Below are positions 1-64,000 of a DNA stretch of 64,000 nt, piece by piece; position 1 is the stretch's first letter; each line of letters starts with the position of its first letter. The notes below the pieces were generated by a model. The model was not told where the DNA came from. It did no database searches and saw nothing but the letters and a program-made list of their open reading frames with translations. The stretch is taken from assembly GCA_945888375.1 (NCBI GenBank), contig CAMCZZ010000002.1, positions 62,001 through 126,000 on the forward strand. The letters run 5' to 3'. Made by a program: the position numbers and the translations under genes. The DNA is from Akkermansia muciniphila (GTDB lineage: Bacteria > Verrucomicrobiota > Verrucomicrobiia > Opitutales > Opitutaceae).

Positions 1-1
1 A

Positions 2-250
2 ACCAAGGTCGAAACCGACGGCGGGGCCGTCGCCGGCAGAATAGGGCAAAGCTACGGCGGCGCCTTCACCCTCACCATTGGCGGGCACACGTTGAAAGGC
101 AGCGTGCGCCAACCGGGCATGAACGTCTCTCTTGACCTCGGGCGCATCGCCCTCGAGCCCGGCGACTACGATATAAAAATCCAAGCCGACGAAATCACTG
201 GTGCTGAACTCATGAGGCTCAAAAGCCTCAGCCTCTTTCCGCAGCAATGA
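2..250 (+). CDS. C-terminal end of an exported enzyme, probably a sulfatase with an accessory domain (partial)
   Basis: The last 82 codons of a gene that begins before the window are open in this frame and end at TGA 248-250. The translated tail has alternating short beta-strand-like stretches (IGGHTLKGSV, LEPGDYDIKIQA) and ends ELMRLKSLSLFPQQ. Tails of this kind close many verrucomicrobial and planctomycete sulfatases that carry a carbohydrate-binding-like module; that comparison is from memory of the family and is not proof. The stop overlaps the next start (ATGA), so the two genes are translationally coupled and the next gene is itself a sulfatase. No catalytic residues are visible in this fragment. 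Confidence 0.6.
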   Translation, partial: TKVETDGGAVAGRIGQSYGGAFTLTIGGHTLKGSVRQPGMNVSLDLGRIALEPGDYDIKIQADEITGAELMRLKSLSLFPQQ

Positions 251-2622
251 ATACCTCCCTTTCTTTTGCCGCTTTGTTGAAAAGCGGACTTGTCCTAGCC
301 GTCGGCTTATTCGCCGCCGGCGAGGTCCGCGCCGCTCCCGCCCAGCGACCGCCGAACATCGTCTTCATCCTCGCCGATGACCTCGGCTGGTCTGACCTCG
401 GCTGCTACGGCAGCACGTTTTACGAGACTCCGAACCTCGACCGATTGGCCGCCGGGGGCATGCGATTCACCCACGCCTATGCCGCCGCCCCCGTCTGCTC
501 GCCCACGCGTGCGAGCATCCTCACCGGAAAATCCCCGGCCCGCTTGCGCATAACGGACTGGTTGCCCGGCCGAGAGGAGCGCCCTTCGCAAAAACTAAAG
601 CGCCCTCAACTCCAGCCGTTTCTGCCGCTGGAGGAGACGACTTTTGCCGAGGCCCTTCGGCCGGCCGGCTATAAAACCGCTTTCCTTGGAAAATGGCACC
701 TCGGAGTCTCGCCGGAGCATTGGCCCGAGCATCAGGGCTTCGACCTGAATCTCGGAGGTTGTGGTAAAGGGGCGCCGCCTTCCTACTTCAGTCCTTATAA
801 ACTTCCGAATCTGCCAGACGGGCCGGAAGGAGAATACCTCACGGATCGTCTTACCAGCGAGGCGATCCGCTTCATCGAGCAGCACCGCGAAACGCCGTTC
901 CTCGTCTATCTCTCCCACTACGCCGTTCACAATCCACTGCAGGCCAAACCCGCTTTGGTGGAAAAATACAAAGCCAAGGCGGCGCGTCTTCCCGCCGCCG
1001 TATCCCCCGCGTTTCTCGACGATCACTGGCGTCCCGTCAGGCAGGTGCAAAACCACCCCGCCTACGCGGCGATGGTCGAGAACCTCGACGAAAATGTCGG
1101 TCGCCTTCTGGACAAACTCGACGAGTGGGGCCTCGCCGAAAATACCCTTGTGGTTTTCACCTCGGACAACGGCGGCCTTTCCACCGCCGAGGGTTCGCCG
1201 ACCTCCAATCTGCCCCTGCGCGCTGGAAAAGGCTGGGCCTACGAAGGCGGGGTGCGCGAGCCGCTCCTGATCAAATGGCCTGCGGTGATCCAGCCCCAAA
1301 GCCTTTGCCGCGCGCCCGTTTCGTCGGTGGATTTTTTTCCCACCTTTGGGGAAATGGCCGGCTTGCCGCCGGCCGCTGCGCGCCACCTCGAGGGGGCAAG
1401 TCTCGTGCCCGAGTTCAAAGGCGCGGACACGCCGGAGCGTCCGGTCTTCTGGCATTACCCGCACTACAGCAACCAGGGCGGCTTGCCTTACGGGGCCGTG
1501 CGCTCGGGCGATTTTAAACTCATAGAATGGTATGAGGACCGGCGCGTAGAACTTTACGACCTTCGCCAAGATCCCGGGGAGAAACACAATCTCGCCGACG
1601 GAAATCCCGAGAAAACCGTCGCCCTGCTTGCCCGTTTGCAGGCTTGGCGCCACAGCGTGAATGCACAGATGCCCACCGATAATCCCCTCAAGGCCAAACT
1701 CGGCCTGCCTCGGCGGGACGGCGGCTTCGAGCGCGCGGGGTATAACCTTTGGGACCCTTCGATCATCAAAGTGGGTGATACCTACCACTTGTTCGCCTCG
1801 TGCTGGACGAGTGAAAATTTTAGCGCTTGGAAAACGAGTTTCATTGTGCGCGCTACCTCGAAAAACCTGCTTGGCCCTTACACTTATGCGGGCGAGGTGT
1901 TTCGTCCGCGTCCCGGAGATTTTTTTGATTCCGAAGGATGTCACAACCCGAAGATCGTCTTCCACGGCGGGAAATATTATCTCTACCATCTCGGCATCCC
2001 GGCCTGGAAAAGCGGCGTGGCGGTGAGCGATTCGGTCGAGGGCCCTTGGCAACGCCAAAAAGACTGGTGTATCCCCGCGAATAATCCGGGCCTTTGGATT
2101 CACTCGGACGGCTCTGTCTACGGCGTGGGCAAGGTGAAGGTGGAGAATCCCCGCTTCCCCAGCAGCAAGGTATTTGATGAACTGCTGCACTACATCCACG
2201 CCTACCGGGCGGACTCAATTTTCGGCCCCTACACCCTGCTGCACAAGGGGAGCGAAAACGCCTTGCCGGGTAATTTCCAGAACGAGGACCCCTGTATCTG
2301 GTATGATGGTGTGCGCTACCACATGCTGCTCACCGACCTTCACGGCTTCGCTACCGGGTTCCACAAAAGCTTCGCCTATTACACCTCCAAGGACGGCCTT
2401 TGCTATGGCCTCGTTTCAAAGGATCCTCTCTTCACCAACCAGATCCCCATCCGCTTCTCCGATGGCAGCGAAACCAAATTCCTGCGTATCGAGCGGCCGA
2501 ACGTCGTGCTCGATGAGAAGGGCGCGGTGATTGCGGTGCTCGCCGCTTGTTCCCCGGAAAATCAAAAGGAAGGCGCGCGCATCCTCGTCTTCCCCGTCGA
2601 CGAGTATACCGCCGAGCCTTGA
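247..2622 (+). CDS. Exported sulfatase fused to a C-terminal GH43-like beta-propeller
   Basis: This 791-residue protein has a signal peptide (about residues 1-30). A type I sulfatase domain follows, with the metal-binding ILADDLGWSDLGCYG segment and the formylglycine motif CSPTRAS at Cys84; GKWHLG and FTSDNGG are further sulfatase hallmarks. The sulfatase part ends near residue 480 at a typical LYDLRQDPGEKHNLA tail. Residues about 495-791 form a second domain beginning LWDPSIIKVGDTYHLFASCW (Asp503), with later HNPKIV and NEDPCIWYDG blades, which is the pattern of GH43 and related five-bladed propellers. It probably removes sulfate and a sugar from the same exported substrate. The exact GH43 subfamily and activity cannot be read from the sequence. 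It is coupled to the upstream gene by an ATGA overlap. Confidence 0.88.
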   Translation: MNTSLSFAALLKSGLVLAVGLFAAGEVRAAPAQRPPNIVFILADDLGWSDLGCYGSTFYETPNLDRLAAGGMRFTHAYAAAPVCSPTRASILTGKSPARLRITDWLPGREERPSQKLKRPQLQPFLPLEETTFAEALRPAGYKTAFLGKWHLGVSPEHWPEHQGFDLNLGGCGKGAPPSYFSPYKLPNLPDGPEGEYLTDRLTSEAIRFIEQHRETPFLVYLSHYAVHNPLQAKPALVEKYKAKAARLPAAVSPAFLDDHWRPVRQVQNHPAYAAMVENLDENVGRLLDKLDEWGLAENTLVVFTSDNGGLSTAEGSPTSNLPLRAGKGWAYEGGVREPLLIKWPAVIQPQSLCRAPVSSVDFFPTFGEMAGLPPAAARHLEGASLVPEFKGADTPERPVFWHYPHYSNQGGLPYGAVRSGDFKLIEWYEDRRVELYDLRQDPGEKHNLADGNPEKTVALLARLQAWRHSVNAQMPTDNPLKAKLGLPRRDGGFERAGYNLWDPSIIKVGDTYHLFASCWTSENFSAWKTSFIVRATSKNLLGPYTYAGEVFRPRPGDFFDSEGCHNPKIVFHGGKYYLYHLGIPAWKSGVAVSDSVEGPWQRQKDWCIPANNPGLWIHSDGSVYGVGKVKVENPRFPSSKVFDELLHYIHAYRADSIFGPYTLLHKGSENALPGNFQNEDPCIWYDGVRYHMLLTDLHGFATGFHKSFAYYTSKDGLCYGLVSKDPLFTNQIPIRFSDGSETKFLRIERPNVVLDEKGAVIAVLAACSPENQKEGARILVFPVDEYTAEP

Positions 2623-2687
2623 ACCCGGAACCGAGGCTTCTGGTTTTGGCACCCAATCCCGGTGCCCGACCGCCCGGCGGCGGTGAT

Positions 2688-4217
2688 TTACGGGTGCGGC
2701 CCAAGGAATTGGATGAGCCGCGGCGAAAGCATCTCATACCAGATCGCGTAACCAGTGGCGCTAAGGTGTAGTTTGTCCGGCCCAAGCCCGACCCACGATT
2801 CTCCCTCTGGCGTCATGCGTTCGCCGAGGTTCAGGCGGAAGACGGTCTGGTTGTCCGCGTAGTCTTTAATCAATTCATTCACGGCTGTGATCAAGGTGGT
2901 GCGTCGGGCGGTAGGCAGCAGGTCCATTAGCACGATTTTTGCGGCTGGGAAAAGCGCGCGGGTTTTGTTCACCACGGCGAGAATGCCTTTGGCGGTATCG
3001 CCTGCCGGCCCGCTGTTGTTGGTGCCGATCAAGATTACGGCGACCTTGGGTTGGATCTCGTGGAGGCCGGGGTAGTCGAGCCGGTAGAGCACGTTTTCCA
3101 CCGTATCGCCGGGGATGCCGTAATTAAGCGCGCGGCGCGGGGCGAAGTGTTGTTTCCAGAGCTGTCCGTCCCAGCCGAAGGTGATCGAATCACCGATGAA
3201 GATCAGATCGCAGGCGCCCTTCATCGCGTCGATATTTTGCCGCTGGGTGGCGAGCCAGAGGCCGGGTTTGTAGCGCGTCCCGTTGGGCTCGATTGAGGAC
3301 TGGGGAGCGTCAACCTTTGACGCGGTGGCGGCGGACGTGAGGGCGGGGACGAGAGCGTTGGTTACGGCTTTGCCCAGCGTATTGTAAGCTTCGGGCGTCC
3401 AGTGGGTGAAATCTTTGCGGTTGAGTGCGGTGGCGATCAGCGGAGCCATGACCGAGTGGGCGTCGATCACTGCCAGGCCTTCCTCCGCGGCGAGGCGGTC
3501 GGAGATCGGATTGGTGATCCGGCTGGCGTCGGCCTCGGGATTTTCAAAGACGGCACCGTCCTTGCCCCATGGAGTAGTGCGAACCCAGAAAATCTTTTTC
3601 GCGGCTGTGCCTTTGAGGCGGGCGAAAATTTTTCGGAGCCGCTCTTCATAGCCCTTAGGGTCTTTGCCGTCGTGGATACCAAAATTCACCACTACGAAGT
3701 CCCACGTGTTCCGGCCGTTTTGGTTAAGCCAGATTTCACCAAATTCGAGAAAGCGGGCGGTGGGGCCGCAGTTGGCGGGGGCGCGGTGAACGTTGGCTTT
3801 ACCCTTCAAGGCCTGACGCACGGTGGTGGTGTAGGCGCGCGAGATCGAGTCGCCGATGATCAGCACGCGGGGCAGGGCGGGCTCATCCTGGACGTAGGCC
3901 CACGCATCTTCTGCGGCCTCGTAGGGTTTGGATCCAAAGAGGTCGGTGACGTAGTGGGGGAAATAAAAACCGCCCAACTGATCCTCTAGGGTGTGCAGCC
4001 ACACTTGCTCTTCGGCGCTGGCGGCCTGCACGCGGTCGAGCCACTTTTGGTAGAGGGCGGGTTTTATTTTATCCGCATACTTATTCTGCAGCTGGGCCTC
4101 GTTGGCGTTGCGCGGCTCGTGGGCCGAGGGGCTGGTTGGTGCAGTAGTTTGCGCCGGCAGAAGGGGGAGAAAACCGAGGAGGCAGAGGGTTAATAGCCGG
4201 GGTAGAGATATCTTCAC
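2688..4217 (-). CDS. Exported protein with two tandem SGNH/GDSL hydrolase domains
   Basis: I place the start at the GTG ending at 4217. It gives a clean signal peptide (KISLPRLLTLCLLGFLPLLPAQ), lies 10 bases after the upstream stop and is preceded by CGTCCC; the ATG at 4316 would put about 89 bases inside the upstream gene. The protein is about 509 residues. The first SGNH-like domain has LPRVLIIGDSISRAY, an Asn in FVVVNFGIHDG and a late HWTPEAY. The second has LIFIGDSITFGW, ILIGTNNSG and DKLHLSATGYAIW, giving a full Ser-Gly-Asn-His set. Such enzymes act as carbohydrate esterases, for example on acetyl groups. The gene follows the FAD oxidoreductase on the same strand and is probably cotranscribed. 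The acyl group removed is unknown. Confidence 0.87.
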   Translation of the reverse strand: MKISLPRLLTLCLLGFLPLLPAQTTAPTSPSAHEPRNANEAQLQNKYADKIKPALYQKWLDRVQAASAEEQVWLHTLEDQLGGFYFPHYVTDLFGSKPYEAAEDAWAYVQDEPALPRVLIIGDSISRAYTTTVRQALKGKANVHRAPANCGPTARFLEFGEIWLNQNGRNTWDFVVVNFGIHDGKDPKGYEERLRKIFARLKGTAAKKIFWVRTTPWGKDGAVFENPEADASRITNPISDRLAAEEGLAVIDAHSVMAPLIATALNRKDFTHWTPEAYNTLGKAVTNALVPALTSAATASKVDAPQSSIEPNGTRYKPGLWLATQRQNIDAMKGACDLIFIGDSITFGWDGQLWKQHFAPRRALNYGIPGDTVENVLYRLDYPGLHEIQPKVAVILIGTNNSGPAGDTAKGILAVVNKTRALFPAAKIVLMDLLPTARRTTLITAVNELIKDYADNQTVFRLNLGERMTPEGESWVGLGPDKLHLSATGYAIWYEMLSPRLIQFLGPHP

Positions 4218-4227
4218 GGGACGAGGT

Positions 4228-5793
4228 TTAGTTGACGTTGAGTTCCAGGATCTGGCCGGCCGCTCGCAGGCGCTTTTGCAGTTCGGCGATTGGGACGAGA
4301 TGAACGGCGGTATCATCGTGGCTGGCCATGGCGGCGGCGATGCCCGCGGCCTGGCCGGCGATCATATATTGCGGCTCCATGCGAAAGGACGCGAAGGCGA
4401 TGGTGGAAGCGCTGGCGCAAACCGGCACGAGCAGGTTTTGGCACTCGCTGTAGCGGGGCAGCAAGGCGCGATAAGGGATGTCCCATGGCTCCACCGGGTG
4501 ACTGAGGTAGCCCTCCATGTAGACTTCTTCGGCGGCTTTCGGGAAATAGAAGGTCTTCAGGGAGACCCATTGCACTTCGCGGATGTCGATGTTGTAGCCG
4601 GCAAGGCCGATGCGGTCAAACTTGCGGGGATTGGTCATCAGATCGTGCTGGGTCAGCACGTATTCGCCTAGCATGCGGCGGGCTTCGCGGATGTAGAGCT
4701 GGTGAGGCCATCCGCCGGTGTCGGTGAACTCGTCTTTGCATAGCCCCCATGGCGCGTATTTAGCCCGAATACCGGTTGGCACGGACGGATCATTTTGCAG
4801 ATAGTAAACTAGGCCGTGGGCCCAATCGAGGTGTTGTTGCCAGATCTCTTTGCGGCGGGAGGGGGAGCCGTCCGGGTAGTCTTGGTTGGCGCCGAGTAGA
4901 TTGAGCGAGAATGGGTAGCCGGCGTTGATGTCGGTCTTGCCGTTGGGCATCGGTTTTATACCGAGTATGTTTTGGACTTTTTCCCCGCCGACCTCGAAGC
5001 AGCGGCGTATCAGCTCATAGTCCTCGCGATCGTAGCGTTCGGGGCGGGGGATGGGCAGGCGGTTTTCGGGGACGTCGGTGAGGCAGAGGCGGAAGCAGTA
5101 GCCTTGGATTTTACCGTCGCCTGCACCGGTGGGGGTAAGGTCCTCCTCGGCCGTGATGTGGGGTAGCAGGCGGCCGTCTTTCCATGGCGAGATGGCAAAA
5201 TTCACCTGATGATTGCTGCGCAGAATCTCGCGGCGGCCGGCGAGGGATTCTTGGTAAAGATCTCGGCTCTCTCGGCCTACGCGGTAGGAGACGCCGGCGG
5301 CTTTTAGCAGATCGCCCTCGTAAGTCGCATCGATGAAGACCTTGGCGGTATGAACGCGACCCTCGCTTGATTTGATGGCGCTGATGCGACCCTCGGTTTT
5401 GATGACAGCGTCGATGCCCTGGCCGTATTCGACGGTGACGTTTTGCTCCTTTAGCATCGCCTTTAAGATATTCTCGGCGACGTGTGGCTCAAAAATCCAC
5501 GCAATGTCCTGATCGTAATGACGACCAACGCGGCGAAAAAACTCCAGAGCTAGCCCACCGATGCAGTTCTCCTGGCGATCCATATCGGTGCGGCCAAGTC
5601 CGCCGGACAGCATGCCGCCGATGTGCCGGCCCGGCTCGAGCAGCAGCACCCGGGCACCCTGGCTTGCTGCTCCGATCGCGGCCATCGCGCCACCGGCCGT
5701 GCCGCCATAAACAATCACATCCGCCGGCGGGGACTCGGCTCGACTTACGGGAAGCAGGGCAACGCAGAGGCTAAGTAGCAGGGGGCGAAACAT
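4228..5793 (-). CDS. Exported FAD-dependent oxidoreductase
   Basis: The ATG at 5793 starts a signal peptide (MFRPLLLSLCVALLPVSRAES) and is preceded by CTCCCCACCCC; upstream in-frame codons give no sensible N-terminus. The 521-residue protein opens with a dinucleotide-binding fold, DVIVYGGTAGGAMAAIGAA, followed by VLLLEPGRHIGGML and, further on, KVFIDATYEGDLLKAAG. This is the FAD-dependent oxidoreductase family (PF12831 type) often found in polysaccharide-utilisation regions of Verrucomicrobiota and Planctomycetota. The C-terminus contains MIAGQAAGIAAAMA, as expected for the FAD-binding domain. The substrate is unknown. It heads a two-gene leftward operon with the tandem SGNH hydrolase. Confidence 0.9.
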   Translation of the reverse strand: MFRPLLLSLCVALLPVSRAESPPADVIVYGGTAGGAMAAIGAASQGARVLLLEPGRHIGGMLSGGLGRTDMDRQENCIGGLALEFFRRVGRHYDQDIAWIFEPHVAENILKAMLKEQNVTVEYGQGIDAVIKTEGRISAIKSSEGRVHTAKVFIDATYEGDLLKAAGVSYRVGRESRDLYQESLAGRREILRSNHQVNFAISPWKDGRLLPHITAEEDLTPTGAGDGKIQGYCFRLCLTDVPENRLPIPRPERYDREDYELIRRCFEVGGEKVQNILGIKPMPNGKTDINAGYPFSLNLLGANQDYPDGSPSRRKEIWQQHLDWAHGLVYYLQNDPSVPTGIRAKYAPWGLCKDEFTDTGGWPHQLYIREARRMLGEYVLTQHDLMTNPRKFDRIGLAGYNIDIREVQWVSLKTFYFPKAAEEVYMEGYLSHPVEPWDIPYRALLPRYSECQNLLVPVCASASTIAFASFRMEPQYMIAGQAAGIAAAMASHDDTAVHLVPIAELQKRLRAAGQILELNVN

Positions 5794-5945
5794 GGGGTGG
5801 GGAGCGGCTAAGGGGAAGAGGTAGAGGGAGAAAGAGGCATCGCGCACATGCTGGCGCGGGCTTCGCTTTAAATGGATTTCCAACCAAATGCGGGTCCTCG
5901 ATTTTACGGCAATTTCTCGGAACAACGTAAAGCCCAAACCCCGCT

Positions 5946-5962
5946 ATTGTAATAGTTACAAT
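5946..5962. promoter_or_regulatory. Perfect 7-3-7 inverted repeat, candidate operator
   Basis: ATTGTAA and TTACAAT flank a TAG spacer. It lies about 150 bases upstream of the FAD oxidoreductase start and 350 upstream of the beta-strand protein. The symmetry is seen directly; regulator and function are unknown. Confidence 0.5.
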
Positions 5963-5995
5963 AATTTACTTTAGGTGCTGTGAGCAGGCTTAAAT

Positions 5996-6011
5996 TGAAT
6001 AAATTTATTCA
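5996..6011. promoter_or_regulatory. 16-base perfect palindrome, candidate operator
   Basis: TGAATAAATTTATTCA reads the same on both strands. Its outer TGAA/TTCA half-sites recur, with a shorter spacer, in the divergent region near 30.85 kb. Confidence 0.45.
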
Positions 6012-6311
6012 TTAAGTTATTTAAATAAATCATTTTATGTGGGTAAACTTTGGCTTTCTTTGATTCGAAAAGGCCCCCCCGGTTTTTTTAAAAACTTGCT
6101 TCAATGCTGTCCATTGTGTGTTTTCTTGCATCATTAAGTTTGACATTAAAAATGATTCAACGACTCATCGGTTCGTTTAAGTTTCTAAACAGAATCCAAA
6201 CAATAACCCAACCCCGCCGTCTCCCCTCAGTTGTAACGTGGTTGTTTGCTTCGCGGTTCATGTATGTTCAGCCCCGGAACAAAAAACCTGCTATTTTAAC
6301 CCCATCGCCCC

Positions 6312-9300
6312 ATGATCACCTTCCCCGTCTTTAAAGCAACGGCCGCCTGGCGGTTTCTTCGCGAGTCTCTCAATGACTCTTTGCAGACCGCACCCCGCGT
6401 CCTTGGTGCGGCATTTATGGCCTTCGGTCTGAGCAAAGCGGTCGCGGCGACTGCCTTTATCGCGGATTACACAACATTCACGGTTGGCGGATTGGCCGGC
6501 CAAAACAGCTGGGCTCAGGTTACGAGTTCCACCAATACAGCCACTCCTATCCAAGTGATCGCGGCGGCCACGACGATTCCTCAGTCTATCAAGATCAAGG
6601 GTGTTGCCAGCGCGGCCCAAGCCTATCGCGATCTGCCGGTTGCATTTAATCCGGTCGGTGCCACCGCTACGTCCACCTTTTATTACGTCATCGAAAACCT
6701 CCGGGTGATTCAGGCCTACAATTCCTCGACCGGCACCGGCTCCGGAATTTGCGCGCTGACGACAACGGCGGGAGGAACTGGGACATTTTTATCGCGTCTT
6801 TATGTTCGTCGCTTTGGCGGTGTGTCGTCGAACACCTTGACTTACGATCTTGGGCTTAACCCGGCCGGTGCTGGCATCGTCTACGGCACTACGCCCCTTA
6901 GTCTGAATACCTCCTACAGAATCGTGGTGGAGTATACCGCCAATCCTACTGGGACCTTGGATGTCGTTAAGGTCTACGTGAATCCGGCCGGCTTGAATCC
7001 GGCCGCCTGGACGGCTGAAATCAGCCAGACGATCGCCACGGATCCAACTGCCAGCGCTAAAGCCTTCGTCTGGACCCCAGGAGCTGTTTCCCAAAGCACG
7101 ATTAACGAATTTACGGTCAGTAAATTGCTGGTGGGCGATACGCCTGCCGATGTCTTGCCGCCCGGTGCACCGGTCGTGGCCGCGGCCACCAATGTCGCCT
7201 CCGGAGGCTTCACCGCCAACTGGTCCGCTTCCACCGGGGCGACCGGCTATTATCTCGATGTTTCGACCGATGCGACCTTCGCCACCTTGGTCTCAGGATA
7301 CAGCAACCTCGATGTTGGCGACGTCACCTCTTGGGTGGTTACCGGGACTTTCGACCCTGGCCAGACGCTTTATTACCGGGTTCGGGCTCGCAGCACGGTC
7401 AGTTCATCGGATAGCTCCGCCGTGCAAAATATCCAGCTGCCCGGCGTCGCCACGGCTCTGGTTTACACTAACGGCTCAACCACTGGCGCTGCCGATTGGG
7501 TTACGATTGCCGATTGGGACACCATTCCGGTCAGTGATGCGAAATCCACCGTGAATTTCATCGGTGCGTTGTCAGGCGGGCTTTCTGTAAACAACGCGGC
7601 CGCCTACACACTAAACGCGCTCAACTTTGCCAACAGCGGCACCGGCCCGCTCGCGGTTACGGGTGGCTTGCTCACCTTTGAAACGAATACCGCTCCGGCG
7701 ACTCCAGTGGCCCCGGCGGTCGGCTTTAGCACCGCGGCGGCCGTTTCGGTCACCGTCTCCAACCCCATGGCACTCAACAGCGATACCACGTTTTCCCGCG
7801 CTTCCACCGCTGGCACCGTTTCGATCGACGGGGTGATTGGCGGCAACGGCGCCTTCATCAAAGCAGGTAACGGCAACATTTTGATTTCGGGTGTATCGAA
7901 TACCTTCAGCGGCGGGGTGAAAATCAACGATAACGAGCTCCGCGTTAATACGCTCGGCGGCTCGCTCGGCACCGGTAACATCACCCTCGGCAAGGGCACC
8001 ACCACCGGTCTTCTGCGCTGGGGCGATTCCTTCACTGCGACCACCGAATCCACCAGCAAAACCATCACCCTTGCCGGCACAAGTGGCGGCGGCACGATCG
8101 ACGTGCGTGGTGCCAACGAGCTCACCCTCAATGGCGCGATCGACACCGGCAGCGATGCCAGCAACCGCGCCCTGCAATTCACGGGCAACGGCCTAAATGC
8201 AACCAGCGGATATTCGCTCGTGGTGAACGGCCTTATCAGTGGCAACGCCCGCCTGCGCATCAACGGCAGTGGAGATCGCTCCGTCGTGCTGGCCAATTCA
8301 AACAATACCTTCACCGGCGGGGTCACGCTAGATGGCAACACTACCGGCAAATCTTACAAAACTTACGTCACGAGGATCGGTAACACCGGTGAGCCCAGCC
8401 CCCTCGGCACCGCCGCCACCATCAATTTCGGCAGCAATAATACCGGCGGAGCCTTTAACTTCCTTGTCTGGACCAGCAGCGTCAACGAGACGACGGACAA
8501 GGTCATCAACCTCGCCGGCACGACCAATGGCGCCTTGGTTAACAACAAGGGCAGCGCGCTCCTCAAGTTCACCTCCGCACTCACCGCCACCGGTAGCGGC
8601 ATCAAGACCCTCTACGCAGACCAAGATTTTGCTTCGGGCTCCACCGAGTTCTCGGGAAGCATTCCCGATAGCGCCGGCGGCGCCACGTTGCTCAACAAGA
8701 ATGGTCTGGGCACCTTGATTCTCTCGGCGGCCAATACCTTCACCGGTGGCACCACCATCAAGGGTGGCACGCTCCAACTCGGGCATGCCTCGGCCTTGGC
8801 CAGCAGCGGTAACGTCGCCTTCACTTCCAACGGCGTGGGCACTGGCGCCATCAAACTAGCCTACTCCGGCAGCGGCCCGACGCTCGGTAATCTGCTAGTT
8901 CAGCGCAACGCCACCATCGACCTCGGCGCCACCGCCGGGGCCTCGATCACTTTCGCGACGGCCGCCGGTTGGACCGCCGGCACCACCCTCACCGTGGCCA
9001 ACAGCGCCACGGCCAGCCTCTACATCCTCAACGCCACCGGACTCGATCTCGCCCAAATCGTTTCGTTCGAGATGCCCTTTATTGCCGCGACACATGATCC
9101 CGTTACCGGGCAGATCCGTTTTGGCCAGGCCGACACCACCGCGCCGGTCATCTCTCTGGGTGGTGCCTCTACCATCGGCGCAGATTGGGGTTCGCTCTAC
9201 ACCGATGCCGGGGCCACCGCATCGGACAATGTGGATGGCTCGGTCAACGTGATCACCACCGGCTCGGTGAATACGGCTAGGCCCGGCGTCTATATCCTGA

Positions 9301-9713
9301 CTTACAACGCCAGCGACGCCGCCGGTAATGCCGCCACGGCCGTCACCCGCACCGTTACCGTGACGATCGCCAATGCCACGACGGCCGACGCCTCGGGTTA
9401 CTCGCCCTTGATGAGATATGCGTTCGGCGCGAACGGCCCCTCGGACTCCATTCAGGCCCCGGTTACCAGCAGCACCGCCGCCGTCCTCTCGATCACCGCG
9501 GTGGTTCGCACCAATGACTCCGGCCTGACGGTCACCGGGGAGGCCGTCACCGACCTCGTCGCCGGCACCTGGGGCACGGGCGGCACCGTGACGGTGACTA
9601 CCGCCGCCGATCAGACCAATCTGCCCGCCAACTGTGTGCGCCGGGTCTTCAGCGTGGATACCACGGGAGCGGCCAAGAAGTTCCTCCGGCTTAAGGTCGT
9701 GGGCTCCTTCTGA
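6312..9713 (+). CDS. Large exported beta-strand repeat protein with fibronectin III and DUF5011-type domains
   Basis: This 1133-residue protein has a long signal peptide (about 1-45) and an N-terminal beta-rich domain (about 50-280). A fibronectin type III-like domain follows (VAAATNVASGGFTANWSAST onward). The middle half holds autotransporter-associated beta-strand repeats of the form GNGNILISGVSNTFSGGVKI and GLGTLILSAANTFTGGTTIK. A DUF5011/HYR-like domain follows (ISLGGASTIGADWGSLYTDAGATASDN, given here in parts: WGSLYTDAGATASDNVDGS and YILTYNASDAAGNAATAV). It ends with a domain closing KKFLRLKVVGSF. No beta-barrel autotransporter domain or PEP-CTERM is visible. It is probably a surface or matrix protein; a role in binding glycan is inferred. 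The C-terminal third closely matches the protein at 59501-63703. Confidence 0.82.
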   Translation: MITFPVFKATAAWRFLRESLNDSLQTAPRVLGAAFMAFGLSKAVAATAFIADYTTFTVGGLAGQNSWAQVTSSTNTATPIQVIAAATTIPQSIKIKGVASAAQAYRDLPVAFNPVGATATSTFYYVIENLRVIQAYNSSTGTGSGICALTTTAGGTGTFLSRLYVRRFGGVSSNTLTYDLGLNPAGAGIVYGTTPLSLNTSYRIVVEYTANPTGTLDVVKVYVNPAGLNPAAWTAEISQTIATDPTASAKAFVWTPGAVSQSTINEFTVSKLLVGDTPADVLPPGAPVVAAATNVASGGFTANWSASTGATGYYLDVSTDATFATLVSGYSNLDVGDVTSWVVTGTFDPGQTLYYRVRARSTVSSSDSSAVQNIQLPGVATALVYTNGSTTGAADWVTIADWDTIPVSDAKSTVNFIGALSGGLSVNNAAAYTLNALNFANSGTGPLAVTGGLLTFETNTAPATPVAPAVGFSTAAAVSVTVSNPMALNSDTTFSRASTAGTVSIDGVIGGNGAFIKAGNGNILISGVSNTFSGGVKINDNELRVNTLGGSLGTGNITLGKGTTTGLLRWGDSFTATTESTSKTITLAGTSGGGTIDVRGANELTLNGAIDTGSDASNRALQFTGNGLNATSGYSLVVNGLISGNARLRINGSGDRSVVLANSNNTFTGGVTLDGNTTGKSYKTYVTRIGNTGEPSPLGTAATINFGSNNTGGAFNFLVWTSSVNETTDKVINLAGTTNGALVNNKGSALLKFTSALTATGSGIKTLYADQDFASGSTEFSGSIPDSAGGATLLNKNGLGTLILSAANTFTGGTTIKGGTLQLGHASALASSGNVAFTSNGVGTGAIKLAYSGSGPTLGNLLVQRNATIDLGATAGASITFATAAGWTAGTTLTVANSATASLYILNATGLDLAQIVSFEMPFIAATHDPVTGQIRFGQADTTAPVISLGGASTIGADWGSLYTDAGATASDNVDGSVNVITTGSVNTARPGVYILTYNASDAAGNAATAVTRTVTVTIANATTADASGYSPLMRYAFGANGPSDSIQAPVTSSTAAVLSITAVVRTNDSGLTVTGEAVTDLVAGTWGTGGTVTVTTAADQTNLPANCVRRVFSVDTTGAAKKFLRLKVVGSF
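9285..9379 (+). repeat. Copy 1 of a 95-base near-identical repeat in two beta-strand protein genes
   Basis: By eye this stretch differs from 63275-63369 at three positions. It encodes the end of the DUF5011-type domain and lies in a longer region of clear protein similarity that runs to both stop codons. Confidence 0.85.
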
Positions 9714-9740
9714 GCCTTCACCTCCTAAATTCTAACCGCA

Positions 9741-9777
9741 AAAAGGGCGGGCCCGTTTGGGCGCCCGCCCTTTTTTT
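9741..9777 (+). terminator. Strong intrinsic terminator
   Basis: GGGCGGGC (9745-9752) pairs with GCCCGCCC (9763-9770) around a 10-base loop and is followed by seven T. Four A precede the stem, so it may also act on the leftward GH2 transcript that ends at 9822. Confidence 0.92.
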
Positions 9778-9821
9778 GTTTGGTGCCCAACCCGGCGCAA
9801 GCCGAGGTCAAGCCTCGCAGA

Positions 9822-12800
9822 TTAAACAGCCGGGTCCAGCCCGAGCAGGCGGCGGGCGAGGATCGCGCTGGTGGGTGTGCTCCCGGCAGTGGCGCCCAGC
9901 TCCAGCTGGCATACACGCCAGACGCCGCGGCCATCCCGATGCTCTACCACGGCGGGGGTGTAGGCCCACGGACGCAGCCAGCCTCCGTCGCCACTCTGGA
10001 CGATCGGAGTCCAAGCCGGGCCTTCCAGCACGCTGAGCAATAGCGGTGAAGCGTGCCCGAGTGCGTCGAAATGCCAGAATTTAAAATCGCGCGGCTCGAG
10101 GCCCGCGAGCAGGGGATGCCCGGTGCGGCCGGAGACGAAGTGACGCGGCCCCATGCCGGCTTTACGCACCATCAAGGAGACTCCGCCGATATCGTAAGTG
10201 CCAGGGGCGAGTTTCACGAACAACGCGGTAGCACCGTTTTTCACCGCAGCGTCGATTTCGGACCGGCGGCTCTCGTAGGCTTCGTGGGTCGCGAGCAGAA
10301 TGACCGGCCTTTCCCCGGTGATTGGCTTCTGGGTGTTCAGCCCGAGTTTGCCGAGAAGGAGGCTGGTTTCCGGAGAGCTCTCTGGAACGCAGAGGCAGGT
10401 GCCGGCGGCAGGGATGGCGGGGAATACGTCCACCTCAATCTCATTTTCGTGCAGGGCGACGCCATCAGCCGAGACGAGGCTGGCAGCGACCGTCAGACGG
10501 CCTCGGTGGGTGGTGGCGGGCAAGTTTATCTCGATCATGCCCTGGCCGCGCGGGGCGCAGACGGCGATCTGCGCGGCGATCTCGCCGTGTGCGATGATTT
10601 TTCCCTCAAAACCGACCTCATACACGAGGCGCGCGCCGGCGGTCGCGAAGGCGTAGTCGTTGCACACCCACATTTCGACGGAAAGCACTTCGCCGGACCA
10701 GGCCTGCAAGCGGTCGCAGCGCAGGTTCACGGCCAAGGGGGTGAGGGCGTCGCGGTAGGCGAACCAGGCCTTTTTGGGCACGCGATCCACGTCCATGAGG
10801 GTCTTCATCCAGCCAGCGGGCCAAGCGTCGATAAAAAGATGGATCGCGAAGGTGTTCATGTCCGCTTTGCGGCGGTAGGCCTCGGTCATCAGGCGGACGA
10901 TCCAGGTCTGGTGGTCCTGGCTGGCCTCGATCCACTCCCGGGCGTTGACGGGGGTGACATACCACAGGAAATGGAAGTTCCAGCTCTGGCTTTCGGAGAT
11001 CACCGCGGGCGTCCAAGGGGCTTCGGGAGAAGCAGGTTTCCAGCTTTCGGGGTAATATTTCTGCATCACCTCGTAAGAATCCAGGCCTTCGGCGCCAAAC
11101 TCGCCGCAACCGTAGTGCCAGCCCGGTTTGACCGGCAGCCAGGCGCCGTTGTGCAGCGCGCCGAGGTCCACGCCGTGGCCGATATACCAGCCGCAGTAGC
11201 AATGGTTGTCCGGCATGCCTTGGGCGGAAGGGGGATCGTAATCGCCGTCCACGCACTTGATTACGCGCTCGGGGTTCTCCTGTCGGACGACCTCCGAGCA
11301 TAGTAGGAACATGCGCTCCAGCTCCGGCCGCAGCATGAAGCGGTGTGGCTGGCTGGCGGCGGCCGGGCGGGGTTCGTTGATGTAGGAGACGAGGATGTTG
11401 CTGGGGTGCGCACGGACATGACGTTCCATGCGGGCGGCCTGGCGGGTTATCTCGATGAGCTGGTTGCGGCGGGCGCTCGCGAACATCGGCATGTCCGTTT
11501 GCAGTAGCAGGCCGAGACGGTCGCACCATTCGTAGACCTCCTTGTGCACCGGACGCTGGGTCAGGCGCAGGAAGTTCATGTGGGTCAGCTTGGCCAGGAG
11601 GATGTCGTCGCGCAGCTGGTCGAAATTGCCGAGCATGATGCACCGTTCCAAGTGCCCCATGGTATTGGCGCCGCGCAGTCGGATCTCGCGGCCATTCAGG
11701 TAGAATTTACCCTTCGGGGTGGAGTGTTCGTCCTGAATAAAGCTCCGCATGCCGAAGGGGCACGCGGCGGCATCCAGCAGGGTGCCGTCGGGTGTGAGGA
11801 TTTTCACCTGGGCCTGATACAGCCAAGGCGTATCCAGATCCCAGATGCGCATTTGGGGCATGGGCAAGCGGACGGAAACGAAGCTCACTCCAGGGCCCAT
11901 CAGGCCGGGGATATCCGACGCATGGTCGCCGTCGAGGTCGCCGAAGCCGCGCTCGGTGCTCGCGTGGGGCCGGTGGGGGTGGTCGCGATGCAGGGTGGCG
12001 GGGAAATTCAAACCAAAGACCGAAACCAAAAAGCGGGCGTCCTCATTCGGGGTGGGCCCGAGATTTTCCACCTCGAAACGTAGTTCCGCCTCGGCCACGG
12101 CCGGGAGGGGGCGCACCCACAAGTCGGTAATGGCCAGTCGGGGTCGGCCTTCGAAATGAACGGTGTTGTAGATGCCCATACCGGCGGGGCAGTGGTGCCA
12201 GCCCTGCTTGGGGTCGTCGTAGCCCAGGCCGGTGGCGGCGTAGATCTTGTCGCCATTGATCGCGGCGCCTTCCTTGTGGCTGCCGAGCATGGTGTAGTCG
12301 TTTTCCACCCGCACCAGCAGCACGTTGCCGGTCTGCCGGGCGACTCCGGTGCAGTTGAACTCAAACTCGTCAAAAAAGCCCTCGTGGCGGCCGACGCAGA
12401 CACCGTTGAGGTAGGCCTCGCACTTGTAGTCCACCCCGCGAAAGCGCAGCACCACGACCTCTTTTGCAAACAGTGCGCCAGGGAGATCGAACTCCACCCG
12501 ATACAAGGTGCAAGCTTTGCCCAAGGGCGGGCCGTAATGCGGGATCGTGACCGTTTCCCAGTCCCCGGCCCCGCCAGTGAGGGCGTGGAAATCGGCGCGG
12601 TCCTCCGGGCGCTCGATGCGCCAGGAGAAGGTTTTTAAATCAAAACGCTCACGCGTCCGCGGCAGTGGCGGGGCGTAGTCGCGTAAAAACTCCGCATGAC
12701 GCTCGCGCGCCAAGGCCAGGGCCTCGGCCAGCTCCGCTGCCGTGCCCAGCTTCGCTGCGTGGGGTCGCTCCTCAGGGGCCGAGCCTGGCGTCAGGGGCAA

Positions 12801-12914
12801 GGTGATGTCCGGGGCCGCTGCGCGGGCCGGCTCCGTCAGCCCGGGCCGGGCATGAATGGTTACGGCGGTCGCGATTTCAGCGAAATAATCGAGCTCGGCA
12901 GATACCTTTTTCAT
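9822..12914 (-). CDS. Cytoplasmic glycoside hydrolase family 2 protein
   Basis: A 1030-residue protein without a signal peptide. The order is GH2 sugar-binding jelly roll (about 90-260, with VLRFRGVDYKCEAYLNGVCV), immunoglobulin-like domain (about 270-400) and TIM barrel (from KFYLNGREIRLRGANTMGH). The candidate acid/base is Glu514 in SYINEPRP and the candidate nucleophile Glu605 in GCGEFGAEG. About 400 further residues follow, including IHLFIDAWPAGWMKTLMD and beta-sandwich-like segments. GH2 covers beta-galactosidases, glucuronidases, mannosidases and others, and the sugar cannot be told. Its start follows the MFS transporter stop by 15 bases, so imported oligosaccharides are the likely substrate. 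An AGG 8-10 bases before the ATG is a weak ribosome-binding site, unusual in this window. Confidence 0.9.
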   Translation of the reverse strand: MKKVSAELDYFAEIATAVTIHARPGLTEPARAAAPDITLPLTPGSAPEERPHAAKLGTAAELAEALALARERHAEFLRDYAPPLPRTRERFDLKTFSWRIERPEDRADFHALTGGAGDWETVTIPHYGPPLGKACTLYRVEFDLPGALFAKEVVVLRFRGVDYKCEAYLNGVCVGRHEGFFDEFEFNCTGVARQTGNVLLVRVENDYTMLGSHKEGAAINGDKIYAATGLGYDDPKQGWHHCPAGMGIYNTVHFEGRPRLAITDLWVRPLPAVAEAELRFEVENLGPTPNEDARFLVSVFGLNFPATLHRDHPHRPHASTERGFGDLDGDHASDIPGLMGPGVSFVSVRLPMPQMRIWDLDTPWLYQAQVKILTPDGTLLDAAACPFGMRSFIQDEHSTPKGKFYLNGREIRLRGANTMGHLERCIMLGNFDQLRDDILLAKLTHMNFLRLTQRPVHKEVYEWCDRLGLLLQTDMPMFASARRNQLIEITRQAARMERHVRAHPSNILVSYINEPRPAAASQPHRFMLRPELERMFLLCSEVVRQENPERVIKCVDGDYDPPSAQGMPDNHCYCGWYIGHGVDLGALHNGAWLPVKPGWHYGCGEFGAEGLDSYEVMQKYYPESWKPASPEAPWTPAVISESQSWNFHFLWYVTPVNAREWIEASQDHQTWIVRLMTEAYRRKADMNTFAIHLFIDAWPAGWMKTLMDVDRVPKKAWFAYRDALTPLAVNLRCDRLQAWSGEVLSVEMWVCNDYAFATAGARLVYEVGFEGKIIAHGEIAAQIAVCAPRGQGMIEINLPATTHRGRLTVAASLVSADGVALHENEIEVDVFPAIPAAGTCLCVPESSPETSLLLGKLGLNTQKPITGERPVILLATHEAYESRRSEIDAAVKNGATALFVKLAPGTYDIGGVSLMVRKAGMGPRHFVSGRTGHPLLAGLEPRDFKFWHFDALGHASPLLLSVLEGPAWTPIVQSGDGGWLRPWAYTPAVVEHRDGRGVWRVCQLELGATAGSTPTSAILARRLLGLDPAV

Positions 12915-12929
12915 GAAAAAACCTGATTT

Positions 12930-14351
12930 TTAAGCGTTTTGGTTTGGCGGGGTGTAGGCAGCTTCGCCGCCCAAGGCCCGCCACTGCCGGTAAAGTAGCA
13001 CACACATCACCAAGCTCATTCCGGCGCAGGCAGCGCACCAGACGAAGACGAGGCGGTAGTCACGAAACGTCTCGATCAACCAGCCGCATAGGACCGGTGC
13101 GAGCACCACGCCGCTGAAGCCGAAGATTTGGTTGGCGGTGAAGAACTGGCCGTATTTGGCCCGGGGTAATAGGCGGGGCAGAATCGCGAGGTAGGATCCC
13201 ATGTAAACAGCTTGTGAAGCTGCATTTACGATCAGCCAAAAATTGAGCGAAGCAACGTCCTGCACCATGAAGAAGCAGGCCAGAAAGGTAACCGCGCTCA
13301 AAAAGAGGCCCGTCATCGCGATACGCAGCGGATGATAGCGATCCACCAAGGGACCCACCAAAAAAAACACCGGCACTCCGACCAAGGAACACCAGCCCTT
13401 GATGTGCCCAAACTCCGTAAGACTAAGGCCTATTGTCGGAGCATATCCGGTGGCCGAACCTCCAGGCTGGGTGCCGAAAAAAACCAGAAAAGTCCCGAAA
13501 GGCACCAGTGCGCTCCAGAAAAATAACGACAGCGAATACGTCGTCCAGTAAATCTTGTGGCCGAAGCAGTCCCGGAAATAGCTTTTGAAAACCGCCAGTT
13601 TACCCTCGGTCGAACGGTCCGGAGGCGGGGGGTATTCACCTTCCTTAACCTTCCATACCAAAAGGAGAAACGACACCGCATAAAGCAGGGCGGCTAGGGT
13701 ATAAATCGCGGCGATATCCGATTTGGCGTAGCCGAAAAGGTAACGATGGAAAACAAAGGCCCCCAGCGCGCCTACCGCCCGGTAGCAACCCACGAATTTC
13801 CCCATCACCTTCGCCGGGATAACATCTACGAAGAGAAACTGATACACCTGCATTATGTAGGTGTTGGCCACGACGAAGACTACCATGCACGCCCCCATCC
13901 ATCCGATTTTCAGGGAGTTCACGCCCGCACCGGTGGGGAAGAGTCCTGAGAGGAGTGTGGCGATCGGGTCCGCAAACCCAAGTCCCAGCAAAGCCACTAC
14001 AACCAGCGGTGTGCTCCATAACAAAAAGGGCCGGCGGCGCCCCAAGGGCCCTCGATGGCGGTCGCTCTGCACCCCGATGAAAGGATTCAGCAAAATACCC
14101 AGCATGGCGGGCAAGCTCCCGGTTAAAAACCCGATCAACGCCGCCGAAGCCTCTGCCCAGCGCAACTGCAAGGGCACCAGTGACGTAGGCAGCTGTTCCA
14201 TGATCTGCAGGCAGAAGTCGCCCAGCAGCATCCAAAATAAAACCCCGTATAGTCCGCGCGCCGTGTAAGACAAAGTTCCTACTCGGTAAGACGCGTCCGC
14301 GACTTTAGTGGTCGGAATTGGGACATTCTTATGTTGTGGCATTAAAGACAT
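12930..14351 (-). CDS. MFS sugar transporter (SLC45/GPH-like)
   Basis: A 473-residue membrane protein with about 12 hydrophobic segments. The loop after the second segments reads IGVQSDRHRGPLGRRRPFLLW, the MFS A-motif form seen in sucrose/maltose SLC45-like and glycoside-pentoside-hexuronide carriers. A second copy-like loop, FLVGPLVDRYHPLRIAMTG, sits in the C-terminal half. The N-terminus YRVGTLSYTARGL closely resembles that of the truncated transporter at the right edge of the window (WKVGTLTYTAGSL). It is the first gene of a leftward operon with the GH2 enzyme and is divergent from the LacI-type regulator. The start is preceded by TTCTCCCG; a second ATG three codons in is possible. The exact sugar is unknown. 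Confidence 0.9.
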   Translation of the reverse strand: MSLMPQHKNVPIPTTKVADASYRVGTLSYTARGLYGVLFWMLLGDFCLQIMEQLPTSLVPLQLRWAEASAALIGFLTGSLPAMLGILLNPFIGVQSDRHRGPLGRRRPFLLWSTPLVVVALLGLGFADPIATLLSGLFPTGAGVNSLKIGWMGACMVVFVVANTYIMQVYQFLFVDVIPAKVMGKFVGCYRAVGALGAFVFHRYLFGYAKSDIAAIYTLAALLYAVSFLLLVWKVKEGEYPPPPDRSTEGKLAVFKSYFRDCFGHKIYWTTYSLSLFFWSALVPFGTFLVFFGTQPGGSATGYAPTIGLSLTEFGHIKGWCSLVGVPVFFLVGPLVDRYHPLRIAMTGLFLSAVTFLACFFMVQDVASLNFWLIVNAASQAVYMGSYLAILPRLLPRAKYGQFFTANQIFGFSGVVLAPVLCGWLIETFRDYRLVFVWCAACAGMSLVMCVLLYRQWRALGGEAAYTPPNQNA

Positions 14352-14659
14352 CGGGAGAATTTTTTAAAATGCTACAAAAAAACCTTTTCGTCACTTTAAA
14401 AATTACAAAATATAAAACAAGCCTTATTTTTATATAAGTCATTGTTTATTATAATATAAAGAATGCGTCATTGCGGTTTAAGGAAGGTTCCCGGGGTTTA
14501 TCATTCGGTTAATAATTGCTATGCAATTGTTAACCAAATTTCCTTTTAAAATTTGTCGGCCGGATACGGATCATGGCCGAGTGCGCAGTCCGTGTTGTCG
14601 GCCTAAATTGCTACATTTATTCTTGAGCTAGCCGGTCTGGATGCTAAGTATCTGGCCCA
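14352..14659. promoter_or_regulatory. Divergent promoter region between MFS-GH2 operon and LacI regulator
   Basis: This 308-base gap is strongly AT-rich from 14370 to 14470, where the leftward promoter probably lies. It contains the large inverted repeat at 14507-14535. GCTACA occurs near both ends (about 14371 and 14610). I could not assign -35/-10 boxes with confidence. Confidence 0.6.
14507..14535. promoter_or_regulatory. 13-3-13 inverted repeat, probable LacI-family operator
   Basis: The left arm starts GGTTAATAATTGC and the right arm is GCAATTGTTAACC, one mismatch in 13 pairs, around TAT. The central AATTGC-TAT-GCAATT has the compact symmetry typical of LacI-family sites. It lies between the divergent MFS-GH2 operon and the regulator gene, which suggests control of both. 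Binding is inferred. Confidence 0.72.
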
Positions 14660-15700
14660 ATGACTTTAACCACGGCTGAACTATCTGCGAAACTTGGTCT
14701 TTCGCGAGCAACCATTTCCCGGGTTTTGAATGGCGGGCAAGGGGTGAAGCCTGCGACAATTGCAGCAGTGCGGCAGGAGATGGATCGCTTGGGTTACGTG
14801 CGGCCGGCGGTGCGGCCTGGGCGCAAGCCTAGGGATCAGCGACCTGAGCCTTCGCGGCATGGGGCCATCGCGTTGATCGTGGCGGATACCAGCATCTTTT
14901 TTGATGACCCCGGCATGGCGAATTTCGTGCACTCGGTCCAGGAGGCTTGCAGCAAACGCGGACTTCATCTACTTCTTGAGCGGGTCAGTAATCACGGCCC
15001 CCTGCCTTCGACGTTACAGCGGGCCAAGGTGGATGGCGCCTTGGTGATGATGTTTCCCGGGCTCATGCCCGAGGATGATACGATCCGCCGCATTTCGGAG
15101 CAGTTTCCCGTGGTTCAGGTGTTGGCGCCCGGGCATCCTTTGACCAATGTCGAGCACGTGACGGTGAATGATGTCTCCATCGGCACCCACGCCCATTTGC
15201 TTTTGACCGCCGATAGCTGCCCATCGGTGGTGGTGGTTAATGTCTGGCCTTCCTTCAAAGAGAGCCTGTTGATCCGCAGCCGGGCTTGCCTGGATCGTTC
15301 TATTTTGGCCGGACGTTCGGTGCGGGTTTTTGTGCAGGATAAGAATCAGGTCGCTTTGTGGCCCGCCGGGACTGTTCCCTACCAAAGCTTTCAGGAAATC
15401 ATCGAGATACTGCGGGACTTGCCCAAGCCGATTGGTGTCTTTCTCCCGATCGACGCCCGGGCGCGGGAGTTTGCCGATGCTCTGAAGGCCGCCGGTTTAG
15501 AGGCTCCTTCTCTCGTGCGTTTGGTTATCGCCGGCGTCACCCCCCGTCTGGTGGAGGGCATCCAGCCGAGGCCCACATTGATCGATCCTAATTTCGAGGC
15601 TGTTGCCAATGCCGCTATCGACCGTTTGCTGGCCGTTAGCGGCGAAGCTGCCCTTCATCCTCAAACCGTGATGGTGCAGCCTCGGGTTGTCGCTGGTTGA
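14660..15700 (+). CDS. LacI-family transcriptional regulator
   Basis: A 346-residue protein. The N-terminus carries the LacI helix-turn-helix (TTAELSAKLGLSRATISRVL, about 4-23) and the hinge-helix region through LGYVRPAV. A periplasmic-binding-like effector domain follows, including GAIALIVADTS and a C-terminal PTLIDPNFEAVANAAIDRLL. It is divergent from the MFS transporter and cytoplasmic GH2 genes and most likely represses them until a sugar inducer binds. It is the only clear transcription factor in the window. The spacing between start and operator allows autoregulation. Confidence 0.93.
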   Translation: MTLTTAELSAKLGLSRATISRVLNGGQGVKPATIAAVRQEMDRLGYVRPAVRPGRKPRDQRPEPSRHGAIALIVADTSIFFDDPGMANFVHSVQEACSKRGLHLLLERVSNHGPLPSTLQRAKVDGALVMMFPGLMPEDDTIRRISEQFPVVQVLAPGHPLTNVEHVTVNDVSIGTHAHLLLTADSCPSVVVVNVWPSFKESLLIRSRACLDRSILAGRSVRVFVQDKNQVALWPAGTVPYQSFQEIIEILRDLPKPIGVFLPIDARAREFADALKAAGLEAPSLVRLVIAGVTPRLVEGIQPRPTLIDPNFEAVANAAIDRLLAVSGEAALHPQTVMVQPRVVAG

Positions 15701-16087
15701 TGCACCGCCTTCGGAGCTCGTATCTCAGGGCGTAGCCCAGGGTCGGTGTGATTTGCTGCCGAGCGCCTGCCTCCGGCGGTTTTACCCGTTGTATACGATT
15801 AGTTTAATGCATCCTATATGGGGCCCTTGGAACCCCGGATTTCACGGATGATCGCGAATAGCCATGGATCATTCGGATGGTCATGGATTTGGTCCAAAAT
15901 AGCGGCGACTATCCAGAATCCGGTGTTAAAATTCGGCTCCTCAGAGCCCCCAGGGTAATAGCTAGGGGTAAAAGTCCGTCAATAAAAGCTACATTCCAAG
16001 AAAATAGCCGGTAAGTTCCAGTAATGTTCATATAAAATCGACAAAACTCTCCGGTTGGATTTGAATGCATCCTCACCAATATCCACC
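15701..16087. other. Intergenic region without a recognisable gene
   Basis: These 387 bases hold a weak hairpin with a short T run at about 15764-15783 that could end the regulator transcript. Short imperfect direct repeats around CGGATTTCACGGATG and ATGGATCATTCGGATGG lie at 15835-15890. TGGGGCCCTTGGAA at 15819-15832 recurs at 20380-20393. I see no convincing promoter or open frame. Confidence 0.4.
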
Positions 16088-18160
16088 ATGAAGTTCTCAG
16101 CCTTGCTCCGTTGGTTTTTTAGTTTTTTTGTGACTGCCGGGTTTTACCTCCCCGTCCCTTTGTCCGGGCAGGCTGCAGGCATCTACACTGCGCCCCCCTT
16201 TGCTACTTCCAATCTGCCGGCCAAAGCCGTCTTGCGGGTAAAATTACCCGGGGGGCCGGTCGCTTTGGCTCAGGCGGCCATTGATCGCGCGCGGCTAGCT
16301 AGTCCGGAGGCATTTTTAGTGCTGGAGGTGGCGGCTGACGTGGAAATACACACCGAGGCCCTGCGCCTAGGCTCTCGCATGAGTCTCCTGCTCTCGCCTC
16401 GTGCCGGACTCCGGGCGATGGCGGGTTGCACGGCCCAAGCCTTGCTGCAGGTTTCTGACTCTGAATTAGTGACCGTAGCCTCGGCAGGCCCCGGTCCTGC
16501 GCGGCTGGATGGTGCGGGGGCGGCGGTGGTGGGCATCGTGATCGAGCGCGGACGCCGCATTTGCCTGGACGAACTCGTGGTGGAGGGCTGCGGACGGGCG
16601 GGCATTGATTTTCAAGGCGTAAACGCCGAGGCGGTGAACGAGGCCGGTAGTGTAACGCGCTGCGTTTTTCTGGCCAATAGCGACGGACTGCGGGTCGATC
16701 GCAGCGGGGGCTTCATGTGTCTGGATAATACGTTTCGCGGGCAGACTGGCACCGCGCTCACCATCACTTCGATCAACAGCGTTGTGGCCGGGAATACCTT
16801 CGTGCAAAATCAGGCTGCCATCCGCAGCGGTTCGGATCGCGGCGTGATCACGCGCAATGAGATTCTCGACCGCGCCGCGCTCGCATTCACCGCCAACAGT
16901 GCGGGCAATTTGGTTTCGGAAAACCGGGGCAACACCGCAGGCCTGGTCGTCGCGCTGGCTGGCAGCACCCAGCAGCTTTTTCGCAACAGCTGGACGGGCT
17001 CCGTGCAGATCGCCCCGGGTAGCGCCGATATGGTGCTGGTGGGCAACTCCGGTTTAACTGTGGCCGGCGAAGCCCGGGGCGCGCGGGTTTTCAACCCCCC
17101 CACCTTTAAGCAGCCGCATACGTCTCCCGTCATCGTGCCCGGCCTGGGGCGTTTCGACTTCACCGTGCCCGGCGGCAAGGCCGCCACGAAGCAGGAGAAA
17201 CCCGTTCCCGTCGATCTCGCCACCGTTCAAACCGCGCTCGACGCCGCCCGCGCCGAGCACCCCGGCACCGTTCTGGTCTTAAAACTCACCGGCGAATACG
17301 TCTCCCGCACACCAGAGGGTCTGAAGCTGCCGCCGGATACTTGTGTCATTCTCGAGGGCCGGATCCTGGCCGATCTCGGCTTGCCGGTGGAGCCGATCTG
17401 GGTCCGTGGCGAAGCCACCAGTCAGCTCATCACCTTGCCTGCCACCGGCTATGCTTCCGTCTCCGGCGGTCGCTTGGACGGTGCCCGCCAGGCGTCCTAT
17501 CCGCTGAACGCCAAAACCGGCAGCCTAGCGCTGATCGAAGGCGTGCAACTCGCCTCGGGCGCTCGCGACGGACTATATACCAAGGGGCGCAATCCCGCCG
17601 ATCCACTCTTCGTTTACCAGTGCCTGGCCTACGCGAATGGCAGTCGTGGCATCTGGGCCCACGTGGCCACCCGCGTGCACTCGATTGGCAATACCTGCGT
17701 GGGCAACAAAATGGATGGTATCGACCTTGATGCCCATTCAATCGACGGGACGGCCCTTTTCAACATCAGCAATGGCAACCTTCGGCACGGAGTGTTTGTC
17801 GAAGAAGCGATCACTCATAATATCGTTTTTGGTAATCAACTTATGGGCAATGGCGGGGCGGGCGTCCATGTCTGGAACGAGGAAGTAAAGGGGAACACCG
17901 GCTCCAACATCATCACGGCCAATATCTGCACCGCAAACCGCCGCGGCGTGAGTGTGGGTGGACGCGCCCCCGATATCACAGCCCACGGAAACCTCTTTTT
18001 TAACAACGTCTGCCGCGATAACTGGCTGAACGGTGTGCTCGGCGGCAATACTCACGCTCGCGGGAACTATTTTGCCCAGGCCGACATCGGGGGCAATCAC
18101 GGGGCCGATATCGTTGGAGCCGAACCGGCGGTGTTACTCTCCACCCCCGCGCTCCCGTAA
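16088..18160 (+). CDS. Exported protein with two right-handed beta-helix domains, function unknown
   Basis: I choose the ATG at 16088 because it starts a signal peptide (MKFSALLRWFFSFFVTAGFY and on to QAAG); the upstream ATG at 16055 only adds 11 polar residues. The 690-residue protein has two halves joined near residue 360. Each begins with an amphipathic helix (VALAQAAIDRARLASPEAFLV; VQTALDAARAEHPGTVLVL) followed by short parallel beta-helix rungs rich in N, G and V. The second half carries the motif NKMDGIDLDAHSIDGTALFN, then GNLRHGVFVEEA. The same motif, at nearly the same residue position, is in the 23613-26432 protein. Beta-helix folds are common in polysaccharide lyases and GH28-type hydrolases; no known family motif is evident. 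Confidence 0.8.
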   Translation: MKFSALLRWFFSFFVTAGFYLPVPLSGQAAGIYTAPPFATSNLPAKAVLRVKLPGGPVALAQAAIDRARLASPEAFLVLEVAADVEIHTEALRLGSRMSLLLSPRAGLRAMAGCTAQALLQVSDSELVTVASAGPGPARLDGAGAAVVGIVIERGRRICLDELVVEGCGRAGIDFQGVNAEAVNEAGSVTRCVFLANSDGLRVDRSGGFMCLDNTFRGQTGTALTITSINSVVAGNTFVQNQAAIRSGSDRGVITRNEILDRAALAFTANSAGNLVSENRGNTAGLVVALAGSTQQLFRNSWTGSVQIAPGSADMVLVGNSGLTVAGEARGARVFNPPTFKQPHTSPVIVPGLGRFDFTVPGGKAATKQEKPVPVDLATVQTALDAARAEHPGTVLVLKLTGEYVSRTPEGLKLPPDTCVILEGRILADLGLPVEPIWVRGEATSQLITLPATGYASVSGGRLDGARQASYPLNAKTGSLALIEGVQLASGARDGLYTKGRNPADPLFVYQCLAYANGSRGIWAHVATRVHSIGNTCVGNKMDGIDLDAHSIDGTALFNISNGNLRHGVFVEEAITHNIVFGNQLMGNGGAGVHVWNEEVKGNTGSNIITANICTANRRGVSVGGRAPDITAHGNLFFNNVCRDNWLNGVLGGNTHARGNYFAQADIGGNHGADIVGAEPAVLLSTPALP

Positions 18161-18217
18161 AGACCGCCCCCGCCGCCGGTCCTTTGCGCCTCCGTAATCA
18201 AAATAAAGTCCCTTCAG

Positions 18218-18236
18218 TAATGTAGCAATTACATTA
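18218..18236. promoter_or_regulatory. Perfect 7-5-7 inverted repeat, candidate operator
   Basis: TAATGTA and TACATTA flank GCAAT. It lies about 190 bases upstream of the predicted promoter, so it would act at a distance or serve an upstream promoter I have not identified. Confidence 0.5.
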
Positions 18237-18427
18237 TAGGGGTTGGGGCCATTGGTGCCACCGAGTTGGCGGGCCCGTTCAGTATTTTCGTTAAATACAT
18301 AACAAACAGTGTTTTAAAAATAAAAACAGCAGGAAAACGAAGTCTGCTACGGTAGAACAGCAATTTTTTCTCCGCCAAACCTTGCAGTTTTTAAGGCTAA
18401 TTTCTGAAGATGTATCATTAAAAAATA

Positions 18428-18456
18428 TTGACATTGCAGAGCGAAGCATGAATTAT
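18428..18456 (+). promoter_or_regulatory. Predicted sigma-70-type promoter
   Basis: TTGACA at 18428-18433 and AATTAT at 18451-18456 are separated by exactly 17 bases. Transcription would begin around 18463, leaving a leader of under 20 bases before the ATG at 18480, with no Shine-Dalgarno sequence. Confidence 0.55.
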
Positions 18457-18479
18457 CTGGTCATTATCTAGTTACCCCC

Positions 18480-20312
18480 ATGAAATCCTGCCCTGTTTCC
18501 GTGTCCTATTTCGGTGCGCGTTCGCGTGCATCTTCCGCTGTGCTCGCCGCTGCGTTTGCCGCCATCAGCCTTCAGGCCCAGACAAACGTTTCCTCTTTGC
18601 CCAGCAACACTTTGTCGCTTTCTGGCACAGCTAATTCTACGAACTATAATCTAGACGCTAACCTGACCGTTAGCACTACTGCGGACACGACTGCATCCGG
18701 TGTATTTTCTGGATCGGTGGGGACGTTCACCAAAACTGGCACTTTCAATCTGATCCTCTCAAATACCAGCAATTCATTCACTGGAGCAGTGAAAGTGTCG
18801 GCTGGTGGCATTTACGCTCCTTCGATCGGAAATACCGGTGCGAATAGTCCACTGGGACAGAGCTCCACTATTTCACTGGGTAACTCAAGCACTGCCGGCA
18901 CGCTACGTCTGACCGGAACCTCCAGCGAAACGACCAACAAGATCATCAATTTATCCGGCACCTCCGGAGGTGGCACGGTAACGGTCACCGGGGCCACCTA
19001 TACTTTCGACAGCAATCTGGGTGTTAGCGGCACCGGCAACAAGACGCTTACTTTCGCCACCAGCGGAGGCCTTACCGGCCAAGGAATCACTTTTAATGGA
19101 TTGATCGCCGATACCGCCGGGTCGGTCATCTCTGTCCGTGGCAACGGTAGCGGCAACGGCACCTTTCGCTTGGGAAATGCGAGCAATTCCTTCTCGGGAG
19201 GCGTGACCCTCGATGGGAACACTAACGGGCGCACCTACTTCCTCGAAGTCTCCAGTGTTGGCAACAGCGGCGCCAACAGCCCGTTGGGCACTAATGGCAC
19301 CATCAAATTGGGCAGCTCGGTTTCTGGTTCGAATAACGTGCTCAACTACGTCGGCGTCGGCGAGACCACTAATAAAGTTATTAATCTGGCCGGCACAGTT
19401 GGCAAGGCCAGCATCTATCAATCCGGCACGGGCCAACTGAAGCTCACCAGTAATCTTTCCGTCACTGGCGCCGGTGTGAAGGAGTTCAATTTAAACGGTA
19501 GCACCGCCGGCACCGGCGAGTTTGCTGGTGTGATCTCCGATAACACGGTGAGCAACACCACGTCCCTGGGTAAAGGAGGCTCCGGCACCTGGACCCTTTC
19601 GGCGGACAACATCTATACTGGCGGCACCACGGTGAGTGCCGGTCGCCTCTTGGTAAATAATGCCACGGGCAGCGGCACCGGCACCGGTGCGGTCAGCGTA
19701 GGTGCGTCCGCAATTTTAGGCGGTTCGGGCACCATCTTCGGCGGCACCACTCTTGCCAATGGAGTTTCTGCGGGTGCTTATTTGGCCCCCGGCGCCACCG
19801 CTACCGCTGCAGCCACCAGCGGTGGTATCAGCGTTCTGAGCTTCGCCAGCAACCTCACCCTAACAAGCGGTGCGGGCGCGAACAGCTTCGGCAGCACCGT
19901 TTCGTTCGAGATTAACGGCACCACTCGTGGCACGGGCTACGATGCCATTAATCTCACCGGCTCTGGCAAGACCCTAGCCTACGGCGGCACGATGAGCCTC
20001 GTCTTCGACGCACCCATCAACGCCAGCACCTACAATCTCTTCTCTCTCGGCGGCAACATCCAGAGTTCTACTTTCGCGGCGGTTACCATCGCTGGCTCCG
20101 CCATTGGCGGGACACCTTCGGCCACCATTACGGCTTCGGGCTGGAGTGCGAGCGTCACGGATAGCCTGAACTCGCTCTGGAATTTCACCTTTACCAACGC
20201 CGACGGTAACTTGCAGGTCACCTCCGCCATCCCCGAGCCCTCCACCTTCGCGGTGGGCCTCGGCGCGGTTGCTCTCGCTGGCGTGGCTCTGCGCCGTCGC
20301 CGCCGGGCTTAA
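18480..20312 (+). CDS. PEP-CTERM-sorted autotransporter-associated beta-strand repeat protein
   Basis: A 610-residue exported protein with a signal peptide (about 1-35). Repeats follow, such as GTFTKTGTFNLILSNTSNSF, GNASNSFSGGVTLDGNTNGR and GSGTWTLSADNIYTGGTTVS, the autotransporter-associated beta-strand pattern (TIGR02601 type). The C-terminus is a textbook PEP-CTERM signal: IPEPSTFAVGLGAVALAGVA followed by LRRRRRA. That signal is recognised by exosortase, linked to extracellular polysaccharide and envelope sorting; no exosortase gene is in this window. The start is preceded by ACCCCC. Part of the gene resembles the repeat region of the 6312-9713 protein. A structural or matrix role is inferred. 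Confidence 0.9.
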   Translation: MKSCPVSVSYFGARSRASSAVLAAAFAAISLQAQTNVSSLPSNTLSLSGTANSTNYNLDANLTVSTTADTTASGVFSGSVGTFTKTGTFNLILSNTSNSFTGAVKVSAGGIYAPSIGNTGANSPLGQSSTISLGNSSTAGTLRLTGTSSETTNKIINLSGTSGGGTVTVTGATYTFDSNLGVSGTGNKTLTFATSGGLTGQGITFNGLIADTAGSVISVRGNGSGNGTFRLGNASNSFSGGVTLDGNTNGRTYFLEVSSVGNSGANSPLGTNGTIKLGSSVSGSNNVLNYVGVGETTNKVINLAGTVGKASIYQSGTGQLKLTSNLSVTGAGVKEFNLNGSTAGTGEFAGVISDNTVSNTTSLGKGGSGTWTLSADNIYTGGTTVSAGRLLVNNATGSGTGTGAVSVGASAILGGSGTIFGGTTLANGVSAGAYLAPGATATAAATSGGISVLSFASNLTLTSGAGANSFGSTVSFEINGTTRGTGYDAINLTGSGKTLAYGGTMSLVFDAPINASTYNLFSLGGNIQSSTFAAVTIAGSAIGGTPSATITASGWSASVTDSLNSLWNFTFTNADGNLQVTSAIPEPSTFAVGLGAVALAGVALRRRRRA

Positions 20313-20404
20313 GCGACACCCCCTCAATTAGCACTTTCGCTGCGCGGGAATGCTGGGCTTTCGCCTGCCCAAGCCCCTTTGGGGCCCTTGGAATTTTATT
20401 ATAT

Positions 20405-21109
20405 ATGAATTTTAAAAAAAATGCTCATGTCGGAATCGGTCCTGGCACCTCGCGCCAAGCCTTCACCTTGATCGAATTACTGACCGTGATTGCCATTATT
20501 GGTATTCTGGCGGCGATCATTATCCCGACGGTTGGCAAGGTTCGTGACTCGGCCAAGAAGGCTCAGTGTGTATCCAACCTGAAGCAGATCGGCATGACGA
20601 TCGGCCTTTATCTTAACGAGAACAAGAACATCATGCCGTTTTCAGCGGATGACACGTCCACCGGCTGGGATCAATACAAAGCCCCTTTACCCTTGCTGAC
20701 GCGCACCACCGCCAATCTGGATCGCAAGGCATACGATAATCCCGCAACGAATCACATTTTTAATTGCCCATCCGATAAAAATTTTTTCCGCACCTACGTG
20801 GCCAACGCCCAATTCATGATACAACGTATCTCCAATCCAGGCAAAACCATGCCTTATACAAAGATACCCAGTCCATCGACCAAGATCATCGTCACCGACA
20901 GCGAGCCCCCCTCCGTTGTGCCGGCAGATCCTACCTTGGCCAATGGTGACCCCGGTCCTTTCGCGGTAAATAACAACGCGAGTGACTACCTCACCAAAAT
21001 CGGTTCCCGCCACGGTGGCAAAGCCAATGCCCTTTATGCCGATTTCCATGTCGGTTCGGTCGACCGGTTGAAGTTGGTTTATGACCTCTCAATCTCCAAT
21101 AAATTTTGA
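20405..21109 (+). CDS. Stand-alone type IV pilin-like / type II secretion pseudopilin protein
   Basis: A 234-residue protein whose N-terminus has the prepilin peptidase motif RQA-FTLIELLTVIAIIG, with predicted cleavage after Ala19 and Glu at mature position 5, then a hydrophobic helix ending IIIPTVGKVRD. The C-terminus has SRHGGKANALYADFHVGSVD, the H-x9-DG-like signature of the large verrucomicrobial/planctomycete pseudopilin family. Ala rather than Gly at the cleavage site is usual for this group. No pilus assembly genes are nearby. It follows the PEP-CTERM gene by 92 bases and may be cotranscribed with it. Its role, possibly in secretion or surface display, is not known. Confidence 0.9.
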   Translation: MNFKKNAHVGIGPGTSRQAFTLIELLTVIAIIGILAAIIIPTVGKVRDSAKKAQCVSNLKQIGMTIGLYLNENKNIMPFSADDTSTGWDQYKAPLPLLTRTTANLDRKAYDNPATNHIFNCPSDKNFFRTYVANAQFMIQRISNPGKTMPYTKIPSPSTKIIVTDSEPPSVVPADPTLANGDPGPFAVNNNASDYLTKIGSRHGGKANALYADFHVGSVDRLKLVYDLSISNKF

Positions 21110-21203
21110 GTAGTTAGGATGATGGTGGTTTGCCTTTCCGGGCGTCTGCGCCTGGGTGTTTCGGCAGCCGCGTGCACTCGGTGGTTAGTTTATTTATTTC
21201 TAT

Positions 21204-23612
21204 ATGAATCGAATTCGAGTTCTGGCCGTGGTTCTTTATGCGACCTTGGTCCCTTGCTGCGCAAAGGCTCTCCCGGCGGTAATCTGGGCCTCGGACCCGG
21301 TGCGTGCTGGAGAGACCGTCCTCGTTCGTGGGGATGATTTCGGTGAAAACTCGCGGGTGCAGATTTGTTTAACCCATAAAGGCATCGCCGGCGAGTGGCA
21401 GGCTGCTCCTGTGCTGCAACAGACCGCCAACACTCTGAAGTTCAGCCTCCCGGCAGACATCGGGGATGGCATCGTTTCCTTTACTATCGCCCACGGGAGC
21501 GAAAGCTCCAAACCTTCGCTCTTAAATGCCCCCAAAGTATGGTGGCTACAAGGTGACGAGACCGAAACCGCTACCCCCGGCGGTTGGGTGCGCCTTTTCG
21601 GACTCAATCTGGAACTAAGGCCCGGTGCAGAAATCCTTCTGCGCAAGGAGAAGCAAACGACCCGAATCGAGCCGGAGGCGATCGACGAATTTTGCCTGAG
21701 TGGCAAACTCCCGGAAAAACTGGCCGAGGGGGTCTACGAAGTCGTGTTCGCCAACGGTCTCGCTCATGAGGCCGCGCGGGTAACCGCCGGCAGCCTGCGA
21801 GTCCAGGCAAAGACACCGGTCCCGGCCAAAGTGTATAATGTCCTGGATTACGGCGCACAACCGGCTGAGCCGGGGTATCTCCAATACACCACGGCGCTGT
21901 TTGCTGAGGGCCAGGTTGACAGTGCCGATGCCTTTCAAAAAGCCCTTGATTCGGCAGGCGCGGCCGGTGGCGGAGTGGTTACCCTGCCGCGTGGCATATT
22001 TATATTATCCCGCGGGCTTACCATTCCGCTCAACGTTACCCTGCGCGGAGCCGGGGCAGACCTGACGGTGCTATCCTATGTGGATGACTTTATACCCCGT
22101 GATAAACGCCTGAAGAAACTGTATTGGGGCGCCCAGCAGTATGAACCCATCCAGGCGCCGGACACGCCGCCGCACCCTTATTTACTACGCGGCGAAGGGC
22201 ATTTCACCGTGGAAGATCTGGCGATCTACGCGATCAATCATCACGCGGGCATCCAGTCCGAATTGCCGCAAAATTCGCCCAATGCCGGCCATGTGGCCAT
22301 CCGCCGGGTCATCATGCGTCTGGATCGTTTTATCAATAACGACAAAACCGACCGTCACTATGCCAACGCCGAGGAGGTGTTTATGGCCCGTTGGAAAGAT
22401 AAGCGTCGCACCGGAGCGATTGATGTCGGTGGTCCGAACATACAAATCACTGATTGTGATATTTATTCCTCCCTGCAGGTTTTGATGCTCAATGGTTCCT
22501 CTGGTTACATCGCGCGGAATACGTTCTCCGCGGTGCCGCGGCACTGGACGGTGTTTGGCCGGCGAACGGAAAAAATAATTTTTGAGGAAAACGAGTGCAG
22601 CGATGGCGGTGTGAGTCTGAATAGTGTGCACGACATGGTCACCAACGATGGCCGGACGCGCATTCCAAGCATCTACTCCCGTGAGATCTACATCGCCCGA
22701 AACAAGATGAAAGATAGCTACCGCGGTGATCGCGATGGTGGCTTCAACTCGGATTTCCATGCGCCCGTGGGAATTTATACAGGGAAAATCCGACGCTGCG
22801 AGGGCTTGAGTATCGAATTGCCTCAGGAGACGCAGGATCCCGCCTTTGCCACGAAGTGGAAGGGCGCGGTCGTGGTCGTCATGGATGGCAAGGGGGCGGG
22901 TCAGTATCGTTCCCTTACCGGTGGTTCGGACAAGACTTTACAAATTGATCGTCCGTGGGAGGTGCCGCTCGACCAGACCTCCTTCATCACGGTTTGCAAA
23001 GCGCTGGATCACGTCATCGCGGTGGATAACGAAACTCGCGATGCCGGCAATACCGTGCTTTTCTGGTGCGGCGGGATCGAGGTGGTGGCCGCCCGCAACA
23101 AATCTTTTCGGGGGGGGGCGATCCAACAGATTACTATCTCTTACGAGGGTCAATTTCTCCCTGGGTTAAGGGCGCAATTTTTTGATAATGAAATCATCCA
23201 GGGTATCACTTGGGGCGCCTCCTTTATTTTCCCGCGTGGATCCAATATTGGAACAATTACTTATCCCCCAGTGTATCATGATCGCACTTTACAAGCGGAC
23301 AAGGGTTTGCCGGTGACCGCGCCGGATTATCACGGGCCGATGTCCCTAGATCAGATTTTCCGGCGCAACCATATCGCAAACAACGGACGGTTTATGGTGG
23401 GTGGCAACGTCCAAAATGTGCTCTTTGAGCGAGGCCGGGTGGAGAATGCCGATGTAGGGGTGGAAGTGAGCAGCCGGGGAGGCCGCTGGGCGGACTTCCT
23501 GGATGGCGGCCCGACAGATATATTAATCAGTCAAAATCACTTCCAGAATGTGAGCAAGCCTTACGGCGGCGACCGTCTCCAAGAGGCGGTCATAGTGCCC
23601 GCATCGGAGTAG
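21204..23612 (+). CDS. Exported pectate-lyase-superfamily beta-helix protein with an N-terminal IPT-like domain
   Basis: An 802-residue protein with a signal peptide (about 1-22). Residues about 25-200 look like IPT/TIG-type beta sandwiches (RAGETVLVRGDDFGENSRVQ; TPGGWVRLFGLNLELRPGAE). The beta-helix begins at VYNVLDYGAQPAE with SADAFQKALDSAGAAGGGVV and TLPRGIFILSRGL, the Pectate_lyase_3 opening. Many rungs follow to the C-terminus. The family includes GH28-like, GH55-like and lyase members, so the reaction is uncertain. A run of nine G (23110-23118) lies inside the reading frame. The stop codon at 23610-23612 directly abuts the stop codon of the convergent gene. Confidence 0.83.
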   Translation: MNRIRVLAVVLYATLVPCCAKALPAVIWASDPVRAGETVLVRGDDFGENSRVQICLTHKGIAGEWQAAPVLQQTANTLKFSLPADIGDGIVSFTIAHGSESSKPSLLNAPKVWWLQGDETETATPGGWVRLFGLNLELRPGAEILLRKEKQTTRIEPEAIDEFCLSGKLPEKLAEGVYEVVFANGLAHEAARVTAGSLRVQAKTPVPAKVYNVLDYGAQPAEPGYLQYTTALFAEGQVDSADAFQKALDSAGAAGGGVVTLPRGIFILSRGLTIPLNVTLRGAGADLTVLSYVDDFIPRDKRLKKLYWGAQQYEPIQAPDTPPHPYLLRGEGHFTVEDLAIYAINHHAGIQSELPQNSPNAGHVAIRRVIMRLDRFINNDKTDRHYANAEEVFMARWKDKRRTGAIDVGGPNIQITDCDIYSSLQVLMLNGSSGYIARNTFSAVPRHWTVFGRRTEKIIFEENECSDGGVSLNSVHDMVTNDGRTRIPSIYSREIYIARNKMKDSYRGDRDGGFNSDFHAPVGIYTGKIRRCEGLSIELPQETQDPAFATKWKGAVVVVMDGKGAGQYRSLTGGSDKTLQIDRPWEVPLDQTSFITVCKALDHVIAVDNETRDAGNTVLFWCGGIEVVAARNKSFRGGAIQQITISYEGQFLPGLRAQFFDNEIIQGITWGASFIFPRGSNIGTITYPPVYHDRTLQADKGLPVTAPDYHGPMSLDQIFRRNHIANNGRFMVGGNVQNVLFERGRVENADVGVEVSSRGGRWADFLDGGPTDILISQNHFQNVSKPYGGDRLQEAVIVPASE

Positions 23613-26432
23613 TTAATGTTGAGCCATCACTCGCAGGAACCGCTTCGGGTTAATTTGATCCGCTAAAGTGTAACTGTCGGCGATTCTCACTGTGCGCACC
23701 ATACCGGTGCCTATTTCTGTCACGGTAGCGCCGGCTGCAACGGCGGTAAATGCATTGCCTGCAATTGATTGCGCCAACAAAGACCAAGGCCCAGCGATAT
23801 CATCCGCACCTTGGACAATCACGTTAATATCGGTCTTGGTGGTATCGCGGCTAAATGTAATAGTTAGCTTTTGTTCGCTCATGCCAACGGTGTAGAGTGG
23901 AGATGTGGTCGCCTGAACCGGATTTTCGCCCAGGGCGTATTCCACGAGGTTGGGCAAGCCGTCGCCATCGGGGTCGGCGGTATCGGTGGCGGAGACTAGA
24001 CCATTTAAGAAGTAGCCAAAATAGAGTTGCTTCCAGTTGGTCAAAGGCGCGTCAGGGGTGACGTTCACGGTAAACGAGGTAGTGGCGGAGAGCAGACCGT
24101 CGCTAGCGGAAACGGTGATGGTAGCGGAGCCGTTTTGATTTTGCGCGGGAACAAGGGTGAGCACTGGGTTTTCCGCGGCCACGCTAAGCACTCGTTTATC
24201 ATTTGGGAAAAGCACGTTGGAACTCGAGGTGGAGCTCATCAGGAGTGCGGCGGGTTCCGTTTCCATATCATCCACGATGATGTTCAACGCCAGCCCTGTG
24301 CTATCTTCGGATAAGTTTTGAGTAGGTATCACGGAGAGGATCGGCGCAGTATTGGCGGCACCGCTAGGCGAATTAAAGAAAACGGCTGAATTGGTTGCTG
24401 CAATTGGGATGGTATTACTCGCAAGGTGATTCTTTGAAAAATAGTTTTCTTTGCCGACGTTTTGTGAATCGATGGCGCCGTTTGGAGAGGTAGTAAGGAT
24501 AGCGTTATTAAAGGCGAAATTGTGTTCGGTGTCATAGCCGGCCCGCGCCCCCATGCGAATGCCCCTCTGGTTGTCGTATGCCTTGTTGGCGACGAGCGTG
24601 TTGTAGGCGGTGGGGCCGGCAGCGTAGGAATAGATGTTAAACGCTATATCATTATTTACACAGGTGTTGGCGATCAGCTGGGTGTTCTGTGCGCTTTCTT
24701 CCACGAAGATTCCGGTTCTTATATTTCCAGTCAGGACGTTGAACTTCGCCAGCCCAGCCTTGCTAAAAGCATCGAAATCGATGCCGTCCATGTTTACATT
24801 GGACACGGTGTTGTTAGTGAAGATGAACCGTGCGCTGGCATCTTTGGACCAGATGCCGCGGGCGGCACCGCCATCTAGATTGCAATAGCCAACGATACAG
24901 GGATTTCCACCCTTGGAGAAAGCGATGATATCGGAATCATTCACCCGAGTGGCTTTGTTGCCAAAGTTCCGCAGATTCACGCGATCGACGAGGACTCGGG
25001 CGCAGTTAAGGAACGCGAACCCGTTGCGTCCGGTGGTATTTTTGCCATCGATGGTTCCGCCTGATACGGAGATATTGTAATTGATAGTCAGGGCGTCGCC
25101 CGTGCTGATGGCGGCGACTCCCGGTTCGAGGTTGATGGTGCCGTCGATGACTATGCAGGTGTTGGTCAGGGGCACCAGAGGCGCGTCGCCGGTGATCAGG
25201 GGGGCGGTCAGGCGCAATACAATCACGGCATCGGGTGAGGCAAGGCGGGCTGCATCATAAAGCCCCTGAATCTCAGAAGTTTTGGTCGCGGCGGTGCTCA
25301 AGTCCAGACGGGCTTTGCCGGTCACAATGGTGGAACTATGGAAATTGCCCGCGGTTGGGGGGTAGAAGTAGCCCTGACTTCCGGCGTTGAGCGGCTTTTG
25401 GGTGGTTATCACGACGTGACTATTACTGGCGCCAGGTGCCGCCAGCGGGGTAGTGACGTTGGCGTCAAACGTGTTGTCGTATAGTAGGTTCCCGATGCCG
25501 AGCAATTGTATGCCGGTGGTGGACGCGGTGAAATTGTTGGAGGCGATGATATTGCGCTGGCTACCAGTGGTGGCGGAGACGGAGGCGTTAGTGGCGATCG
25601 CGGTGGGGTGGTCAGTGAATTGATTGTTCACGATTGAGGACCAACTGGTATCGGGAATGGAGAGACCGTTAAGACTATTGTTGGTGAGCGTATTGTTTGC
25701 AATTGTGGCTCTGGAGCTGTTGCTCATGACGATGCCTTCAAGATTATCATGGCTTTTATTATCCATGCACACCGCTTGTGTCGTGTTAAGAATCCGGACT
25801 CCCGCCGCGTTGGCTGCTCCGCCGGTATCGCAGCGGGTGATGGTGCACTCATTATCGAAGACATCCGGCCCGAGTCCTTGCAGTCGTATGCCATCCAACC
25901 CGGTGGCCCGGGTGCGGACTTTATCAATATTCACGCGGGCAACGCCATTGGCCTCAATGCCGTAGGCGTTGGCGCTGTTGCCTTCTATTCTTAAGTAACT
26001 AATTGATATATAGGATGATCCATCGCTAATTTTAAGAAGGCTGCTTGCGGTGATCCCGGGGGAGGCGGCGACCAAGGTCGCGCCGTTGCCGTTCAGGCAC
26101 ATATTGGTGCCGAGGACCAGAGGGGTGGTGGTGACGATGTAGCGTCCGTTGGCTTTCAGGTTAACGACGATGACTTTTGCGGGATTTTGGGTCCGCAGGG
26201 TGTTCAGTTGGGTCTGCACACCGACGATGGTTTCTGTCGTATCGTTCAGCGTGACGACGCTTTCGCCGGTAACTTGTTTATAGAACGTGGTGGTGGGCAC
26301 GGTGAACAGCGTGCCCACCGGTCCGGTTTGCGCGGTCGCGTTTGGCATGCAAGAGCAGGTGAGCAGCCAGAGGCCGAGCCAGCTTAATAGGAGCGGGGTA
26401 TGGGGCCGGGCCCGGGGATTCTTGAGGTGCAT
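23613..26432 (-). CDS. Exported double beta-helix protein with cadherin-like and verrucomicrobial C-terminal domains
   Basis: The ATG at 26432 follows the upstream stop by one base (TGACATG) and starts a signal peptide ending near NATAQ; the longer frame would need a TTG start inside the upstream gene. The 939-residue protein has a first beta-helix (about 60-330) and a second (about 380-680) with the motif NMDGIDFDAFSKAGLAKFN then GNIRTGIFVEES. This is the same layout as the 16088-18160 protein. A cadherin-like segment (about 700-790, ATITVSASDGLLSATTSFTV) follows. The C-terminal domain contains ADPDGDGLPNLVEYALGENP and ends KRFLRVMAQH. It is the last gene of a leftward operon behind a GH2 enzyme and a PhoD-like phosphatase. 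A glycan-cleaving role is inferred. Confidence 0.82.
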   Translation of the reverse strand: MHLKNPRARPHTPLLLSWLGLWLLTCSCMPNATAQTGPVGTLFTVPTTTFYKQVTGESVVTLNDTTETIVGVQTQLNTLRTQNPAKVIVVNLKANGRYIVTTTPLVLGTNMCLNGNGATLVAASPGITASSLLKISDGSSYISISYLRIEGNSANAYGIEANGVARVNIDKVRTRATGLDGIRLQGLGPDVFDNECTITRCDTGGAANAAGVRILNTTQAVCMDNKSHDNLEGIVMSNSSRATIANNTLTNNSLNGLSIPDTSWSSIVNNQFTDHPTAIATNASVSATTGSQRNIIASNNFTASTTGIQLLGIGNLLYDNTFDANVTTPLAAPGASNSHVVITTQKPLNAGSQGYFYPPTAGNFHSSTIVTGKARLDLSTAATKTSEIQGLYDAARLASPDAVIVLRLTAPLITGDAPLVPLTNTCIVIDGTINLEPGVAAISTGDALTINYNISVSGGTIDGKNTTGRNGFAFLNCARVLVDRVNLRNFGNKATRVNDSDIIAFSKGGNPCIVGYCNLDGGAARGIWSKDASARFIFTNNTVSNVNMDGIDFDAFSKAGLAKFNVLTGNIRTGIFVEESAQNTQLIANTCVNNDIAFNIYSYAAGPTAYNTLVANKAYDNQRGIRMGARAGYDTEHNFAFNNAILTTSPNGAIDSQNVGKENYFSKNHLASNTIPIAATNSAVFFNSPSGAANTAPILSVIPTQNLSEDSTGLALNIIVDDMETEPAALLMSSTSSSNVLFPNDKRVLSVAAENPVLTLVPAQNQNGSATITVSASDGLLSATTSFTVNVTPDAPLTNWKQLYFGYFLNGLVSATDTADPDGDGLPNLVEYALGENPVQATTSPLYTVGMSEQKLTITFSRDTTKTDINVIVQGADDIAGPWSLLAQSIAGNAFTAVAAGATVTEIGTGMVRTVRIADSYTLADQINPKRFLRVMAQH

Positions 26433-26433
26433 G

Positions 26434-27876
26434 TCAGCGGGTTTTCTCAATTTGATATAAAATGGCTCCGGTATCGTCCCGGAAACGCAGGTGCAGCGTA
26501 TGCTGGCCCTGGCTGACCGGTGTTATCTCTACGTGTAAGAAGCCTCCGGTGGGCTCTTTGTAGTGGTAGGGCTGGCGGATTTGGCCTTCCGGGTCGGTCG
26601 AACTGGGTTGGCCGGGGTATTCTCCGAGGATGGCGTTCTCGTCGTTGAGGGCACCGACGGAGAACTCTTCGACCCCGCTTGGGTGGATACTATGATACTG
26701 CCAGTGGCGGTCGCCGGATAGAACCATCACGTTTTTGATTTTCTCCTGTTTTAACCACGAAAAGAAGGTTTCGGCCTCATGGCGGAAGCCGCGCGGGTTG
26801 GTGTGGTTGTCGTTTTTGCTTTTACGATCCGGTCCCACCATCGGGGTGGGGCTGATTAACAGTTTCCAGGTGGCGTCGCTTTCCCTCAGGGTTTTTTCCA
26901 GCCAGGCTTTTTGGGCTGCCCCCCAGAGGGATTTGTCGGGGCCGTCGAACATGGTGTTGGGCGATCGATAGTCGCGTCCCTCCAGAAACCAGAGTTGCGC
27001 GCGCGGATGGATGCGCACGGTGCGGTAGGTGGGGCTTTGTAGATCGCCCTGTGGGGTGAGGGGTAGTTGCTCGCGAAACAGGTCTTCGCCTGTCTTGGCG
27101 GTGGGGACTTCGGTGCCTTCGCGATCGGCGTCGTCGAAACGATAATCGTGGTCGTCCTTTGCCCAATAGGTCGGGCAGTCGCCAAAGAACTCGATCAGGC
27201 GCGGAAAGCGGAATTGTTCATGCCATTTTTTGCGGAGCTCCGTGAGGTTTTTGGCGGGATGCGACTTCGGGAAGTCGTAGTAAACGGCGTCGCCGGCGCA
27301 GATGAAAAAATCCGGTCGCAGCGTGCGCAGGGCGGAGAACACGCGGTAGCCGAGCTGTTTATCCTCCGCGGTGGCGGTTACGGGGCCATCGCCGTTGGCG
27401 ATGCCGCTCATGAACGCGGAGTAGTGCATGCAGTTGCCCATGCAAAATGACAACGTTGCATCGGCATCGTGCGGGGAGAGGGTTTTGAAGCTACGGGTGG
27501 GGCCGTGGGCGGCGGGGTTGTCCGGGGTGACGGGCTTTAGGCGATAGTAATAACGACGGCCGGGACGGAGGCCTTCCAGGGTGGTGCGGATGATGAAATC
27601 GTTTTCGGCGGTGGCGGTGAGCCAAGCCGTGCGTTTGGCGTCCTTGAAATCATCGGTTTCGCTCCACTCAAAAGCGGCGGTGCCGGGAGCGCCGGGGATA
27701 TCGCCATCAGCGGCGAGATCGGGGCCGGGTAGAGCGGTGAGGCGGGATTGCAGGATCACGCTCGTGGGGCCGACTTCGCCGGCCAGCTCGCCTTGGGCGT
27801 GATATACGGGTGCTGAGCATAGCAGGTTGGCCAGAGTGAACCACAACAGCAGTTGGCCGGTTCGGGAGCTTTTCAT
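26434..27876 (-). CDS. Exported PhoD-like metallophosphatase
   Basis: The ATG at 27876 gives a signal peptide (MKSSRTGQLLLWFTLANLLC and on) and lies just after the upstream stop. The 480-residue protein has an N-terminal fibronectin-like PhoD domain (GLRPGRRYYYRLKPVT) and a metallophosphatase core. Metal-binding segments visible are FICAGDAVYYD, YWAKDDHDYRFDD and VMVLSGDRHWQYHS. PhoD enzymes release phosphate from phosphodiesters or monoesters using Ca and Fe. In verrucomicrobial and planctomycete glycan loci, PhoD-like proteins often sit beside hydrolases and may act on decorated sugars. Here it is tightly packed between a GH2 enzyme and a beta-helix protein, which supports a role on the same polymer. 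The substrate is unproven. Confidence 0.88.
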   Translation of the reverse strand: MKSSRTGQLLLWFTLANLLCSAPVYHAQGELAGEVGPTSVILQSRLTALPGPDLAADGDIPGAPGTAAFEWSETDDFKDAKRTAWLTATAENDFIIRTTLEGLRPGRRYYYRLKPVTPDNPAAHGPTRSFKTLSPHDADATLSFCMGNCMHYSAFMSGIANGDGPVTATAEDKQLGYRVFSALRTLRPDFFICAGDAVYYDFPKSHPAKNLTELRKKWHEQFRFPRLIEFFGDCPTYWAKDDHDYRFDDADREGTEVPTAKTGEDLFREQLPLTPQGDLQSPTYRTVRIHPRAQLWFLEGRDYRSPNTMFDGPDKSLWGAAQKAWLEKTLRESDATWKLLISPTPMVGPDRKSKNDNHTNPRGFRHEAETFFSWLKQEKIKNVMVLSGDRHWQYHSIHPSGVEEFSVGALNDENAILGEYPGQPSSTDPEGQIRQPYHYKEPTGGFLHVEITPVSQGQHTLHLRFRDDTGAILYQIEKTR

Positions 27877-27911
27877 GACTGTGCGATGAGGCGGCGGGGC
27901 AGGGGGCTGGG

Positions 27912-30812
27912 CTAGGGTTTCTTTTCTGGAGGTGGCTCCATGTCCTTCACCCACTCGCGTTCCTTGCTCTCTCCAGCGGCCTCCTCGCGGAAGAGTTGGT
28001 TAAACTCCTCCTGGCTGAGGCTGACCAGATCGTCCGGAGCGGCCGTGGCGAGGTAGTGCACGAGGCTCGCCCGCAATTGGCGCCGCATCGGGTCGCTGAG
28101 GCTGGCCTCGGCGAGGTTTACGGTGCTGACCAAGAGATGTCCGCGGCCGACCTTGGCTTCGAAAACTAGGCCCAGTTTTTGATTTCGGGCGAAGGAATCG
28201 ATCACTTGCACGATGGGGCGCAGGGCCGGGCTAGCGTCATTTAGCACGATCGCTCCGGAAGAGGGCGTGAGCACGCCCCACCATTGCCAGTCGCAGTGGT
28301 CCTGGGTCGGGAAGTCCGCCAGTGCCGGGTGCTTATCGCGAATTAACAGCCCCATCGTGCCGGCTTGGTTGGCAAAATACACCGGGCTCCAAAAGGCGGG
28401 CAGGAAGGCGGTGTCTTGATGCTGGCGCAAGGCGGTGGCTGGCGGCAGGTAGAGCACGCGGCCACCAAGGCCGAGGGTGGCTTTAGCGCGGGCGAGCGAG
28501 GCCGTCACCGTGACGCTTTTGGCCTCCACCGCAGGCGCGGGTGGCACGATCCAGATTTTCCATGAATTACCGGCTCGGGCGGCGGGCGCTTGGACGCGGA
28601 GCAGGGCGGTGGCGGGTTTTTCCAGAAGCGGCAGGGCGATCTCGAGAGTGCCGCCGGGCTGGTTGGCGCCGAGGGTAAGGTGCAGGCTGGCGAGGGTTCC
28701 GTGGGCGAGTTTCTGACCGGTCGTTGTGGTGAGTTCCCAACTGGCTGCTAGGCTGCTGATGGGGTGTCCGGAGTAGTTAACCCACTCTATGGGAGCGGTG
28801 AATTTTTCGCCGGCGGTGAATACGCGTTTGGGCAGTCGCACGAGCGGGACCACCGGCGCGGCGGCCTCACGAAACGTCGCGGTGTCCGCGATACCCTTTG
28901 AGTCCCAAAACGAATCCAGCAGGCCCACATGCGCGGTGCCCTGTCCGGGGTAGTCGTGCAGATCCAGCAACTGGTAACCCGCCAGGCCGGGGGTGCGCAG
29001 GGCGAGTTCCAGCTCTTGCTTGTAAAGCTCGGCGGAGAACTTGCCCGAGGCCCGCGTAAAATCCGCCGCCTGCTCGAGCAGGCCCGCCTTTTGCAGATCC
29101 TCCCGGATAGCCTCCAAGTTGATCGGACGGAGCACGCCGGTGTATTTGGGAATTTCGGCCAGATTGGGAAACACCGCCCATTGCCCGATCTCGTGGGTCA
29201 GCAGGGGGCGGGCGGCACGATCAAGGATGTTGCGAAAATCGACTGCGGTATTCGGTGCATCGCTGAAGAAACTTTGCCCACGCATGCCCTCGATTTTGCC
29301 GTTCACGCGAAAGGCGCGCTCGACCAGGAAATCGTCCGTCCCGGGAGGCCCGTCGCGTTCGCCGATTTTAGCCGGGGCGTCCGCCACCCAAAGGCGGTTG
29401 GAGGTCAGGGTGTAGAGGCGTCGTTTATCCGCCAGCTGGAGTTCCGCCAGCAGGGTCTTCATGAACTCGTATTGCCCGTGCAACTCGTTCCCGAGGGAAA
29501 ACAGGACGAGCGAGGGATGGTTTCCGTAGGCCGCAAAAATCCGTGCCGCCTCGGCCCGCACCCACGCCACGCGGCCGGCATCGCCGGGCTTGCCGAGGTC
29601 GCCGGCCCAAAGTGGCAGCTCGGCCTGCAGGTAGATGCCTTCCTCATCCGCCGCCGCGAAACAGGCCTCGGGCGGGCTGTAGGAATGGAAACGCATGTGG
29701 TTAAGCCCCCATTCCTTCAGGATGCGGAAAAGCCGACGCCACTCGGCGACGTCCATGGGCGGATAACCGGTCAGCGGGAACGACGCACCTTCGTGCGTGC
29801 CCCGGAAAAATACTGGCAGGTCATTGAGCGTGATGCCGGTGCTGCTCGCTGCGATTTTGCGATAGCCGAAAACCTGCTCGCGCGTCACCGCGTCCACGCC
29901 GGGCCGATGTAGCGTCACGCTCACGGTGCAGAGCGAGGGGTGGAACTCGCTCCAGAGCGGCAGGGGCTGCGTGCCCTTCAGGTCTACCGTCGCCTCGCCG
30001 CCGTCAGCCGTCCAGCGCACGGGCACGTCTAATTCGCAGACAATGCCCGGGCCGGTGATTTTCGCGTGCAGGCTCCCTTCGCCGGTCTGGCCAGTGCGGT
30101 TGCCGATCTTCACCGTGGCTGTGGCTTTGGCTGGGTCGGGCTCGATCTGGATTTGCTCAATCCAGACCTGCGGCGTGGCGCGCAGTTCGATCGCTCCGAT
30201 GATGCCGTTCCAGAGAGATTGAGTATCTTCAATGTAACCGTGAGATCGGCCAATGTCGAATTGTTGCCGGTTATCGACCCGGATCACCAGTTCATGCCGG
30301 CCAACGCTAGCCAGGGCGGACAGGTCGAACTGGTGGGGGGTGCTGAGGGAGTTCTGTTTGCCGATTTCGACGCCATCGAGCCAGACTTGGCTTTCCCAAA
30401 GCACGCGTTCTAAAAACAGGATTACGCGGCGGCTTTCCCAAGCGTGCGGGATCTCGATGGTTCGGCGATACCAAACCGGCCCGACGTAGGAGAATTTTCG
30501 ATGTAAACGAGCGAGGCCATCTTTACTGACTATTGGCTTTATGTTGAGGGGGATACCCAGCTTTGCTTGATCGGTGGTGCCGGGCAGGGAGAGCTGGTCG
30601 GGGAATTTCACGCCGGGCTCCATCCAGCCTTGGCCAGCGCCGATGATTTTGGGGTCCAGCCGGACTTCCCAGTTTCCCGCGAGGGATTGCGAGTTCTCCG
30701 CGCCGAGGACGCAGGGCACAGCTGTCAGGCAGCTCCCGCCCAGGGCCAGACCGAAAAGGGGCCAGAGTTTGAAATAAATAAAGCGCACCATTTCCGATAA
30801 ATTTTGGGGCAT
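27912..30812 (-). CDS. Exported glycoside hydrolase family 2 enzyme
   Basis: A 966-residue protein; either the ATG at 30812 or the one at 30791 can start it, and both give a signal peptide ending near VLGAEN. The order is a sugar-binding jelly roll (WYRRTIEIPHAWESRRVILF, VWLDGVEIGKQNS), an immunoglobulin-like domain, and a TIM barrel from ITLNDLPVFFRGTHEGASFP. The candidate acid/base is Glu443 in SLGNELHG and the candidate nucleophile Glu541 in LLTHEIGQW. A long C-terminal part with beta-sandwich segments follows. Unlike the GH2 proteins at 9822 and 56827, it is exported. It heads a leftward operon with PhoD-like and double beta-helix proteins and faces a divergent GH43-like gene. Sugar specificity is unknown. 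Confidence 0.9.
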   Translation of the reverse strand: MPQNLSEMVRFIYFKLWPLFGLALGGSCLTAVPCVLGAENSQSLAGNWEVRLDPKIIGAGQGWMEPGVKFPDQLSLPGTTDQAKLGIPLNIKPIVSKDGLARLHRKFSYVGPVWYRRTIEIPHAWESRRVILFLERVLWESQVWLDGVEIGKQNSLSTPHQFDLSALASVGRHELVIRVDNRQQFDIGRSHGYIEDTQSLWNGIIGAIELRATPQVWIEQIQIEPDPAKATATVKIGNRTGQTGEGSLHAKITGPGIVCELDVPVRWTADGGEATVDLKGTQPLPLWSEFHPSLCTVSVTLHRPGVDAVTREQVFGYRKIAASSTGITLNDLPVFFRGTHEGASFPLTGYPPMDVAEWRRLFRILKEWGLNHMRFHSYSPPEACFAAADEEGIYLQAELPLWAGDLGKPGDAGRVAWVRAEAARIFAAYGNHPSLVLFSLGNELHGQYEFMKTLLAELQLADKRRLYTLTSNRLWVADAPAKIGERDGPPGTDDFLVERAFRVNGKIEGMRGQSFFSDAPNTAVDFRNILDRAARPLLTHEIGQWAVFPNLAEIPKYTGVLRPINLEAIREDLQKAGLLEQAADFTRASGKFSAELYKQELELALRTPGLAGYQLLDLHDYPGQGTAHVGLLDSFWDSKGIADTATFREAAAPVVPLVRLPKRVFTAGEKFTAPIEWVNYSGHPISSLAASWELTTTTGQKLAHGTLASLHLTLGANQPGGTLEIALPLLEKPATALLRVQAPAARAGNSWKIWIVPPAPAVEAKSVTVTASLARAKATLGLGGRVLYLPPATALRQHQDTAFLPAFWSPVYFANQAGTMGLLIRDKHPALADFPTQDHCDWQWWGVLTPSSGAIVLNDASPALRPIVQVIDSFARNQKLGLVFEAKVGRGHLLVSTVNLAEASLSDPMRRQLRASLVHYLATAAPDDLVSLSQEEFNQLFREEAAGESKEREWVKDMEPPPEKKP

Positions 30813-30852
30813 GCGGGGGTAATGGCTAAATGTGGGGTAAACTTCGACAAAC

Positions 30853-30868
30853 GTGAAGATTTATTCAC
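30853..30868. promoter_or_regulatory. Inverted repeat TGAA-N6-TTCA, candidate operator half of a pair
   Basis: GTGAAGATTTATTCAC is a dyad with arms GTGAA/TTCAC. It lies between the divergent exported GH2 and GH43-like genes, and a second site of the same form starts 33 bases further on, about three helical turns away. Confidence 0.5.
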
Positions 30869-30886
30869 CTCGGTTTCCAGGAATGA

Positions 30887-30900
30887 TGAATTATTGTTCA
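30887..30900. promoter_or_regulatory. Second TGAA-N6-TTCA site
   Basis: TGAATTATTGTTCA has the same half-sites and spacing as the site at 30853-30868. It lies 43 bases upstream of the GH43-like start at 30943. Confidence 0.45.
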
Positions 30901-30942
30901 CTTTTGTAGCCTATTGCGATTGTTCTGCCCAACCCCTTTACA

Positions 30943-31947
30943 ATGAAACCCCTTCTTAATCTCGGTTTTATTCTGCTGATCCTCCCGGTCTTGGTCGCAA
31001 AGATCTTCGCCGCCGACTACGTGAATGTGAAAGAATACACGGATCGCGGTATCATGATGTATGGCGATACTTCTCAGGGTGGCCCGCCATTCGCAAAGGA
31101 CCCTTCGGTGGTGAAGTTCAACGGGCGTTACTTGATGTATTACTCCGTGCCCACGTTTGGCGGCATGCAGGGTTGGCGTATCGGGGTGGCTGCCAGTCAG
31201 GATCTTTTGACGTGGGTAAAACTCACCACGCTCGAACCTGCCCATCCGAGCGAGGCCAACGGTTTTTGCGCGCCCGGCGCCATCGTGCTCGGGGGCAAGG
31301 TGCACCTTTTCTACCAGACCTACGGCAACCGCGAAAAAGACGCCATTTGCCACGCATGGTCCAACGACGGGGTCACCTTCACTCGCGAGCCTACCAACCC
31401 CATTTTCCATCCCCATGGGGCTTGGACCTGCGGACGGGCCATCGACGCCGAAGTCATAGCCTACGGCGACCGCTTGCTCCTCTACTTTGCCAGCCGTGAT
31501 CCCGGCTACAAAATCCAGCTAGTCGGGGTGGCCTCCGCCCCGCTCGATTCGGATTGGGCTCGCGATAAATGGACGCAACTCGCCGACCGCACGATTTTGC
31601 AGCCCGAACTGCCGTGGGAGCAGGAATGCCTCGAGGCGCCCACGCTGGTTCGCCGGGGCCAGTCCCTCATCATGTTCTACGCCGGCGCCTACAATAACAT
31701 GCCCCAGCAAATCGGCAGCGCGGTCAGCACGGACGGGGTGAATTGGAAGCGTATCTCCGACACCCCTCTGCTCGCCGTTGGCCAGCCTGGGAGTTGGAAC
31801 GCGAGCGAGTCCGGCCACCCCGGGGTGTTTACCGACACCGACGGCCAAACCTACCTCTTTTACCAAGGCAACGCCGACAAGGGTAAGTCCTGGTTCCTTT
31901 CCAAGGTGAAGATCGGCTGGAAAGACGACGTCCCCCGTGTCGAGTAA
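30943..31947 (+). CDS. Exported five-bladed beta-propeller glycoside hydrolase (GH43/GH32/GH117-like)
   Basis: A 334-residue protein with a signal peptide (MKPLLNLGFILLILPVLVAK then IFAAD). The fold is seen from repeated blades: FAKDPSVVKFNGRYLMYYS, APGAIVLGGKVHLFYQTYG, DAEVIAYGDRLLLYFASRD, LEAPTLVRRGQSLIMFYAGA and HPGVFTDTDGQTYLFYQG. The DPSV Asp and the LEAPTLV Glu sit where GH43-type enzymes carry their catalytic base and acid. Members act on arabinose, xylose, galactose or anhydro-sugar linkages; the exact family cannot be assigned by eye. The gene is divergent from the GH2-PhoD-beta-helix operon and shares its regulatory gap. Confidence 0.8.
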   Translation: MKPLLNLGFILLILPVLVAKIFAADYVNVKEYTDRGIMMYGDTSQGGPPFAKDPSVVKFNGRYLMYYSVPTFGGMQGWRIGVAASQDLLTWVKLTTLEPAHPSEANGFCAPGAIVLGGKVHLFYQTYGNREKDAICHAWSNDGVTFTREPTNPIFHPHGAWTCGRAIDAEVIAYGDRLLLYFASRDPGYKIQLVGVASAPLDSDWARDKWTQLADRTILQPELPWEQECLEAPTLVRRGQSLIMFYAGAYNNMPQQIGSAVSTDGVNWKRISDTPLLAVGQPGSWNASESGHPGVFTDTDGQTYLFYQGNADKGKSWFLSKVKIGWKDDVPRVE

Positions 31948-32154
31948 ACGGCGGCGGACCGCAAAAAATCCCGGCCGGGGCGCGGCTCTGTGACCGGGCT
32001 TCCACAACCCGCCTCAAGCCACCGCCGGGAGCATGCAGCTGAACGGCGGAGCCGCGGGATGGAAAGGACGCCGTCCGTTCGCCTCGATGGGCCCCGGGCA
32101 ACTGCATGATCCCAGCTCAGAAGGAGAGCTCCGCAGATAAATTAATTTGGCTCA

Positions 32155-32160
32155 TATAAT
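32155..32160 (+). promoter_or_regulatory. Possible -10 element for the ammonium transporter
   Basis: A perfect TATAAT lies in an AT-rich block 45 bases before the transporter start. No good -35 box is found 16-18 bases upstream, and no clear sigma-54 site either. The rest of 31948-32204 is GC-rich and shows no gene. Confidence 0.35.
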
Positions 32161-32204
32161 GAATTAAATTAATACCTAGAACGGTTTCTGCTGCGGCTTC
32201 CGCT

Positions 32205-33515
<1,311 letters not shown>

Positions 33516-33605
33516 GTTTCGCGCGGGGTTTTTTAACGAACGCCGGTCTGCCGGGATTATCGCGGTATCCGGGTTTGGGGCGTGTGGGGAGCGCTCTTTG
33601 GATAT

Positions 33606-33638
33606 GAAAAAAGCCGCGCCCGGCTAAGGGCGCGGCTT
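33606..33638 (-). terminator. Intrinsic terminator of the gnd gene
   Basis: AAGCCGCGCCC (33611-33621) and GGGCGCGGCTT (33628-33638) form an 11-pair stem with a 6-base loop. Read leftward it is followed by a run of six T, placing it 50 bases after the gnd stop. Confidence 0.92.
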
Positions 33639-33690
33639 GGGAAGGCGCGTGGCGAGACGACTATGTCGGCCCCGCCACGGGTCTTCGGGT

Positions 33691-35199
<1,509 letters not shown>

Positions 35200-35398
35200 G
35201 GTTGGTGGAAGGAAGGACAAGCGCTAGGCGGGCGGGCGGCCCGGGCCAACCTCAAACTCCCGCAAACGTGCGCAGGACCGACCGCCAGCGGGCCCACCGG
35301 GCGGCTCTGTGCTATATTGCCAGGCGTAAAGCTCCAACTGTAAGCCTGCCGGGAACTGGCCTGCCCTGACCCGCCCGCAATACTCCAAATCAGCCCCT

Positions 35399-38300
35399 AT
35401 GTTTTCCCCCAGCCGCTTCTATCCGGCTCGTGCGTCGCGTTTCGTGACGGCGTTGCTTGGCTTTCTGCATTTTATCGCGGTGTCCATCGCCGCCAACGAT
35501 CCGGGAGGCGGAGCGGCCGGCGTCGGTGCCAACGTCACGCTGGCCACGACCGGCACGACCGCGACGCTGGATAACGGCGTCATCAACGCCGTCATCGACA
35601 AAACCACCGGCCGGGTCACCAGCTACAAGCTCAACGGGGTGCAGATGGTAGATCCTGCCAACCCCATTTATTACAGCATGGACGGGGGCACGAACTACGA
35701 GCAGCCGAGCGGCTGCGTTTATTCGGTCACCAGCCAGACCACCGACATGGTGGACATCTCCTGCAAGCGCACCTGGAGCTCGACCGCCGGCTACAAGCAC
35801 GTCTTCGACATCGAGCTCCACTGGGTGCTGCGCCGGGGCGACACCGGCCTCTACGCCTACGCCATTCTCAACCATCCCGCCACTTATCCGGCGGCCACCG
35901 TCGGGGAGTGGCGCATCGTCTGGAAACTCCCGCGCACCACCACGACTTTCACCTTCGAGCGCGCCTACGTCGACGAGCTCCGCAACTGGGAGATGCCATC
36001 CTACTACGATTACCAGCGTTCGTCGCCGACCGCCATCGGCGAGATCGTAAAGCTCAACACCGGCGTGCGCGCCGGCAAATACGACGGAAAATACTCCTAC
36101 TCCGCCCGCTACTTTGATGTCGGGACCTGGGGACATGCCAGCAACATTGCGAAAAAGGGCGTCTGGTTTGTGCTCGGCGGGCACGATTATTTCAACGACG
36201 GCCCCACCAAGCAGGATCTCACCACATCCGAGAGTTACATTCTCATGCACTTCGGCCGTAACCATTACGATGGCTCCGGCATCAGCGTCCCGGCCGGCGA
36301 AACGTGGCGAAAGCAATTCGGACCTTTTTTGCTGTATTGCAACGGCACCACGGCCGCCTCCGGAGCCGGCGATGTGCTCTGGGCCGACGCGAAGGCCCAG
36401 GTAGCCGCCGAAAAAGCCGCCTGGCCCTACTCGTGGCTCGCCAGCGCCGACCACCCCGCCGCGAGCGGACGCGGCACCGTCACCGGCAAGCTCGTGATCA
36501 ACGACGCCCTCAAGGCCGGCGTGAGCGGCGCGGGCGCCCACGTCGGTCTCGCCGCTCCCGAGGACACTGCCGGTAACTGGCAGTTCCAAGGCAAGGGCTA
36601 CCAATACTGGACCGTCGCCGACGCTTCGGGGAACTTCACCATCCCGGGCGTCCGTCCCGGGACTTACACGCTCTACGCCTTCAATGACGGCGTCGTCGGC
36701 GAATTCTCTAAAACTGCCGTCACCGTGACCGGCGGCGCCACCAACGCCCAGGGCACGCTCTCGTGGAATGTCGCCCATCCCGGCGCGAGCATCGCCTGGG
36801 AAATCGGCACACCCAACCGCACCGCAAAGGAGTTTCGCCACGGCAACGACTATTTTGAACCCTTCCTTTGGGATGGCTTCTCCGCCGAGTTGCCGAACCC
36901 GATCGTTTACACCATCGGCACCAGTAACCCCGCCACTCACTGGAACTACGTCCACACGCTCTACGCCACCACTGACGCCAACGGCGTCACCACCACCACA
37001 CCCTGGAACTGGAAGGTAAACTTCCATCTCCCCGCCGTTCCCGCCAGCGGCAACGCCGTGCTGACCATCGCCGTCGCCAGCTCAAACTACGCCCGCCTCT
37101 GGCTCTACTTGAACGACGAACCGAACGCCTTCGCGCGCATTTCGCCGCCGGTCGATGGCGGCAACGCCCTTCTGCGCCAGGGCATCCACGCCAAATACAG
37201 CCGCCTCGACCTCAGTATCCCGGTATCTCGCCTCAAGGTCGGCGCGAATACCTTCACCTTTAGTTTCAGCGGCTCAGACCAATCGACGCACGTGATGTAT
37301 GATTACCTGCGGCTCGAACTCCCCGCCTTTCCGCCTCCTCCGCCCTCCTCGGGGCGCACCGTGACATGGAAGGGCGGCCCCACCTCCGCGGCCAACACCT
37401 GGGATAACGGTTCCACCCCCGCTTGGACCAACTCCGCCACGCTGGCTGCCAGCCCCTTCGGCACCGGTGATAAAGTGATCTTCGACGACACGGGTTCGAA
37501 CAGCACCAGCCTCGTGCTCGCCGCCGCGGTCGAGCCGGAGAAGATGACCGTTTCCGGCGCGAAAAGCTACACCCTCGCCGGCAGTGGCGAACTGAGCGGC
37601 CAGATGAGCCTCGTGAAATCCGGCGCCGGCACCTTCACCCTCACGCCGGCCTCGCTCGCCCTCTCCGGCGGCGCGACCACCCCGGCCAGCCCGGTTGTCA
37701 CCGTTACCAGCACCGCCGGAGCATTGCCCGGCCTGCTCATTGCGGGCGCCGGCATCCCGGCCGGCACCCGTATCCAGACCGTGGACTCGGCCACCCGGCT
37801 TACGCTCACTGCCAATGCCACCGCCGCCGGCTCCGCGCTCACTTTCAGCGTCGGCGGAGTCCATTCCTTTACCGGCACAACCACCATCACGGGCGGGACC
37901 CTCGCCTTCGGCAGCGACGCCGCCAACACCAACGGGCTCGGGACAAGTGACGTCAGCCTGCAGGGCGGCTCTCTCGTCATGTATACCAAGACAAATAACA
38001 GCGTCAGCAGCACCGGCGCCTGGAACATCGAAGTGCCGACCGGCGCCACCGGCACCCTGGCCCCGGGCTGGCGCTGCGTGTTGACCGGCAAGCTCACCGG
38101 CGGAGGCGTTCTGAATTACAAGCTCCCCGCCGGGGCCATCCGGGCCGACCTGCGCGGTGACTGGTCGGGCTTTACCGGCCGGATCAACGCCACCGCGCCC
38201 ACCGGCTCCTCCGCGGATTTTCGCATGGCGCTCGATTACTCCTGGCCCGGCCTGCCCGCCGCCGCGCTCAACCTCGGCCCGGGCGTCACCGCCTACTACT

Positions 38301-39523
38301 CGGGCAATCTGAATGCCGGCCTTGGCACCTTTGTGAGCCTCGGCGAGCTTTCCGGCTCCGGCGCACTGAGGGGCGGCTCGATCGCCGGCCGACAGCTTAC
38401 CTACCGTATCGGGAGTATCGACACTGACGCGACCTACTCCGGCACGATATCGGAGCAGAGCCTCGGTCTCACCAATCTCGTCAAAGTCGGCGCCGGAACC
38501 TGGACCTACTCCGGCGCTGCGACCATCAACGGGTCCGCTGGCATCCAGTCCGGCGTGCTGCGCCTCAGCGGCTCCCTCGCCGCCTCCGCCGCTTCCGTCA
38601 CTGAAATAGCGGACGCCGCCGTTCTGGCGCTCGCCGGCGGGTTCCTTTCCTCCGGCACGGTGCATGTCGGCTCCGGCGGGACGCTGCTGGGTTCCGGCAG
38701 GCTCCTCGCCTCCGTCGTCAACGACGAGGCCGTCAACGTCTCCGGCGGCCTGCTTTCGGTTTCGACGGATTTCATCCACAACGGGGCCCTCGCCGTTTCG
38801 GGCGGCTCCAGGCTGTCGGTAGGCGGCATCTTTGCCGCCGCCGAAGCCGCGACTTGGCGCACCGGGCTCCTTTCTGACTCCGTCGCGACCGACGCGCTCG
38901 GCGGCGTGGTCGCCGGCTCGGCCGCACTCAGCCCGGCCACGACCGTCAACCTCGATTTCGCCGCGGTCGGCTCGACCGTGAGCTTCGCTTCCTCCTTTTG
39001 GACTGCCACGCGTTCCTGGCCGGTGCTCTCCGCTGGCTCCGTCACCGGCACGGTCGCGCTGGGCTCGATCAGCGCGGACTCGCTCGGCCGCTCCGCTTCC
39101 GCTTACGGCGCCTTTTCCCTGCCAAACACCGAGACCGGCGCCACGCTGATCTGGACACCCCTCACCCCTTTTGAGCGCTGGCAAATCCAATGGTTCGGCG
39201 CCACCACCGCGCCGTCGGCCGCCGCCAATGCCGATCCCGACGGCGACGGCCAGACCAACGCCAGCGAGCAGATCGCCGGAACCGATCCCACCGATCCCCG
39301 CTCGCGCTTCGTGCTCTCCGTCGTTACCGTTGCGGGCTCGCTGCAACTTTCGTGGCCCGCCCTCGCCGGCCAGACTTACCAGGTGCAGATTTGCCCTGAT
39401 CTTGCCGCCGCCGCCTGGACCCCGGTGGCCAATCTCACCGCCACCGGCCCCGCAGCGACCTTCGTTCCCGCGTCTTCGAGCGAGGCGCGACGCTTCTACC
39501 GCGTCACGACGCCCGCGCCCTGA
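35399..39523 (+). CDS. Rhamnogalacturonan-lyase-like (PL4) protein fused to beta-strand repeats
   Basis: A 1374-residue exported protein (signal peptide about 1-32). Residues about 40-330 match the PL4 catalytic domain pattern: TLDNGVINAVIDKTTGRVTS, VDISCKRTWSS, GLYAYAILNHPATYPA and GEWRIVWKLP. A carboxypeptidase-regulatory/fibronectin-like domain (about 360-450, GNFTIPGVRPGTYTLYAFND) and a jelly-roll carbohydrate-binding-like domain (about 460-640, GTPNRTAKEFRHGNDYFEPF) complete the standard PL4 layout. A PPPPPSSG linker near residue 645 leads to about 600 residues of autotransporter-associated beta-strand repeats. The C-terminal domain has DPDGDGQTNASEQIAGTDP and ends RRFYRVTTPAP. PL4 enzymes cleave the rhamnose-galacturonate backbone of rhamnogalacturonan I. 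The activity of this member is inferred from the fold. Confidence 0.85.
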   Translation: MFSPSRFYPARASRFVTALLGFLHFIAVSIAANDPGGGAAGVGANVTLATTGTTATLDNGVINAVIDKTTGRVTSYKLNGVQMVDPANPIYYSMDGGTNYEQPSGCVYSVTSQTTDMVDISCKRTWSSTAGYKHVFDIELHWVLRRGDTGLYAYAILNHPATYPAATVGEWRIVWKLPRTTTTFTFERAYVDELRNWEMPSYYDYQRSSPTAIGEIVKLNTGVRAGKYDGKYSYSARYFDVGTWGHASNIAKKGVWFVLGGHDYFNDGPTKQDLTTSESYILMHFGRNHYDGSGISVPAGETWRKQFGPFLLYCNGTTAASGAGDVLWADAKAQVAAEKAAWPYSWLASADHPAASGRGTVTGKLVINDALKAGVSGAGAHVGLAAPEDTAGNWQFQGKGYQYWTVADASGNFTIPGVRPGTYTLYAFNDGVVGEFSKTAVTVTGGATNAQGTLSWNVAHPGASIAWEIGTPNRTAKEFRHGNDYFEPFLWDGFSAELPNPIVYTIGTSNPATHWNYVHTLYATTDANGVTTTTPWNWKVNFHLPAVPASGNAVLTIAVASSNYARLWLYLNDEPNAFARISPPVDGGNALLRQGIHAKYSRLDLSIPVSRLKVGANTFTFSFSGSDQSTHVMYDYLRLELPAFPPPPPSSGRTVTWKGGPTSAANTWDNGSTPAWTNSATLAASPFGTGDKVIFDDTGSNSTSLVLAAAVEPEKMTVSGAKSYTLAGSGELSGQMSLVKSGAGTFTLTPASLALSGGATTPASPVVTVTSTAGALPGLLIAGAGIPAGTRIQTVDSATRLTLTANATAAGSALTFSVGGVHSFTGTTTITGGTLAFGSDAANTNGLGTSDVSLQGGSLVMYTKTNNSVSSTGAWNIEVPTGATGTLAPGWRCVLTGKLTGGGVLNYKLPAGAIRADLRGDWSGFTGRINATAPTGSSADFRMALDYSWPGLPAAALNLGPGVTAYYSGNLNAGLGTFVSLGELSGSGALRGGSIAGRQLTYRIGSIDTDATYSGTISEQSLGLTNLVKVGAGTWTYSGAATINGSAGIQSGVLRLSGSLAASAASVTEIADAAVLALAGGFLSSGTVHVGSGGTLLGSGRLLASVVNDEAVNVSGGLLSVSTDFIHNGALAVSGGSRLSVGGIFAAAEAATWRTGLLSDSVATDALGGVVAGSAALSPATTVNLDFAAVGSTVSFASSFWTATRSWPVLSAGSVTGTVALGSISADSLGRSASAYGAFSLPNTETGATLIWTPLTPFERWQIQWFGATTAPSAAANADPDGDGQTNASEQIAGTDPTDPRSRFVLSVVTVAGSLQLSWPALAGQTYQVQICPDLAAAAWTPVANLTATGPAATFVPASSSEARRFYRVTTPAP

Positions 39524-39583
39524 GCCGGCGCGCCCCCCCTTTTGCCTTTCGCGTCACCGCCGGGCGGCTTAGGTTTTCATTCC

Positions 39584-40675
39584 ATGCCCGACGAAAGCGA
39601 ATCACCCGACGCCCGGCGCTTGCAGCAGAAGAAGCCCGCTTTTCCGGTCGGCGACGCCCTGCGCGCCTACTTGCGGCGGACGCGGCGTGAGCGCGATCTG
39701 CCGGTCACCTACGAGCGGTTGCGGCACTTTACCGACAGCGTGCCTCTCTCTGACGTGCGCGGTAAGCCTTCGCTCTGGGAAAGCGTGTTTTATGACCGGC
39801 TGGACATGCAGGGTCTGCACGAGGACCTGAAGCGTGTTTACGCCATCCTCCGGGTGGACGGCGACCTCTCGGTCATGCAGCACCTCTACATCGACCGGAT
39901 CGATTTTTGCGCCTTCGGCAACTCCGCCCCCTTCCGCGTTCGCATCGTCAACGCCTACAACGATAATCCCGACCACTTCTACGTGAAGCGCGGCGATGCC
40001 TCGCGCATCTACGGCCTCGAGCTGGAGCACCTGCTCTCGCCCAACCGCCTTAACTTCCTCACCTGCGGCGCCACCCTCGTCGAGGAGCACATCGCCGGCA
40101 TCCCGGGCAACGAGTTTATCGACCGCTGGCTGGAAAGCCCCGAGATCCGGCCGGTGCGGCTGGCGAAGGAGTTGGTCAAATTCAACGAGCGCTGCTTCGT
40201 GCGCCTGCTGGGCGACATGCGCGCCTACAATTTCGTCATGGTGGTCACGCCGGATTTCGAGGACGCGCAGATCCGGGTGCGCGCGCTGGACTTCGACCAG
40301 CAGAGCTACGAGGGCCGGCTCAATCTCTACAAACCGCAGTTTTTCAAGGACAACGCCCCGCTCGCGCTCTTCTGCGCGAAACACCTCCGCATCGAAACCG
40401 CCCGCCAATACCAGCGCGAGGAGCAGGTGATCATTCTCCAGCGCGCCGCCATCATCGAGGACCGGCTGGCGATGCTGCTCGCGGCGATGAGCGCCGACCC
40501 GCTCGCGCCGCCCGACCATGTGCGCGAGCTGCGCGAGGGGCTGGCCGAGTTCTACCAGCGCTCCGCCTACCTGCGGTGCGAGTCGATGGGTGCGCTGGTC
40601 CGGGAGAATCTGGAGAGCATCCGCCTCGCCGTCGCCGGCGCCGATGCCCCGGTGCGTTCGGGGCTCGGCGTGTGA
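39584..40675 (+). CDS. Uncharacterised cytoplasmic protein with kinase-like motifs
   Basis: I start it at the ATG at 39584; the 14 residues before it do not look like coding sequence. The 363-residue protein has no signal peptide or membrane segment. I do not recognise a named family. Several features match a divergent protein-kinase/phosphotransferase fold in the right order: Lys135 in HFYVKRGDAS, Glu146 or Glu148 in GLELEHLL, a hinge-like LVEEHIAGIPGNEF (about 165-178), GDMRAYNF (Asp211 and Asn216, spaced as in the catalytic loop), and Asp236/Asp238 in ALDFDQQSYEG. This assignment is inference. The gene is followed closely by a small membrane protein and stands between a PL4 lyase and a secreted peptide. 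Confidence 0.7.
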   Translation: MPDESESPDARRLQQKKPAFPVGDALRAYLRRTRRERDLPVTYERLRHFTDSVPLSDVRGKPSLWESVFYDRLDMQGLHEDLKRVYAILRVDGDLSVMQHLYIDRIDFCAFGNSAPFRVRIVNAYNDNPDHFYVKRGDASRIYGLELEHLLSPNRLNFLTCGATLVEEHIAGIPGNEFIDRWLESPEIRPVRLAKELVKFNERCFVRLLGDMRAYNFVMVVTPDFEDAQIRVRALDFDQQSYEGRLNLYKPQFFKDNAPLALFCAKHLRIETARQYQREEQVIILQRAAIIEDRLAMLLAAMSADPLAPPDHVRELREGLAEFYQRSAYLRCESMGALVRENLESIRLAVAGADAPVRSGLGV

Positions 40676-40719
40676 ACCCGGGCTGGATTTTTTGCACCGC
40701 TCCGCCCAAACCTCGCCCC

Positions 40720-41196
40720 ATGCCCACGCCTCCGTCCGCCGAGAAACCTGTCGCGTGCCAACACGACGAAGCCCGCCATCTGCTCTCGATCGGCACGGGG
40801 CTGGATGGGGCGCTGCGCCTGCTCATGACGCAGTTCGCGGTGTTGCAGACCCGCTCGCAGTTGCTCCTCACTGTGGCGACCCTGGCTCTCACGATCACCG
40901 GCTTCTCCGGGCCGCGCATCGCGGCGGCGGGAGATTTCCAACGGCTGGCTCTGGCGGGTGGGTTGGCCCTAGTTTTGGGCTCGATGCTGCTTATTCTGGG
41001 AGGTTCGCTGCGTATCCGCTGGGTAACCCAGTTTCGCCGGCCGGAGGGCGGGGACGACGCTGCGCTGCTGGCTCAGATCGTGTGTTACCGGGACCGCAAG
41101 ACGCGCCTTTTCTTCCTCGAGGTCTGCCTGTTGCTCGCTGGCCTGGCCGCCTACGTCGCGGCGATCATTGGCTATTTCCTAGGTGGCAGACTCTAA
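40720..41196 (+). CDS. Small membrane protein, function unknown
   Basis: A 158-residue protein starting at the ATG preceded by CGCCCC. After a soluble N-terminus (about 1-50) there are hydrophobic segments at about 45-65 (LLLTVATLALTITGFSG), 75-97 (LALAGGLALVLGSMLLIL) and 130-155 (LEVCLLLAGLAAYVAAIIGY). The central polar loop contains YRDRKTRLFF. No known domain is recognised. It starts 44 bases after the kinase-like gene and is probably in the same transcript, so the two may work together; that is only inference from position. Confidence 0.7.
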   Translation: MPTPPSAEKPVACQHDEARHLLSIGTGLDGALRLLMTQFAVLQTRSQLLLTVATLALTITGFSGPRIAAAGDFQRLALAGGLALVLGSMLLILGGSLRIRWVTQFRRPEGGDDAALLAQIVCYRDRKTRLFFLEVCLLLAGLAAYVAAIIGYFLGGRL

Positions 41197-41432
41197 GCCG
41201 GCAATATTCCGTTGGATAGCCGAGCAGCGGGGCGAGGGGGCGAGCCGAGGGCCCCTCAGTATGGGCCCGCCAAGTCGCCGCGCCGCGCCCCGGGCAACGG
41301 AATTTCCCCGGCTAAGGCTATTTGCCGGACCATTTGCCTTTTTTTGAAACATCTTTCCCCTTTGGGCGTCTACCTAGCACACCCGAGGCGATGTTGCTTC
41401 GGTCTTTAACCAATCCCCCCACTAAAATCATC
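41197..41432. other. Intergenic region before the small secreted peptide
   Basis: The first 100 bases are GC-rich and show no gene. The stretch 41330-41432 is less GC-rich and probably contains the promoter of the 47-codon gene, but I cannot place -35/-10 boxes with confidence. Confidence 0.35.
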
Positions 41433-41576
41433 ATGAAAAAAATCCTCCTCGTTGTGTCGGTCCTCTCTCTCGCCACCCTCGGCCACGCCGGTGAAGGCTG
41501 CGGCAGCGGTTGCGGCGGCGACAAAAAGCCCGCTGATTCCACCGGTCCCGCCAAGCCCGCTGACAAAGCTACCTGA
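41433..41576 (+). CDS. Small secreted Cys/Gly-rich peptide (47 residues)
   Basis: The ATG at 41433 opens a 47-codon gene. Residues 1-18 are a clear signal peptide (MKKILLVVSVLSLATLGHAG), leaving a mature peptide of about 28 residues that starts EGCGSGCGGDKKPAD and continues with Pro, Ala, Lys and Asp. The CGSGCGG pair of cysteines could bind metal or form a disulfide. It is followed within 22 bases by two stacked intrinsic terminators, strong evidence for a discrete transcript. I do not know its function; similar short peptides exist in many Verrucomicrobiota by general impression only. Confidence 0.75.
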   Translation: MKKILLVVSVLSLATLGHAGEGCGSGCGGDKKPADSTGPAKPADKAT

Positions 41577-41597
41577 GCACCCAGTCTGAGCTTCCCG

Positions 41598-41616
41598 GAC
41601 CGCGTTTGCGGTCTTT
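41598..41616 (+). terminator. First of two stacked terminators
   Basis: GACCGC-GTTT-GCGGTC forms a six-pair hairpin followed by a short T run, 22 bases after the small peptide gene. Confidence 0.65.
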
Positions 41617-41619
41617 TCG

Positions 41620-41646
41620 CCGATCCCCGACGGGATCGGTTTTTTT
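41620..41646 (+). terminator. Second, stronger stacked terminator
   Basis: CCGATCCC (41620-41627) pairs with GGGATCGG (41632-41639) around a four-base loop and is followed by seven T. Confidence 0.92.
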
Positions 41647-41683
41647 GCGCCCAAAGCAAAAACCTTGATTGATTCAGGAGTAA

Positions 41684-41699
41684 TTTAATAACTATAAAA
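41684..41699 (+). promoter_or_regulatory. AT-rich element directly before the start codon
   Basis: TTTAATAACTATAAAA ends at the base before the ATG at 41700. Related AT-rich sequences occur at 47923-47938 and 59302-59323. It could be a -10 region of a nearly leaderless transcript or an unstructured translation-start region. Confidence 0.35.
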
Positions 41700-44657
41700 A
41701 TGTTCCGGTTACCCCTTCCGGTCAGTTTGTTGGTCGCCGGTGTGTCGAGCGCTTCGGTTTTACTCGCCCAAGTGCCGAACGGCGCGTGGGTCTATCCTTC
41801 CGCGGCCGGGGATTTGGTCTATCAGATGGATGAACGCGGCCAGCGCATCGCCGATTACTCCGCTTGCGGTTATCGCGCCGGCGATGAACCGCTTCCGGAA
41901 GTCGTCGCCACCATACCGGCGGCTCGGTGGGTGGCGGTTTCGCCCGGCCCCGGCGACGACACCGCCCAGCTCCAAGCCGCGATCAACACCGTTTCCGCAT
42001 TCACGCCCGATACCAACGGCTGGCGAGGGGGCGTCGCGCTGGCCGCCGGCGAGTATCAACTTGCTGACACGCTTAAAATCACGAGCAGCGGCGTGGTCCT
42101 GAAAGGCGCCGGCTCCGATCCCGCGACCGGCACCCGCCTGCGTGCGACCGATCCCCGCCAATACACCGTCATCCAGGTGCTCGGTTCCGGCAGCCGCAGT
42201 ATCGTGAGCGGCACGACCCGCAACTTGGTCCAGACCCTGATGCCGGCCGGCGCGCGGTCGTTTCAAGTGGACTCCACCACGGGTCTGGCGGTCGGCCAAA
42301 CGGTCATCGTGAAACGCCCCAGCCCGGCCAACTGGATCGCGGACCTCGGCATGGACCTGCTCGGCCCGGGCACCGGTGGCGACCCCGACGTCGTGCCCTG
42401 GACAGCCGGGTCCAAGGATCTGGTTTTCGACCGTGTGATCACCCGTATTGAGGGCAGGTGGATCACGGTGGATGCGCCGATTCCACAGAGCATTGAAACG
42501 CGCTACGGCGGTGGCCAGATCTGGCGCTACGTCTGGACGGGCCGCATCCAACAGGTCGGGATCGAGGATCTGTATGGGTTCTCCGACTACGCCACACCGA
42601 CCGACGAGGCCCACGCGTGGACCTTCATCGAGCTGGGCAAGATCCAGCACGGCTGGGTGCGCAACATCACCGCGCAGTATTTCGGTTTCTCCGCCGTTTA
42701 CGCGGGCGCGGGGTGCAAATGGGTGACGGTCGCCGGCTCGCGTTGTCTCGATGCCGTGTCGATCATCACCGGCTCCCGCCGCTATTCCTTTTATATAGAC
42801 GACGCCGAGCTGTGCCTGTTCGTCGACAACTTCGCCCGCAAGGGCCGTCACGACTTTGTCCTCGGCTCGCTGGTCGCCGGTCCCAATGCCTTCGTGCACT
42901 GCACCGCCGAGTCGGCCTACGCCGACACCGGCCCGCACCATCGATGGGCGGTCGGCACCCTCTTCGACAACGTCACGGTCGGGGGAAACGAGATCAATAT
43001 CCAGAACCGCGGCAACGCCGGCACCGGTCATGGCTGGGCCGGGGCTTACTCGGTGGTCTGGAACTCGACCGCAAATGCCCTCCGCGTGCGTAACCCGCCG
43101 ACGGCGCGCAACTGGGTCGTGGGCTCGACCGGGGCCATCCTCGCCAGCGCCTTTCCCGTCGGGGCCGATCCGGACGGAACTTACGACGGTTCCGGGCCGG
43201 CCGGCCGGCCCGTTTATCCGCGCAGCCTTTACCACAGCCAGCTTCAGCAACGCCTGAAGCGCCCGCGCTCCGAGTTCCGCGAGGTCTGGCTCGGCGACAT
43301 CGACCAACATGCCAACATCGGCGGGACGGGCGAGGTGGTGGCCTGCAATGCCACCTGGCTGACCCGCGTCGACGCGCTGGACGCCCTGCCGGCCGCCGCT
43401 TTGTTCGACGCACCCACCGGCCGCCGCCATACGGCGTTCAGCCTGGCTTTCACCTTGGACGCCGGCGACACCGTGGTCGCCGCCGCGTTGACGGTCGGAC
43501 TGCGTGCGGTCGGATCGACCGCGGATGCCGCCGACGACACTTTACGGCTCGACGACACGACTGCGCCGCTGTCCTACGCCGCGCTGGGTTGGGGTTCCCT
43601 TTCGCCCGACGGCTCCGCGTCCCGCACGATTGCCGTCGATCCCGCCCTGCTCGCCGACGGCCGCCTTGACGTCGCTCTCGGGCCAGACAGCGCCGCCGAT
43701 TACGCCGTGCTGCTGCTGCAGGTCGCCAAGGCCCTGCCGGCCTCGCGCACGGTGGAACTCGCGCCCGCGGCAGACGCGTTTGTCCGCGCCGGGACCGCCT
43801 ATCAAACGGTCAACTTCGGCAATGCCCGGACGCTGGTCGCGCGGGATGTGACCGTCGGCGCATCGAACCATGAGACTTTTTTGCGCTGGGACCTCTCCGG
43901 GCTCGAAGGCGTCGTCCTCGACGCGCGGGTGCAACTCGCCGGTGTGACCGCCACCCAGGCGGGCAACGAAAACGGTGTCGCGCTGACTGGCGCAGACTGG
44001 GTCGAGACCGCGCTCACCTTTCAAAACAAACCCGCCTCCGGAAAGCTTTTCGCCCAATGGCTCCCGGTCGCGGGTGGTGCGGCCGGATTCAACGTCACTG
44101 CCCCGCTCGCAGCCGCCCGTCTCCGCGACGCGCAACTGGCGCTGCGCGTTTTCGCCACCGGCGATCACGGCGCGGCCGGCGAAGTGGTCTACGCATCGCG
44201 GGAAAGCACCGTCGCGGCGGATCGTCCGCGGCTGGTCCTTACGATCGTGGGGGCGGTCTCGTCCATCGCCGACTGGAGGGCGGCTCGCTTCGGCACTTTC
44301 GCGAGCGTGGCCGATGCCGCCGATCTCGCCGATCCGGATGGCGATGCCTTAACCAACGTGCAGGAGTATGTCCTCGGCACCGATCCACTCTCGCGGGAGA
44401 TGGGCGGATTGCTCTCCCTCGACTCCTCGGCGGACGACTTGTCCCTCGCATTTACCGCCCGCGCCGCGACGGGGCAGGGCTACTCCGGGCTTACCCGGCA
44501 CTACGCGGTCGAGACCAGCTCCGACCTCACCGATCCGGCCGGCTGGTCGGTTCAACCCGGCTACGCCGACATCACGGGCGCCGGCCAATTGGTCTCACTC
44601 ACCGTCGCCGGACCCGCTCCGCGCGTGTTTTTCCGTCTTAAATCCTGGCTCCAATGA
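41700..44657 (+). CDS. Exported beta-helix (pectate-lyase-like) protein with DNRLRE domain
   Basis: A 985-residue protein with a signal peptide (about 1-23). A DYSACGY segment is followed by DDTAQLQAAINTVSAF and a long parallel beta-helix (about 80-570) with GIEDLYGFSDYA and repeated N/G-rich rungs. A DNRLRE/CBM96-like domain spans about 680-855 (PAADAFVRAGTAYQTVNFGN, ETFLRWDLSGLEG). The C-terminal domain has ADPDGDALTNVQEYVLGTDP and ends RVFFRLKSWLQ. The N-terminus resembles that of the 47950-50028 protein, so the two are probably related enzymes. The fold fits a polysaccharide lyase or hydrolase; the family is not assigned. Its stop overlaps the start of the PL6-type gene (ATGA). Confidence 0.8.
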   Translation: MFRLPLPVSLLVAGVSSASVLLAQVPNGAWVYPSAAGDLVYQMDERGQRIADYSACGYRAGDEPLPEVVATIPAARWVAVSPGPGDDTAQLQAAINTVSAFTPDTNGWRGGVALAAGEYQLADTLKITSSGVVLKGAGSDPATGTRLRATDPRQYTVIQVLGSGSRSIVSGTTRNLVQTLMPAGARSFQVDSTTGLAVGQTVIVKRPSPANWIADLGMDLLGPGTGGDPDVVPWTAGSKDLVFDRVITRIEGRWITVDAPIPQSIETRYGGGQIWRYVWTGRIQQVGIEDLYGFSDYATPTDEAHAWTFIELGKIQHGWVRNITAQYFGFSAVYAGAGCKWVTVAGSRCLDAVSIITGSRRYSFYIDDAELCLFVDNFARKGRHDFVLGSLVAGPNAFVHCTAESAYADTGPHHRWAVGTLFDNVTVGGNEINIQNRGNAGTGHGWAGAYSVVWNSTANALRVRNPPTARNWVVGSTGAILASAFPVGADPDGTYDGSGPAGRPVYPRSLYHSQLQQRLKRPRSEFREVWLGDIDQHANIGGTGEVVACNATWLTRVDALDALPAAALFDAPTGRRHTAFSLAFTLDAGDTVVAAALTVGLRAVGSTADAADDTLRLDDTTAPLSYAALGWGSLSPDGSASRTIAVDPALLADGRLDVALGPDSAADYAVLLLQVAKALPASRTVELAPAADAFVRAGTAYQTVNFGNARTLVARDVTVGASNHETFLRWDLSGLEGVVLDARVQLAGVTATQAGNENGVALTGADWVETALTFQNKPASGKLFAQWLPVAGGAAGFNVTAPLAAARLRDAQLALRVFATGDHGAAGEVVYASRESTVAADRPRLVLTIVGAVSSIADWRAARFGTFASVADAADLADPDGDALTNVQEYVLGTDPLSREMGGLLSLDSSADDLSLAFTARAATGQGYSGLTRHYAVETSSDLTDPAGWSVQPGYADITGAGQLVSLTVAGPAPRVFFRLKSWLQ

Positions 44658-47600
44658 AACAATTCCGTCTGCTGCTCCCATTTGTTTTGTTTATCTGGAT
44701 CGGGTTTGCGGACCTCACGCGCGGGGCGATCTACTACGTCGAGAACGCGACCCAGTTTAACGCCGGGGTAGACAAGAACGGGGCGCGCTTCTCGACCCTT
44801 TTGGCCGGAGATCGTGTATATCTAAAGGGCGGCACTTGGGGCGGTCTTATCCGCACGTTGACCGGCTCGATGACCGATGCCGAGGCCCAGGCCAACCCGG
44901 CGATGGTTCTCGCCTGCGACGCCGATTATAGACCGATGCCCGGCGGCGTCACGATCACAGGACTCTGCAAAATCGACCTGGCCGGACGCGGCATCGTGCT
45001 CGGCGGGCTCACCTTCGCCCCGAGCAGCGGCATGTTTAAAGCGGGCGTTTATGTGGACTATAGCGGCGCTTCGTCCAGCGCCTATATCATCGAACTGGAC
45101 GGGGGTTCCCGTTACATGAGATTGACCCACCTGAAATTCGACTACTGCGGTCGCGATAACACCGATTACGCCAACAACGACCACTACGGCGCCTGGGTGT
45201 CGATCAACGGCTACCGACACACCCTGGAATATTGCGAGATGGCCGGCCGGGATTTCAATCCGGCCGATATCACCAATCCGGATCCGCTGCGGAGGACCTC
45301 CATACGGCAGGCCACTATCATCGTTTATCGTAGCAATAACGACACCGTCGACTGGGGTTACCACACGATCCGTCACAACTTTTTCGGCGAACGAAAGATA
45401 CCCTTGGGCGACGACCCCCGCTTGTATGTGGCGGAGGACGGTTCCCTGCCGGCCGATCTTTCCAACGGCTGGGAGACGCTCCGGGTCGGTAACAGCTCTC
45501 TGGCCAGCGTGGACATGAACACCACGGTCGAATACAATGTATTCTACCACGCGATTCAGGCCGTGGACGGCGGCCCGAGTGACTCCAGCGGCGAACCCGA
45601 GATGATATCGAACAAGTCCCGGAAAAACATCTACCGCTACAACACCATCCTGAACAATTACGGCCAGCTCTGTCTGCGCCAGGGCGACTACTGCGTGGTC
45701 CAGGGCAACGCCTTTCTCGCCGGCGGCGCCTACGATGCTAACGGCGCCATCGTCCTCACCGAGCAACGTAACGACCGCATGGGCGGCGTGCGCGCCTTTG
45801 GCTACGGACACGTGATCTCGAATAACTACTTCTATAAAATCTCTGGTGAAGGCATCCACTCCGCGCTCTGCCTCGGTTCCGGCTCCACTCCGACCGGCAC
45901 GCTTGACGCCTCCTTGAACGGTGACGCCGCCGCCGGCTACGAACCCGTCAACTACGCCCATGTGATGGGCAACACGTTTATCGACTGCACGACGGTCACG
46001 CTGGATAATCCCAACGGACAAACCTACCCGGTGTATGGAACCCGGTTCCTGAACAATCTTTTGTATTACTCGGCCAACATCGGGGCGGTCGGCGTGACGG
46101 GAAACACCGACGCCCTCGCCAACCACGGCGGTTACGCAGCCGGCAATTGGGTGTATTCGGCAAATTCTGCCCAGCGGACCGGGGCGGTCACCATGCTGGG
46201 CACCGGCGCCAACACGATCTCGGGCAGCGCGGCCAACGATCCGTTGATGAACGGTTTGTATGACGTTTTGAGCGTCCCCGCCGCCACGAGTCCGGTCCAT
46301 GGCCGGGCCGTCGCGGTGCCCCCCGCGGTGGATACCACCACCGAAAGCGCCAGTTATGATCTGGCCGCGAAGGTCGCGGCCCAGGCGAACATCGACTATC
46401 GCGGCCTGGCACGGCCTGCCGGCGCGCGCGACGTCGGTTCGTTTGACGACCTCGCCGCGGGTATTGGCTTTCGCCCCCTGCGGCGAAACGAAGTGGGGAT
46501 CGTGACCGCCACCTACCCGGAACTGCCGTTGGTGGCCGGCGTGGTGCTCTCCGACTTGGCGCGGGCCTATGATGGCACGCCCAAGCCGGTGACGGTGACC
46601 ACCAGTCCGGCCGGGCTGTCCGTTACCCTCACCTACAACGGCTCGCCGACCGCGCCTTCGGCCATCGGCAGCTACACCGTGGTCGGCACCGTGGTGGACG
46701 CGGTTTACACCGGTTCGGCCTCCGCGACCTTGGTCATCGCGCCCGCCACGACTGTTTTTAAAATAGCGGGTCCGTCGACCTGGACCTGTCCCCCCGGAGT
46801 AACCAGCGTGCAGGTGGAGTGTTGGGGCGGAGGTGGGGCCGGCGGTAGCGCTCTGCGCACGCCCAATTCCGGTAGCGTGCAATACGGCGGCGGCGGGGCC
46901 GGCGGCGCCTACGCCCGGGTGGCAGCCTATGCGGTCCGCCCCGGGACGGTTTACTTTATCAACGTCGGAGCCGGAGGCATCGCCGCCACCGGCACCCTGG
47001 CGGCCGGCAATACGGCGGCGGTGCCCGGCGGGGATTCTTGGTTTAACGCCACCAATTCCGTCTCCAACACCGTGTTGGCCCGGGGCGGCGCGGGCGGGGC
47101 CAATGCGGTCGGCAACACCGGCGCGACCGCCTTGGGCGCCGGCGGCCTGGGTTCCGCTTCCGGCAGCTTCGGGGATTTGGTTTTTTCCGGAGGCTCGGGG
47201 GCGACCGGTAGCTCCACCACGGGCGCGGCTTTCGGGGGAGGCGGCGGGGGCAGCGGTGCGCCCGGCGGCCCCGGTAACGCCGCCGTCGCCGGTTCGGGTT
47301 TCGGAGCTGCGGCCGTGATCGGGGGCGGCAACGGCGGCAATCCCAACACCACCTCCGGTTCCTCCAGTCCGGGACAAACCCCTACGAATCCGCCCGGCGG
47401 CGGTGGAGGCGGTGCCCGTGCGTCCGCGCAGCAAAGCGGGGGTAATGGCGCCCCCGGCCGAGTTGTTCTCACCGTAACCGGGGTTACGCCCGCAGCCAGT
47501 TGGCGGCAGGCGATTTGGGGATACCCCGCCGATGCCGGCGACGCCGCTGATGTGGCGGATCCGGATGGGGACGGGCTGAACAACGCGCAGGAATATGCTC

Positions 47601-47878
47601 TGGGGACGCCTCCGCTGACCCCGGAAACCGGTCCCGCGCTCAGTTTGTCCACGTTGGGCACCACCCTGAGCGCTGGTTTTGTCGCCCGCGCTGACACCGG
47701 AATCGGTTACGCGGGTTACGTCCGGCGGCATACCTTGGAGACCGCCGCCGAAGTCTCCGGCCCATGGACGGAGGTTCCGACCTGCATCGGCGTGATCGGC
47801 GCCGGACAAACCGTCACCACCGTTTTGCCGATACCGGCCTCCAAAGCCTTCTACCGCCTGCGCGTCTGGCTGGAGTGA
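44654..47878 (+). CDS. PL6-type polysaccharide lyase with Ig-like, glycine-rich and C-terminal domains
   Basis: A 1074-residue exported protein (signal peptide about 1-24). The beta-helix (about 25-560) has the alginate lyase/chondroitinase B (PL6) features: Lys321 in EMISNKSRKNIYRYNT and Arg342 in GQLCLRQGDYCVVQGNAF, which correspond to the catalytic Lys and Arg of that family. PL6 enzymes cut uronic-acid-containing polymers such as alginate or dermatan sulfate by beta-elimination. An MBG-like immunoglobulin domain (about 635-700, YDGTPKPVTVTTSPAG) follows. A glycine-rich domain (about 700-950) and a C-terminal domain with ADPDGDGLNNAQEYALGTPP complete it, ending KAFYRLRVWLE. The polymer is unknown. 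It is translationally coupled to the upstream beta-helix gene. Confidence 0.87.
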   Translation: MKQFRLLLPFVLFIWIGFADLTRGAIYYVENATQFNAGVDKNGARFSTLLAGDRVYLKGGTWGGLIRTLTGSMTDAEAQANPAMVLACDADYRPMPGGVTITGLCKIDLAGRGIVLGGLTFAPSSGMFKAGVYVDYSGASSSAYIIELDGGSRYMRLTHLKFDYCGRDNTDYANNDHYGAWVSINGYRHTLEYCEMAGRDFNPADITNPDPLRRTSIRQATIIVYRSNNDTVDWGYHTIRHNFFGERKIPLGDDPRLYVAEDGSLPADLSNGWETLRVGNSSLASVDMNTTVEYNVFYHAIQAVDGGPSDSSGEPEMISNKSRKNIYRYNTILNNYGQLCLRQGDYCVVQGNAFLAGGAYDANGAIVLTEQRNDRMGGVRAFGYGHVISNNYFYKISGEGIHSALCLGSGSTPTGTLDASLNGDAAAGYEPVNYAHVMGNTFIDCTTVTLDNPNGQTYPVYGTRFLNNLLYYSANIGAVGVTGNTDALANHGGYAAGNWVYSANSAQRTGAVTMLGTGANTISGSAANDPLMNGLYDVLSVPAATSPVHGRAVAVPPAVDTTTESASYDLAAKVAAQANIDYRGLARPAGARDVGSFDDLAAGIGFRPLRRNEVGIVTATYPELPLVAGVVLSDLARAYDGTPKPVTVTTSPAGLSVTLTYNGSPTAPSAIGSYTVVGTVVDAVYTGSASATLVIAPATTVFKIAGPSTWTCPPGVTSVQVECWGGGGAGGSALRTPNSGSVQYGGGGAGGAYARVAAYAVRPGTVYFINVGAGGIAATGTLAAGNTAAVPGGDSWFNATNSVSNTVLARGGAGGANAVGNTGATALGAGGLGSASGSFGDLVFSGGSGATGSSTTGAAFGGGGGGSGAPGGPGNAAVAGSGFGAAAVIGGGNGGNPNTTSGSSSPGQTPTNPPGGGGGGARASAQQSGGNGAPGRVVLTVTGVTPAASWRQAIWGYPADAGDAADVADPDGDGLNNAQEYALGTPPLTPETGPALSLSTLGTTLSAGFVARADTGIGYAGYVRRHTLETAAEVSGPWTEVPTCIGVIGAGQTVTTVLPIPASKAFYRLRVWLE

Positions 47879-47922
47879 GGAACCGAACGAACAAAACCAG
47901 TTTCCGCTTTACTCCGCCTGTC

Positions 47923-47938
47923 TTTGATAATTATTAAA
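47923..47938 (+). promoter_or_regulatory. Near-palindromic AT-rich element before the start codon
   Basis: TTTGATAATTATTAAA is symmetric apart from one pair and ends 11 bases before the ATG at 47950. It shares TTGATAATTAT with the element at 59302-59323. Confidence 0.4.
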
Positions 47939-47949
47939 TATTAACCCCG

Positions 47950-50028
47950 ATGTCTGCGTTTACCCCTATCGCTGCGATACGTCTTCCCTTGGTTTTCTTG
48001 GTTTTAGTCGTGCTTGGCTTGGGCGATGCGGCGGCCGCCCCGGTTTCGAACTATTGGAAAACCTTCGCCGCGGAGGGTGATCGCTCGGCTACAGACGTCT
48101 TAATCGATTATTCGTATGCAGGTTATGGCAACGGAGAGGTTGCCATACCCGACGTGTCGGGGCCGGTTTTCAAGGTCGTCGATTTTGGCGCCATCCCCGA
48201 CGACGCCTTGTCGGACGAAGAGGCGATCCGCCGGACCATCGCGGCGGCGGAGCGGGCCGAGGGCGGTGTGGTCTTGTTTCCGCCCGGTAAATTTCTGGTC
48301 TGGACCGAGCGCACCCAAGCGGCGTCGATCTCCATCCAAAGCTCCAACCTTGTCATCCGGGGGGCCGGCTCGAGTCGCGGCGGCACGGTTATTCGAGCCG
48401 TCCACTCCGGCTACGGAATCGGCCCCTATGTCGTGCCCAAAAAGGCACAGGACTTTGAGGTCATCCCCTATGTCTTTAAGTTTCAGGTGCCCGCATCAGA
48501 AACCAAACCCGTTACCACGGAGCTAAACGGGGCGGTGAAGCGCGGCGATTTCCGCCTACCGGTCAAGACGACCGCCGGTTTCCGCGTCGGAGATTGGATC
48601 AATCTGGGTGCAAAGACCCTAAAATTGAACGCGCAACTCCTCGCCGGCCTGACGCCTGACGTCACCTGGACCCGGCTGAACGAGGGGATGCAGATAAACG
48701 AAAAACATCGCATCGCCGCCATAACCGAAGGCGCGCTCATTTTACGCGAACCGTTGTTGGTTAATCTGGGCGCCGATTACGAAGTCTTGGTGTCCGTCAC
48801 GCCGATGATCGAAGGGGTGGGGGTGGAGGATATCGCGTTCGCCGGCGGCTGGCGGGCGGACTTTCTGCATCATCGCAACGCCCTAGATGACGAGGGTTGG
48901 GACGCCTTGGTTTTCGACGGCGTCGCCGACGGCTGGGTGCGCCGCTGCGCATTTTTGAATCTCAACTCGGGTATCTATCTGAAAAAATCCGCCGCCTGCT
49001 CGCTTCTACAAAACCGCTACGCGGGGGCGAAGGGTCATTACAACTCGGCCGTGCGAGCTGACAGCAGCTTTAACCTCATGGGCTTATCCACCGACCAAAG
49101 CGGACATCTCCACGGGGTTTCCACCGGCAACCGCTCCGCCGGCACCGTGGTCTGGCGTTGGAAGCTAGCATACAACCAATCCGTCGATTCGCATGGCAAC
49201 GGCCCCTACGCCACCTTGATCGACCGAGTCGATGGCGGCTCCTTCACCAAGAGTGGCGGCCCCGCGCCCTCCTTTCCCAATCACCTCGACGGGTTGGTCT
49301 TTTGGAATTTTAGCTACGCCGGTAAGGACGAGGAGCCGGTCAATTTATACGAGGCGAAGCGCGGCACGGCCAAGTTTGTGAAACCGCTCTTCGTCGGTCT
49401 CCACGGTGCACCCGTCTTTTTGACACCCGAGGCGCTGGGCGGCGACGAAAGCCGCGGGCAGCCCGTGGCGCCAGAGTCCTTGTATGAAGCACAGCTGGAA
49501 CGGCGCCTCGGAAAGACACCGGCTTGGGTGGACCACGCCCGCCGCGAGTGGGAATCCCTGCAAAGCGCCGAACTCCCGCCCGAGGCGGCGGACCGGCCTC
49601 CGCTAGCGGACCTTTACCCCGAAGAATTCGCGTTGATGGATTTGCTGCAGGACTGGGCCGGATTGATGAGCAACCAAGAGCTGGGATGGTCGACTCCGAT
49701 CGACCTGAAAACCGACGCCAAAGCCGAAACAATTCAGCTCGGGCGTGACTACGGTTTGCTCCGCACCGTGCTGCACCAGCTCGCCACCTACGCCAGCCCC
49801 CGCCCGGTGAAGGATGAAAAGACCGGCGCCTGGGTGACGCCTCCGCCCTTGACCGTGCGGGTGCAGGTCAACGCCAAGGATATCAGCCTCACTCTTGCCG
49901 TCGCGGCCCCGGCGTCCGACCGAGAGAAAAATCAAGGCGCCATGGACGTCGCTTCGCGTCTCGCCGCCTCCTGCCAGGCCACGCTGAGGGTCGATGAGCG
50001 GGAGCTGCGTTTGACCGTGAAACGCTGA
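47950..50028 (+). CDS. Exported pectate-lyase-superfamily beta-helix protein
   Basis: A 692-residue protein with a signal peptide (about 1-33). IDYSYAGYGNGEVAIPDVSG and VVDFGAIPDDALSDEEAIRR mark the Pectate_lyase_3 type opening, then VVLFPPGKFLV and a parallel beta-helix to about residue 480. GVGVEDIAFAG and VNLYEAKRGTAKF are conserved-looking features. A helical C-terminal extension (about 490-690) contains YEAQLERRLGKTP and a final beta-rich part. Unlike its neighbour at 41700, it lacks the DNRLRE and DPDGDG domains. It probably cleaves a uronic-acid-containing glycan; reaction and substrate are not established. The start is preceded by AACCCCG. Confidence 0.8.
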   Translation: MSAFTPIAAIRLPLVFLVLVVLGLGDAAAAPVSNYWKTFAAEGDRSATDVLIDYSYAGYGNGEVAIPDVSGPVFKVVDFGAIPDDALSDEEAIRRTIAAAERAEGGVVLFPPGKFLVWTERTQAASISIQSSNLVIRGAGSSRGGTVIRAVHSGYGIGPYVVPKKAQDFEVIPYVFKFQVPASETKPVTTELNGAVKRGDFRLPVKTTAGFRVGDWINLGAKTLKLNAQLLAGLTPDVTWTRLNEGMQINEKHRIAAITEGALILREPLLVNLGADYEVLVSVTPMIEGVGVEDIAFAGGWRADFLHHRNALDDEGWDALVFDGVADGWVRRCAFLNLNSGIYLKKSAACSLLQNRYAGAKGHYNSAVRADSSFNLMGLSTDQSGHLHGVSTGNRSAGTVVWRWKLAYNQSVDSHGNGPYATLIDRVDGGSFTKSGGPAPSFPNHLDGLVFWNFSYAGKDEEPVNLYEAKRGTAKFVKPLFVGLHGAPVFLTPEALGGDESRGQPVAPESLYEAQLERRLGKTPAWVDHARREWESLQSAELPPEAADRPPLADLYPEEFALMDLLQDWAGLMSNQELGWSTPIDLKTDAKAETIQLGRDYGLLRTVLHQLATYASPRPVKDEKTGAWVTPPPLTVRVQVNAKDISLTLAVAAPASDREKNQGAMDVASRLAASCQATLRVDERELRLTVKR

Positions 50029-50055
50029 CCCGCCGACGCCATCCCTCCACTCCCC

Positions 50056-50949
50056 ATGCAAACGTCTCTTTGCCGATTCGCCCTGGTATTCATCGTCTTG
50101 TTGGCCGGTCCTCTGGACGCACAGTCTGCCGCTCCGAATAAAAAGACCGATGTCACGCCGCTGGAGTTGCCCGGCAGCGAACCCCGGGTCTTCCGCACCG
50201 TCGGCGACGCCGAACTGCGCCTGCACATCGTCAAGCCCGCCGACTGGTCCGCCACGGACAAGCGCGCCTGCTTGGTGAGTTTCTTCGGCGGCGGCTGGGT
50301 CTCTGGGACGCCCGAGAGCAGCATCCGCTGGTCAAAATGGGCCGCGTCGAAGGGACTCGTTGGCATCGCGCCCGATTACCGCACCCGCAACCGCTTCCAA
50401 GGCACGCCGGAAAACTGCGTGTCGGATGGCCGCGCCGCCGTCCGTTGGGTCCAAGCCCACGCCGCCGAGCTGGGCATCGATCCGGCCAAGGTGATCGTCT
50501 CAGGCGGCTCGGCCGGCGGCCATGTCGCCGCTTGGACCTCCATCGCCGGTCCCGGCCCCGACGACGGCGATCCGTCGCCGGAGATCGCGCCGGCTGCCCT
50601 GATCCTGCTCAACCCGGTGACCGACACTAAAGAAGGCGGCTATGGCGGCCCCAAGCGTTTCGGCAACAAACCCGAGCGCGCCCTCGCTTGTTCCGTGCCC
50701 GACCGTATGCCGACCAAGATGCCGCCCGCGCTCGTGTTTCACGGCAACGCCGACGCCACCGTGCCCTACGCCAACTCCGTCGCCTTTCGCGACCGGCTCG
50801 TCGCCACCGGCAACCGCTGTGAATTGGTGACTTTCGAGGGCCTCGGGCACTCCTACTACTCCTCCAAATTCGGCGAGGAGGGTAAGGCTGCCCTGAAAAA
50901 AACCGAGGCCGAGGCCGCCGCGTTCCTATCCAGTCTCGGTCTGCTCTGA
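50056..50949 (+). CDS. Exported alpha/beta-hydrolase, probable carbohydrate esterase
   Basis: A 297-residue protein with a signal peptide (about 1-23). The oxyanion-hole segment FFGGGWVSG and the nucleophile elbow VSGGSAGGHVAAW (Ser152) are typical of the hormone-sensitive-lipase/acetyl-esterase group. Asp233 in HGNADATVPY and His265 in EGLGHSYYSS complete the predicted triad. Such enzymes remove acetyl or aromatic acyl groups from sugars; the acyl group is not determined. It follows the beta-helix gene by 27 bases and precedes four sulfatases in the same orientation, so a common transcript and a common substrate are likely. Confidence 0.9.
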   Translation: MQTSLCRFALVFIVLLAGPLDAQSAAPNKKTDVTPLELPGSEPRVFRTVGDAELRLHIVKPADWSATDKRACLVSFFGGGWVSGTPESSIRWSKWAASKGLVGIAPDYRTRNRFQGTPENCVSDGRAAVRWVQAHAAELGIDPAKVIVSGGSAGGHVAAWTSIAGPGPDDGDPSPEIAPAALILLNPVTDTKEGGYGGPKRFGNKPERALACSVPDRMPTKMPPALVFHGNADATVPYANSVAFRDRLVATGNRCELVTFEGLGHSYYSSKFGEEGKAALKKTEAEAAAFLSSLGLL

Positions 50950-50965
50950 ACCTACCTTTCTATCC

Positions 50966-52348
50966 ATGAAACTTCCCCTGTTGGCGCGATCATTCCTTTT
51001 GCTTTGGATCCCCGCCTTGCTGTCCGCCGCGCCCGAATCGGTCCCGGCCCGACCCAACATCATCTTCATCCTCGCAGACGACCTTGGCGTCGCGAACGTC
51101 AGCGCCTACGGCGCGGACAGCTTCAAAACCCCCAACGTCGACGCCTTGGCCCGTTCCGGCGTCCGCCTCGACCGGACCTTCAGTTGCCCCAACTGCGGCC
51201 CGTCCCGCGCCGCGATCCTGACCGGTCGCTACGGGTTTCACACCGGCATGACGGGCAACGACAAGGAGAGTCAAAAAGTCCTCGAGACCGGCGGCGAAAC
51301 GATGATTCCGAAGGTCCTCAAGGCCGGCGGCTACGTCACCGCCTCCGTTGGCAAGTGGAGCCAGGTCCCGCTCCTGCCGAGCGACTGGGGCTTTGACGAA
51401 TACCTCGCCATCCAAGGCAGCGGTAAGTATTGGAGATCCCAGGACAACGGCGACAGCTACACCGTAAACGGGAAAAAAGTTCCGCTCCTCGATGGCGAAT
51501 ACCTGCCCGACCAGATGCACGCGTTCGCGGTGGATTTCATCACCCGTCACCAGAACCGGCCCTTCTTTCTCTATTACCCGATGTCGCATGTGCATAACGA
51601 AATCCTGCGCACCCCGGACAGCGCGCCCGACAGCAAGGATTTCTACTCCGACAATATCGCCTACATGGACAAGCTGGTCGGCAAGCTCCTGGCCGAGCTC
51701 GACCGCTTGAAGCTCCGGGATAACACGCTCGTTTTCTTTGTCGGCGACAACGGCGTCTCCCCCGGCGAAGCCGGTCGCTCCACCATTGGCGGCAAGCGTC
51801 TCTCCGGCCATAAGGGGACGCTGCTCGAGGGCGGCAGTCTCGTGCCGGGCGTCCTCTCTTGGCCAGGCCGGATCCCGGCCGGCGGGACCACCGCCGGGCT
51901 CGTGGATTTCACCGATTTTTTCCCCACCATCGCCGAGGCGGCCGGAGCCGGAATCCCCGAAGGACTCGCCCTCGACGGCAAAAGCATCCTAGGCCACGTC
52001 CTCGGTCCGGCCCCGGCTCCGCGCGAGTGGATTTTCGTCGGGCTCGGGCGCAGTTGGTATGTCCGCGACAGCCGTTGGAAACTTACCGAAAAGGGCGAGT
52101 TCTTCGACATGAAGGGCGCCCCCTTCATCGAAGCCCCGGTCGCCGCCGACACCACCGACGCGGCCGCCATCGCCGGCCGCGAGCGTCTCGCCGCCGTGCT
52201 CGCCCAATTGAATCCGTCCGCCGGCAAGGTTAACCACGGCGACGGCACCGGCAAGTTCCCCGCCGCCCAGAAGCAGGCCAAGAAAGACAAAGCCAAAAAG
52301 AAAAAAGCCGACGCGGCCGCGAAACCATCGACTAAGCAAGGAGAGTAA
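50966..52348 (+). CDS. Exported sulfatase, type A, first copy
   Basis: A 460-residue type I sulfatase with a signal peptide (about 1-21). IIFILADDLGVANVSAYG binds the metal; the formylglycine site is Cys77 in NCGPSRAAILTGRYG. GKWSQVP and GDNGVSP are further landmarks. This and the gene at 53923 share unusual features: GRYGFHTG after the active site, the HNEILRTPDSAPDSKDFY stretch and DFTDFFPTIAE. The C-terminus is lysine-rich (KQAKKDKAKKKKADAAAK). It hydrolyses sulfate esters, presumably on an exported glycan, and needs a formylglycine-generating enzyme, which is not in this window. It lies 16 bases after the esterase gene. Confidence 0.94.
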   Translation: MKLPLLARSFLLLWIPALLSAAPESVPARPNIIFILADDLGVANVSAYGADSFKTPNVDALARSGVRLDRTFSCPNCGPSRAAILTGRYGFHTGMTGNDKESQKVLETGGETMIPKVLKAGGYVTASVGKWSQVPLLPSDWGFDEYLAIQGSGKYWRSQDNGDSYTVNGKKVPLLDGEYLPDQMHAFAVDFITRHQNRPFFLYYPMSHVHNEILRTPDSAPDSKDFYSDNIAYMDKLVGKLLAELDRLKLRDNTLVFFVGDNGVSPGEAGRSTIGGKRLSGHKGTLLEGGSLVPGVLSWPGRIPAGGTTAGLVDFTDFFPTIAEAAGAGIPEGLALDGKSILGHVLGPAPAPREWIFVGLGRSWYVRDSRWKLTEKGEFFDMKGAPFIEAPVAADTTDAAAIAGRERLAAVLAQLNPSAGKVNHGDGTGKFPAAQKQAKKDKAKKKKADAAAKPSTKQGE

Positions 52349-52367
52349 ACTCGCGCTACTATTTCCC

Positions 52368-53888
52368 ATGAAGTCCCCGCTAATCCCCTTCCTTGCGCTT
52401 TGCACGGCCGCGCTGGCACCTGCCGTTACAAAACCCAATATCCTCTTTATCGCCGTCGATGACCTGCGCCCCGAGTTGGGCTGCTACGGTAAGGACTACA
52501 TCAAGTCGCCACACATCGACGCCCTCGCCAGTTCCGGCCTCGTTTTTGAGCGCGCCTACGTGCAGCAGGCGGTCTGCTCCCCTTCGCGCACTGCCGTGAT
52601 GACCGGCCTCCGCCCCGACACCACCAAGGTCTGGGATCTGGTCACGAGTTTCCGCACCGCCCAGCCGAACACCCTAACGCTTGGGCAGGCCTTCAAAAAC
52701 CACGGCTACTTCGTCCAGGGCATGGGCAAGATTTACCACGGGAAACTCAATGACGAGGCCTCGTGGTCCGTGCCTTGGGGAACGCCCAAGGCCGACACTT
52801 ACGCCCTCGCGGAAAACACCGCCGCCGGCGCACCCAAAGCCGCGGGCGAGCCCGATGACGCCGCGCCCGCCGCTGCGACCAAGAAGAAAAAAAAGGCCTC
52901 CGCTGCCGAGGGCGTGGATAGCGAAGGTCTGCCCAAAGGCAAAGGCGCCGCCTACGAGTGGGCCGACGTGCCCGACAACACCTATACCGACGGCAAGACC
53001 GCCGAACTCGCCGTCGCCACTCTCGGCGAACTCGCGAAAAAAGATCAGCCCTTCTTTCTCGCGGTTGGCTTCGCCAAGCCGCACCTGCCCTTCGTTTCTC
53101 CCAAGAAATATTGGGATCTCTACGACCCCGCCACCATCGCCCCGCCCGCCAATCCGTTTTACCCGAAGAACGCCCCTGACTACGCCATTCGCAAGACCAA
53201 CGGCGAGATCTACGCCTACAAGGGCATCCCCGCCAAGAGCGAGCCGTTCCCGCCCGAACTCGTGCGTAATCTTCGCCACGGTTACTACGCCGCCCTTAGC
53301 TACACTGACGCCCAGGTCGGAAAGATTCTAGCCGAGCTGGACCGCCTCGATCTGCGGAAAAACACCATCGTGATCCTCTGGGGCGACCACGGCTGGAAAC
53401 TCGGCGAGCACAACGCCTGGTGCAAACACTCCAACGCCGAGAACGACACCAACACCCCGCTCATCCTCTCCGTCCCCGGCATGAAAAATCCCGGCGCCCG
53501 CACCAAGGCCCTCGTGGAGTTTGTGGACATCTATCCCACCCTCGCCGACCTCGCCGGCGTGCCCGCCCCCGCCTACCTCGAGGGCACCAGCGCGAAGCCC
53601 CTGGTGGAGAATCCCGACCGCCCCTGGAAGGCCGCCGCGTTCAGCCAGTATCCGCGCAACGAAAAAGGCGGCCTAATGGGATACTCCATGCGCACCGACC
53701 GCTACCGGTTCACCGTCTGGGTGAAGATCTCCGACCACACCCAGATCGACGCCCGCGAGCTCTACGATCACCAACTCGACTCACAGGAAAACGTTAACCT
53801 CGCCAACGATCCCGCCCACGCCGCCGTGGTCGAGAAGCTGATGGTCCAGTGGCGCGCCGGCTGGCAGGGCGCCCGCGCGGCGCTCTGA
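52368..53888 (+). CDS. Exported sulfatase, type B (iduronate-2-sulfatase-like), first copy
   Basis: A 506-residue type I sulfatase with a short signal peptide (about 1-20). ILFIAVDDLRPELGCYGKDY and Cys70 in QQAVCSPSRTAVMTG match the iduronate-2-sulfatase-like group, as do FFLAVGFAKPHLPFVSPKKY and WGDHGWKLGEHNAWCKHS. An internal low-complexity insert (about 165-190) contains TKKKKKASAAEG. The gene at 55308 is its close paralogue. The start is preceded by TTTCCC. Members of the group act on sulfated uronic acids and related sugars, which suits the uronic-acid lyases upstream; the substrate is not proven. Confidence 0.94.
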   Translation: MKSPLIPFLALCTAALAPAVTKPNILFIAVDDLRPELGCYGKDYIKSPHIDALASSGLVFERAYVQQAVCSPSRTAVMTGLRPDTTKVWDLVTSFRTAQPNTLTLGQAFKNHGYFVQGMGKIYHGKLNDEASWSVPWGTPKADTYALAENTAAGAPKAAGEPDDAAPAAATKKKKKASAAEGVDSEGLPKGKGAAYEWADVPDNTYTDGKTAELAVATLGELAKKDQPFFLAVGFAKPHLPFVSPKKYWDLYDPATIAPPANPFYPKNAPDYAIRKTNGEIYAYKGIPAKSEPFPPELVRNLRHGYYAALSYTDAQVGKILAELDRLDLRKNTIVILWGDHGWKLGEHNAWCKHSNAENDTNTPLILSVPGMKNPGARTKALVEFVDIYPTLADLAGVPAPAYLEGTSAKPLVENPDRPWKAAAFSQYPRNEKGGLMGYSMRTDRYRFTVWVKISDHTQIDARELYDHQLDSQENVNLANDPAHAAVVEKLMVQWRAGWQGARAAL

Positions 53889-53922
53889 GCCACCGAACCT
53901 GGCTTGTTCGGGTCTAAACGTC

Positions 53923-55281
53923 ATGAAAATCCACCACGCTGTTTGGTTCGCCGCCGTTTTCTTCATGTCCGCCATCGGGCGGGCAGCTGCTCCTTCCGCT
54001 TCGGCCCGTCCCAACATCATTTTCATCCTCGCCGATGATTACGGGGTGGGGGAGGTGGGCTGCTACGGGGCCGACCACTACCAGACCCCGCAGATCGACG
54101 CGCTCGCCGCCGGCGGCATCCGTTTCACCCACGGCTACACCGTGTCTCTCTGTGGCCCGTCGCGCGCCCAACTTCTCACCGGACGCTACGGCTTCCGCAC
54201 CGGCGGCACCAATCAGGATGCCGTCGGCCGCTTCACGTCCGCCGAACAGAAACTTATCCCCTCCACTCTCAAGGCCGCCGGCTACGCCAGTTCGATGATC
54301 GGCAAGTGGAGCCAGTTCCCCCTCACCCCCGCCGCCTTCGGCTTCGACGATTATCTCCAATACAAGGGCAGCGGAATCTATTGGAACACCCAGGCCAAGG
54401 CGAAGACCTACGTCGTCAATGGAGAGACGAAAGATCTGCGCGACGGCGAATACATGCCCGACCTGATGCACCGCCATCTGGTCGACTACATCACCGCGCA
54501 CCGGGACTCCCCCTTCTACGTGCACTACTCGCTTTCACACACCCACAACGAGATTCTGCCCACCCCGGACAGCGCGCCCGACAGCCAGACGCTTTACGCC
54601 GACAACGTCGCCTACCTCGACAAACTCGTCGGGCGGCTCATGGCCGAACTCGACCGTCTGCGGCTGCGCGAAAAAACCCTCGTGATTTTCATGGGCGACA
54701 ACGGCACCGCCAGCATCCAGGCCGCCCGCGCCACCATCGGCGGACGCCGTCTCGACGGGGCCAAGGGCTCCATGCGCGAAGGCGGCGGACGCGTCCCGCT
54801 CATCGCAAGCTGGCCCGGCACCGTCGCCCCCGGCCAGGTCAGCGAGGAACTCGTCGATTCCACCGATTTTTTCCCCACCTTCGCCGAGCTGGCCGGCGTC
54901 GATCTGCCCTCGGATCGCGTTCTCGACGGACGCAGCCTGGCTCCCCGTCTGAAAGGAAATGCACCCGCGCCCCGCACTTGGATTTTTCATCAACTAGCCC
55001 GCAACTGGTATGTCCGCGACGCCGCGTGGAAACTCAACCAGGCCGGCGAACTGTTCGACATGAGTGACGCGCCTTTCAGCGAAAAAATCGTCGCCTCCGA
55101 CAGCGCCGATCCCGTGGCCCAAGCCGCGCGCAAACGCCTGCAAGCCGTGCTCGATGAGTTGAATCCCGCCGGCGGAATCCCGGACACCGGCGACCCCTCC
55201 GGCCGTCATGCCAGCAACATAGAGAAGAAGAAAAAGGCCAAGAAAGACGTCGGCCCAACGAAGACCGAAAGCGAAGAGTGA
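53923..55281 (+). CDS. Exported sulfatase, type A, second copy
   Basis: A 452-residue type I sulfatase (signal peptide about 1-23) that is a clear paralogue of the gene at 50966. IIFILADDYGVGEVGCYG binds metal and Cys77 in SLCGPSRAQLLTGRYG is the formylglycine site. HNEILPTPDSAPDSQTLY and DSTDFFPTFAE correspond to the same stretches in the first copy. The C-terminus is again lysine-rich (EKKKKAKKDVGPTK). Differences around the active site (TNQDAVGRF in place of MTGNDKESQ) suggest the two copies may have diverged in specificity. It ends in TGA 55279-55281, 26 bases before the next start. Confidence 0.94.
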   Translation: MKIHHAVWFAAVFFMSAIGRAAAPSASARPNIIFILADDYGVGEVGCYGADHYQTPQIDALAAGGIRFTHGYTVSLCGPSRAQLLTGRYGFRTGGTNQDAVGRFTSAEQKLIPSTLKAAGYASSMIGKWSQFPLTPAAFGFDDYLQYKGSGIYWNTQAKAKTYVVNGETKDLRDGEYMPDLMHRHLVDYITAHRDSPFYVHYSLSHTHNEILPTPDSAPDSQTLYADNVAYLDKLVGRLMAELDRLRLREKTLVIFMGDNGTASIQAARATIGGRRLDGAKGSMREGGGRVPLIASWPGTVAPGQVSEELVDSTDFFPTFAELAGVDLPSDRVLDGRSLAPRLKGNAPAPRTWIFHQLARNWYVRDAAWKLNQAGELFDMSDAPFSEKIVASDSADPVAQAARKRLQAVLDELNPAGGIPDTGDPSGRHASNIEKKKKAKKDVGPTKTESEE

Positions 55282-55307
55282 CCCGTTCATTTCTTTTTTT
55301 CCGCCCC

Positions 55308-56819
55308 ATGAAATCGCCCCTTCCCTGTCTCGCTGTGCTGCTGTGCTTCGTCGTCGCGCCGTCATTTGCCGCCACTGCCGCACCCGCCCGCCCCAACATC
55401 CTGTTCGTCGCCGTGGACGACCTCCGTCCCGAGCTCGGCTGCTACGGCAAGGACTACATCAAGTCCCCCCATATCGACGCCCTCGCCCGCTCCGGCCTGC
55501 GCTTTGATCGTGCTTATGTGCAGCAGGCCGTCTGCTCGCCTTCGCGCACCAGCATCATGACCGGTGTGCGGCCCGACACCTCCAAGGTCTGGGACCTCGT
55601 CACCTCCTTCCGTGTCGCCATTCCCGACGTCGTCACCCTCGGGCAACATTTTAAACAACACGGCTACTTCGTGCAGGGCATGGGCAAAATCTACCACGGC
55701 AGTCTCAACGACGCCGCCACCTGGTCGACTCCCTGGCAAAACCCCAAGGCCGCCAAATACGCGCTCCCCGAAAATCTGAAACTCGACGAGCGCCAATACG
55801 CCGCCAACGCCAAAAAAAAAGCCAAGGCCGCCGGCGAACCCGATAACACGCCCTCCACCGGTCAAAATTCCCGCGGCCCCGCCTTCGAGGCGGCGGTCGT
55901 GCCCGACAACGCGCTCATGGACGGCAAGGTCGCCGACCTTGCCGTCGCCACGTTGCGCGAATTGAGCGCGAAGCCGGAACCCTTCTTTCTCGCGGTCGGC
56001 CTGGTCAAACCGCATCTGCCTTTCGTCGCCCCGAAAAAATACTGGGACCTCTACGACCCCGCCACCATCGAGCTCGCGCCGAATAAATTCCGCGCCAAGG
56101 ACACCCCCGATTACGCCGTGCTGCCCGGGGCCGAGCTGCGCAATTACGACGGAATCCCCGCCGGCCCCATACCCGACGATCTCGCCCGCCAGCTCAAACA
56201 CGGCTACTACGCGTCGATAAGCTACATGGACGCCCAACTCGGCCGCGTGCTCGCCGAGCTCGACCGCCTCGATCTGCGGAAAAACACCATCGTCGTCCTC
56301 TGGGGCGACCACGGTTGGAAGCTCGGTGAACACGACGCCTGGTGCAAACACAGCACGACCGAGAACGACACCAACGCCCCGCTGCTCCTTTCCGTTCCGG
56401 GCATGAAAACCCCCGGCTCCAAATCGTCCGCGCTTGTCGAGATGGTGGACATCTATCCGACTCTCTCCGAACTCGCCGGCCTACCCCTTCCCGCCCACCT
56501 TGAAGGTGTGAGCCTGAAGCCTCTGCTCGATGCTCCGGACCTTCCTTGGAAGTCGGCTGTCTTCAGCCAGTATCCACGAACCCAGAACGGCGGGCTGATG
56601 GGCTACTCCATGCGCACCAAGCGCCACCGCCTCACCGTTTGGGTCAACCGTAAGGACCACACCCGGATCGTCGCGACCGAACTCTACGACCACGAGGTCG
56701 ACCCGCAGGAAAACACCAACGTTGCCGGCGATCCCGCTCAGGCTGCCACGCTCGAGCGTCTGATGGTCCGGTGGCGCGCGGGCTGGCAAGGCGCCAAGCC
56801 CGCCGCGATCCCGCTCTGA
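55308..56819 (+). CDS. Exported sulfatase, type B (iduronate-2-sulfatase-like), second copy
   Basis: I start it at the ATG at 55308, preceded by CCGCCCC, which gives a signal peptide (MKSPLPCLAVLLCFVVAPSF) matching that of its paralogue at 52368; the GTG at 55278 would overlap the previous stop. The 503-residue protein has ILFVAVDDLRPELGCYGKDY, Cys76 in QQAVCSPSRTSIMTG, FFLAVGLVKPHLPFVAPKKY and WGDHGWKLGEHDAWCKHS. The variable insert is shorter than in the first copy but also Lys-rich (AKKKAKAAGEPD). It closes the A-B-A'-B' sulfatase cassette. The next gene, a GH2 enzyme, begins 7 bases later. Confidence 0.94.
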   Translation: MKSPLPCLAVLLCFVVAPSFAATAAPARPNILFVAVDDLRPELGCYGKDYIKSPHIDALARSGLRFDRAYVQQAVCSPSRTSIMTGVRPDTSKVWDLVTSFRVAIPDVVTLGQHFKQHGYFVQGMGKIYHGSLNDAATWSTPWQNPKAAKYALPENLKLDERQYAANAKKKAKAAGEPDNTPSTGQNSRGPAFEAAVVPDNALMDGKVADLAVATLRELSAKPEPFFLAVGLVKPHLPFVAPKKYWDLYDPATIELAPNKFRAKDTPDYAVLPGAELRNYDGIPAGPIPDDLARQLKHGYYASISYMDAQLGRVLAELDRLDLRKNTIVVLWGDHGWKLGEHDAWCKHSTTENDTNAPLLLSVPGMKTPGSKSSALVEMVDIYPTLSELAGLPLPAHLEGVSLKPLLDAPDLPWKSAVFSQYPRTQNGGLMGYSMRTKRHRLTVWVNRKDHTRIVATELYDHEVDPQENTNVAGDPAQAATLERLMVRWRAGWQGAKPAAIPL

Positions 56820-56826
56820 TTTTCGC

Positions 56827-59268
56827 ATGATGCCGTCTCCATCCCCCGCGCCCTTCGCCCTGGCCCAAGCCTGCGTCGAGCCCTCCGGCCGCCGCCTCGA
56901 CCGCGGCTGGGAGTTTTACCAAGGTTCGCTCGGCAGTCTGTGGGAGGTTTGGCGCGGTGCCGCCGCGACCGACAACGTCCCCTGGACCCCGGTCGAGCTA
57001 CCGCACTGCTTCAACGCCCGCGACGCGGTCGATCCCGACCTGCGTTATTACCAGGGTCCCGGCTGGTATCGCCTGCGGCTGAAGTTGGATGACGCGTTCC
57101 CCATGGGCCGCGTGCTGCTCCATTTCAACGGCACCGGCCAGCGCGCGCGGGTCTACGTCGGCCTCGAACTCGTGGGCGAGCACGTGGGCGGATACGACGA
57201 GTGGACGGTAGATCTCACCGCCGCCGCCCGCGTCGCCGTGACGCGGCCGGAAAACCTCGAGGGCATCCCGCTAGCGGTGTGGTGCGACAACTCGCGCGAC
57301 GCCGAGACCATTCCCTCCGACCTCAGCGACTTCAATCGCTACGGCGGCCTGTATCGCCACGTGACGCTCGTGCAGGTTCCGGCGGTGGCGCTCGCCCGGG
57401 TCCATATCGTCACGCGGATCACGCCTTCCGGCGCCGCCGCGGTTCAAGTGCGAGCCCGTCTGCACAACCCCGAGGAACACGCCGGGTCTTTGTCCTGGCG
57501 GGTCGAGTTGCGAAATCCCGACGGCGTTTTGATTCACCACTCCGCGGGTGCCGATCCGATCTGGGACGGGTGGCGGACTTTGGTGGAGACCGAGCTGGCT
57601 GACCCCGAGCTCTGGTCGCCCGCAAATCCTGCGCGTTACCGTTGCGACGTCCGGATCGACTCGCCGCACGGCGCGCACGCCTGCGCCGAGCGTTTCGGCC
57701 TGCGGGCGGTCGAGTGGGTCCCGCACGGGCCGTTCAAGCTCAACGGCGAACGCCTGCTCCTGCGCGGCACCCACTACCACGAGGACCACGCCGGCTGCGC
57801 CGCCGCCTTGCCCGACGACGTGGTGCGCGCCACCATGCGCGCGATGAAGGACATGGGCGCGAACTTCGTGCGCCTCGGCCACTATCAACAGGCCCCGCTC
57901 GTGCTGGAGTTGTGTGATGAACTGGGACTGCTCGTCTGGGAGGAGATCCCGTGGTGCCGGGGCGGCCTCGGCGGCGAGGGCTTCAAGACCCAGTGCCGCG
58001 CCATGCTCCGCGCGATGATCGAGCAACACCACAACCACCCCGCGGTTATCCTGTGGGGCCTGGGCAACGAGAACGACTGGCCGGGCGATTTTCCGACCTT
58101 CGACCAGGAGGCCATCCGGGTGTTCATGCGCGAGCTCCATGAGCTGTCCCACGCGCTCGACTCCGAGCGGAAAACCGCGATCCGGCGCTGCGCGTTTTGC
58201 CGCGACATCGTGGATGTCTATTCGCCGAGCATCTGGGCCGGCTGGTATGGCGGCCGTTACATCGAGTATCGCGAGGCGACCGAGCAGGCCATCGCCGACA
58301 CGCCGCATTTTTTCCACGCCGAGTATGGCGGGGATAGCCATGCCGGGCGTTTTTCCGAGGAGCCCGAACGCTTCCTCGCCGACGTCGCGCTGGGGCAGGG
58401 CACGGCCGAGGTGGGTTCCGCCTACAAGGCCTCCGGCGGCCGCGGCCGCGGCTCGCGCGACAGCGACTGGTCGGAGAGCTACATGGCCAACCTCTTCGAC
58501 TGGCACCTGAAGGAACAGGAGCAAATGCCCACGCTCACCGGCGCGGCCCAGTGGGTTTTTAAGGACTTCTCCACTCCCTTGCGCCCCGAGAATCCGGTGC
58601 CGCGTGTGAATCAAAAGGGGCTGCTAGAGCGCGACGGCACGCCGAAGGAGAGCTACTTTATTTTCCAAAGCTACTGGGCGACGCGTCCGATGATCCGGCT
58701 CTTCGGCCACCGCTGGGCGGTGCGTTGGGGCCGGCCCGACGAAGCGAAGGAAGTGAAGGTGTTTTCCAACTGCCCCGAGGCCGAGCTTTTCGTCAACGGC
58801 TTCTCCGCCGGCCGTCGTCGTCGGAACTCAGCCGACTTCCCCGCCGCCGGCTTGCGCTGGTCGGTCCGCCTGCGCGAAGGCGCGAACACCCTCCGCGCCG
58901 TCGGCTGGCGCGACGGGGTCGAGGTCGCGGACGAGATCCGGTGCGACTACCAATCCACCCCCTGGGGCCTGCCCGCCCGGCTCGAATTCGCCGTCGTCGA
59001 ACGCCGCGGGGACACGTTCCACCTCGAAACACGCGCTCTCGACGGCGCCGGCGTGCCTTGCCTCGACGCGGCGCTCCCCGTGCGTTTCGGCGTTACCGGC
59101 GACGGCCGCCTTCTCGACCATCTCGGCACGGCCGACGGCTCGCGTCTCGTCCAACTCGCCAACGGCCGAGCGCGCATCGGACTGACCCTCACCGGCACCA
59201 TCGCCATCGTCAGTGTCGAGTGTCGCAGCATGAGGACACAAACCATTCTGGTTAATAGAGAAAATTGA
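56827..59268 (+). CDS. Cytoplasmic glycoside hydrolase family 2 enzyme
   Basis: An 813-residue protein with no signal peptide. A jelly-roll sugar-binding domain (about 20-185, WYRLRLKLDDAFPMGRVLLH), an immunoglobulin-like domain (about 190-290) and a TIM barrel (from FKLNGERLLLRGTHYHEDHA) are followed by beta-sandwich domains. The candidate acid/base is Glu415 in WGLGNENDW and the candidate nucleophile Glu499 in FHAEYGGDSH. Being cytoplasmic, it must act on imported oligosaccharides, probably brought in by the MFS transporter starting at 63768. It lies 7 bases after the last sulfatase, so it is likely in the same transcript. The sugar cleaved is unknown. Confidence 0.92.
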   Translation: MMPSPSPAPFALAQACVEPSGRRLDRGWEFYQGSLGSLWEVWRGAAATDNVPWTPVELPHCFNARDAVDPDLRYYQGPGWYRLRLKLDDAFPMGRVLLHFNGTGQRARVYVGLELVGEHVGGYDEWTVDLTAAARVAVTRPENLEGIPLAVWCDNSRDAETIPSDLSDFNRYGGLYRHVTLVQVPAVALARVHIVTRITPSGAAAVQVRARLHNPEEHAGSLSWRVELRNPDGVLIHHSAGADPIWDGWRTLVETELADPELWSPANPARYRCDVRIDSPHGAHACAERFGLRAVEWVPHGPFKLNGERLLLRGTHYHEDHAGCAAALPDDVVRATMRAMKDMGANFVRLGHYQQAPLVLELCDELGLLVWEEIPWCRGGLGGEGFKTQCRAMLRAMIEQHHNHPAVILWGLGNENDWPGDFPTFDQEAIRVFMRELHELSHALDSERKTAIRRCAFCRDIVDVYSPSIWAGWYGGRYIEYREATEQAIADTPHFFHAEYGGDSHAGRFSEEPERFLADVALGQGTAEVGSAYKASGGRGRGSRDSDWSESYMANLFDWHLKEQEQMPTLTGAAQWVFKDFSTPLRPENPVPRVNQKGLLERDGTPKESYFIFQSYWATRPMIRLFGHRWAVRWGRPDEAKEVKVFSNCPEAELFVNGFSAGRRRRNSADFPAAGLRWSVRLREGANTLRAVGWRDGVEVADEIRCDYQSTPWGLPARLEFAVVERRGDTFHLETRALDGAGVPCLDAALPVRFGVTGDGRLLDHLGTADGSRLVQLANGRARIGLTLTGTIAIVSVECRSMRTQTILVNREN

Positions 59269-59500
59269 TAATTTTGTTCGGAACGAGGGATACAATTTGC
59301 CTTTATTGATAATTATAAATAAAGACTTGAACAACCTTCTCCCAAGTGGTTTTAACGCACTGCTACCTGCCCCTGTCCCGATCTTCAAAAGGGTTCCCCC
59401 CTCTTTAGCCCGCTCCAGTCCCTTTGCCGCTTTCAATTCGACGCCACCGGTGGCGTGTCCGTCGCTCCGTTAGTCCTCCTGTTTTCCTACCAGCTTTCTC
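59269..59500. promoter_or_regulatory. Intergenic region upstream of the 1400-residue beta-strand protein
   Basis: This 232-base gap holds the 22-base near-palindrome at 59302-59323 and a pyrimidine-rich run before the ATG. TTGAAC at about 59328 has no good -10 partner. No gene is seen. Confidence 0.45.
59302..59323. promoter_or_regulatory. 22-base near-perfect palindrome, AT-rich
   Basis: The outer arms TTTATT/AATAAA and the core ATAATTAT are symmetric; only one of 11 pairs mismatches. It shares TTGATAATTAT with 47923-47938. It may bind a regulator of the beta-strand protein and transporter genes downstream. Confidence 0.5.
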
Positions 59501-62500
59501 ATGAATACCCTGCCCCCGTCCCCTGCCCCGCGTGGCGGTTCCGTGCTCGCGCGGATGCTGTCCAGTGCGTTTGCCCGCCGCGCCGCCCGTGTCCTTGCCG
59601 CGTCCTGTGTCGTCGCCCTCGCTCCCGGCGTGCGCGCCGCCGACAGCGTTTTGATTTCGGAGACCTTTGAGTCCTACACCACGACCATTCCCACCGTGGC
59701 GACCCCGGCCACCAATGCGGTTAAGGCCAACTCCAACATCTCTGCCGTGAGCGGTAACACCATCATCGGCGGGGTTTCCGGCAAGGTCGCCCAGCTCCTC
59801 GACACCTCCACCACGGCCAGCGGCGGCCTGGAATTTAATGTCGGCACCGCGCCCTTGACCACGATGGTTGCCTCCTTCGACCTGCTGAGCAACGGAACCC
59901 AGGTCAGCAATATGCCTCTGAGCATCGGCTTAAGCAGCTGGAACACCGGCACGGGCACCCAGACAGGTGCCAGCGGCCGCCGTTTGGTCGAGGTCCAGTT
60001 TGTCCAGTCCACCTCGGCCAACCCGGCCTACAGCGTTCGTGTCGGCGGCACCACGAATGTAACCGTGTTCTCCGGCACCTACACTGCGGCCAACAAACAG
60101 GCGGTGAAGATTTACGCCAACAGCGGTCCGGCCGAAATCATCTACTACGGCCCCGACGCCGTGCCCGTGCAGCGCACCCTGCCGGCCAATTCCTTCGCCG
60201 TGTTCCTGAATGGGAACATCGTCACCATGTCTAACGGCAATCCCTACCAGGCCCTGAGCGCCACCGCCGTCGAGGCGATCACCGGCACGTTTACGGCCAC
60301 GGTCACCGCAGGAGCCGTCACTGCGGTTTCCTTCACCAATACCGGCAGCTATATCTATTCCGGATCCATACCGCTCGTCTTCACCGGCGGCGGCGGCACC
60401 GGTGCGACCGGCACCGCGACCATTTCCGGCGGCGTGATCACGGCAACGAACGTCACCAACGGTGGCACGGGCTACACCACCGCGCCCACTGTGACCATCA
60501 CCGCCGCTCCGACGATCCCGGCCAATAACTATCTGGGACGCCTCGGCTTCTCCACCACCACCACCAATCTCGGCAACTGGCTGATCGATAACGTCGTCAT
60601 CGGTGAAATGGACCCCAACGCCCAGCCGCCCAACAGCCTCAACATCACCAGCGCCGCCACGACCACTGGCATGGCCGGTTATCCCCTCAGCTTTCAAGTC
60701 GTCGCCTCCGGCGCCACCGGCTTCAGCGCCACCGGTCTGCCCGCCGGCCTGAGCATCAATTCCACCACCGGCCTGATCACCGGTTCGCCCACCACCGCCG
60801 GCACCAGCACCGCCACGATCAACGTCTCCAACTCCACCCTCAGCGGCTCCGGCAGCCTAGAATTCGTCGTCGCCGCCGCGCCCACCGTCGCCCCAGTGAT
60901 CAGCAGCGCCGCCACTGCCGGCGGCTTCGTCGGCCAGACCCTCACCTACCAGATCGTGGCCGACAGCACGCCCCGCAGCTACGCGATCAGCGCCGGCACC
61001 CTGCCCGCCGGCCTGACCCTGAACACCACCACCGGCGTGATAAGCGGCAAACCCACCGCCACCACCCCGCTCGGCGGCACCACCGTGACGATCTCGGCCG
61101 AAAACCCCGCCGGCGCCGGCACCCTCGACCTCGTGTTCACCGTCGACGTGCCGCCCGCCAACATCTTCTCCGGTTCCGGTGCGGACCTGAACAACGCCAC
61201 CGCCTGGAGCTACGCCGCCGCCCCCACCGGCTCGGCCAGCCTTGGGTCCTACACCGACGTCGAGCTGGCCTCGTCCGCCACGGCGCTGACGACCACGTCC
61301 GACCCGCTTTACTTCAAGTCGCTCAACGCCACCAACGGCTCCAGCTACACGCTGAGCTCGCTCCTCGCGCCCGGCGCGACCGCCTTCACCCGCTTCCGCC
61401 TCGGCAACACCGGCTCGATCGACTCGGTCGGCTTCTTCAACGCCGTATCCGGCGTGAACAATGACCTCGTCCATCTCGCCAACGGCTCGAACTTGACGAT
61501 CGATCCCGCGAACCCGAACTCCGCCACGCCCAGCCAGGTCGAGCTGCGCAATAGCGGAAATCTCAATATCGCCGCCGGCTCCACCCTGAACATCCCCGCC
61601 GTCATCACCGGCGCCTTCACCCTCACCAAGACCGGCGCCGGCACCGCGACCTTCGGCGCGACCAACCTCTACACCGGTGGCACTATCGTCTCGGCCGGCA
61701 CCCTGAACGCCGACGCCCCCGCCGCGCTCGGCAGTGGCAGCAACACCGCCGTCACCGTCACCGGTGGCACTCTGGTCGTGAACAGCGTGAATGTGCTCGG
61801 CGAGGGCCTGGCCAACCTGCCCCGCCTCACCATGACCGGCGGCACCGTCCGCGCCGCCGTCGACGTCACCCTCAACCGCTCCACCGCCACGAGCAACGCG
61901 TCCGTCTTCAACGGTCCCTCCACCCTGAGCGTGGACGCCGGCAGGACCATGACGCTGTCCCGCGTGAACAGCACCGCTCCGTCCTCTGCCAACGTGATCA
62001 GCAAGGATGGCGCCGGCACCCTCGTGCTCAGCGGCGGCGGCACCGCCACCGCCGTGCTCGGTGGCTACCGCATCAAGGGCGGCGTGCTCTCCTACAAGAC
62101 CACCGCCAACGGCGGCGCCGGTCTCGGCCCCATCGTCCTCGATGGCGGCGAGCTCTACGTGCAAAAGGGCCCGAGCTCGACCGGCACCTACGGCGGCATG
62201 GCTCTGAATGTTTTGAATACCCTGCAAAATGGCACGATCACTTTTGATCCGCATCCTGCTTCCCAAAATACGGTTGAGCCGATCGATCCAGGGCAGGGCA
62301 ATACCCTGACCTTTAACCACCTTATCGCCACCGGCCAGACCCTCACCCTCGCCAAGGGCGCCAACGCCACCTCCAGCGTCACCAATCCCGGCACGCTCGA
62401 TCCTTTGGTGAACTTCCGCTCCGCTTATCTGACGGGCTCCAATATCCTCTCGGTTGGCTCCCAGCTCGTCGCCTCCCTCCGCGGCGCCTCGGGCTCCGGC

Positions 62501-63703
62501 AGCCTCAACAAGACCGGCTCCGGCCGCCTCGTCCTTGCTGACGCCGCGATCACCGACATCACCGCCACGGTCAATGTCGCCGTCACCGGCGGCTCCTTTA
62601 CAAGCATCACCCCGGTGGTTTCCGGACTCGGCTACACGGAAGCCCCGCTTGTCACGATCACTGATTCCACCGGGACCGGCGCCACCGCCAACGCCGTGCT
62701 GACCGGCGGCCGCGTGACCGCCGTCACCATCACCAGCGCCGGCACCGGCTATTCATCCGCTCCGACCGTCACGATCGCGGCCCCGCCCGTCACCTCGATC
62801 CCCAACAGCTACACCGGCGCCACCACCGTGAGCGCCGGCACGCTCGCCTTGAGCGGCTCGCACTCTTCTGCGATCTCGATCGCGAGCGACGCCGTGCTCG
62901 AGTTCACGCTCAACGACGGGCTCAGCCCTGTCGCCGCCTCGACCGCCGCCCTCACTCTCGCCTCTGGGTCGACCGTCTCGATCGTTGGCACCCCGGTCGA
63001 CGGCACCACCTACACCCTGCTCAACGCGACCGCCATCACTGGCACCCCTGTGCTGGCCACGCCTGTCGCGGGCTTCAGCCTGGTGAAGTCGGGCGGCCTC
63101 CTCCTCCTCCAGCCCGGCGCCGCCGTCGACGCCGAAGCGCCCGTCATCGGCTCCCCCGCGCCCGTCTCGGTCGATTGGGGTTCCAGCTACACCGATTTCG
63201 CCCCTGGCGCGACGGACAACGTGGACAGCTCCGTCACCGTGATCACCAGCGGCACGGTGAACACCGCCAAACCTGGCGTCTATACCCTGACTTATAACGC
63301 CAGCGACGCCGCCGGTAATGCCGCCACGTCCGTCACCCGCACCGTTACCGTGACGATCGCCAATGCCACCACCGCGGGCGCCGACGGCTACTCGCCGCTC
63401 CTGAAGTATGCCCTCGGCGCGAACGCCCCGACCGACACCGTGCAGGCCCCGGTTACCACCGCCAACGCCACCTCGATTTCCATCACCACCGTCATTCGCA
63501 CCAATGACTCTGGCCTGACGGTCACCGGCGAGGCCGTCACCGATCTGGTTTCCGGCACGTGGGGAACCGGCGGCACCGTCACCGTGACCACCGCCGCGGA
63601 CCAGACCAACCTGCCTGCCAACTGCGTGCGCCGCGTGTTCACCGTCAACCTCGACGGAGCGGCCCGGAAATTCCTCCGCTTGAAGGCCGTCGGCTCCTTC
63701 TAA
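59501..63703 (+). CDS. Very large exported beta-strand repeat protein with putative Ig and DUF5011-type domains
   Basis: A 1400-residue protein with a long signal peptide (about 1-47). An N-terminal beta-rich domain (about 50-370) contains GGTGYTTAPTVTITAAP, a unit repeated near residue 1080 as AGTGYSSAPTVTIAAPP. Two putative Ig (He_PIG-like) domains follow (GLPAGLSINSTTGLITGSPT; GTLPAGLTLNTTTGVISGKP). Autotransporter-associated beta-strand repeats such as GAGTATFGATNLYTGGTIVS fill about 540-1180. The DUF5011-type domain (WGSSYTDFAPGATDNVDSS) and final domain, ending RKFLRLKAVGSF, closely match those of the 6312-9713 protein. It is probably a surface or matrix protein. Binding of the target glycan is inference. 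The start lacks a Shine-Dalgarno sequence. Confidence 0.82.
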   Translation: MNTLPPSPAPRGGSVLARMLSSAFARRAARVLAASCVVALAPGVRAADSVLISETFESYTTTIPTVATPATNAVKANSNISAVSGNTIIGGVSGKVAQLLDTSTTASGGLEFNVGTAPLTTMVASFDLLSNGTQVSNMPLSIGLSSWNTGTGTQTGASGRRLVEVQFVQSTSANPAYSVRVGGTTNVTVFSGTYTAANKQAVKIYANSGPAEIIYYGPDAVPVQRTLPANSFAVFLNGNIVTMSNGNPYQALSATAVEAITGTFTATVTAGAVTAVSFTNTGSYIYSGSIPLVFTGGGGTGATGTATISGGVITATNVTNGGTGYTTAPTVTITAAPTIPANNYLGRLGFSTTTTNLGNWLIDNVVIGEMDPNAQPPNSLNITSAATTTGMAGYPLSFQVVASGATGFSATGLPAGLSINSTTGLITGSPTTAGTSTATINVSNSTLSGSGSLEFVVAAAPTVAPVISSAATAGGFVGQTLTYQIVADSTPRSYAISAGTLPAGLTLNTTTGVISGKPTATTPLGGTTVTISAENPAGAGTLDLVFTVDVPPANIFSGSGADLNNATAWSYAAAPTGSASLGSYTDVELASSATALTTTSDPLYFKSLNATNGSSYTLSSLLAPGATAFTRFRLGNTGSIDSVGFFNAVSGVNNDLVHLANGSNLTIDPANPNSATPSQVELRNSGNLNIAAGSTLNIPAVITGAFTLTKTGAGTATFGATNLYTGGTIVSAGTLNADAPAALGSGSNTAVTVTGGTLVVNSVNVLGEGLANLPRLTMTGGTVRAAVDVTLNRSTATSNASVFNGPSTLSVDAGRTMTLSRVNSTAPSSANVISKDGAGTLVLSGGGTATAVLGGYRIKGGVLSYKTTANGGAGLGPIVLDGGELYVQKGPSSTGTYGGMALNVLNTLQNGTITFDPHPASQNTVEPIDPGQGNTLTFNHLIATGQTLTLAKGANATSSVTNPGTLDPLVNFRSAYLTGSNILSVGSQLVASLRGASGSGSLNKTGSGRLVLADAAITDITATVNVAVTGGSFTSITPVVSGLGYTEAPLVTITDSTGTGATANAVLTGGRVTAVTITSAGTGYSSAPTVTIAAPPVTSIPNSYTGATTVSAGTLALSGSHSSAISIASDAVLEFTLNDGLSPVAASTAALTLASGSTVSIVGTPVDGTTYTLLNATAITGTPVLATPVAGFSLVKSGGLLLLQPGAAVDAEAPVIGSPAPVSVDWGSSYTDFAPGATDNVDSSVTVITSGTVNTAKPGVYTLTYNASDAAGNAATSVTRTVTVTIANATTAGADGYSPLLKYALGANAPTDTVQAPVTTANATSISITTVIRTNDSGLTVTGEAVTDLVSGTWGTGGTVTVTTAADQTNLPANCVRRVFTVNLDGAARKFLRLKAVGSF
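63275..63369 (+). repeat. Copy 2 of the 95-base near-identical repeat
   Basis: Differs from 9285-9379 at three positions by eye; both copies are in the same frame and the same domain of their genes. Confidence 0.85.
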
Positions 63704-63734
63704 GCCCGCTTTACCCAGTCAGCGCCGCGCGCGT

Positions 63735-63764
63735 GAGACGGATGCTCCGTCTCCCGCGTTTTTT
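63735..63764 (+). terminator. Probable intrinsic terminator
   Basis: GAGACGGA and TCCGTCTC form a perfect eight-pair stem with a three-base loop, followed after five bases by six T. It lies directly before the MFS gene start, so some readthrough would be needed to cotranscribe the transporter. Confidence 0.6.
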
Positions 63765-63767
63765 GCC

Positions 63768-64000
63768 ATGCACGCCGCACCCCCTTCCGAAACCACCCCC
63801 GCCGCCGAAGTCTCCGCGCCCGGTCAACCCAAGGTTTGGAAAGTCGGCACGCTAACCTACACCGCCGGCAGCCTCACCGTGTTGTTCCTGTGGTTGCTCT
63901 TCGGCGATTTCGCCTGGGCCATGCGGGATCGCTCCATCGTCGGTATTGCGAGCTGGTATCTGAGCAGCCTGAAGGTCCCGAATCTCTGGTTCGGCATCCT
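63768..64000 (+). CDS. MFS sugar transporter, N-terminal part (runs off the window)
   Basis: The ATG at 63768 opens a frame that stays open to the window end (77 codons). After a polar N-terminus, WKVGTLTYTAGSLTVLFLWL and LFGDFAWAMRDRSIVGIA match the start of the transporter at 12930-14351 (VGTLSYTARGL, LLGDF). It is therefore an SLC45/GPH-like MFS carrier. It follows the second DUF5011-type beta-strand protein, repeating the GH2 / beta-strand / MFS association seen at 6.3-14.3 kb. Its substrate is presumably a short oligosaccharide. Confidence 0.85.
   Translation, partial: MHAAPPSETTPAAEVSAPGQPKVWKVGTLTYTAGSLTVLFLWLLFGDFAWAMRDRSIVGIASWYLSSLKVPNLWFGI

Follow-up and report, generated by a model that had tools for sequence, protein, structure and literature searches.

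A Verrucomicrobiota family of tandem beta-helix proteins, probably carbohydrate-active enzymes, with an acidic cluster in the second helix

Two related proteins in a polysaccharide island

The window (the whole stretch of 64,000 nucleotides that was analysed) includes a polysaccharide island with sulfatases, GH2, GH43, PL4, PL6 and CBM96. It encodes two double beta-helix proteins, protein 1 and protein 2 (Table 1). The relationship between them that an earlier note on this DNA had claimed was confirmed by an alignment of 658 columns covering both helices (28 % identity; E-value 3e-43) and by the AlphaFold models. The open reading frame of protein 2 extends from 23613 to 26450 when the TTG start is used (945 aa), and its first ATG lies at 26432. 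A signal-peptide-like N-terminal start was recognised by eye, and the family proteins are presumably secreted. The DPDGDGLPNLVEYALG-containing tail of protein 2 has relatives in many Verrucomicrobiota genomes.

Table 1 Features of the two proteins and of their neighbourhood (positions in the window)
Feature	Position	Strand	Description
FAD-dependent oxidoreductase (PF12831)	4228..5937	-	relatives downstream of protein-1 relatives at 6 of 16 loci
Protein 1 (P0001)	16088..18160	+	ATG to stop at 18160, 690 aa, double beta-helix
Capping helix, first beta-helix	16259..16300	+	residues 58-71, model helix 29-42
First beta-helix, protein 1	16313..17095	+	approximately residues 76-336; homologue of the second helix, lacking its acid cluster
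Capping helix, second beta-helix	17216..17257	+	residues 377-390, model helix 348-361
Second beta-helix, protein 1	17267..18091	+	about residues 394-668; AlgE-like predicted fold, putative catalytic module
R520-G-I-W523-A-H525	17645..17662	+	R520 and W523 26/26; H525 21/26
D543-G-I-D546-L-D548	17714..17731	+	all three Asp 26/26
N564-L-R566-H-G-V-F570-V-E572-E573	17777..17806	+	R566, F570 and E572 26/26; E573 25/26
PATR-repeat PEP-CTERM protein	18480..20312	+	neighbour
Pseudopilin-like protein	20405..21109	+	neighbour
Pectate-lyase-like beta-helix protein	21204..23612	+	PF12708 just under cut-off
Protein 2 (P0002)	23613..26432	-	939 aa counted from first ATG, double beta-helix and C-terminal extension
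C-terminal extension, protein 2	23616..24353	-	weak Ig/cadherin-like stretch below Pfam cut-offs, then DPDGDGLPNLVEYALG-containing tail
NIRTGIFVEE of protein 2	24696..24725	-	sequence motif
DGIDFD of protein 2	24771..24788	-	sequence motif
RGIWSK of protein 2	24843..24860	-	Lys at the H525 position
PL6-like protein	44654-47878		PF14592 match

Some of the neighbourhood recurs elsewhere. In G292, a PATR-repeat protein and a pseudopilin-like relative lie between the two family types; the former has no BLAST match to its counterpart in the window, and the latter matches the counterparts at L003, L004 and L006 at 32-35 %. At L009 and L011, a partial GH2-like gene is located about 7 kb away (45 % to the window's 9822-12914). 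At L009, the three closest neighbours comprise UvrB and two proteins to which no Pfam family was assigned, and this was counted against the hydrolase reading discussed below. For a 250-aa neighbour, nothing in Pfam exceeded the cut-off.

In searches that extended to a limited degree beyond the phylum, family members were found in Verrucomicrobiota only. No specific Pfam or NCBIfam family was assigned, since the models that passed their cut-offs were all generic (Beta_helix, NosD and repeat models). A NosD function was rejected because the two proteins scored 20.3 and 31.1 bits with the specific model TIGR04247, whose cut-off is 300. When single sequences were searched against PDB, no match was better than E 0.17, and searches of plasmids with an AlgE4 piece and protein 1 gave no match. 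Among the literature matches listed for tandem or new beta-helix enzymes and for epimerases in the phylum, no description of the family was present.

Predicted fold and internal duplication

The AlphaFold model of protein 1 (mean pLDDT 89.7, pTM 0.91) consists of two tandem right-handed beta-helices, each with a capping helix in front (helices 29-42 and 348-361 in model numbering, which is the protein number minus 29). For protein 2, the same arrangement was predicted with less confidence (pLDDT 76.0). A helix in front of each half, as previously described, is therefore present in the predicted models of both proteins. The ASPxAxxVL ending ascribed to these caps is literal in one cap per protein (ASPEAFLVL in the protein at 16088 and ASPDAVIVL in that at 23613) and less strict in the remaining caps.

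The halves are mutually homologous (hhalign probability 99.4, E-value 9e-22, 20 % identity) and are duplicates of one module.

Conserved residues of the second helix

Eight residues (R520, W523, D543, D546, D548, R566, F570 and E572) are invariant in the 26 aligned members, and E573 is kept in 25. The alignment drops L019 and L020, whose contigs are the same as L003 and L005. L007 is truncated by its contig end. L023, with an in-frame TGA inside, was replaced by L065; since L065 covers the second half only, first-half counts refer to 25 sequences. The motif reported near residue 545 is found in both proteins, as DGIDLD at residues 543-548 of protein 1 and as DGIDFD at residues 549-554 of protein 2 counted from its ATG.

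The invariant residues are spread over three consecutive rungs of helix 2 (R520 and W523; D543, D546 and D548; R566, F570 and E572). According to the DSSP strand register of the model, rather than its coordinates, D543, D546 and D548 lie on one rung and E572 and E573 on the next. Thus, the structure prediction agreed with the earlier note that five conserved acidic residues are clustered, but the cluster spans two adjacent rungs of the second helix and not one. Seven acidic positions are at least 96 % conserved, five of them within 31 residues; clustering as tight was obtained in 20 of 100,000 random draws of seven from the 54 acidic positions. Two more invariant acids, D161 (first helix) and D357 (linker), lie outside the cluster. 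In helix 1, the only invariant residues of the D, E, H, K, R, W, Y, N or Q kind are Q62, R69, D161, N236, N241 and N257.

Relationship to AlgE-type epimerases

Judged by the predicted models, the family comes closest in fold to the mannuronan C-5-epimerase module of the AlgE type. When PDB structures were re-ranked, the second half of protein 1 was superposed on AlgE-type modules with Z 22.2-23.1 and rmsd 2.1-2.3, at 19-22 % identity across some 300 residues. For the first half of protein 2, the nearest fold was likewise that of an AlgE-type C-5 epimerase (Z 26). When the second-half profile was compared with 177,635 PDB sequences, the five matches at E-value of 0.2 or lower were all C-5 epimerases: four AlgG entries (0.0013-0.0018), whose titles identify them as mutants of a single protein, and AlgE4 (0.11).

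The hhalign comparison of the family with AlgE gave a probability of 63 and a score of 41.3, while 100 shuffles reached at most 22.6. Beta-helix controls not selected by the family profile scored 13.9-20.7. The controls L066-L069 scored 46.4-58.6, above AlgE, but these scores are biased upward because the four were selected by the family profile.

The catalytic residues of AlgE are Y149, D152, H154 and D178, Y149 being the acid (PMC8824271). In the hhalign register, H525 falls on the base H154, D543 on D173, D548 on D178 and R566 on R195, and the Tyr/Asp/His/Asp tetrad is not kept, its equivalents being Arg (26/26), Trp (26/26), His (21/26) and Asp (26/26). The five members without His are of the protein-2 type and have Lys (3) or Gln (2). 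We also considered a one-rung shift in which D546, D548 and E572 would correspond to D152, H154 and D178. A comparable alignment was printed for one AlgG domain, but the shift was rejected since the best hhalign alignment (probability 63 versus 2.7 for the next alternative) disagrees with it. The VIA ranges alone would also allow a fewer-gap offset, in which the catalytic rung of AlgE corresponds to D494-K499. The periplasmic epimerase AlgG carries a DPHD motif. Although AlgG gave the best sequence match in PDB, neither protein contains DPH.

Comparison with GH136 and other families

A relative was found with the family profile at an E-value of 9e-7 (the figure for one genome), and this relative matched a GH136 lacto-N-biosidase at 4.6e-16 over the whole protein and at 2.9e-5 over the motif stretch. 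Most members of its GH136-like family carry GIW, or a near form, followed by DGxGFDxD. When this motif is aligned with RGIW...DGIDLD, D548 is placed opposite the nucleophile of GH136 (D575 in PMC7335108). Without the selected bridge sequence, hhalign gave a score of 36.4 (60 column shuffles reached 23.0 at most) and a probability of 29.3, compared with 89.6 when it was included. The bridge alignment had 18 rows, L094_0 and L089_0 having been dropped before scoring, and two of the remaining rows duplicate the same genes (overlap of L088 and L095). L069 was used to find the bridge relatives, which therefore depend in part on its having been selected.

Compared directly with the three GH136 PDB fragments, the family scored no better than the null (score 19.4, probability 1.0). 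The acid/base Asp of GH136 lies seven residues ahead of its nucleophile (PMC7335108). In an ungapped alignment, the family has K541 there and no acid; the nearest one, D543, is five residues before D548 and thus two residues off. According to PMC7335108, GH136 also requires a partner domain of a different fold.

In full-length Foldseek searches, two-domain PL6 (E-value 5e-7) and GH55 (5m5z; 1.2e-5) were found with TM-scores of 0.19-0.25 only. Structure re-ranking gave Z 17.5 for GH141 BT_1002 and 18-20 for several GH28 structures. No PDB chain of GH55 was matched by sequence or profile at an E-value of 1 or lower. SacteLam55A of GH55 has its general acid in the C-domain, and its constellation is W446, D449, E480, H481 and E502 (PMC10637969; E502 from the title of 4pex). 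This constellation was not recognised by eye in the family proteins. PL6 membership was rejected, as neither protein matched PF14592 at an E-value of 0.1 or lower. The second-half profile (A4) gave no hhalign signal against the PL6-like and pectate-lyase-like proteins of the window.

Proposed function and its alternatives

The family proteins are likely to be enzymes, and it is likely, with slightly lower confidence, that the acid cluster of helix 2 is their active site. They are probably secreted carbohydrate-active enzymes in which a single AlgE-like beta-helix module was duplicated in tandem. Our best explanation, put forward tentatively, is a carboxylate-based glycoside hydrolase acting on an anionic glycan with its active site in the second helix. 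The first helix, in which the catalytic residues were lost or never present, would serve as a scaffold or a substrate-holding platform. In the second, a glycan (probably anionic, i.e. uronate or sulfated) would be bound in the groove over the PB1 sheet, where R520 and R566 may hold its charge and W523 and F570 may stack on sugar rings. D543, D546 and D548 together with E572 would then cleave the glycosidic bond, with D548 as the strongest candidate for the nucleophile and either E572 or D543 as a possible acid/base.

The hydrolase reading is supported by the eight invariant residues of helix 2, the homology of the halves, the weaker, transitive GH136 chain that aligns D548 with the nucleophile and the polysaccharide-island context. 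It is weakened because the best-matching fold belongs to an epimerase/lyase, the GH136 acid/base position has no acid and the direct GH136 comparison is at null level. In addition, calcium-dependent beta-helix lyases have an acid cluster and an invariant Arg, so that these features fit them as well. Thus, the 'hydrolase type' proposed in the earlier note for the active site is plausible only, and hydrolysis rather than elimination falls, overall, just short of an even chance.

A polysaccharide lyase or C-5 epimerase is a serious rival, which we consider possible though rather doubtful. In such an enzyme the acids would bind Ca2+ or neutralise the uronate carboxylate, and R520, R566 or H525 would take the C-5 proton, as in beta-helix lyases and AlgE. 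The AlgE-type fold of one half of each protein, the epimerase-only PDB profile matches, the alignment of H525, D543, D548 and R566 with AlgE residues and the PL4-like, PL6-like and pectate-lyase-like proteins in the window all point this way. They are opposed by Arg and Trp at the Y149 and D152 positions, the loss of the base His in the protein-2 type, the lack of DPH, and D546 and E572, which have no acidic counterpart in AlgE4 in the hhalign register. It is improbable that the family belongs, as a divergent branch, to one of the established CAZy families (GH136-like, GH141, GH55 or some other beta-helix family), a possibility that overlaps with both readings above. The motif link to GH136-like proteins, the GH141 and GH28 Z-scores and the Foldseek matches are consistent with it, but family profiles retrieved no PDB member of those GH families at E-values up to 1 or up to 10, and the GH136 acid/base position is not retained. 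Slightly more improbable still is a non-catalytic glycan-binding or surface-structure protein, whose cluster would be a ligand or metal site. PATR-repeat and pseudopilin-like proteins nearby, both in the window and in G292, the extra C-terminal stretches of protein 2 and the match of both proteins to the Pfam model for NosD, a family of copper-binding proteins, agree with such a role; NosD fails at the specific level, and an invariant Arg/Trp/acid set within three rungs would exceed the usual need for binding.

If hydrolysis on an AlgE-like scaffold holds true, it would mean that lyase/epimerase and hydrolase chemistry can be interconverted on one fold. The fullest account is rather unlikely: a new CAZyme family, to date found in Verrucomicrobiota only, in which the Tyr/His elimination chemistry of a duplicated alginate-epimerase-like module was rebuilt into a carboxylate-based glycosidase, the protein-1 and protein-2 types being a divergent pair on one sulfated or uronic polysaccharide. 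Many beta-helix proteins of polysaccharide islands are named at the fold level only. Due to its sharp invariant signature, confident model and co-encoded divergent pair, this family lends itself directly to activity screening.

Comparison with known systems

The family resembles the AlgE A-module (AlgE4 2pyg/2pyh, AlgE6 5lw3, 8ja4/8jaz) in the predicted right-handed beta-helix with its N-terminal cap, and the single-module fold is matched cap to cap (protein 1 model residues 327-661 on chain residues 1-369 of 8jaz). It differs in the tandem modules per chain, in R520 and W523 in place of Y149 and D152 and in the extra carboxylates D546, E572 and E573; H525 on H154 is shared by the protein-1 type and missing from the protein-2 type. 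With GH136 (LnbX, ErLnb136) and the GH136-like Verrucomicrobiota proteins, the family shares a GIW rung and an Asp-rich stretch ending in DxD, followed by (Y/F)N, but the acid/base Asp of GH136 is at another position. The generic NosD-type right-handed beta-helix is matched at the fold level only, PF05048 and PF13229 passing the Pfam cut-offs on both proteins. PL6 alginate lyase and chondroitinase B (8bwk, 7dmk) are the top whole-chain Foldseek match, and PF14592 is found in the window's PL6-like protein instead. The two-domain beta-helix layout is already known, as GH55 beta-1,3-glucanases have two tandem beta-helices per chain, an arrangement that the predicted models of the family share.

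Two homologous double beta-helix proteins

When protein 1 and protein 2 were compared by BLASTP, they shared 28 % identity over 658 columns (E-value 3e-43), so their likeness reflects homology and not chance. Above the Pfam cut-off, only generic right-handed-helix models were matched (protein 1: NosD 2e-16 and Beta_helix 1.5e-13; protein 2: Beta_helix 3.3e-17 and NosD 9e-16), and both proteins were far under the cut-off of the specific NosD model. Single-sequence searches of the PDB found no relative of protein 1 (the sole match, at E 0.17, was a LecB lectin) and no match to protein 2.

The AlphaFold model of protein 1 (18 sequences; mean pLDDT 89.7, pTM 0.91) has a first module with a capping helix (29-42) and a beta-helix up to ~307, and a second module with a capping helix (348-361) and a beta-helix up to ~639; model numbering plus 29 gives protein numbering. 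The same order of elements was observed in the model of protein 2 (13 sequences; pLDDT 76.0). The BLASTP result and both models thus bear out the proposal of the earlier note that the window encodes two homologous double beta-helix proteins. The two halves are also homologous to each other, aligning from cap to cap in a profile-profile comparison (probability 99.4, E 9e-22, 20 % identity, 245 columns). In genome searches, the second-half profile matched the first half of the G001 protein (E 1.6e-20), whose second half is itself a row of the profile, and that of the protein in genome G292, which is absent from the profile (E 1.8e-8).

Distribution and gene pairing

When six short peptide patterns were used to scan genome_contigs (84,980 species), an approach that detects close relatives only and leaves room for others elsewhere, 47 stretches were obtained, 16 of which encode a relative of protein 1. 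Verrucomicrobiota taxa are named in the titles of 15 of these 16, and the title of the other (L004) reads only 'bacterium'. When whole Verrucomicrobiota genomes were searched, protein 1 had matches in 8 of 288 (E<=0.001; one, in G243, is short, at 6e-4) and the second-half profile in 12 of 387 (E<=1e-5), including four with partial-profile matches that we read as other kinds of protein (G177, G101, G265 and G229). Protein 2 matched in 102 of 288 genomes, mostly through its C-terminal extension. A distant double beta-helix member in genome G157 (stretches L065 and L023) has an in-frame TGA within the match; its second half forms an open frame by itself and keeps the signature.

The protein-1 search found exactly two family copies in the window's genome, proteins 1 and 2. 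Within the genus of the window, both types co-occur in three genomes (G000, G085 and G140); they are also paired in stretches L004 and L006, and in G292, which belongs to another family of the same class; neither type was found by profile search in a fourth genome of the genus (G289). The two family genes of G292 are separated by ~5.5 kb, as in the window, with a pseudopilin-like and a PATR-repeat gene between them, to which the window adds a pectate-lyase-like gene. The five sequences of the protein-2 type are set apart from the remaining 21 in the second-half FastTree; a rooted monophyly check returned False, and this grouping is given no weight here.

Genomic surroundings

Judging from its Pfam-named genes, the window is a polysaccharide island.

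Features of the window (assignments of the other genes by Pfam)
Feature	Position	Strand	Remark
Sulfatase	247-2622		PF00884 at 36-372, then GH43-like stretch PF04616 at 503-627 in one ORF; possible sulfatase-GH43 fusion
FAD-dependent oxidoreductase	4228-5937		PF12831
GH2 protein	9822-12914		
MFS transporter	12930-14351		
LacI-type regulator	14660-15700		
Protein 1	16088-18160	+	ORF, 690 aa
Protein 2	23613-26432	-	939 aa counted from first ATG
GH2 protein	27912-30812		
GH43	30943-31947		
Long ORF	33637-35343		no Pfam match at E<=0.001
PL4-like protein	35399-39523		
Long ORF	39542-40675		no Pfam match at E<=0.001
Long ORF	40518-41219		no Pfam match at E<=0.001
CBM96	41700-44657		
PL6-like protein	44654-47878		
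Four consecutive sulfatase genes	50966-56819		followed by GH2 protein
GH2 protein	56827-59268		

Neighbours were counted over the 16 loci with a protein-1 relative, several of them on short contigs so that the counts are lower bounds, and Pfam was run on one representative per kind. Downstream of the protein-1 relative, at least 6 of the 16 loci carry a relative of the window's FAD oxidoreductase, and a sodium/solute symporter adjoins the protein-1 relative in at least 2. A protein of ~250 aa (173 in L018), whose gene is oriented divergently from that of the protein-1 relative, was likewise found in at least 6 of 16 (L005, 7106-7873, with counterparts in L006, L012, L014, L017 and L018); it has a signal-peptide-like start by eye, and its representative reached the cut-off of no Pfam model. 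The protein-1 relative of L009 has as its closest neighbours UvrB and two proteins for which Pfam gave no family, and part of a GH2-like gene lies ~7 kb off.

Conserved residues of the second half

Conservation was analyzed in 26 aligned members (2 from the window, 16 from the genome_contigs scan and 8 from whole genomes). R520, W523, D543, D546, D548, R566, F570 and E572 (protein 1 numbering) are invariant in all 26, as are R355 and D357 of the linker, and E573 is Gln in one member. The invariant Asn residues (N535, N559, N583, N607, N612 and N640) probably form a structural ladder. No comparable conserved set was found in the first halves of the aligned members.

According to DSSP strand positions in the protein 1 model, RGIW, DGIDLD and RHGVFVEE each open one of three consecutive rungs of a single sheet. 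When these rungs are aligned on glycine, W523/D546/F570 make one outward column and H525/D548/E572 another, a register of secondary structure and not a measured distance. Five of the seven highly conserved acids fall within 31 residues, which was equalled in 20 of 100,000 random draws. The five conserved acids described in the earlier note are clustered in the second helix, but by the strand register on two adjacent rungs instead of one.

Comparison with known beta-helix enzymes

When protein 1 was compared with 523 chains using VIA-align, the top-ranking matches of its second half were AlgE-type mannuronan C-5 epimerase/lyase modules (Z 23.1 on 8jaz, 22.4 on 2pyg, 22.3 on 2pyh and 22.2 on 5lw3; rmsd 2.1-2.3, 299-302 residues, 19-22 % identity), and the rows below had Z <=20.4. 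For protein 2 the best score went to the first half, on 8ja4 (Z 26.1, rmsd 2.1, 282 residues); the second half is less well modelled and was barely sampled by the list used for this protein. The few rows for the first half of protein 1 comprised inulin fructotransferases (Z ~17) and Kp32gp38 (Z 17.5) and no AlgE module.

The second-half profile, searched against 177,635 PDB sequences, matched four AlgG entries titled as mutants of one protein (E 0.0013-0.0018), AlgE4 (E 0.11) and two further epimerase sequences (1.8); the names of the other three hits with E<=10 are not those of beta-helix enzymes. With hhalign, the second half aligned to AlgE with probability 63 and score 41.3 (100 column shuffles <=22.6; reversed alignment 12.4). 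The best local alignment to AlgE4 alone spans the cap region only, so the active-site register depends on the alignment of three sequences and on the AlgE4 alignment from the PDB profile search.

In this register R520 falls on Y149, W523 on D152, H525 on H154, D543 on D173, D548 on D178, R566 on R195 and H567 on H196. PMC8824271 names Y149 as the acid and H154 as the base, lists D152 and D178 among the catalytic residues and describes D119/D173/R195 as a supporting network. The family retains the AlgE network in part and fails the epimerase signature: other residues stand in place of the acid and of one Asp, and His occupies the base position in only 21 of 26 members. Such a set of residues would still be compatible with elimination chemistry using another base, and an Arg/Ca or His-type lyase or epimerase is a serious, though less likely, reading. 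The preferred reading, a carboxylate-based hydrolase with its active site in the second helix, is tentatively put at slightly below an even chance, and a non-catalytic role appears unlikely. The observation of the earlier note is confirmed with small corrections, and its reading as a new hydrolase-type family is partly supported.

A link to the lacto-N-biosidase family GH136 came from stretch L069 (genome G229), matched by the second-half profile at E 9e-7 for one genome. The protein encoded by L069 is GH136-like, matching 7v6m at 4.6e-16 over its whole length and at 2.9e-5 over the motif-bearing stretch. An Asp, four residues and Asp-x-Asp follow GIW or a near form in 14 of 18 rows of the GH136-like alignment, two rows being repeats of the same genes. 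Using hhalign, GIW was aligned with GIW and D546-x-D548 with the D-x-D ending in the GH136 nucleophile; without the selected bridge sequence, the GH136-like alignment gave probability 29.3 and score 36.4 (60 shuffles <=23.0), and direct comparison of the family with GH136 was at null level. In GH136, D575 is the nucleophile and D568 the acid/base (PMC7335108); these appear to correspond to a pair of Asp spaced seven residues from each other in 6kqs, with a numbering offset of two. The acid/base Asp of GH136 has no counterpart at the same position in the family, and the link is at most a lead in favour of D548 as the nucleophile. Beta-helix proteins of the GH136-like kind that carry GIW...DGxGFDxD...QYN (L069, L084-L095) are scattered through Verrucomicrobiota, and relatives of L069 were found in 11 of 145 genomes (E<=1e-10), some over part of the protein only.

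Membership of an existing, unrecognised CAZy family, which overlaps the hydrolase and the lyase or epimerase readings, is rather improbable. Whole-chain Foldseek favoured two-domain PL6 (8bwk, E 5e-7) and GH55 (5m5z, E 1.2e-5), although the TM-scores were low (0.19-0.25). The two domains of GH55 are two beta-helices. PMC10637969 describes GH55 as a two-domain enzyme whose C-domain holds the general acid, so the two-module architecture is not new. GH141 is another beta-helix hydrolase, with two essential Asp (PMC12786026). The small, sharply conserved double beta-helix family, which merits an activity screen, is a variant of the beta-helix enzymes already known to act on carbohydrates.
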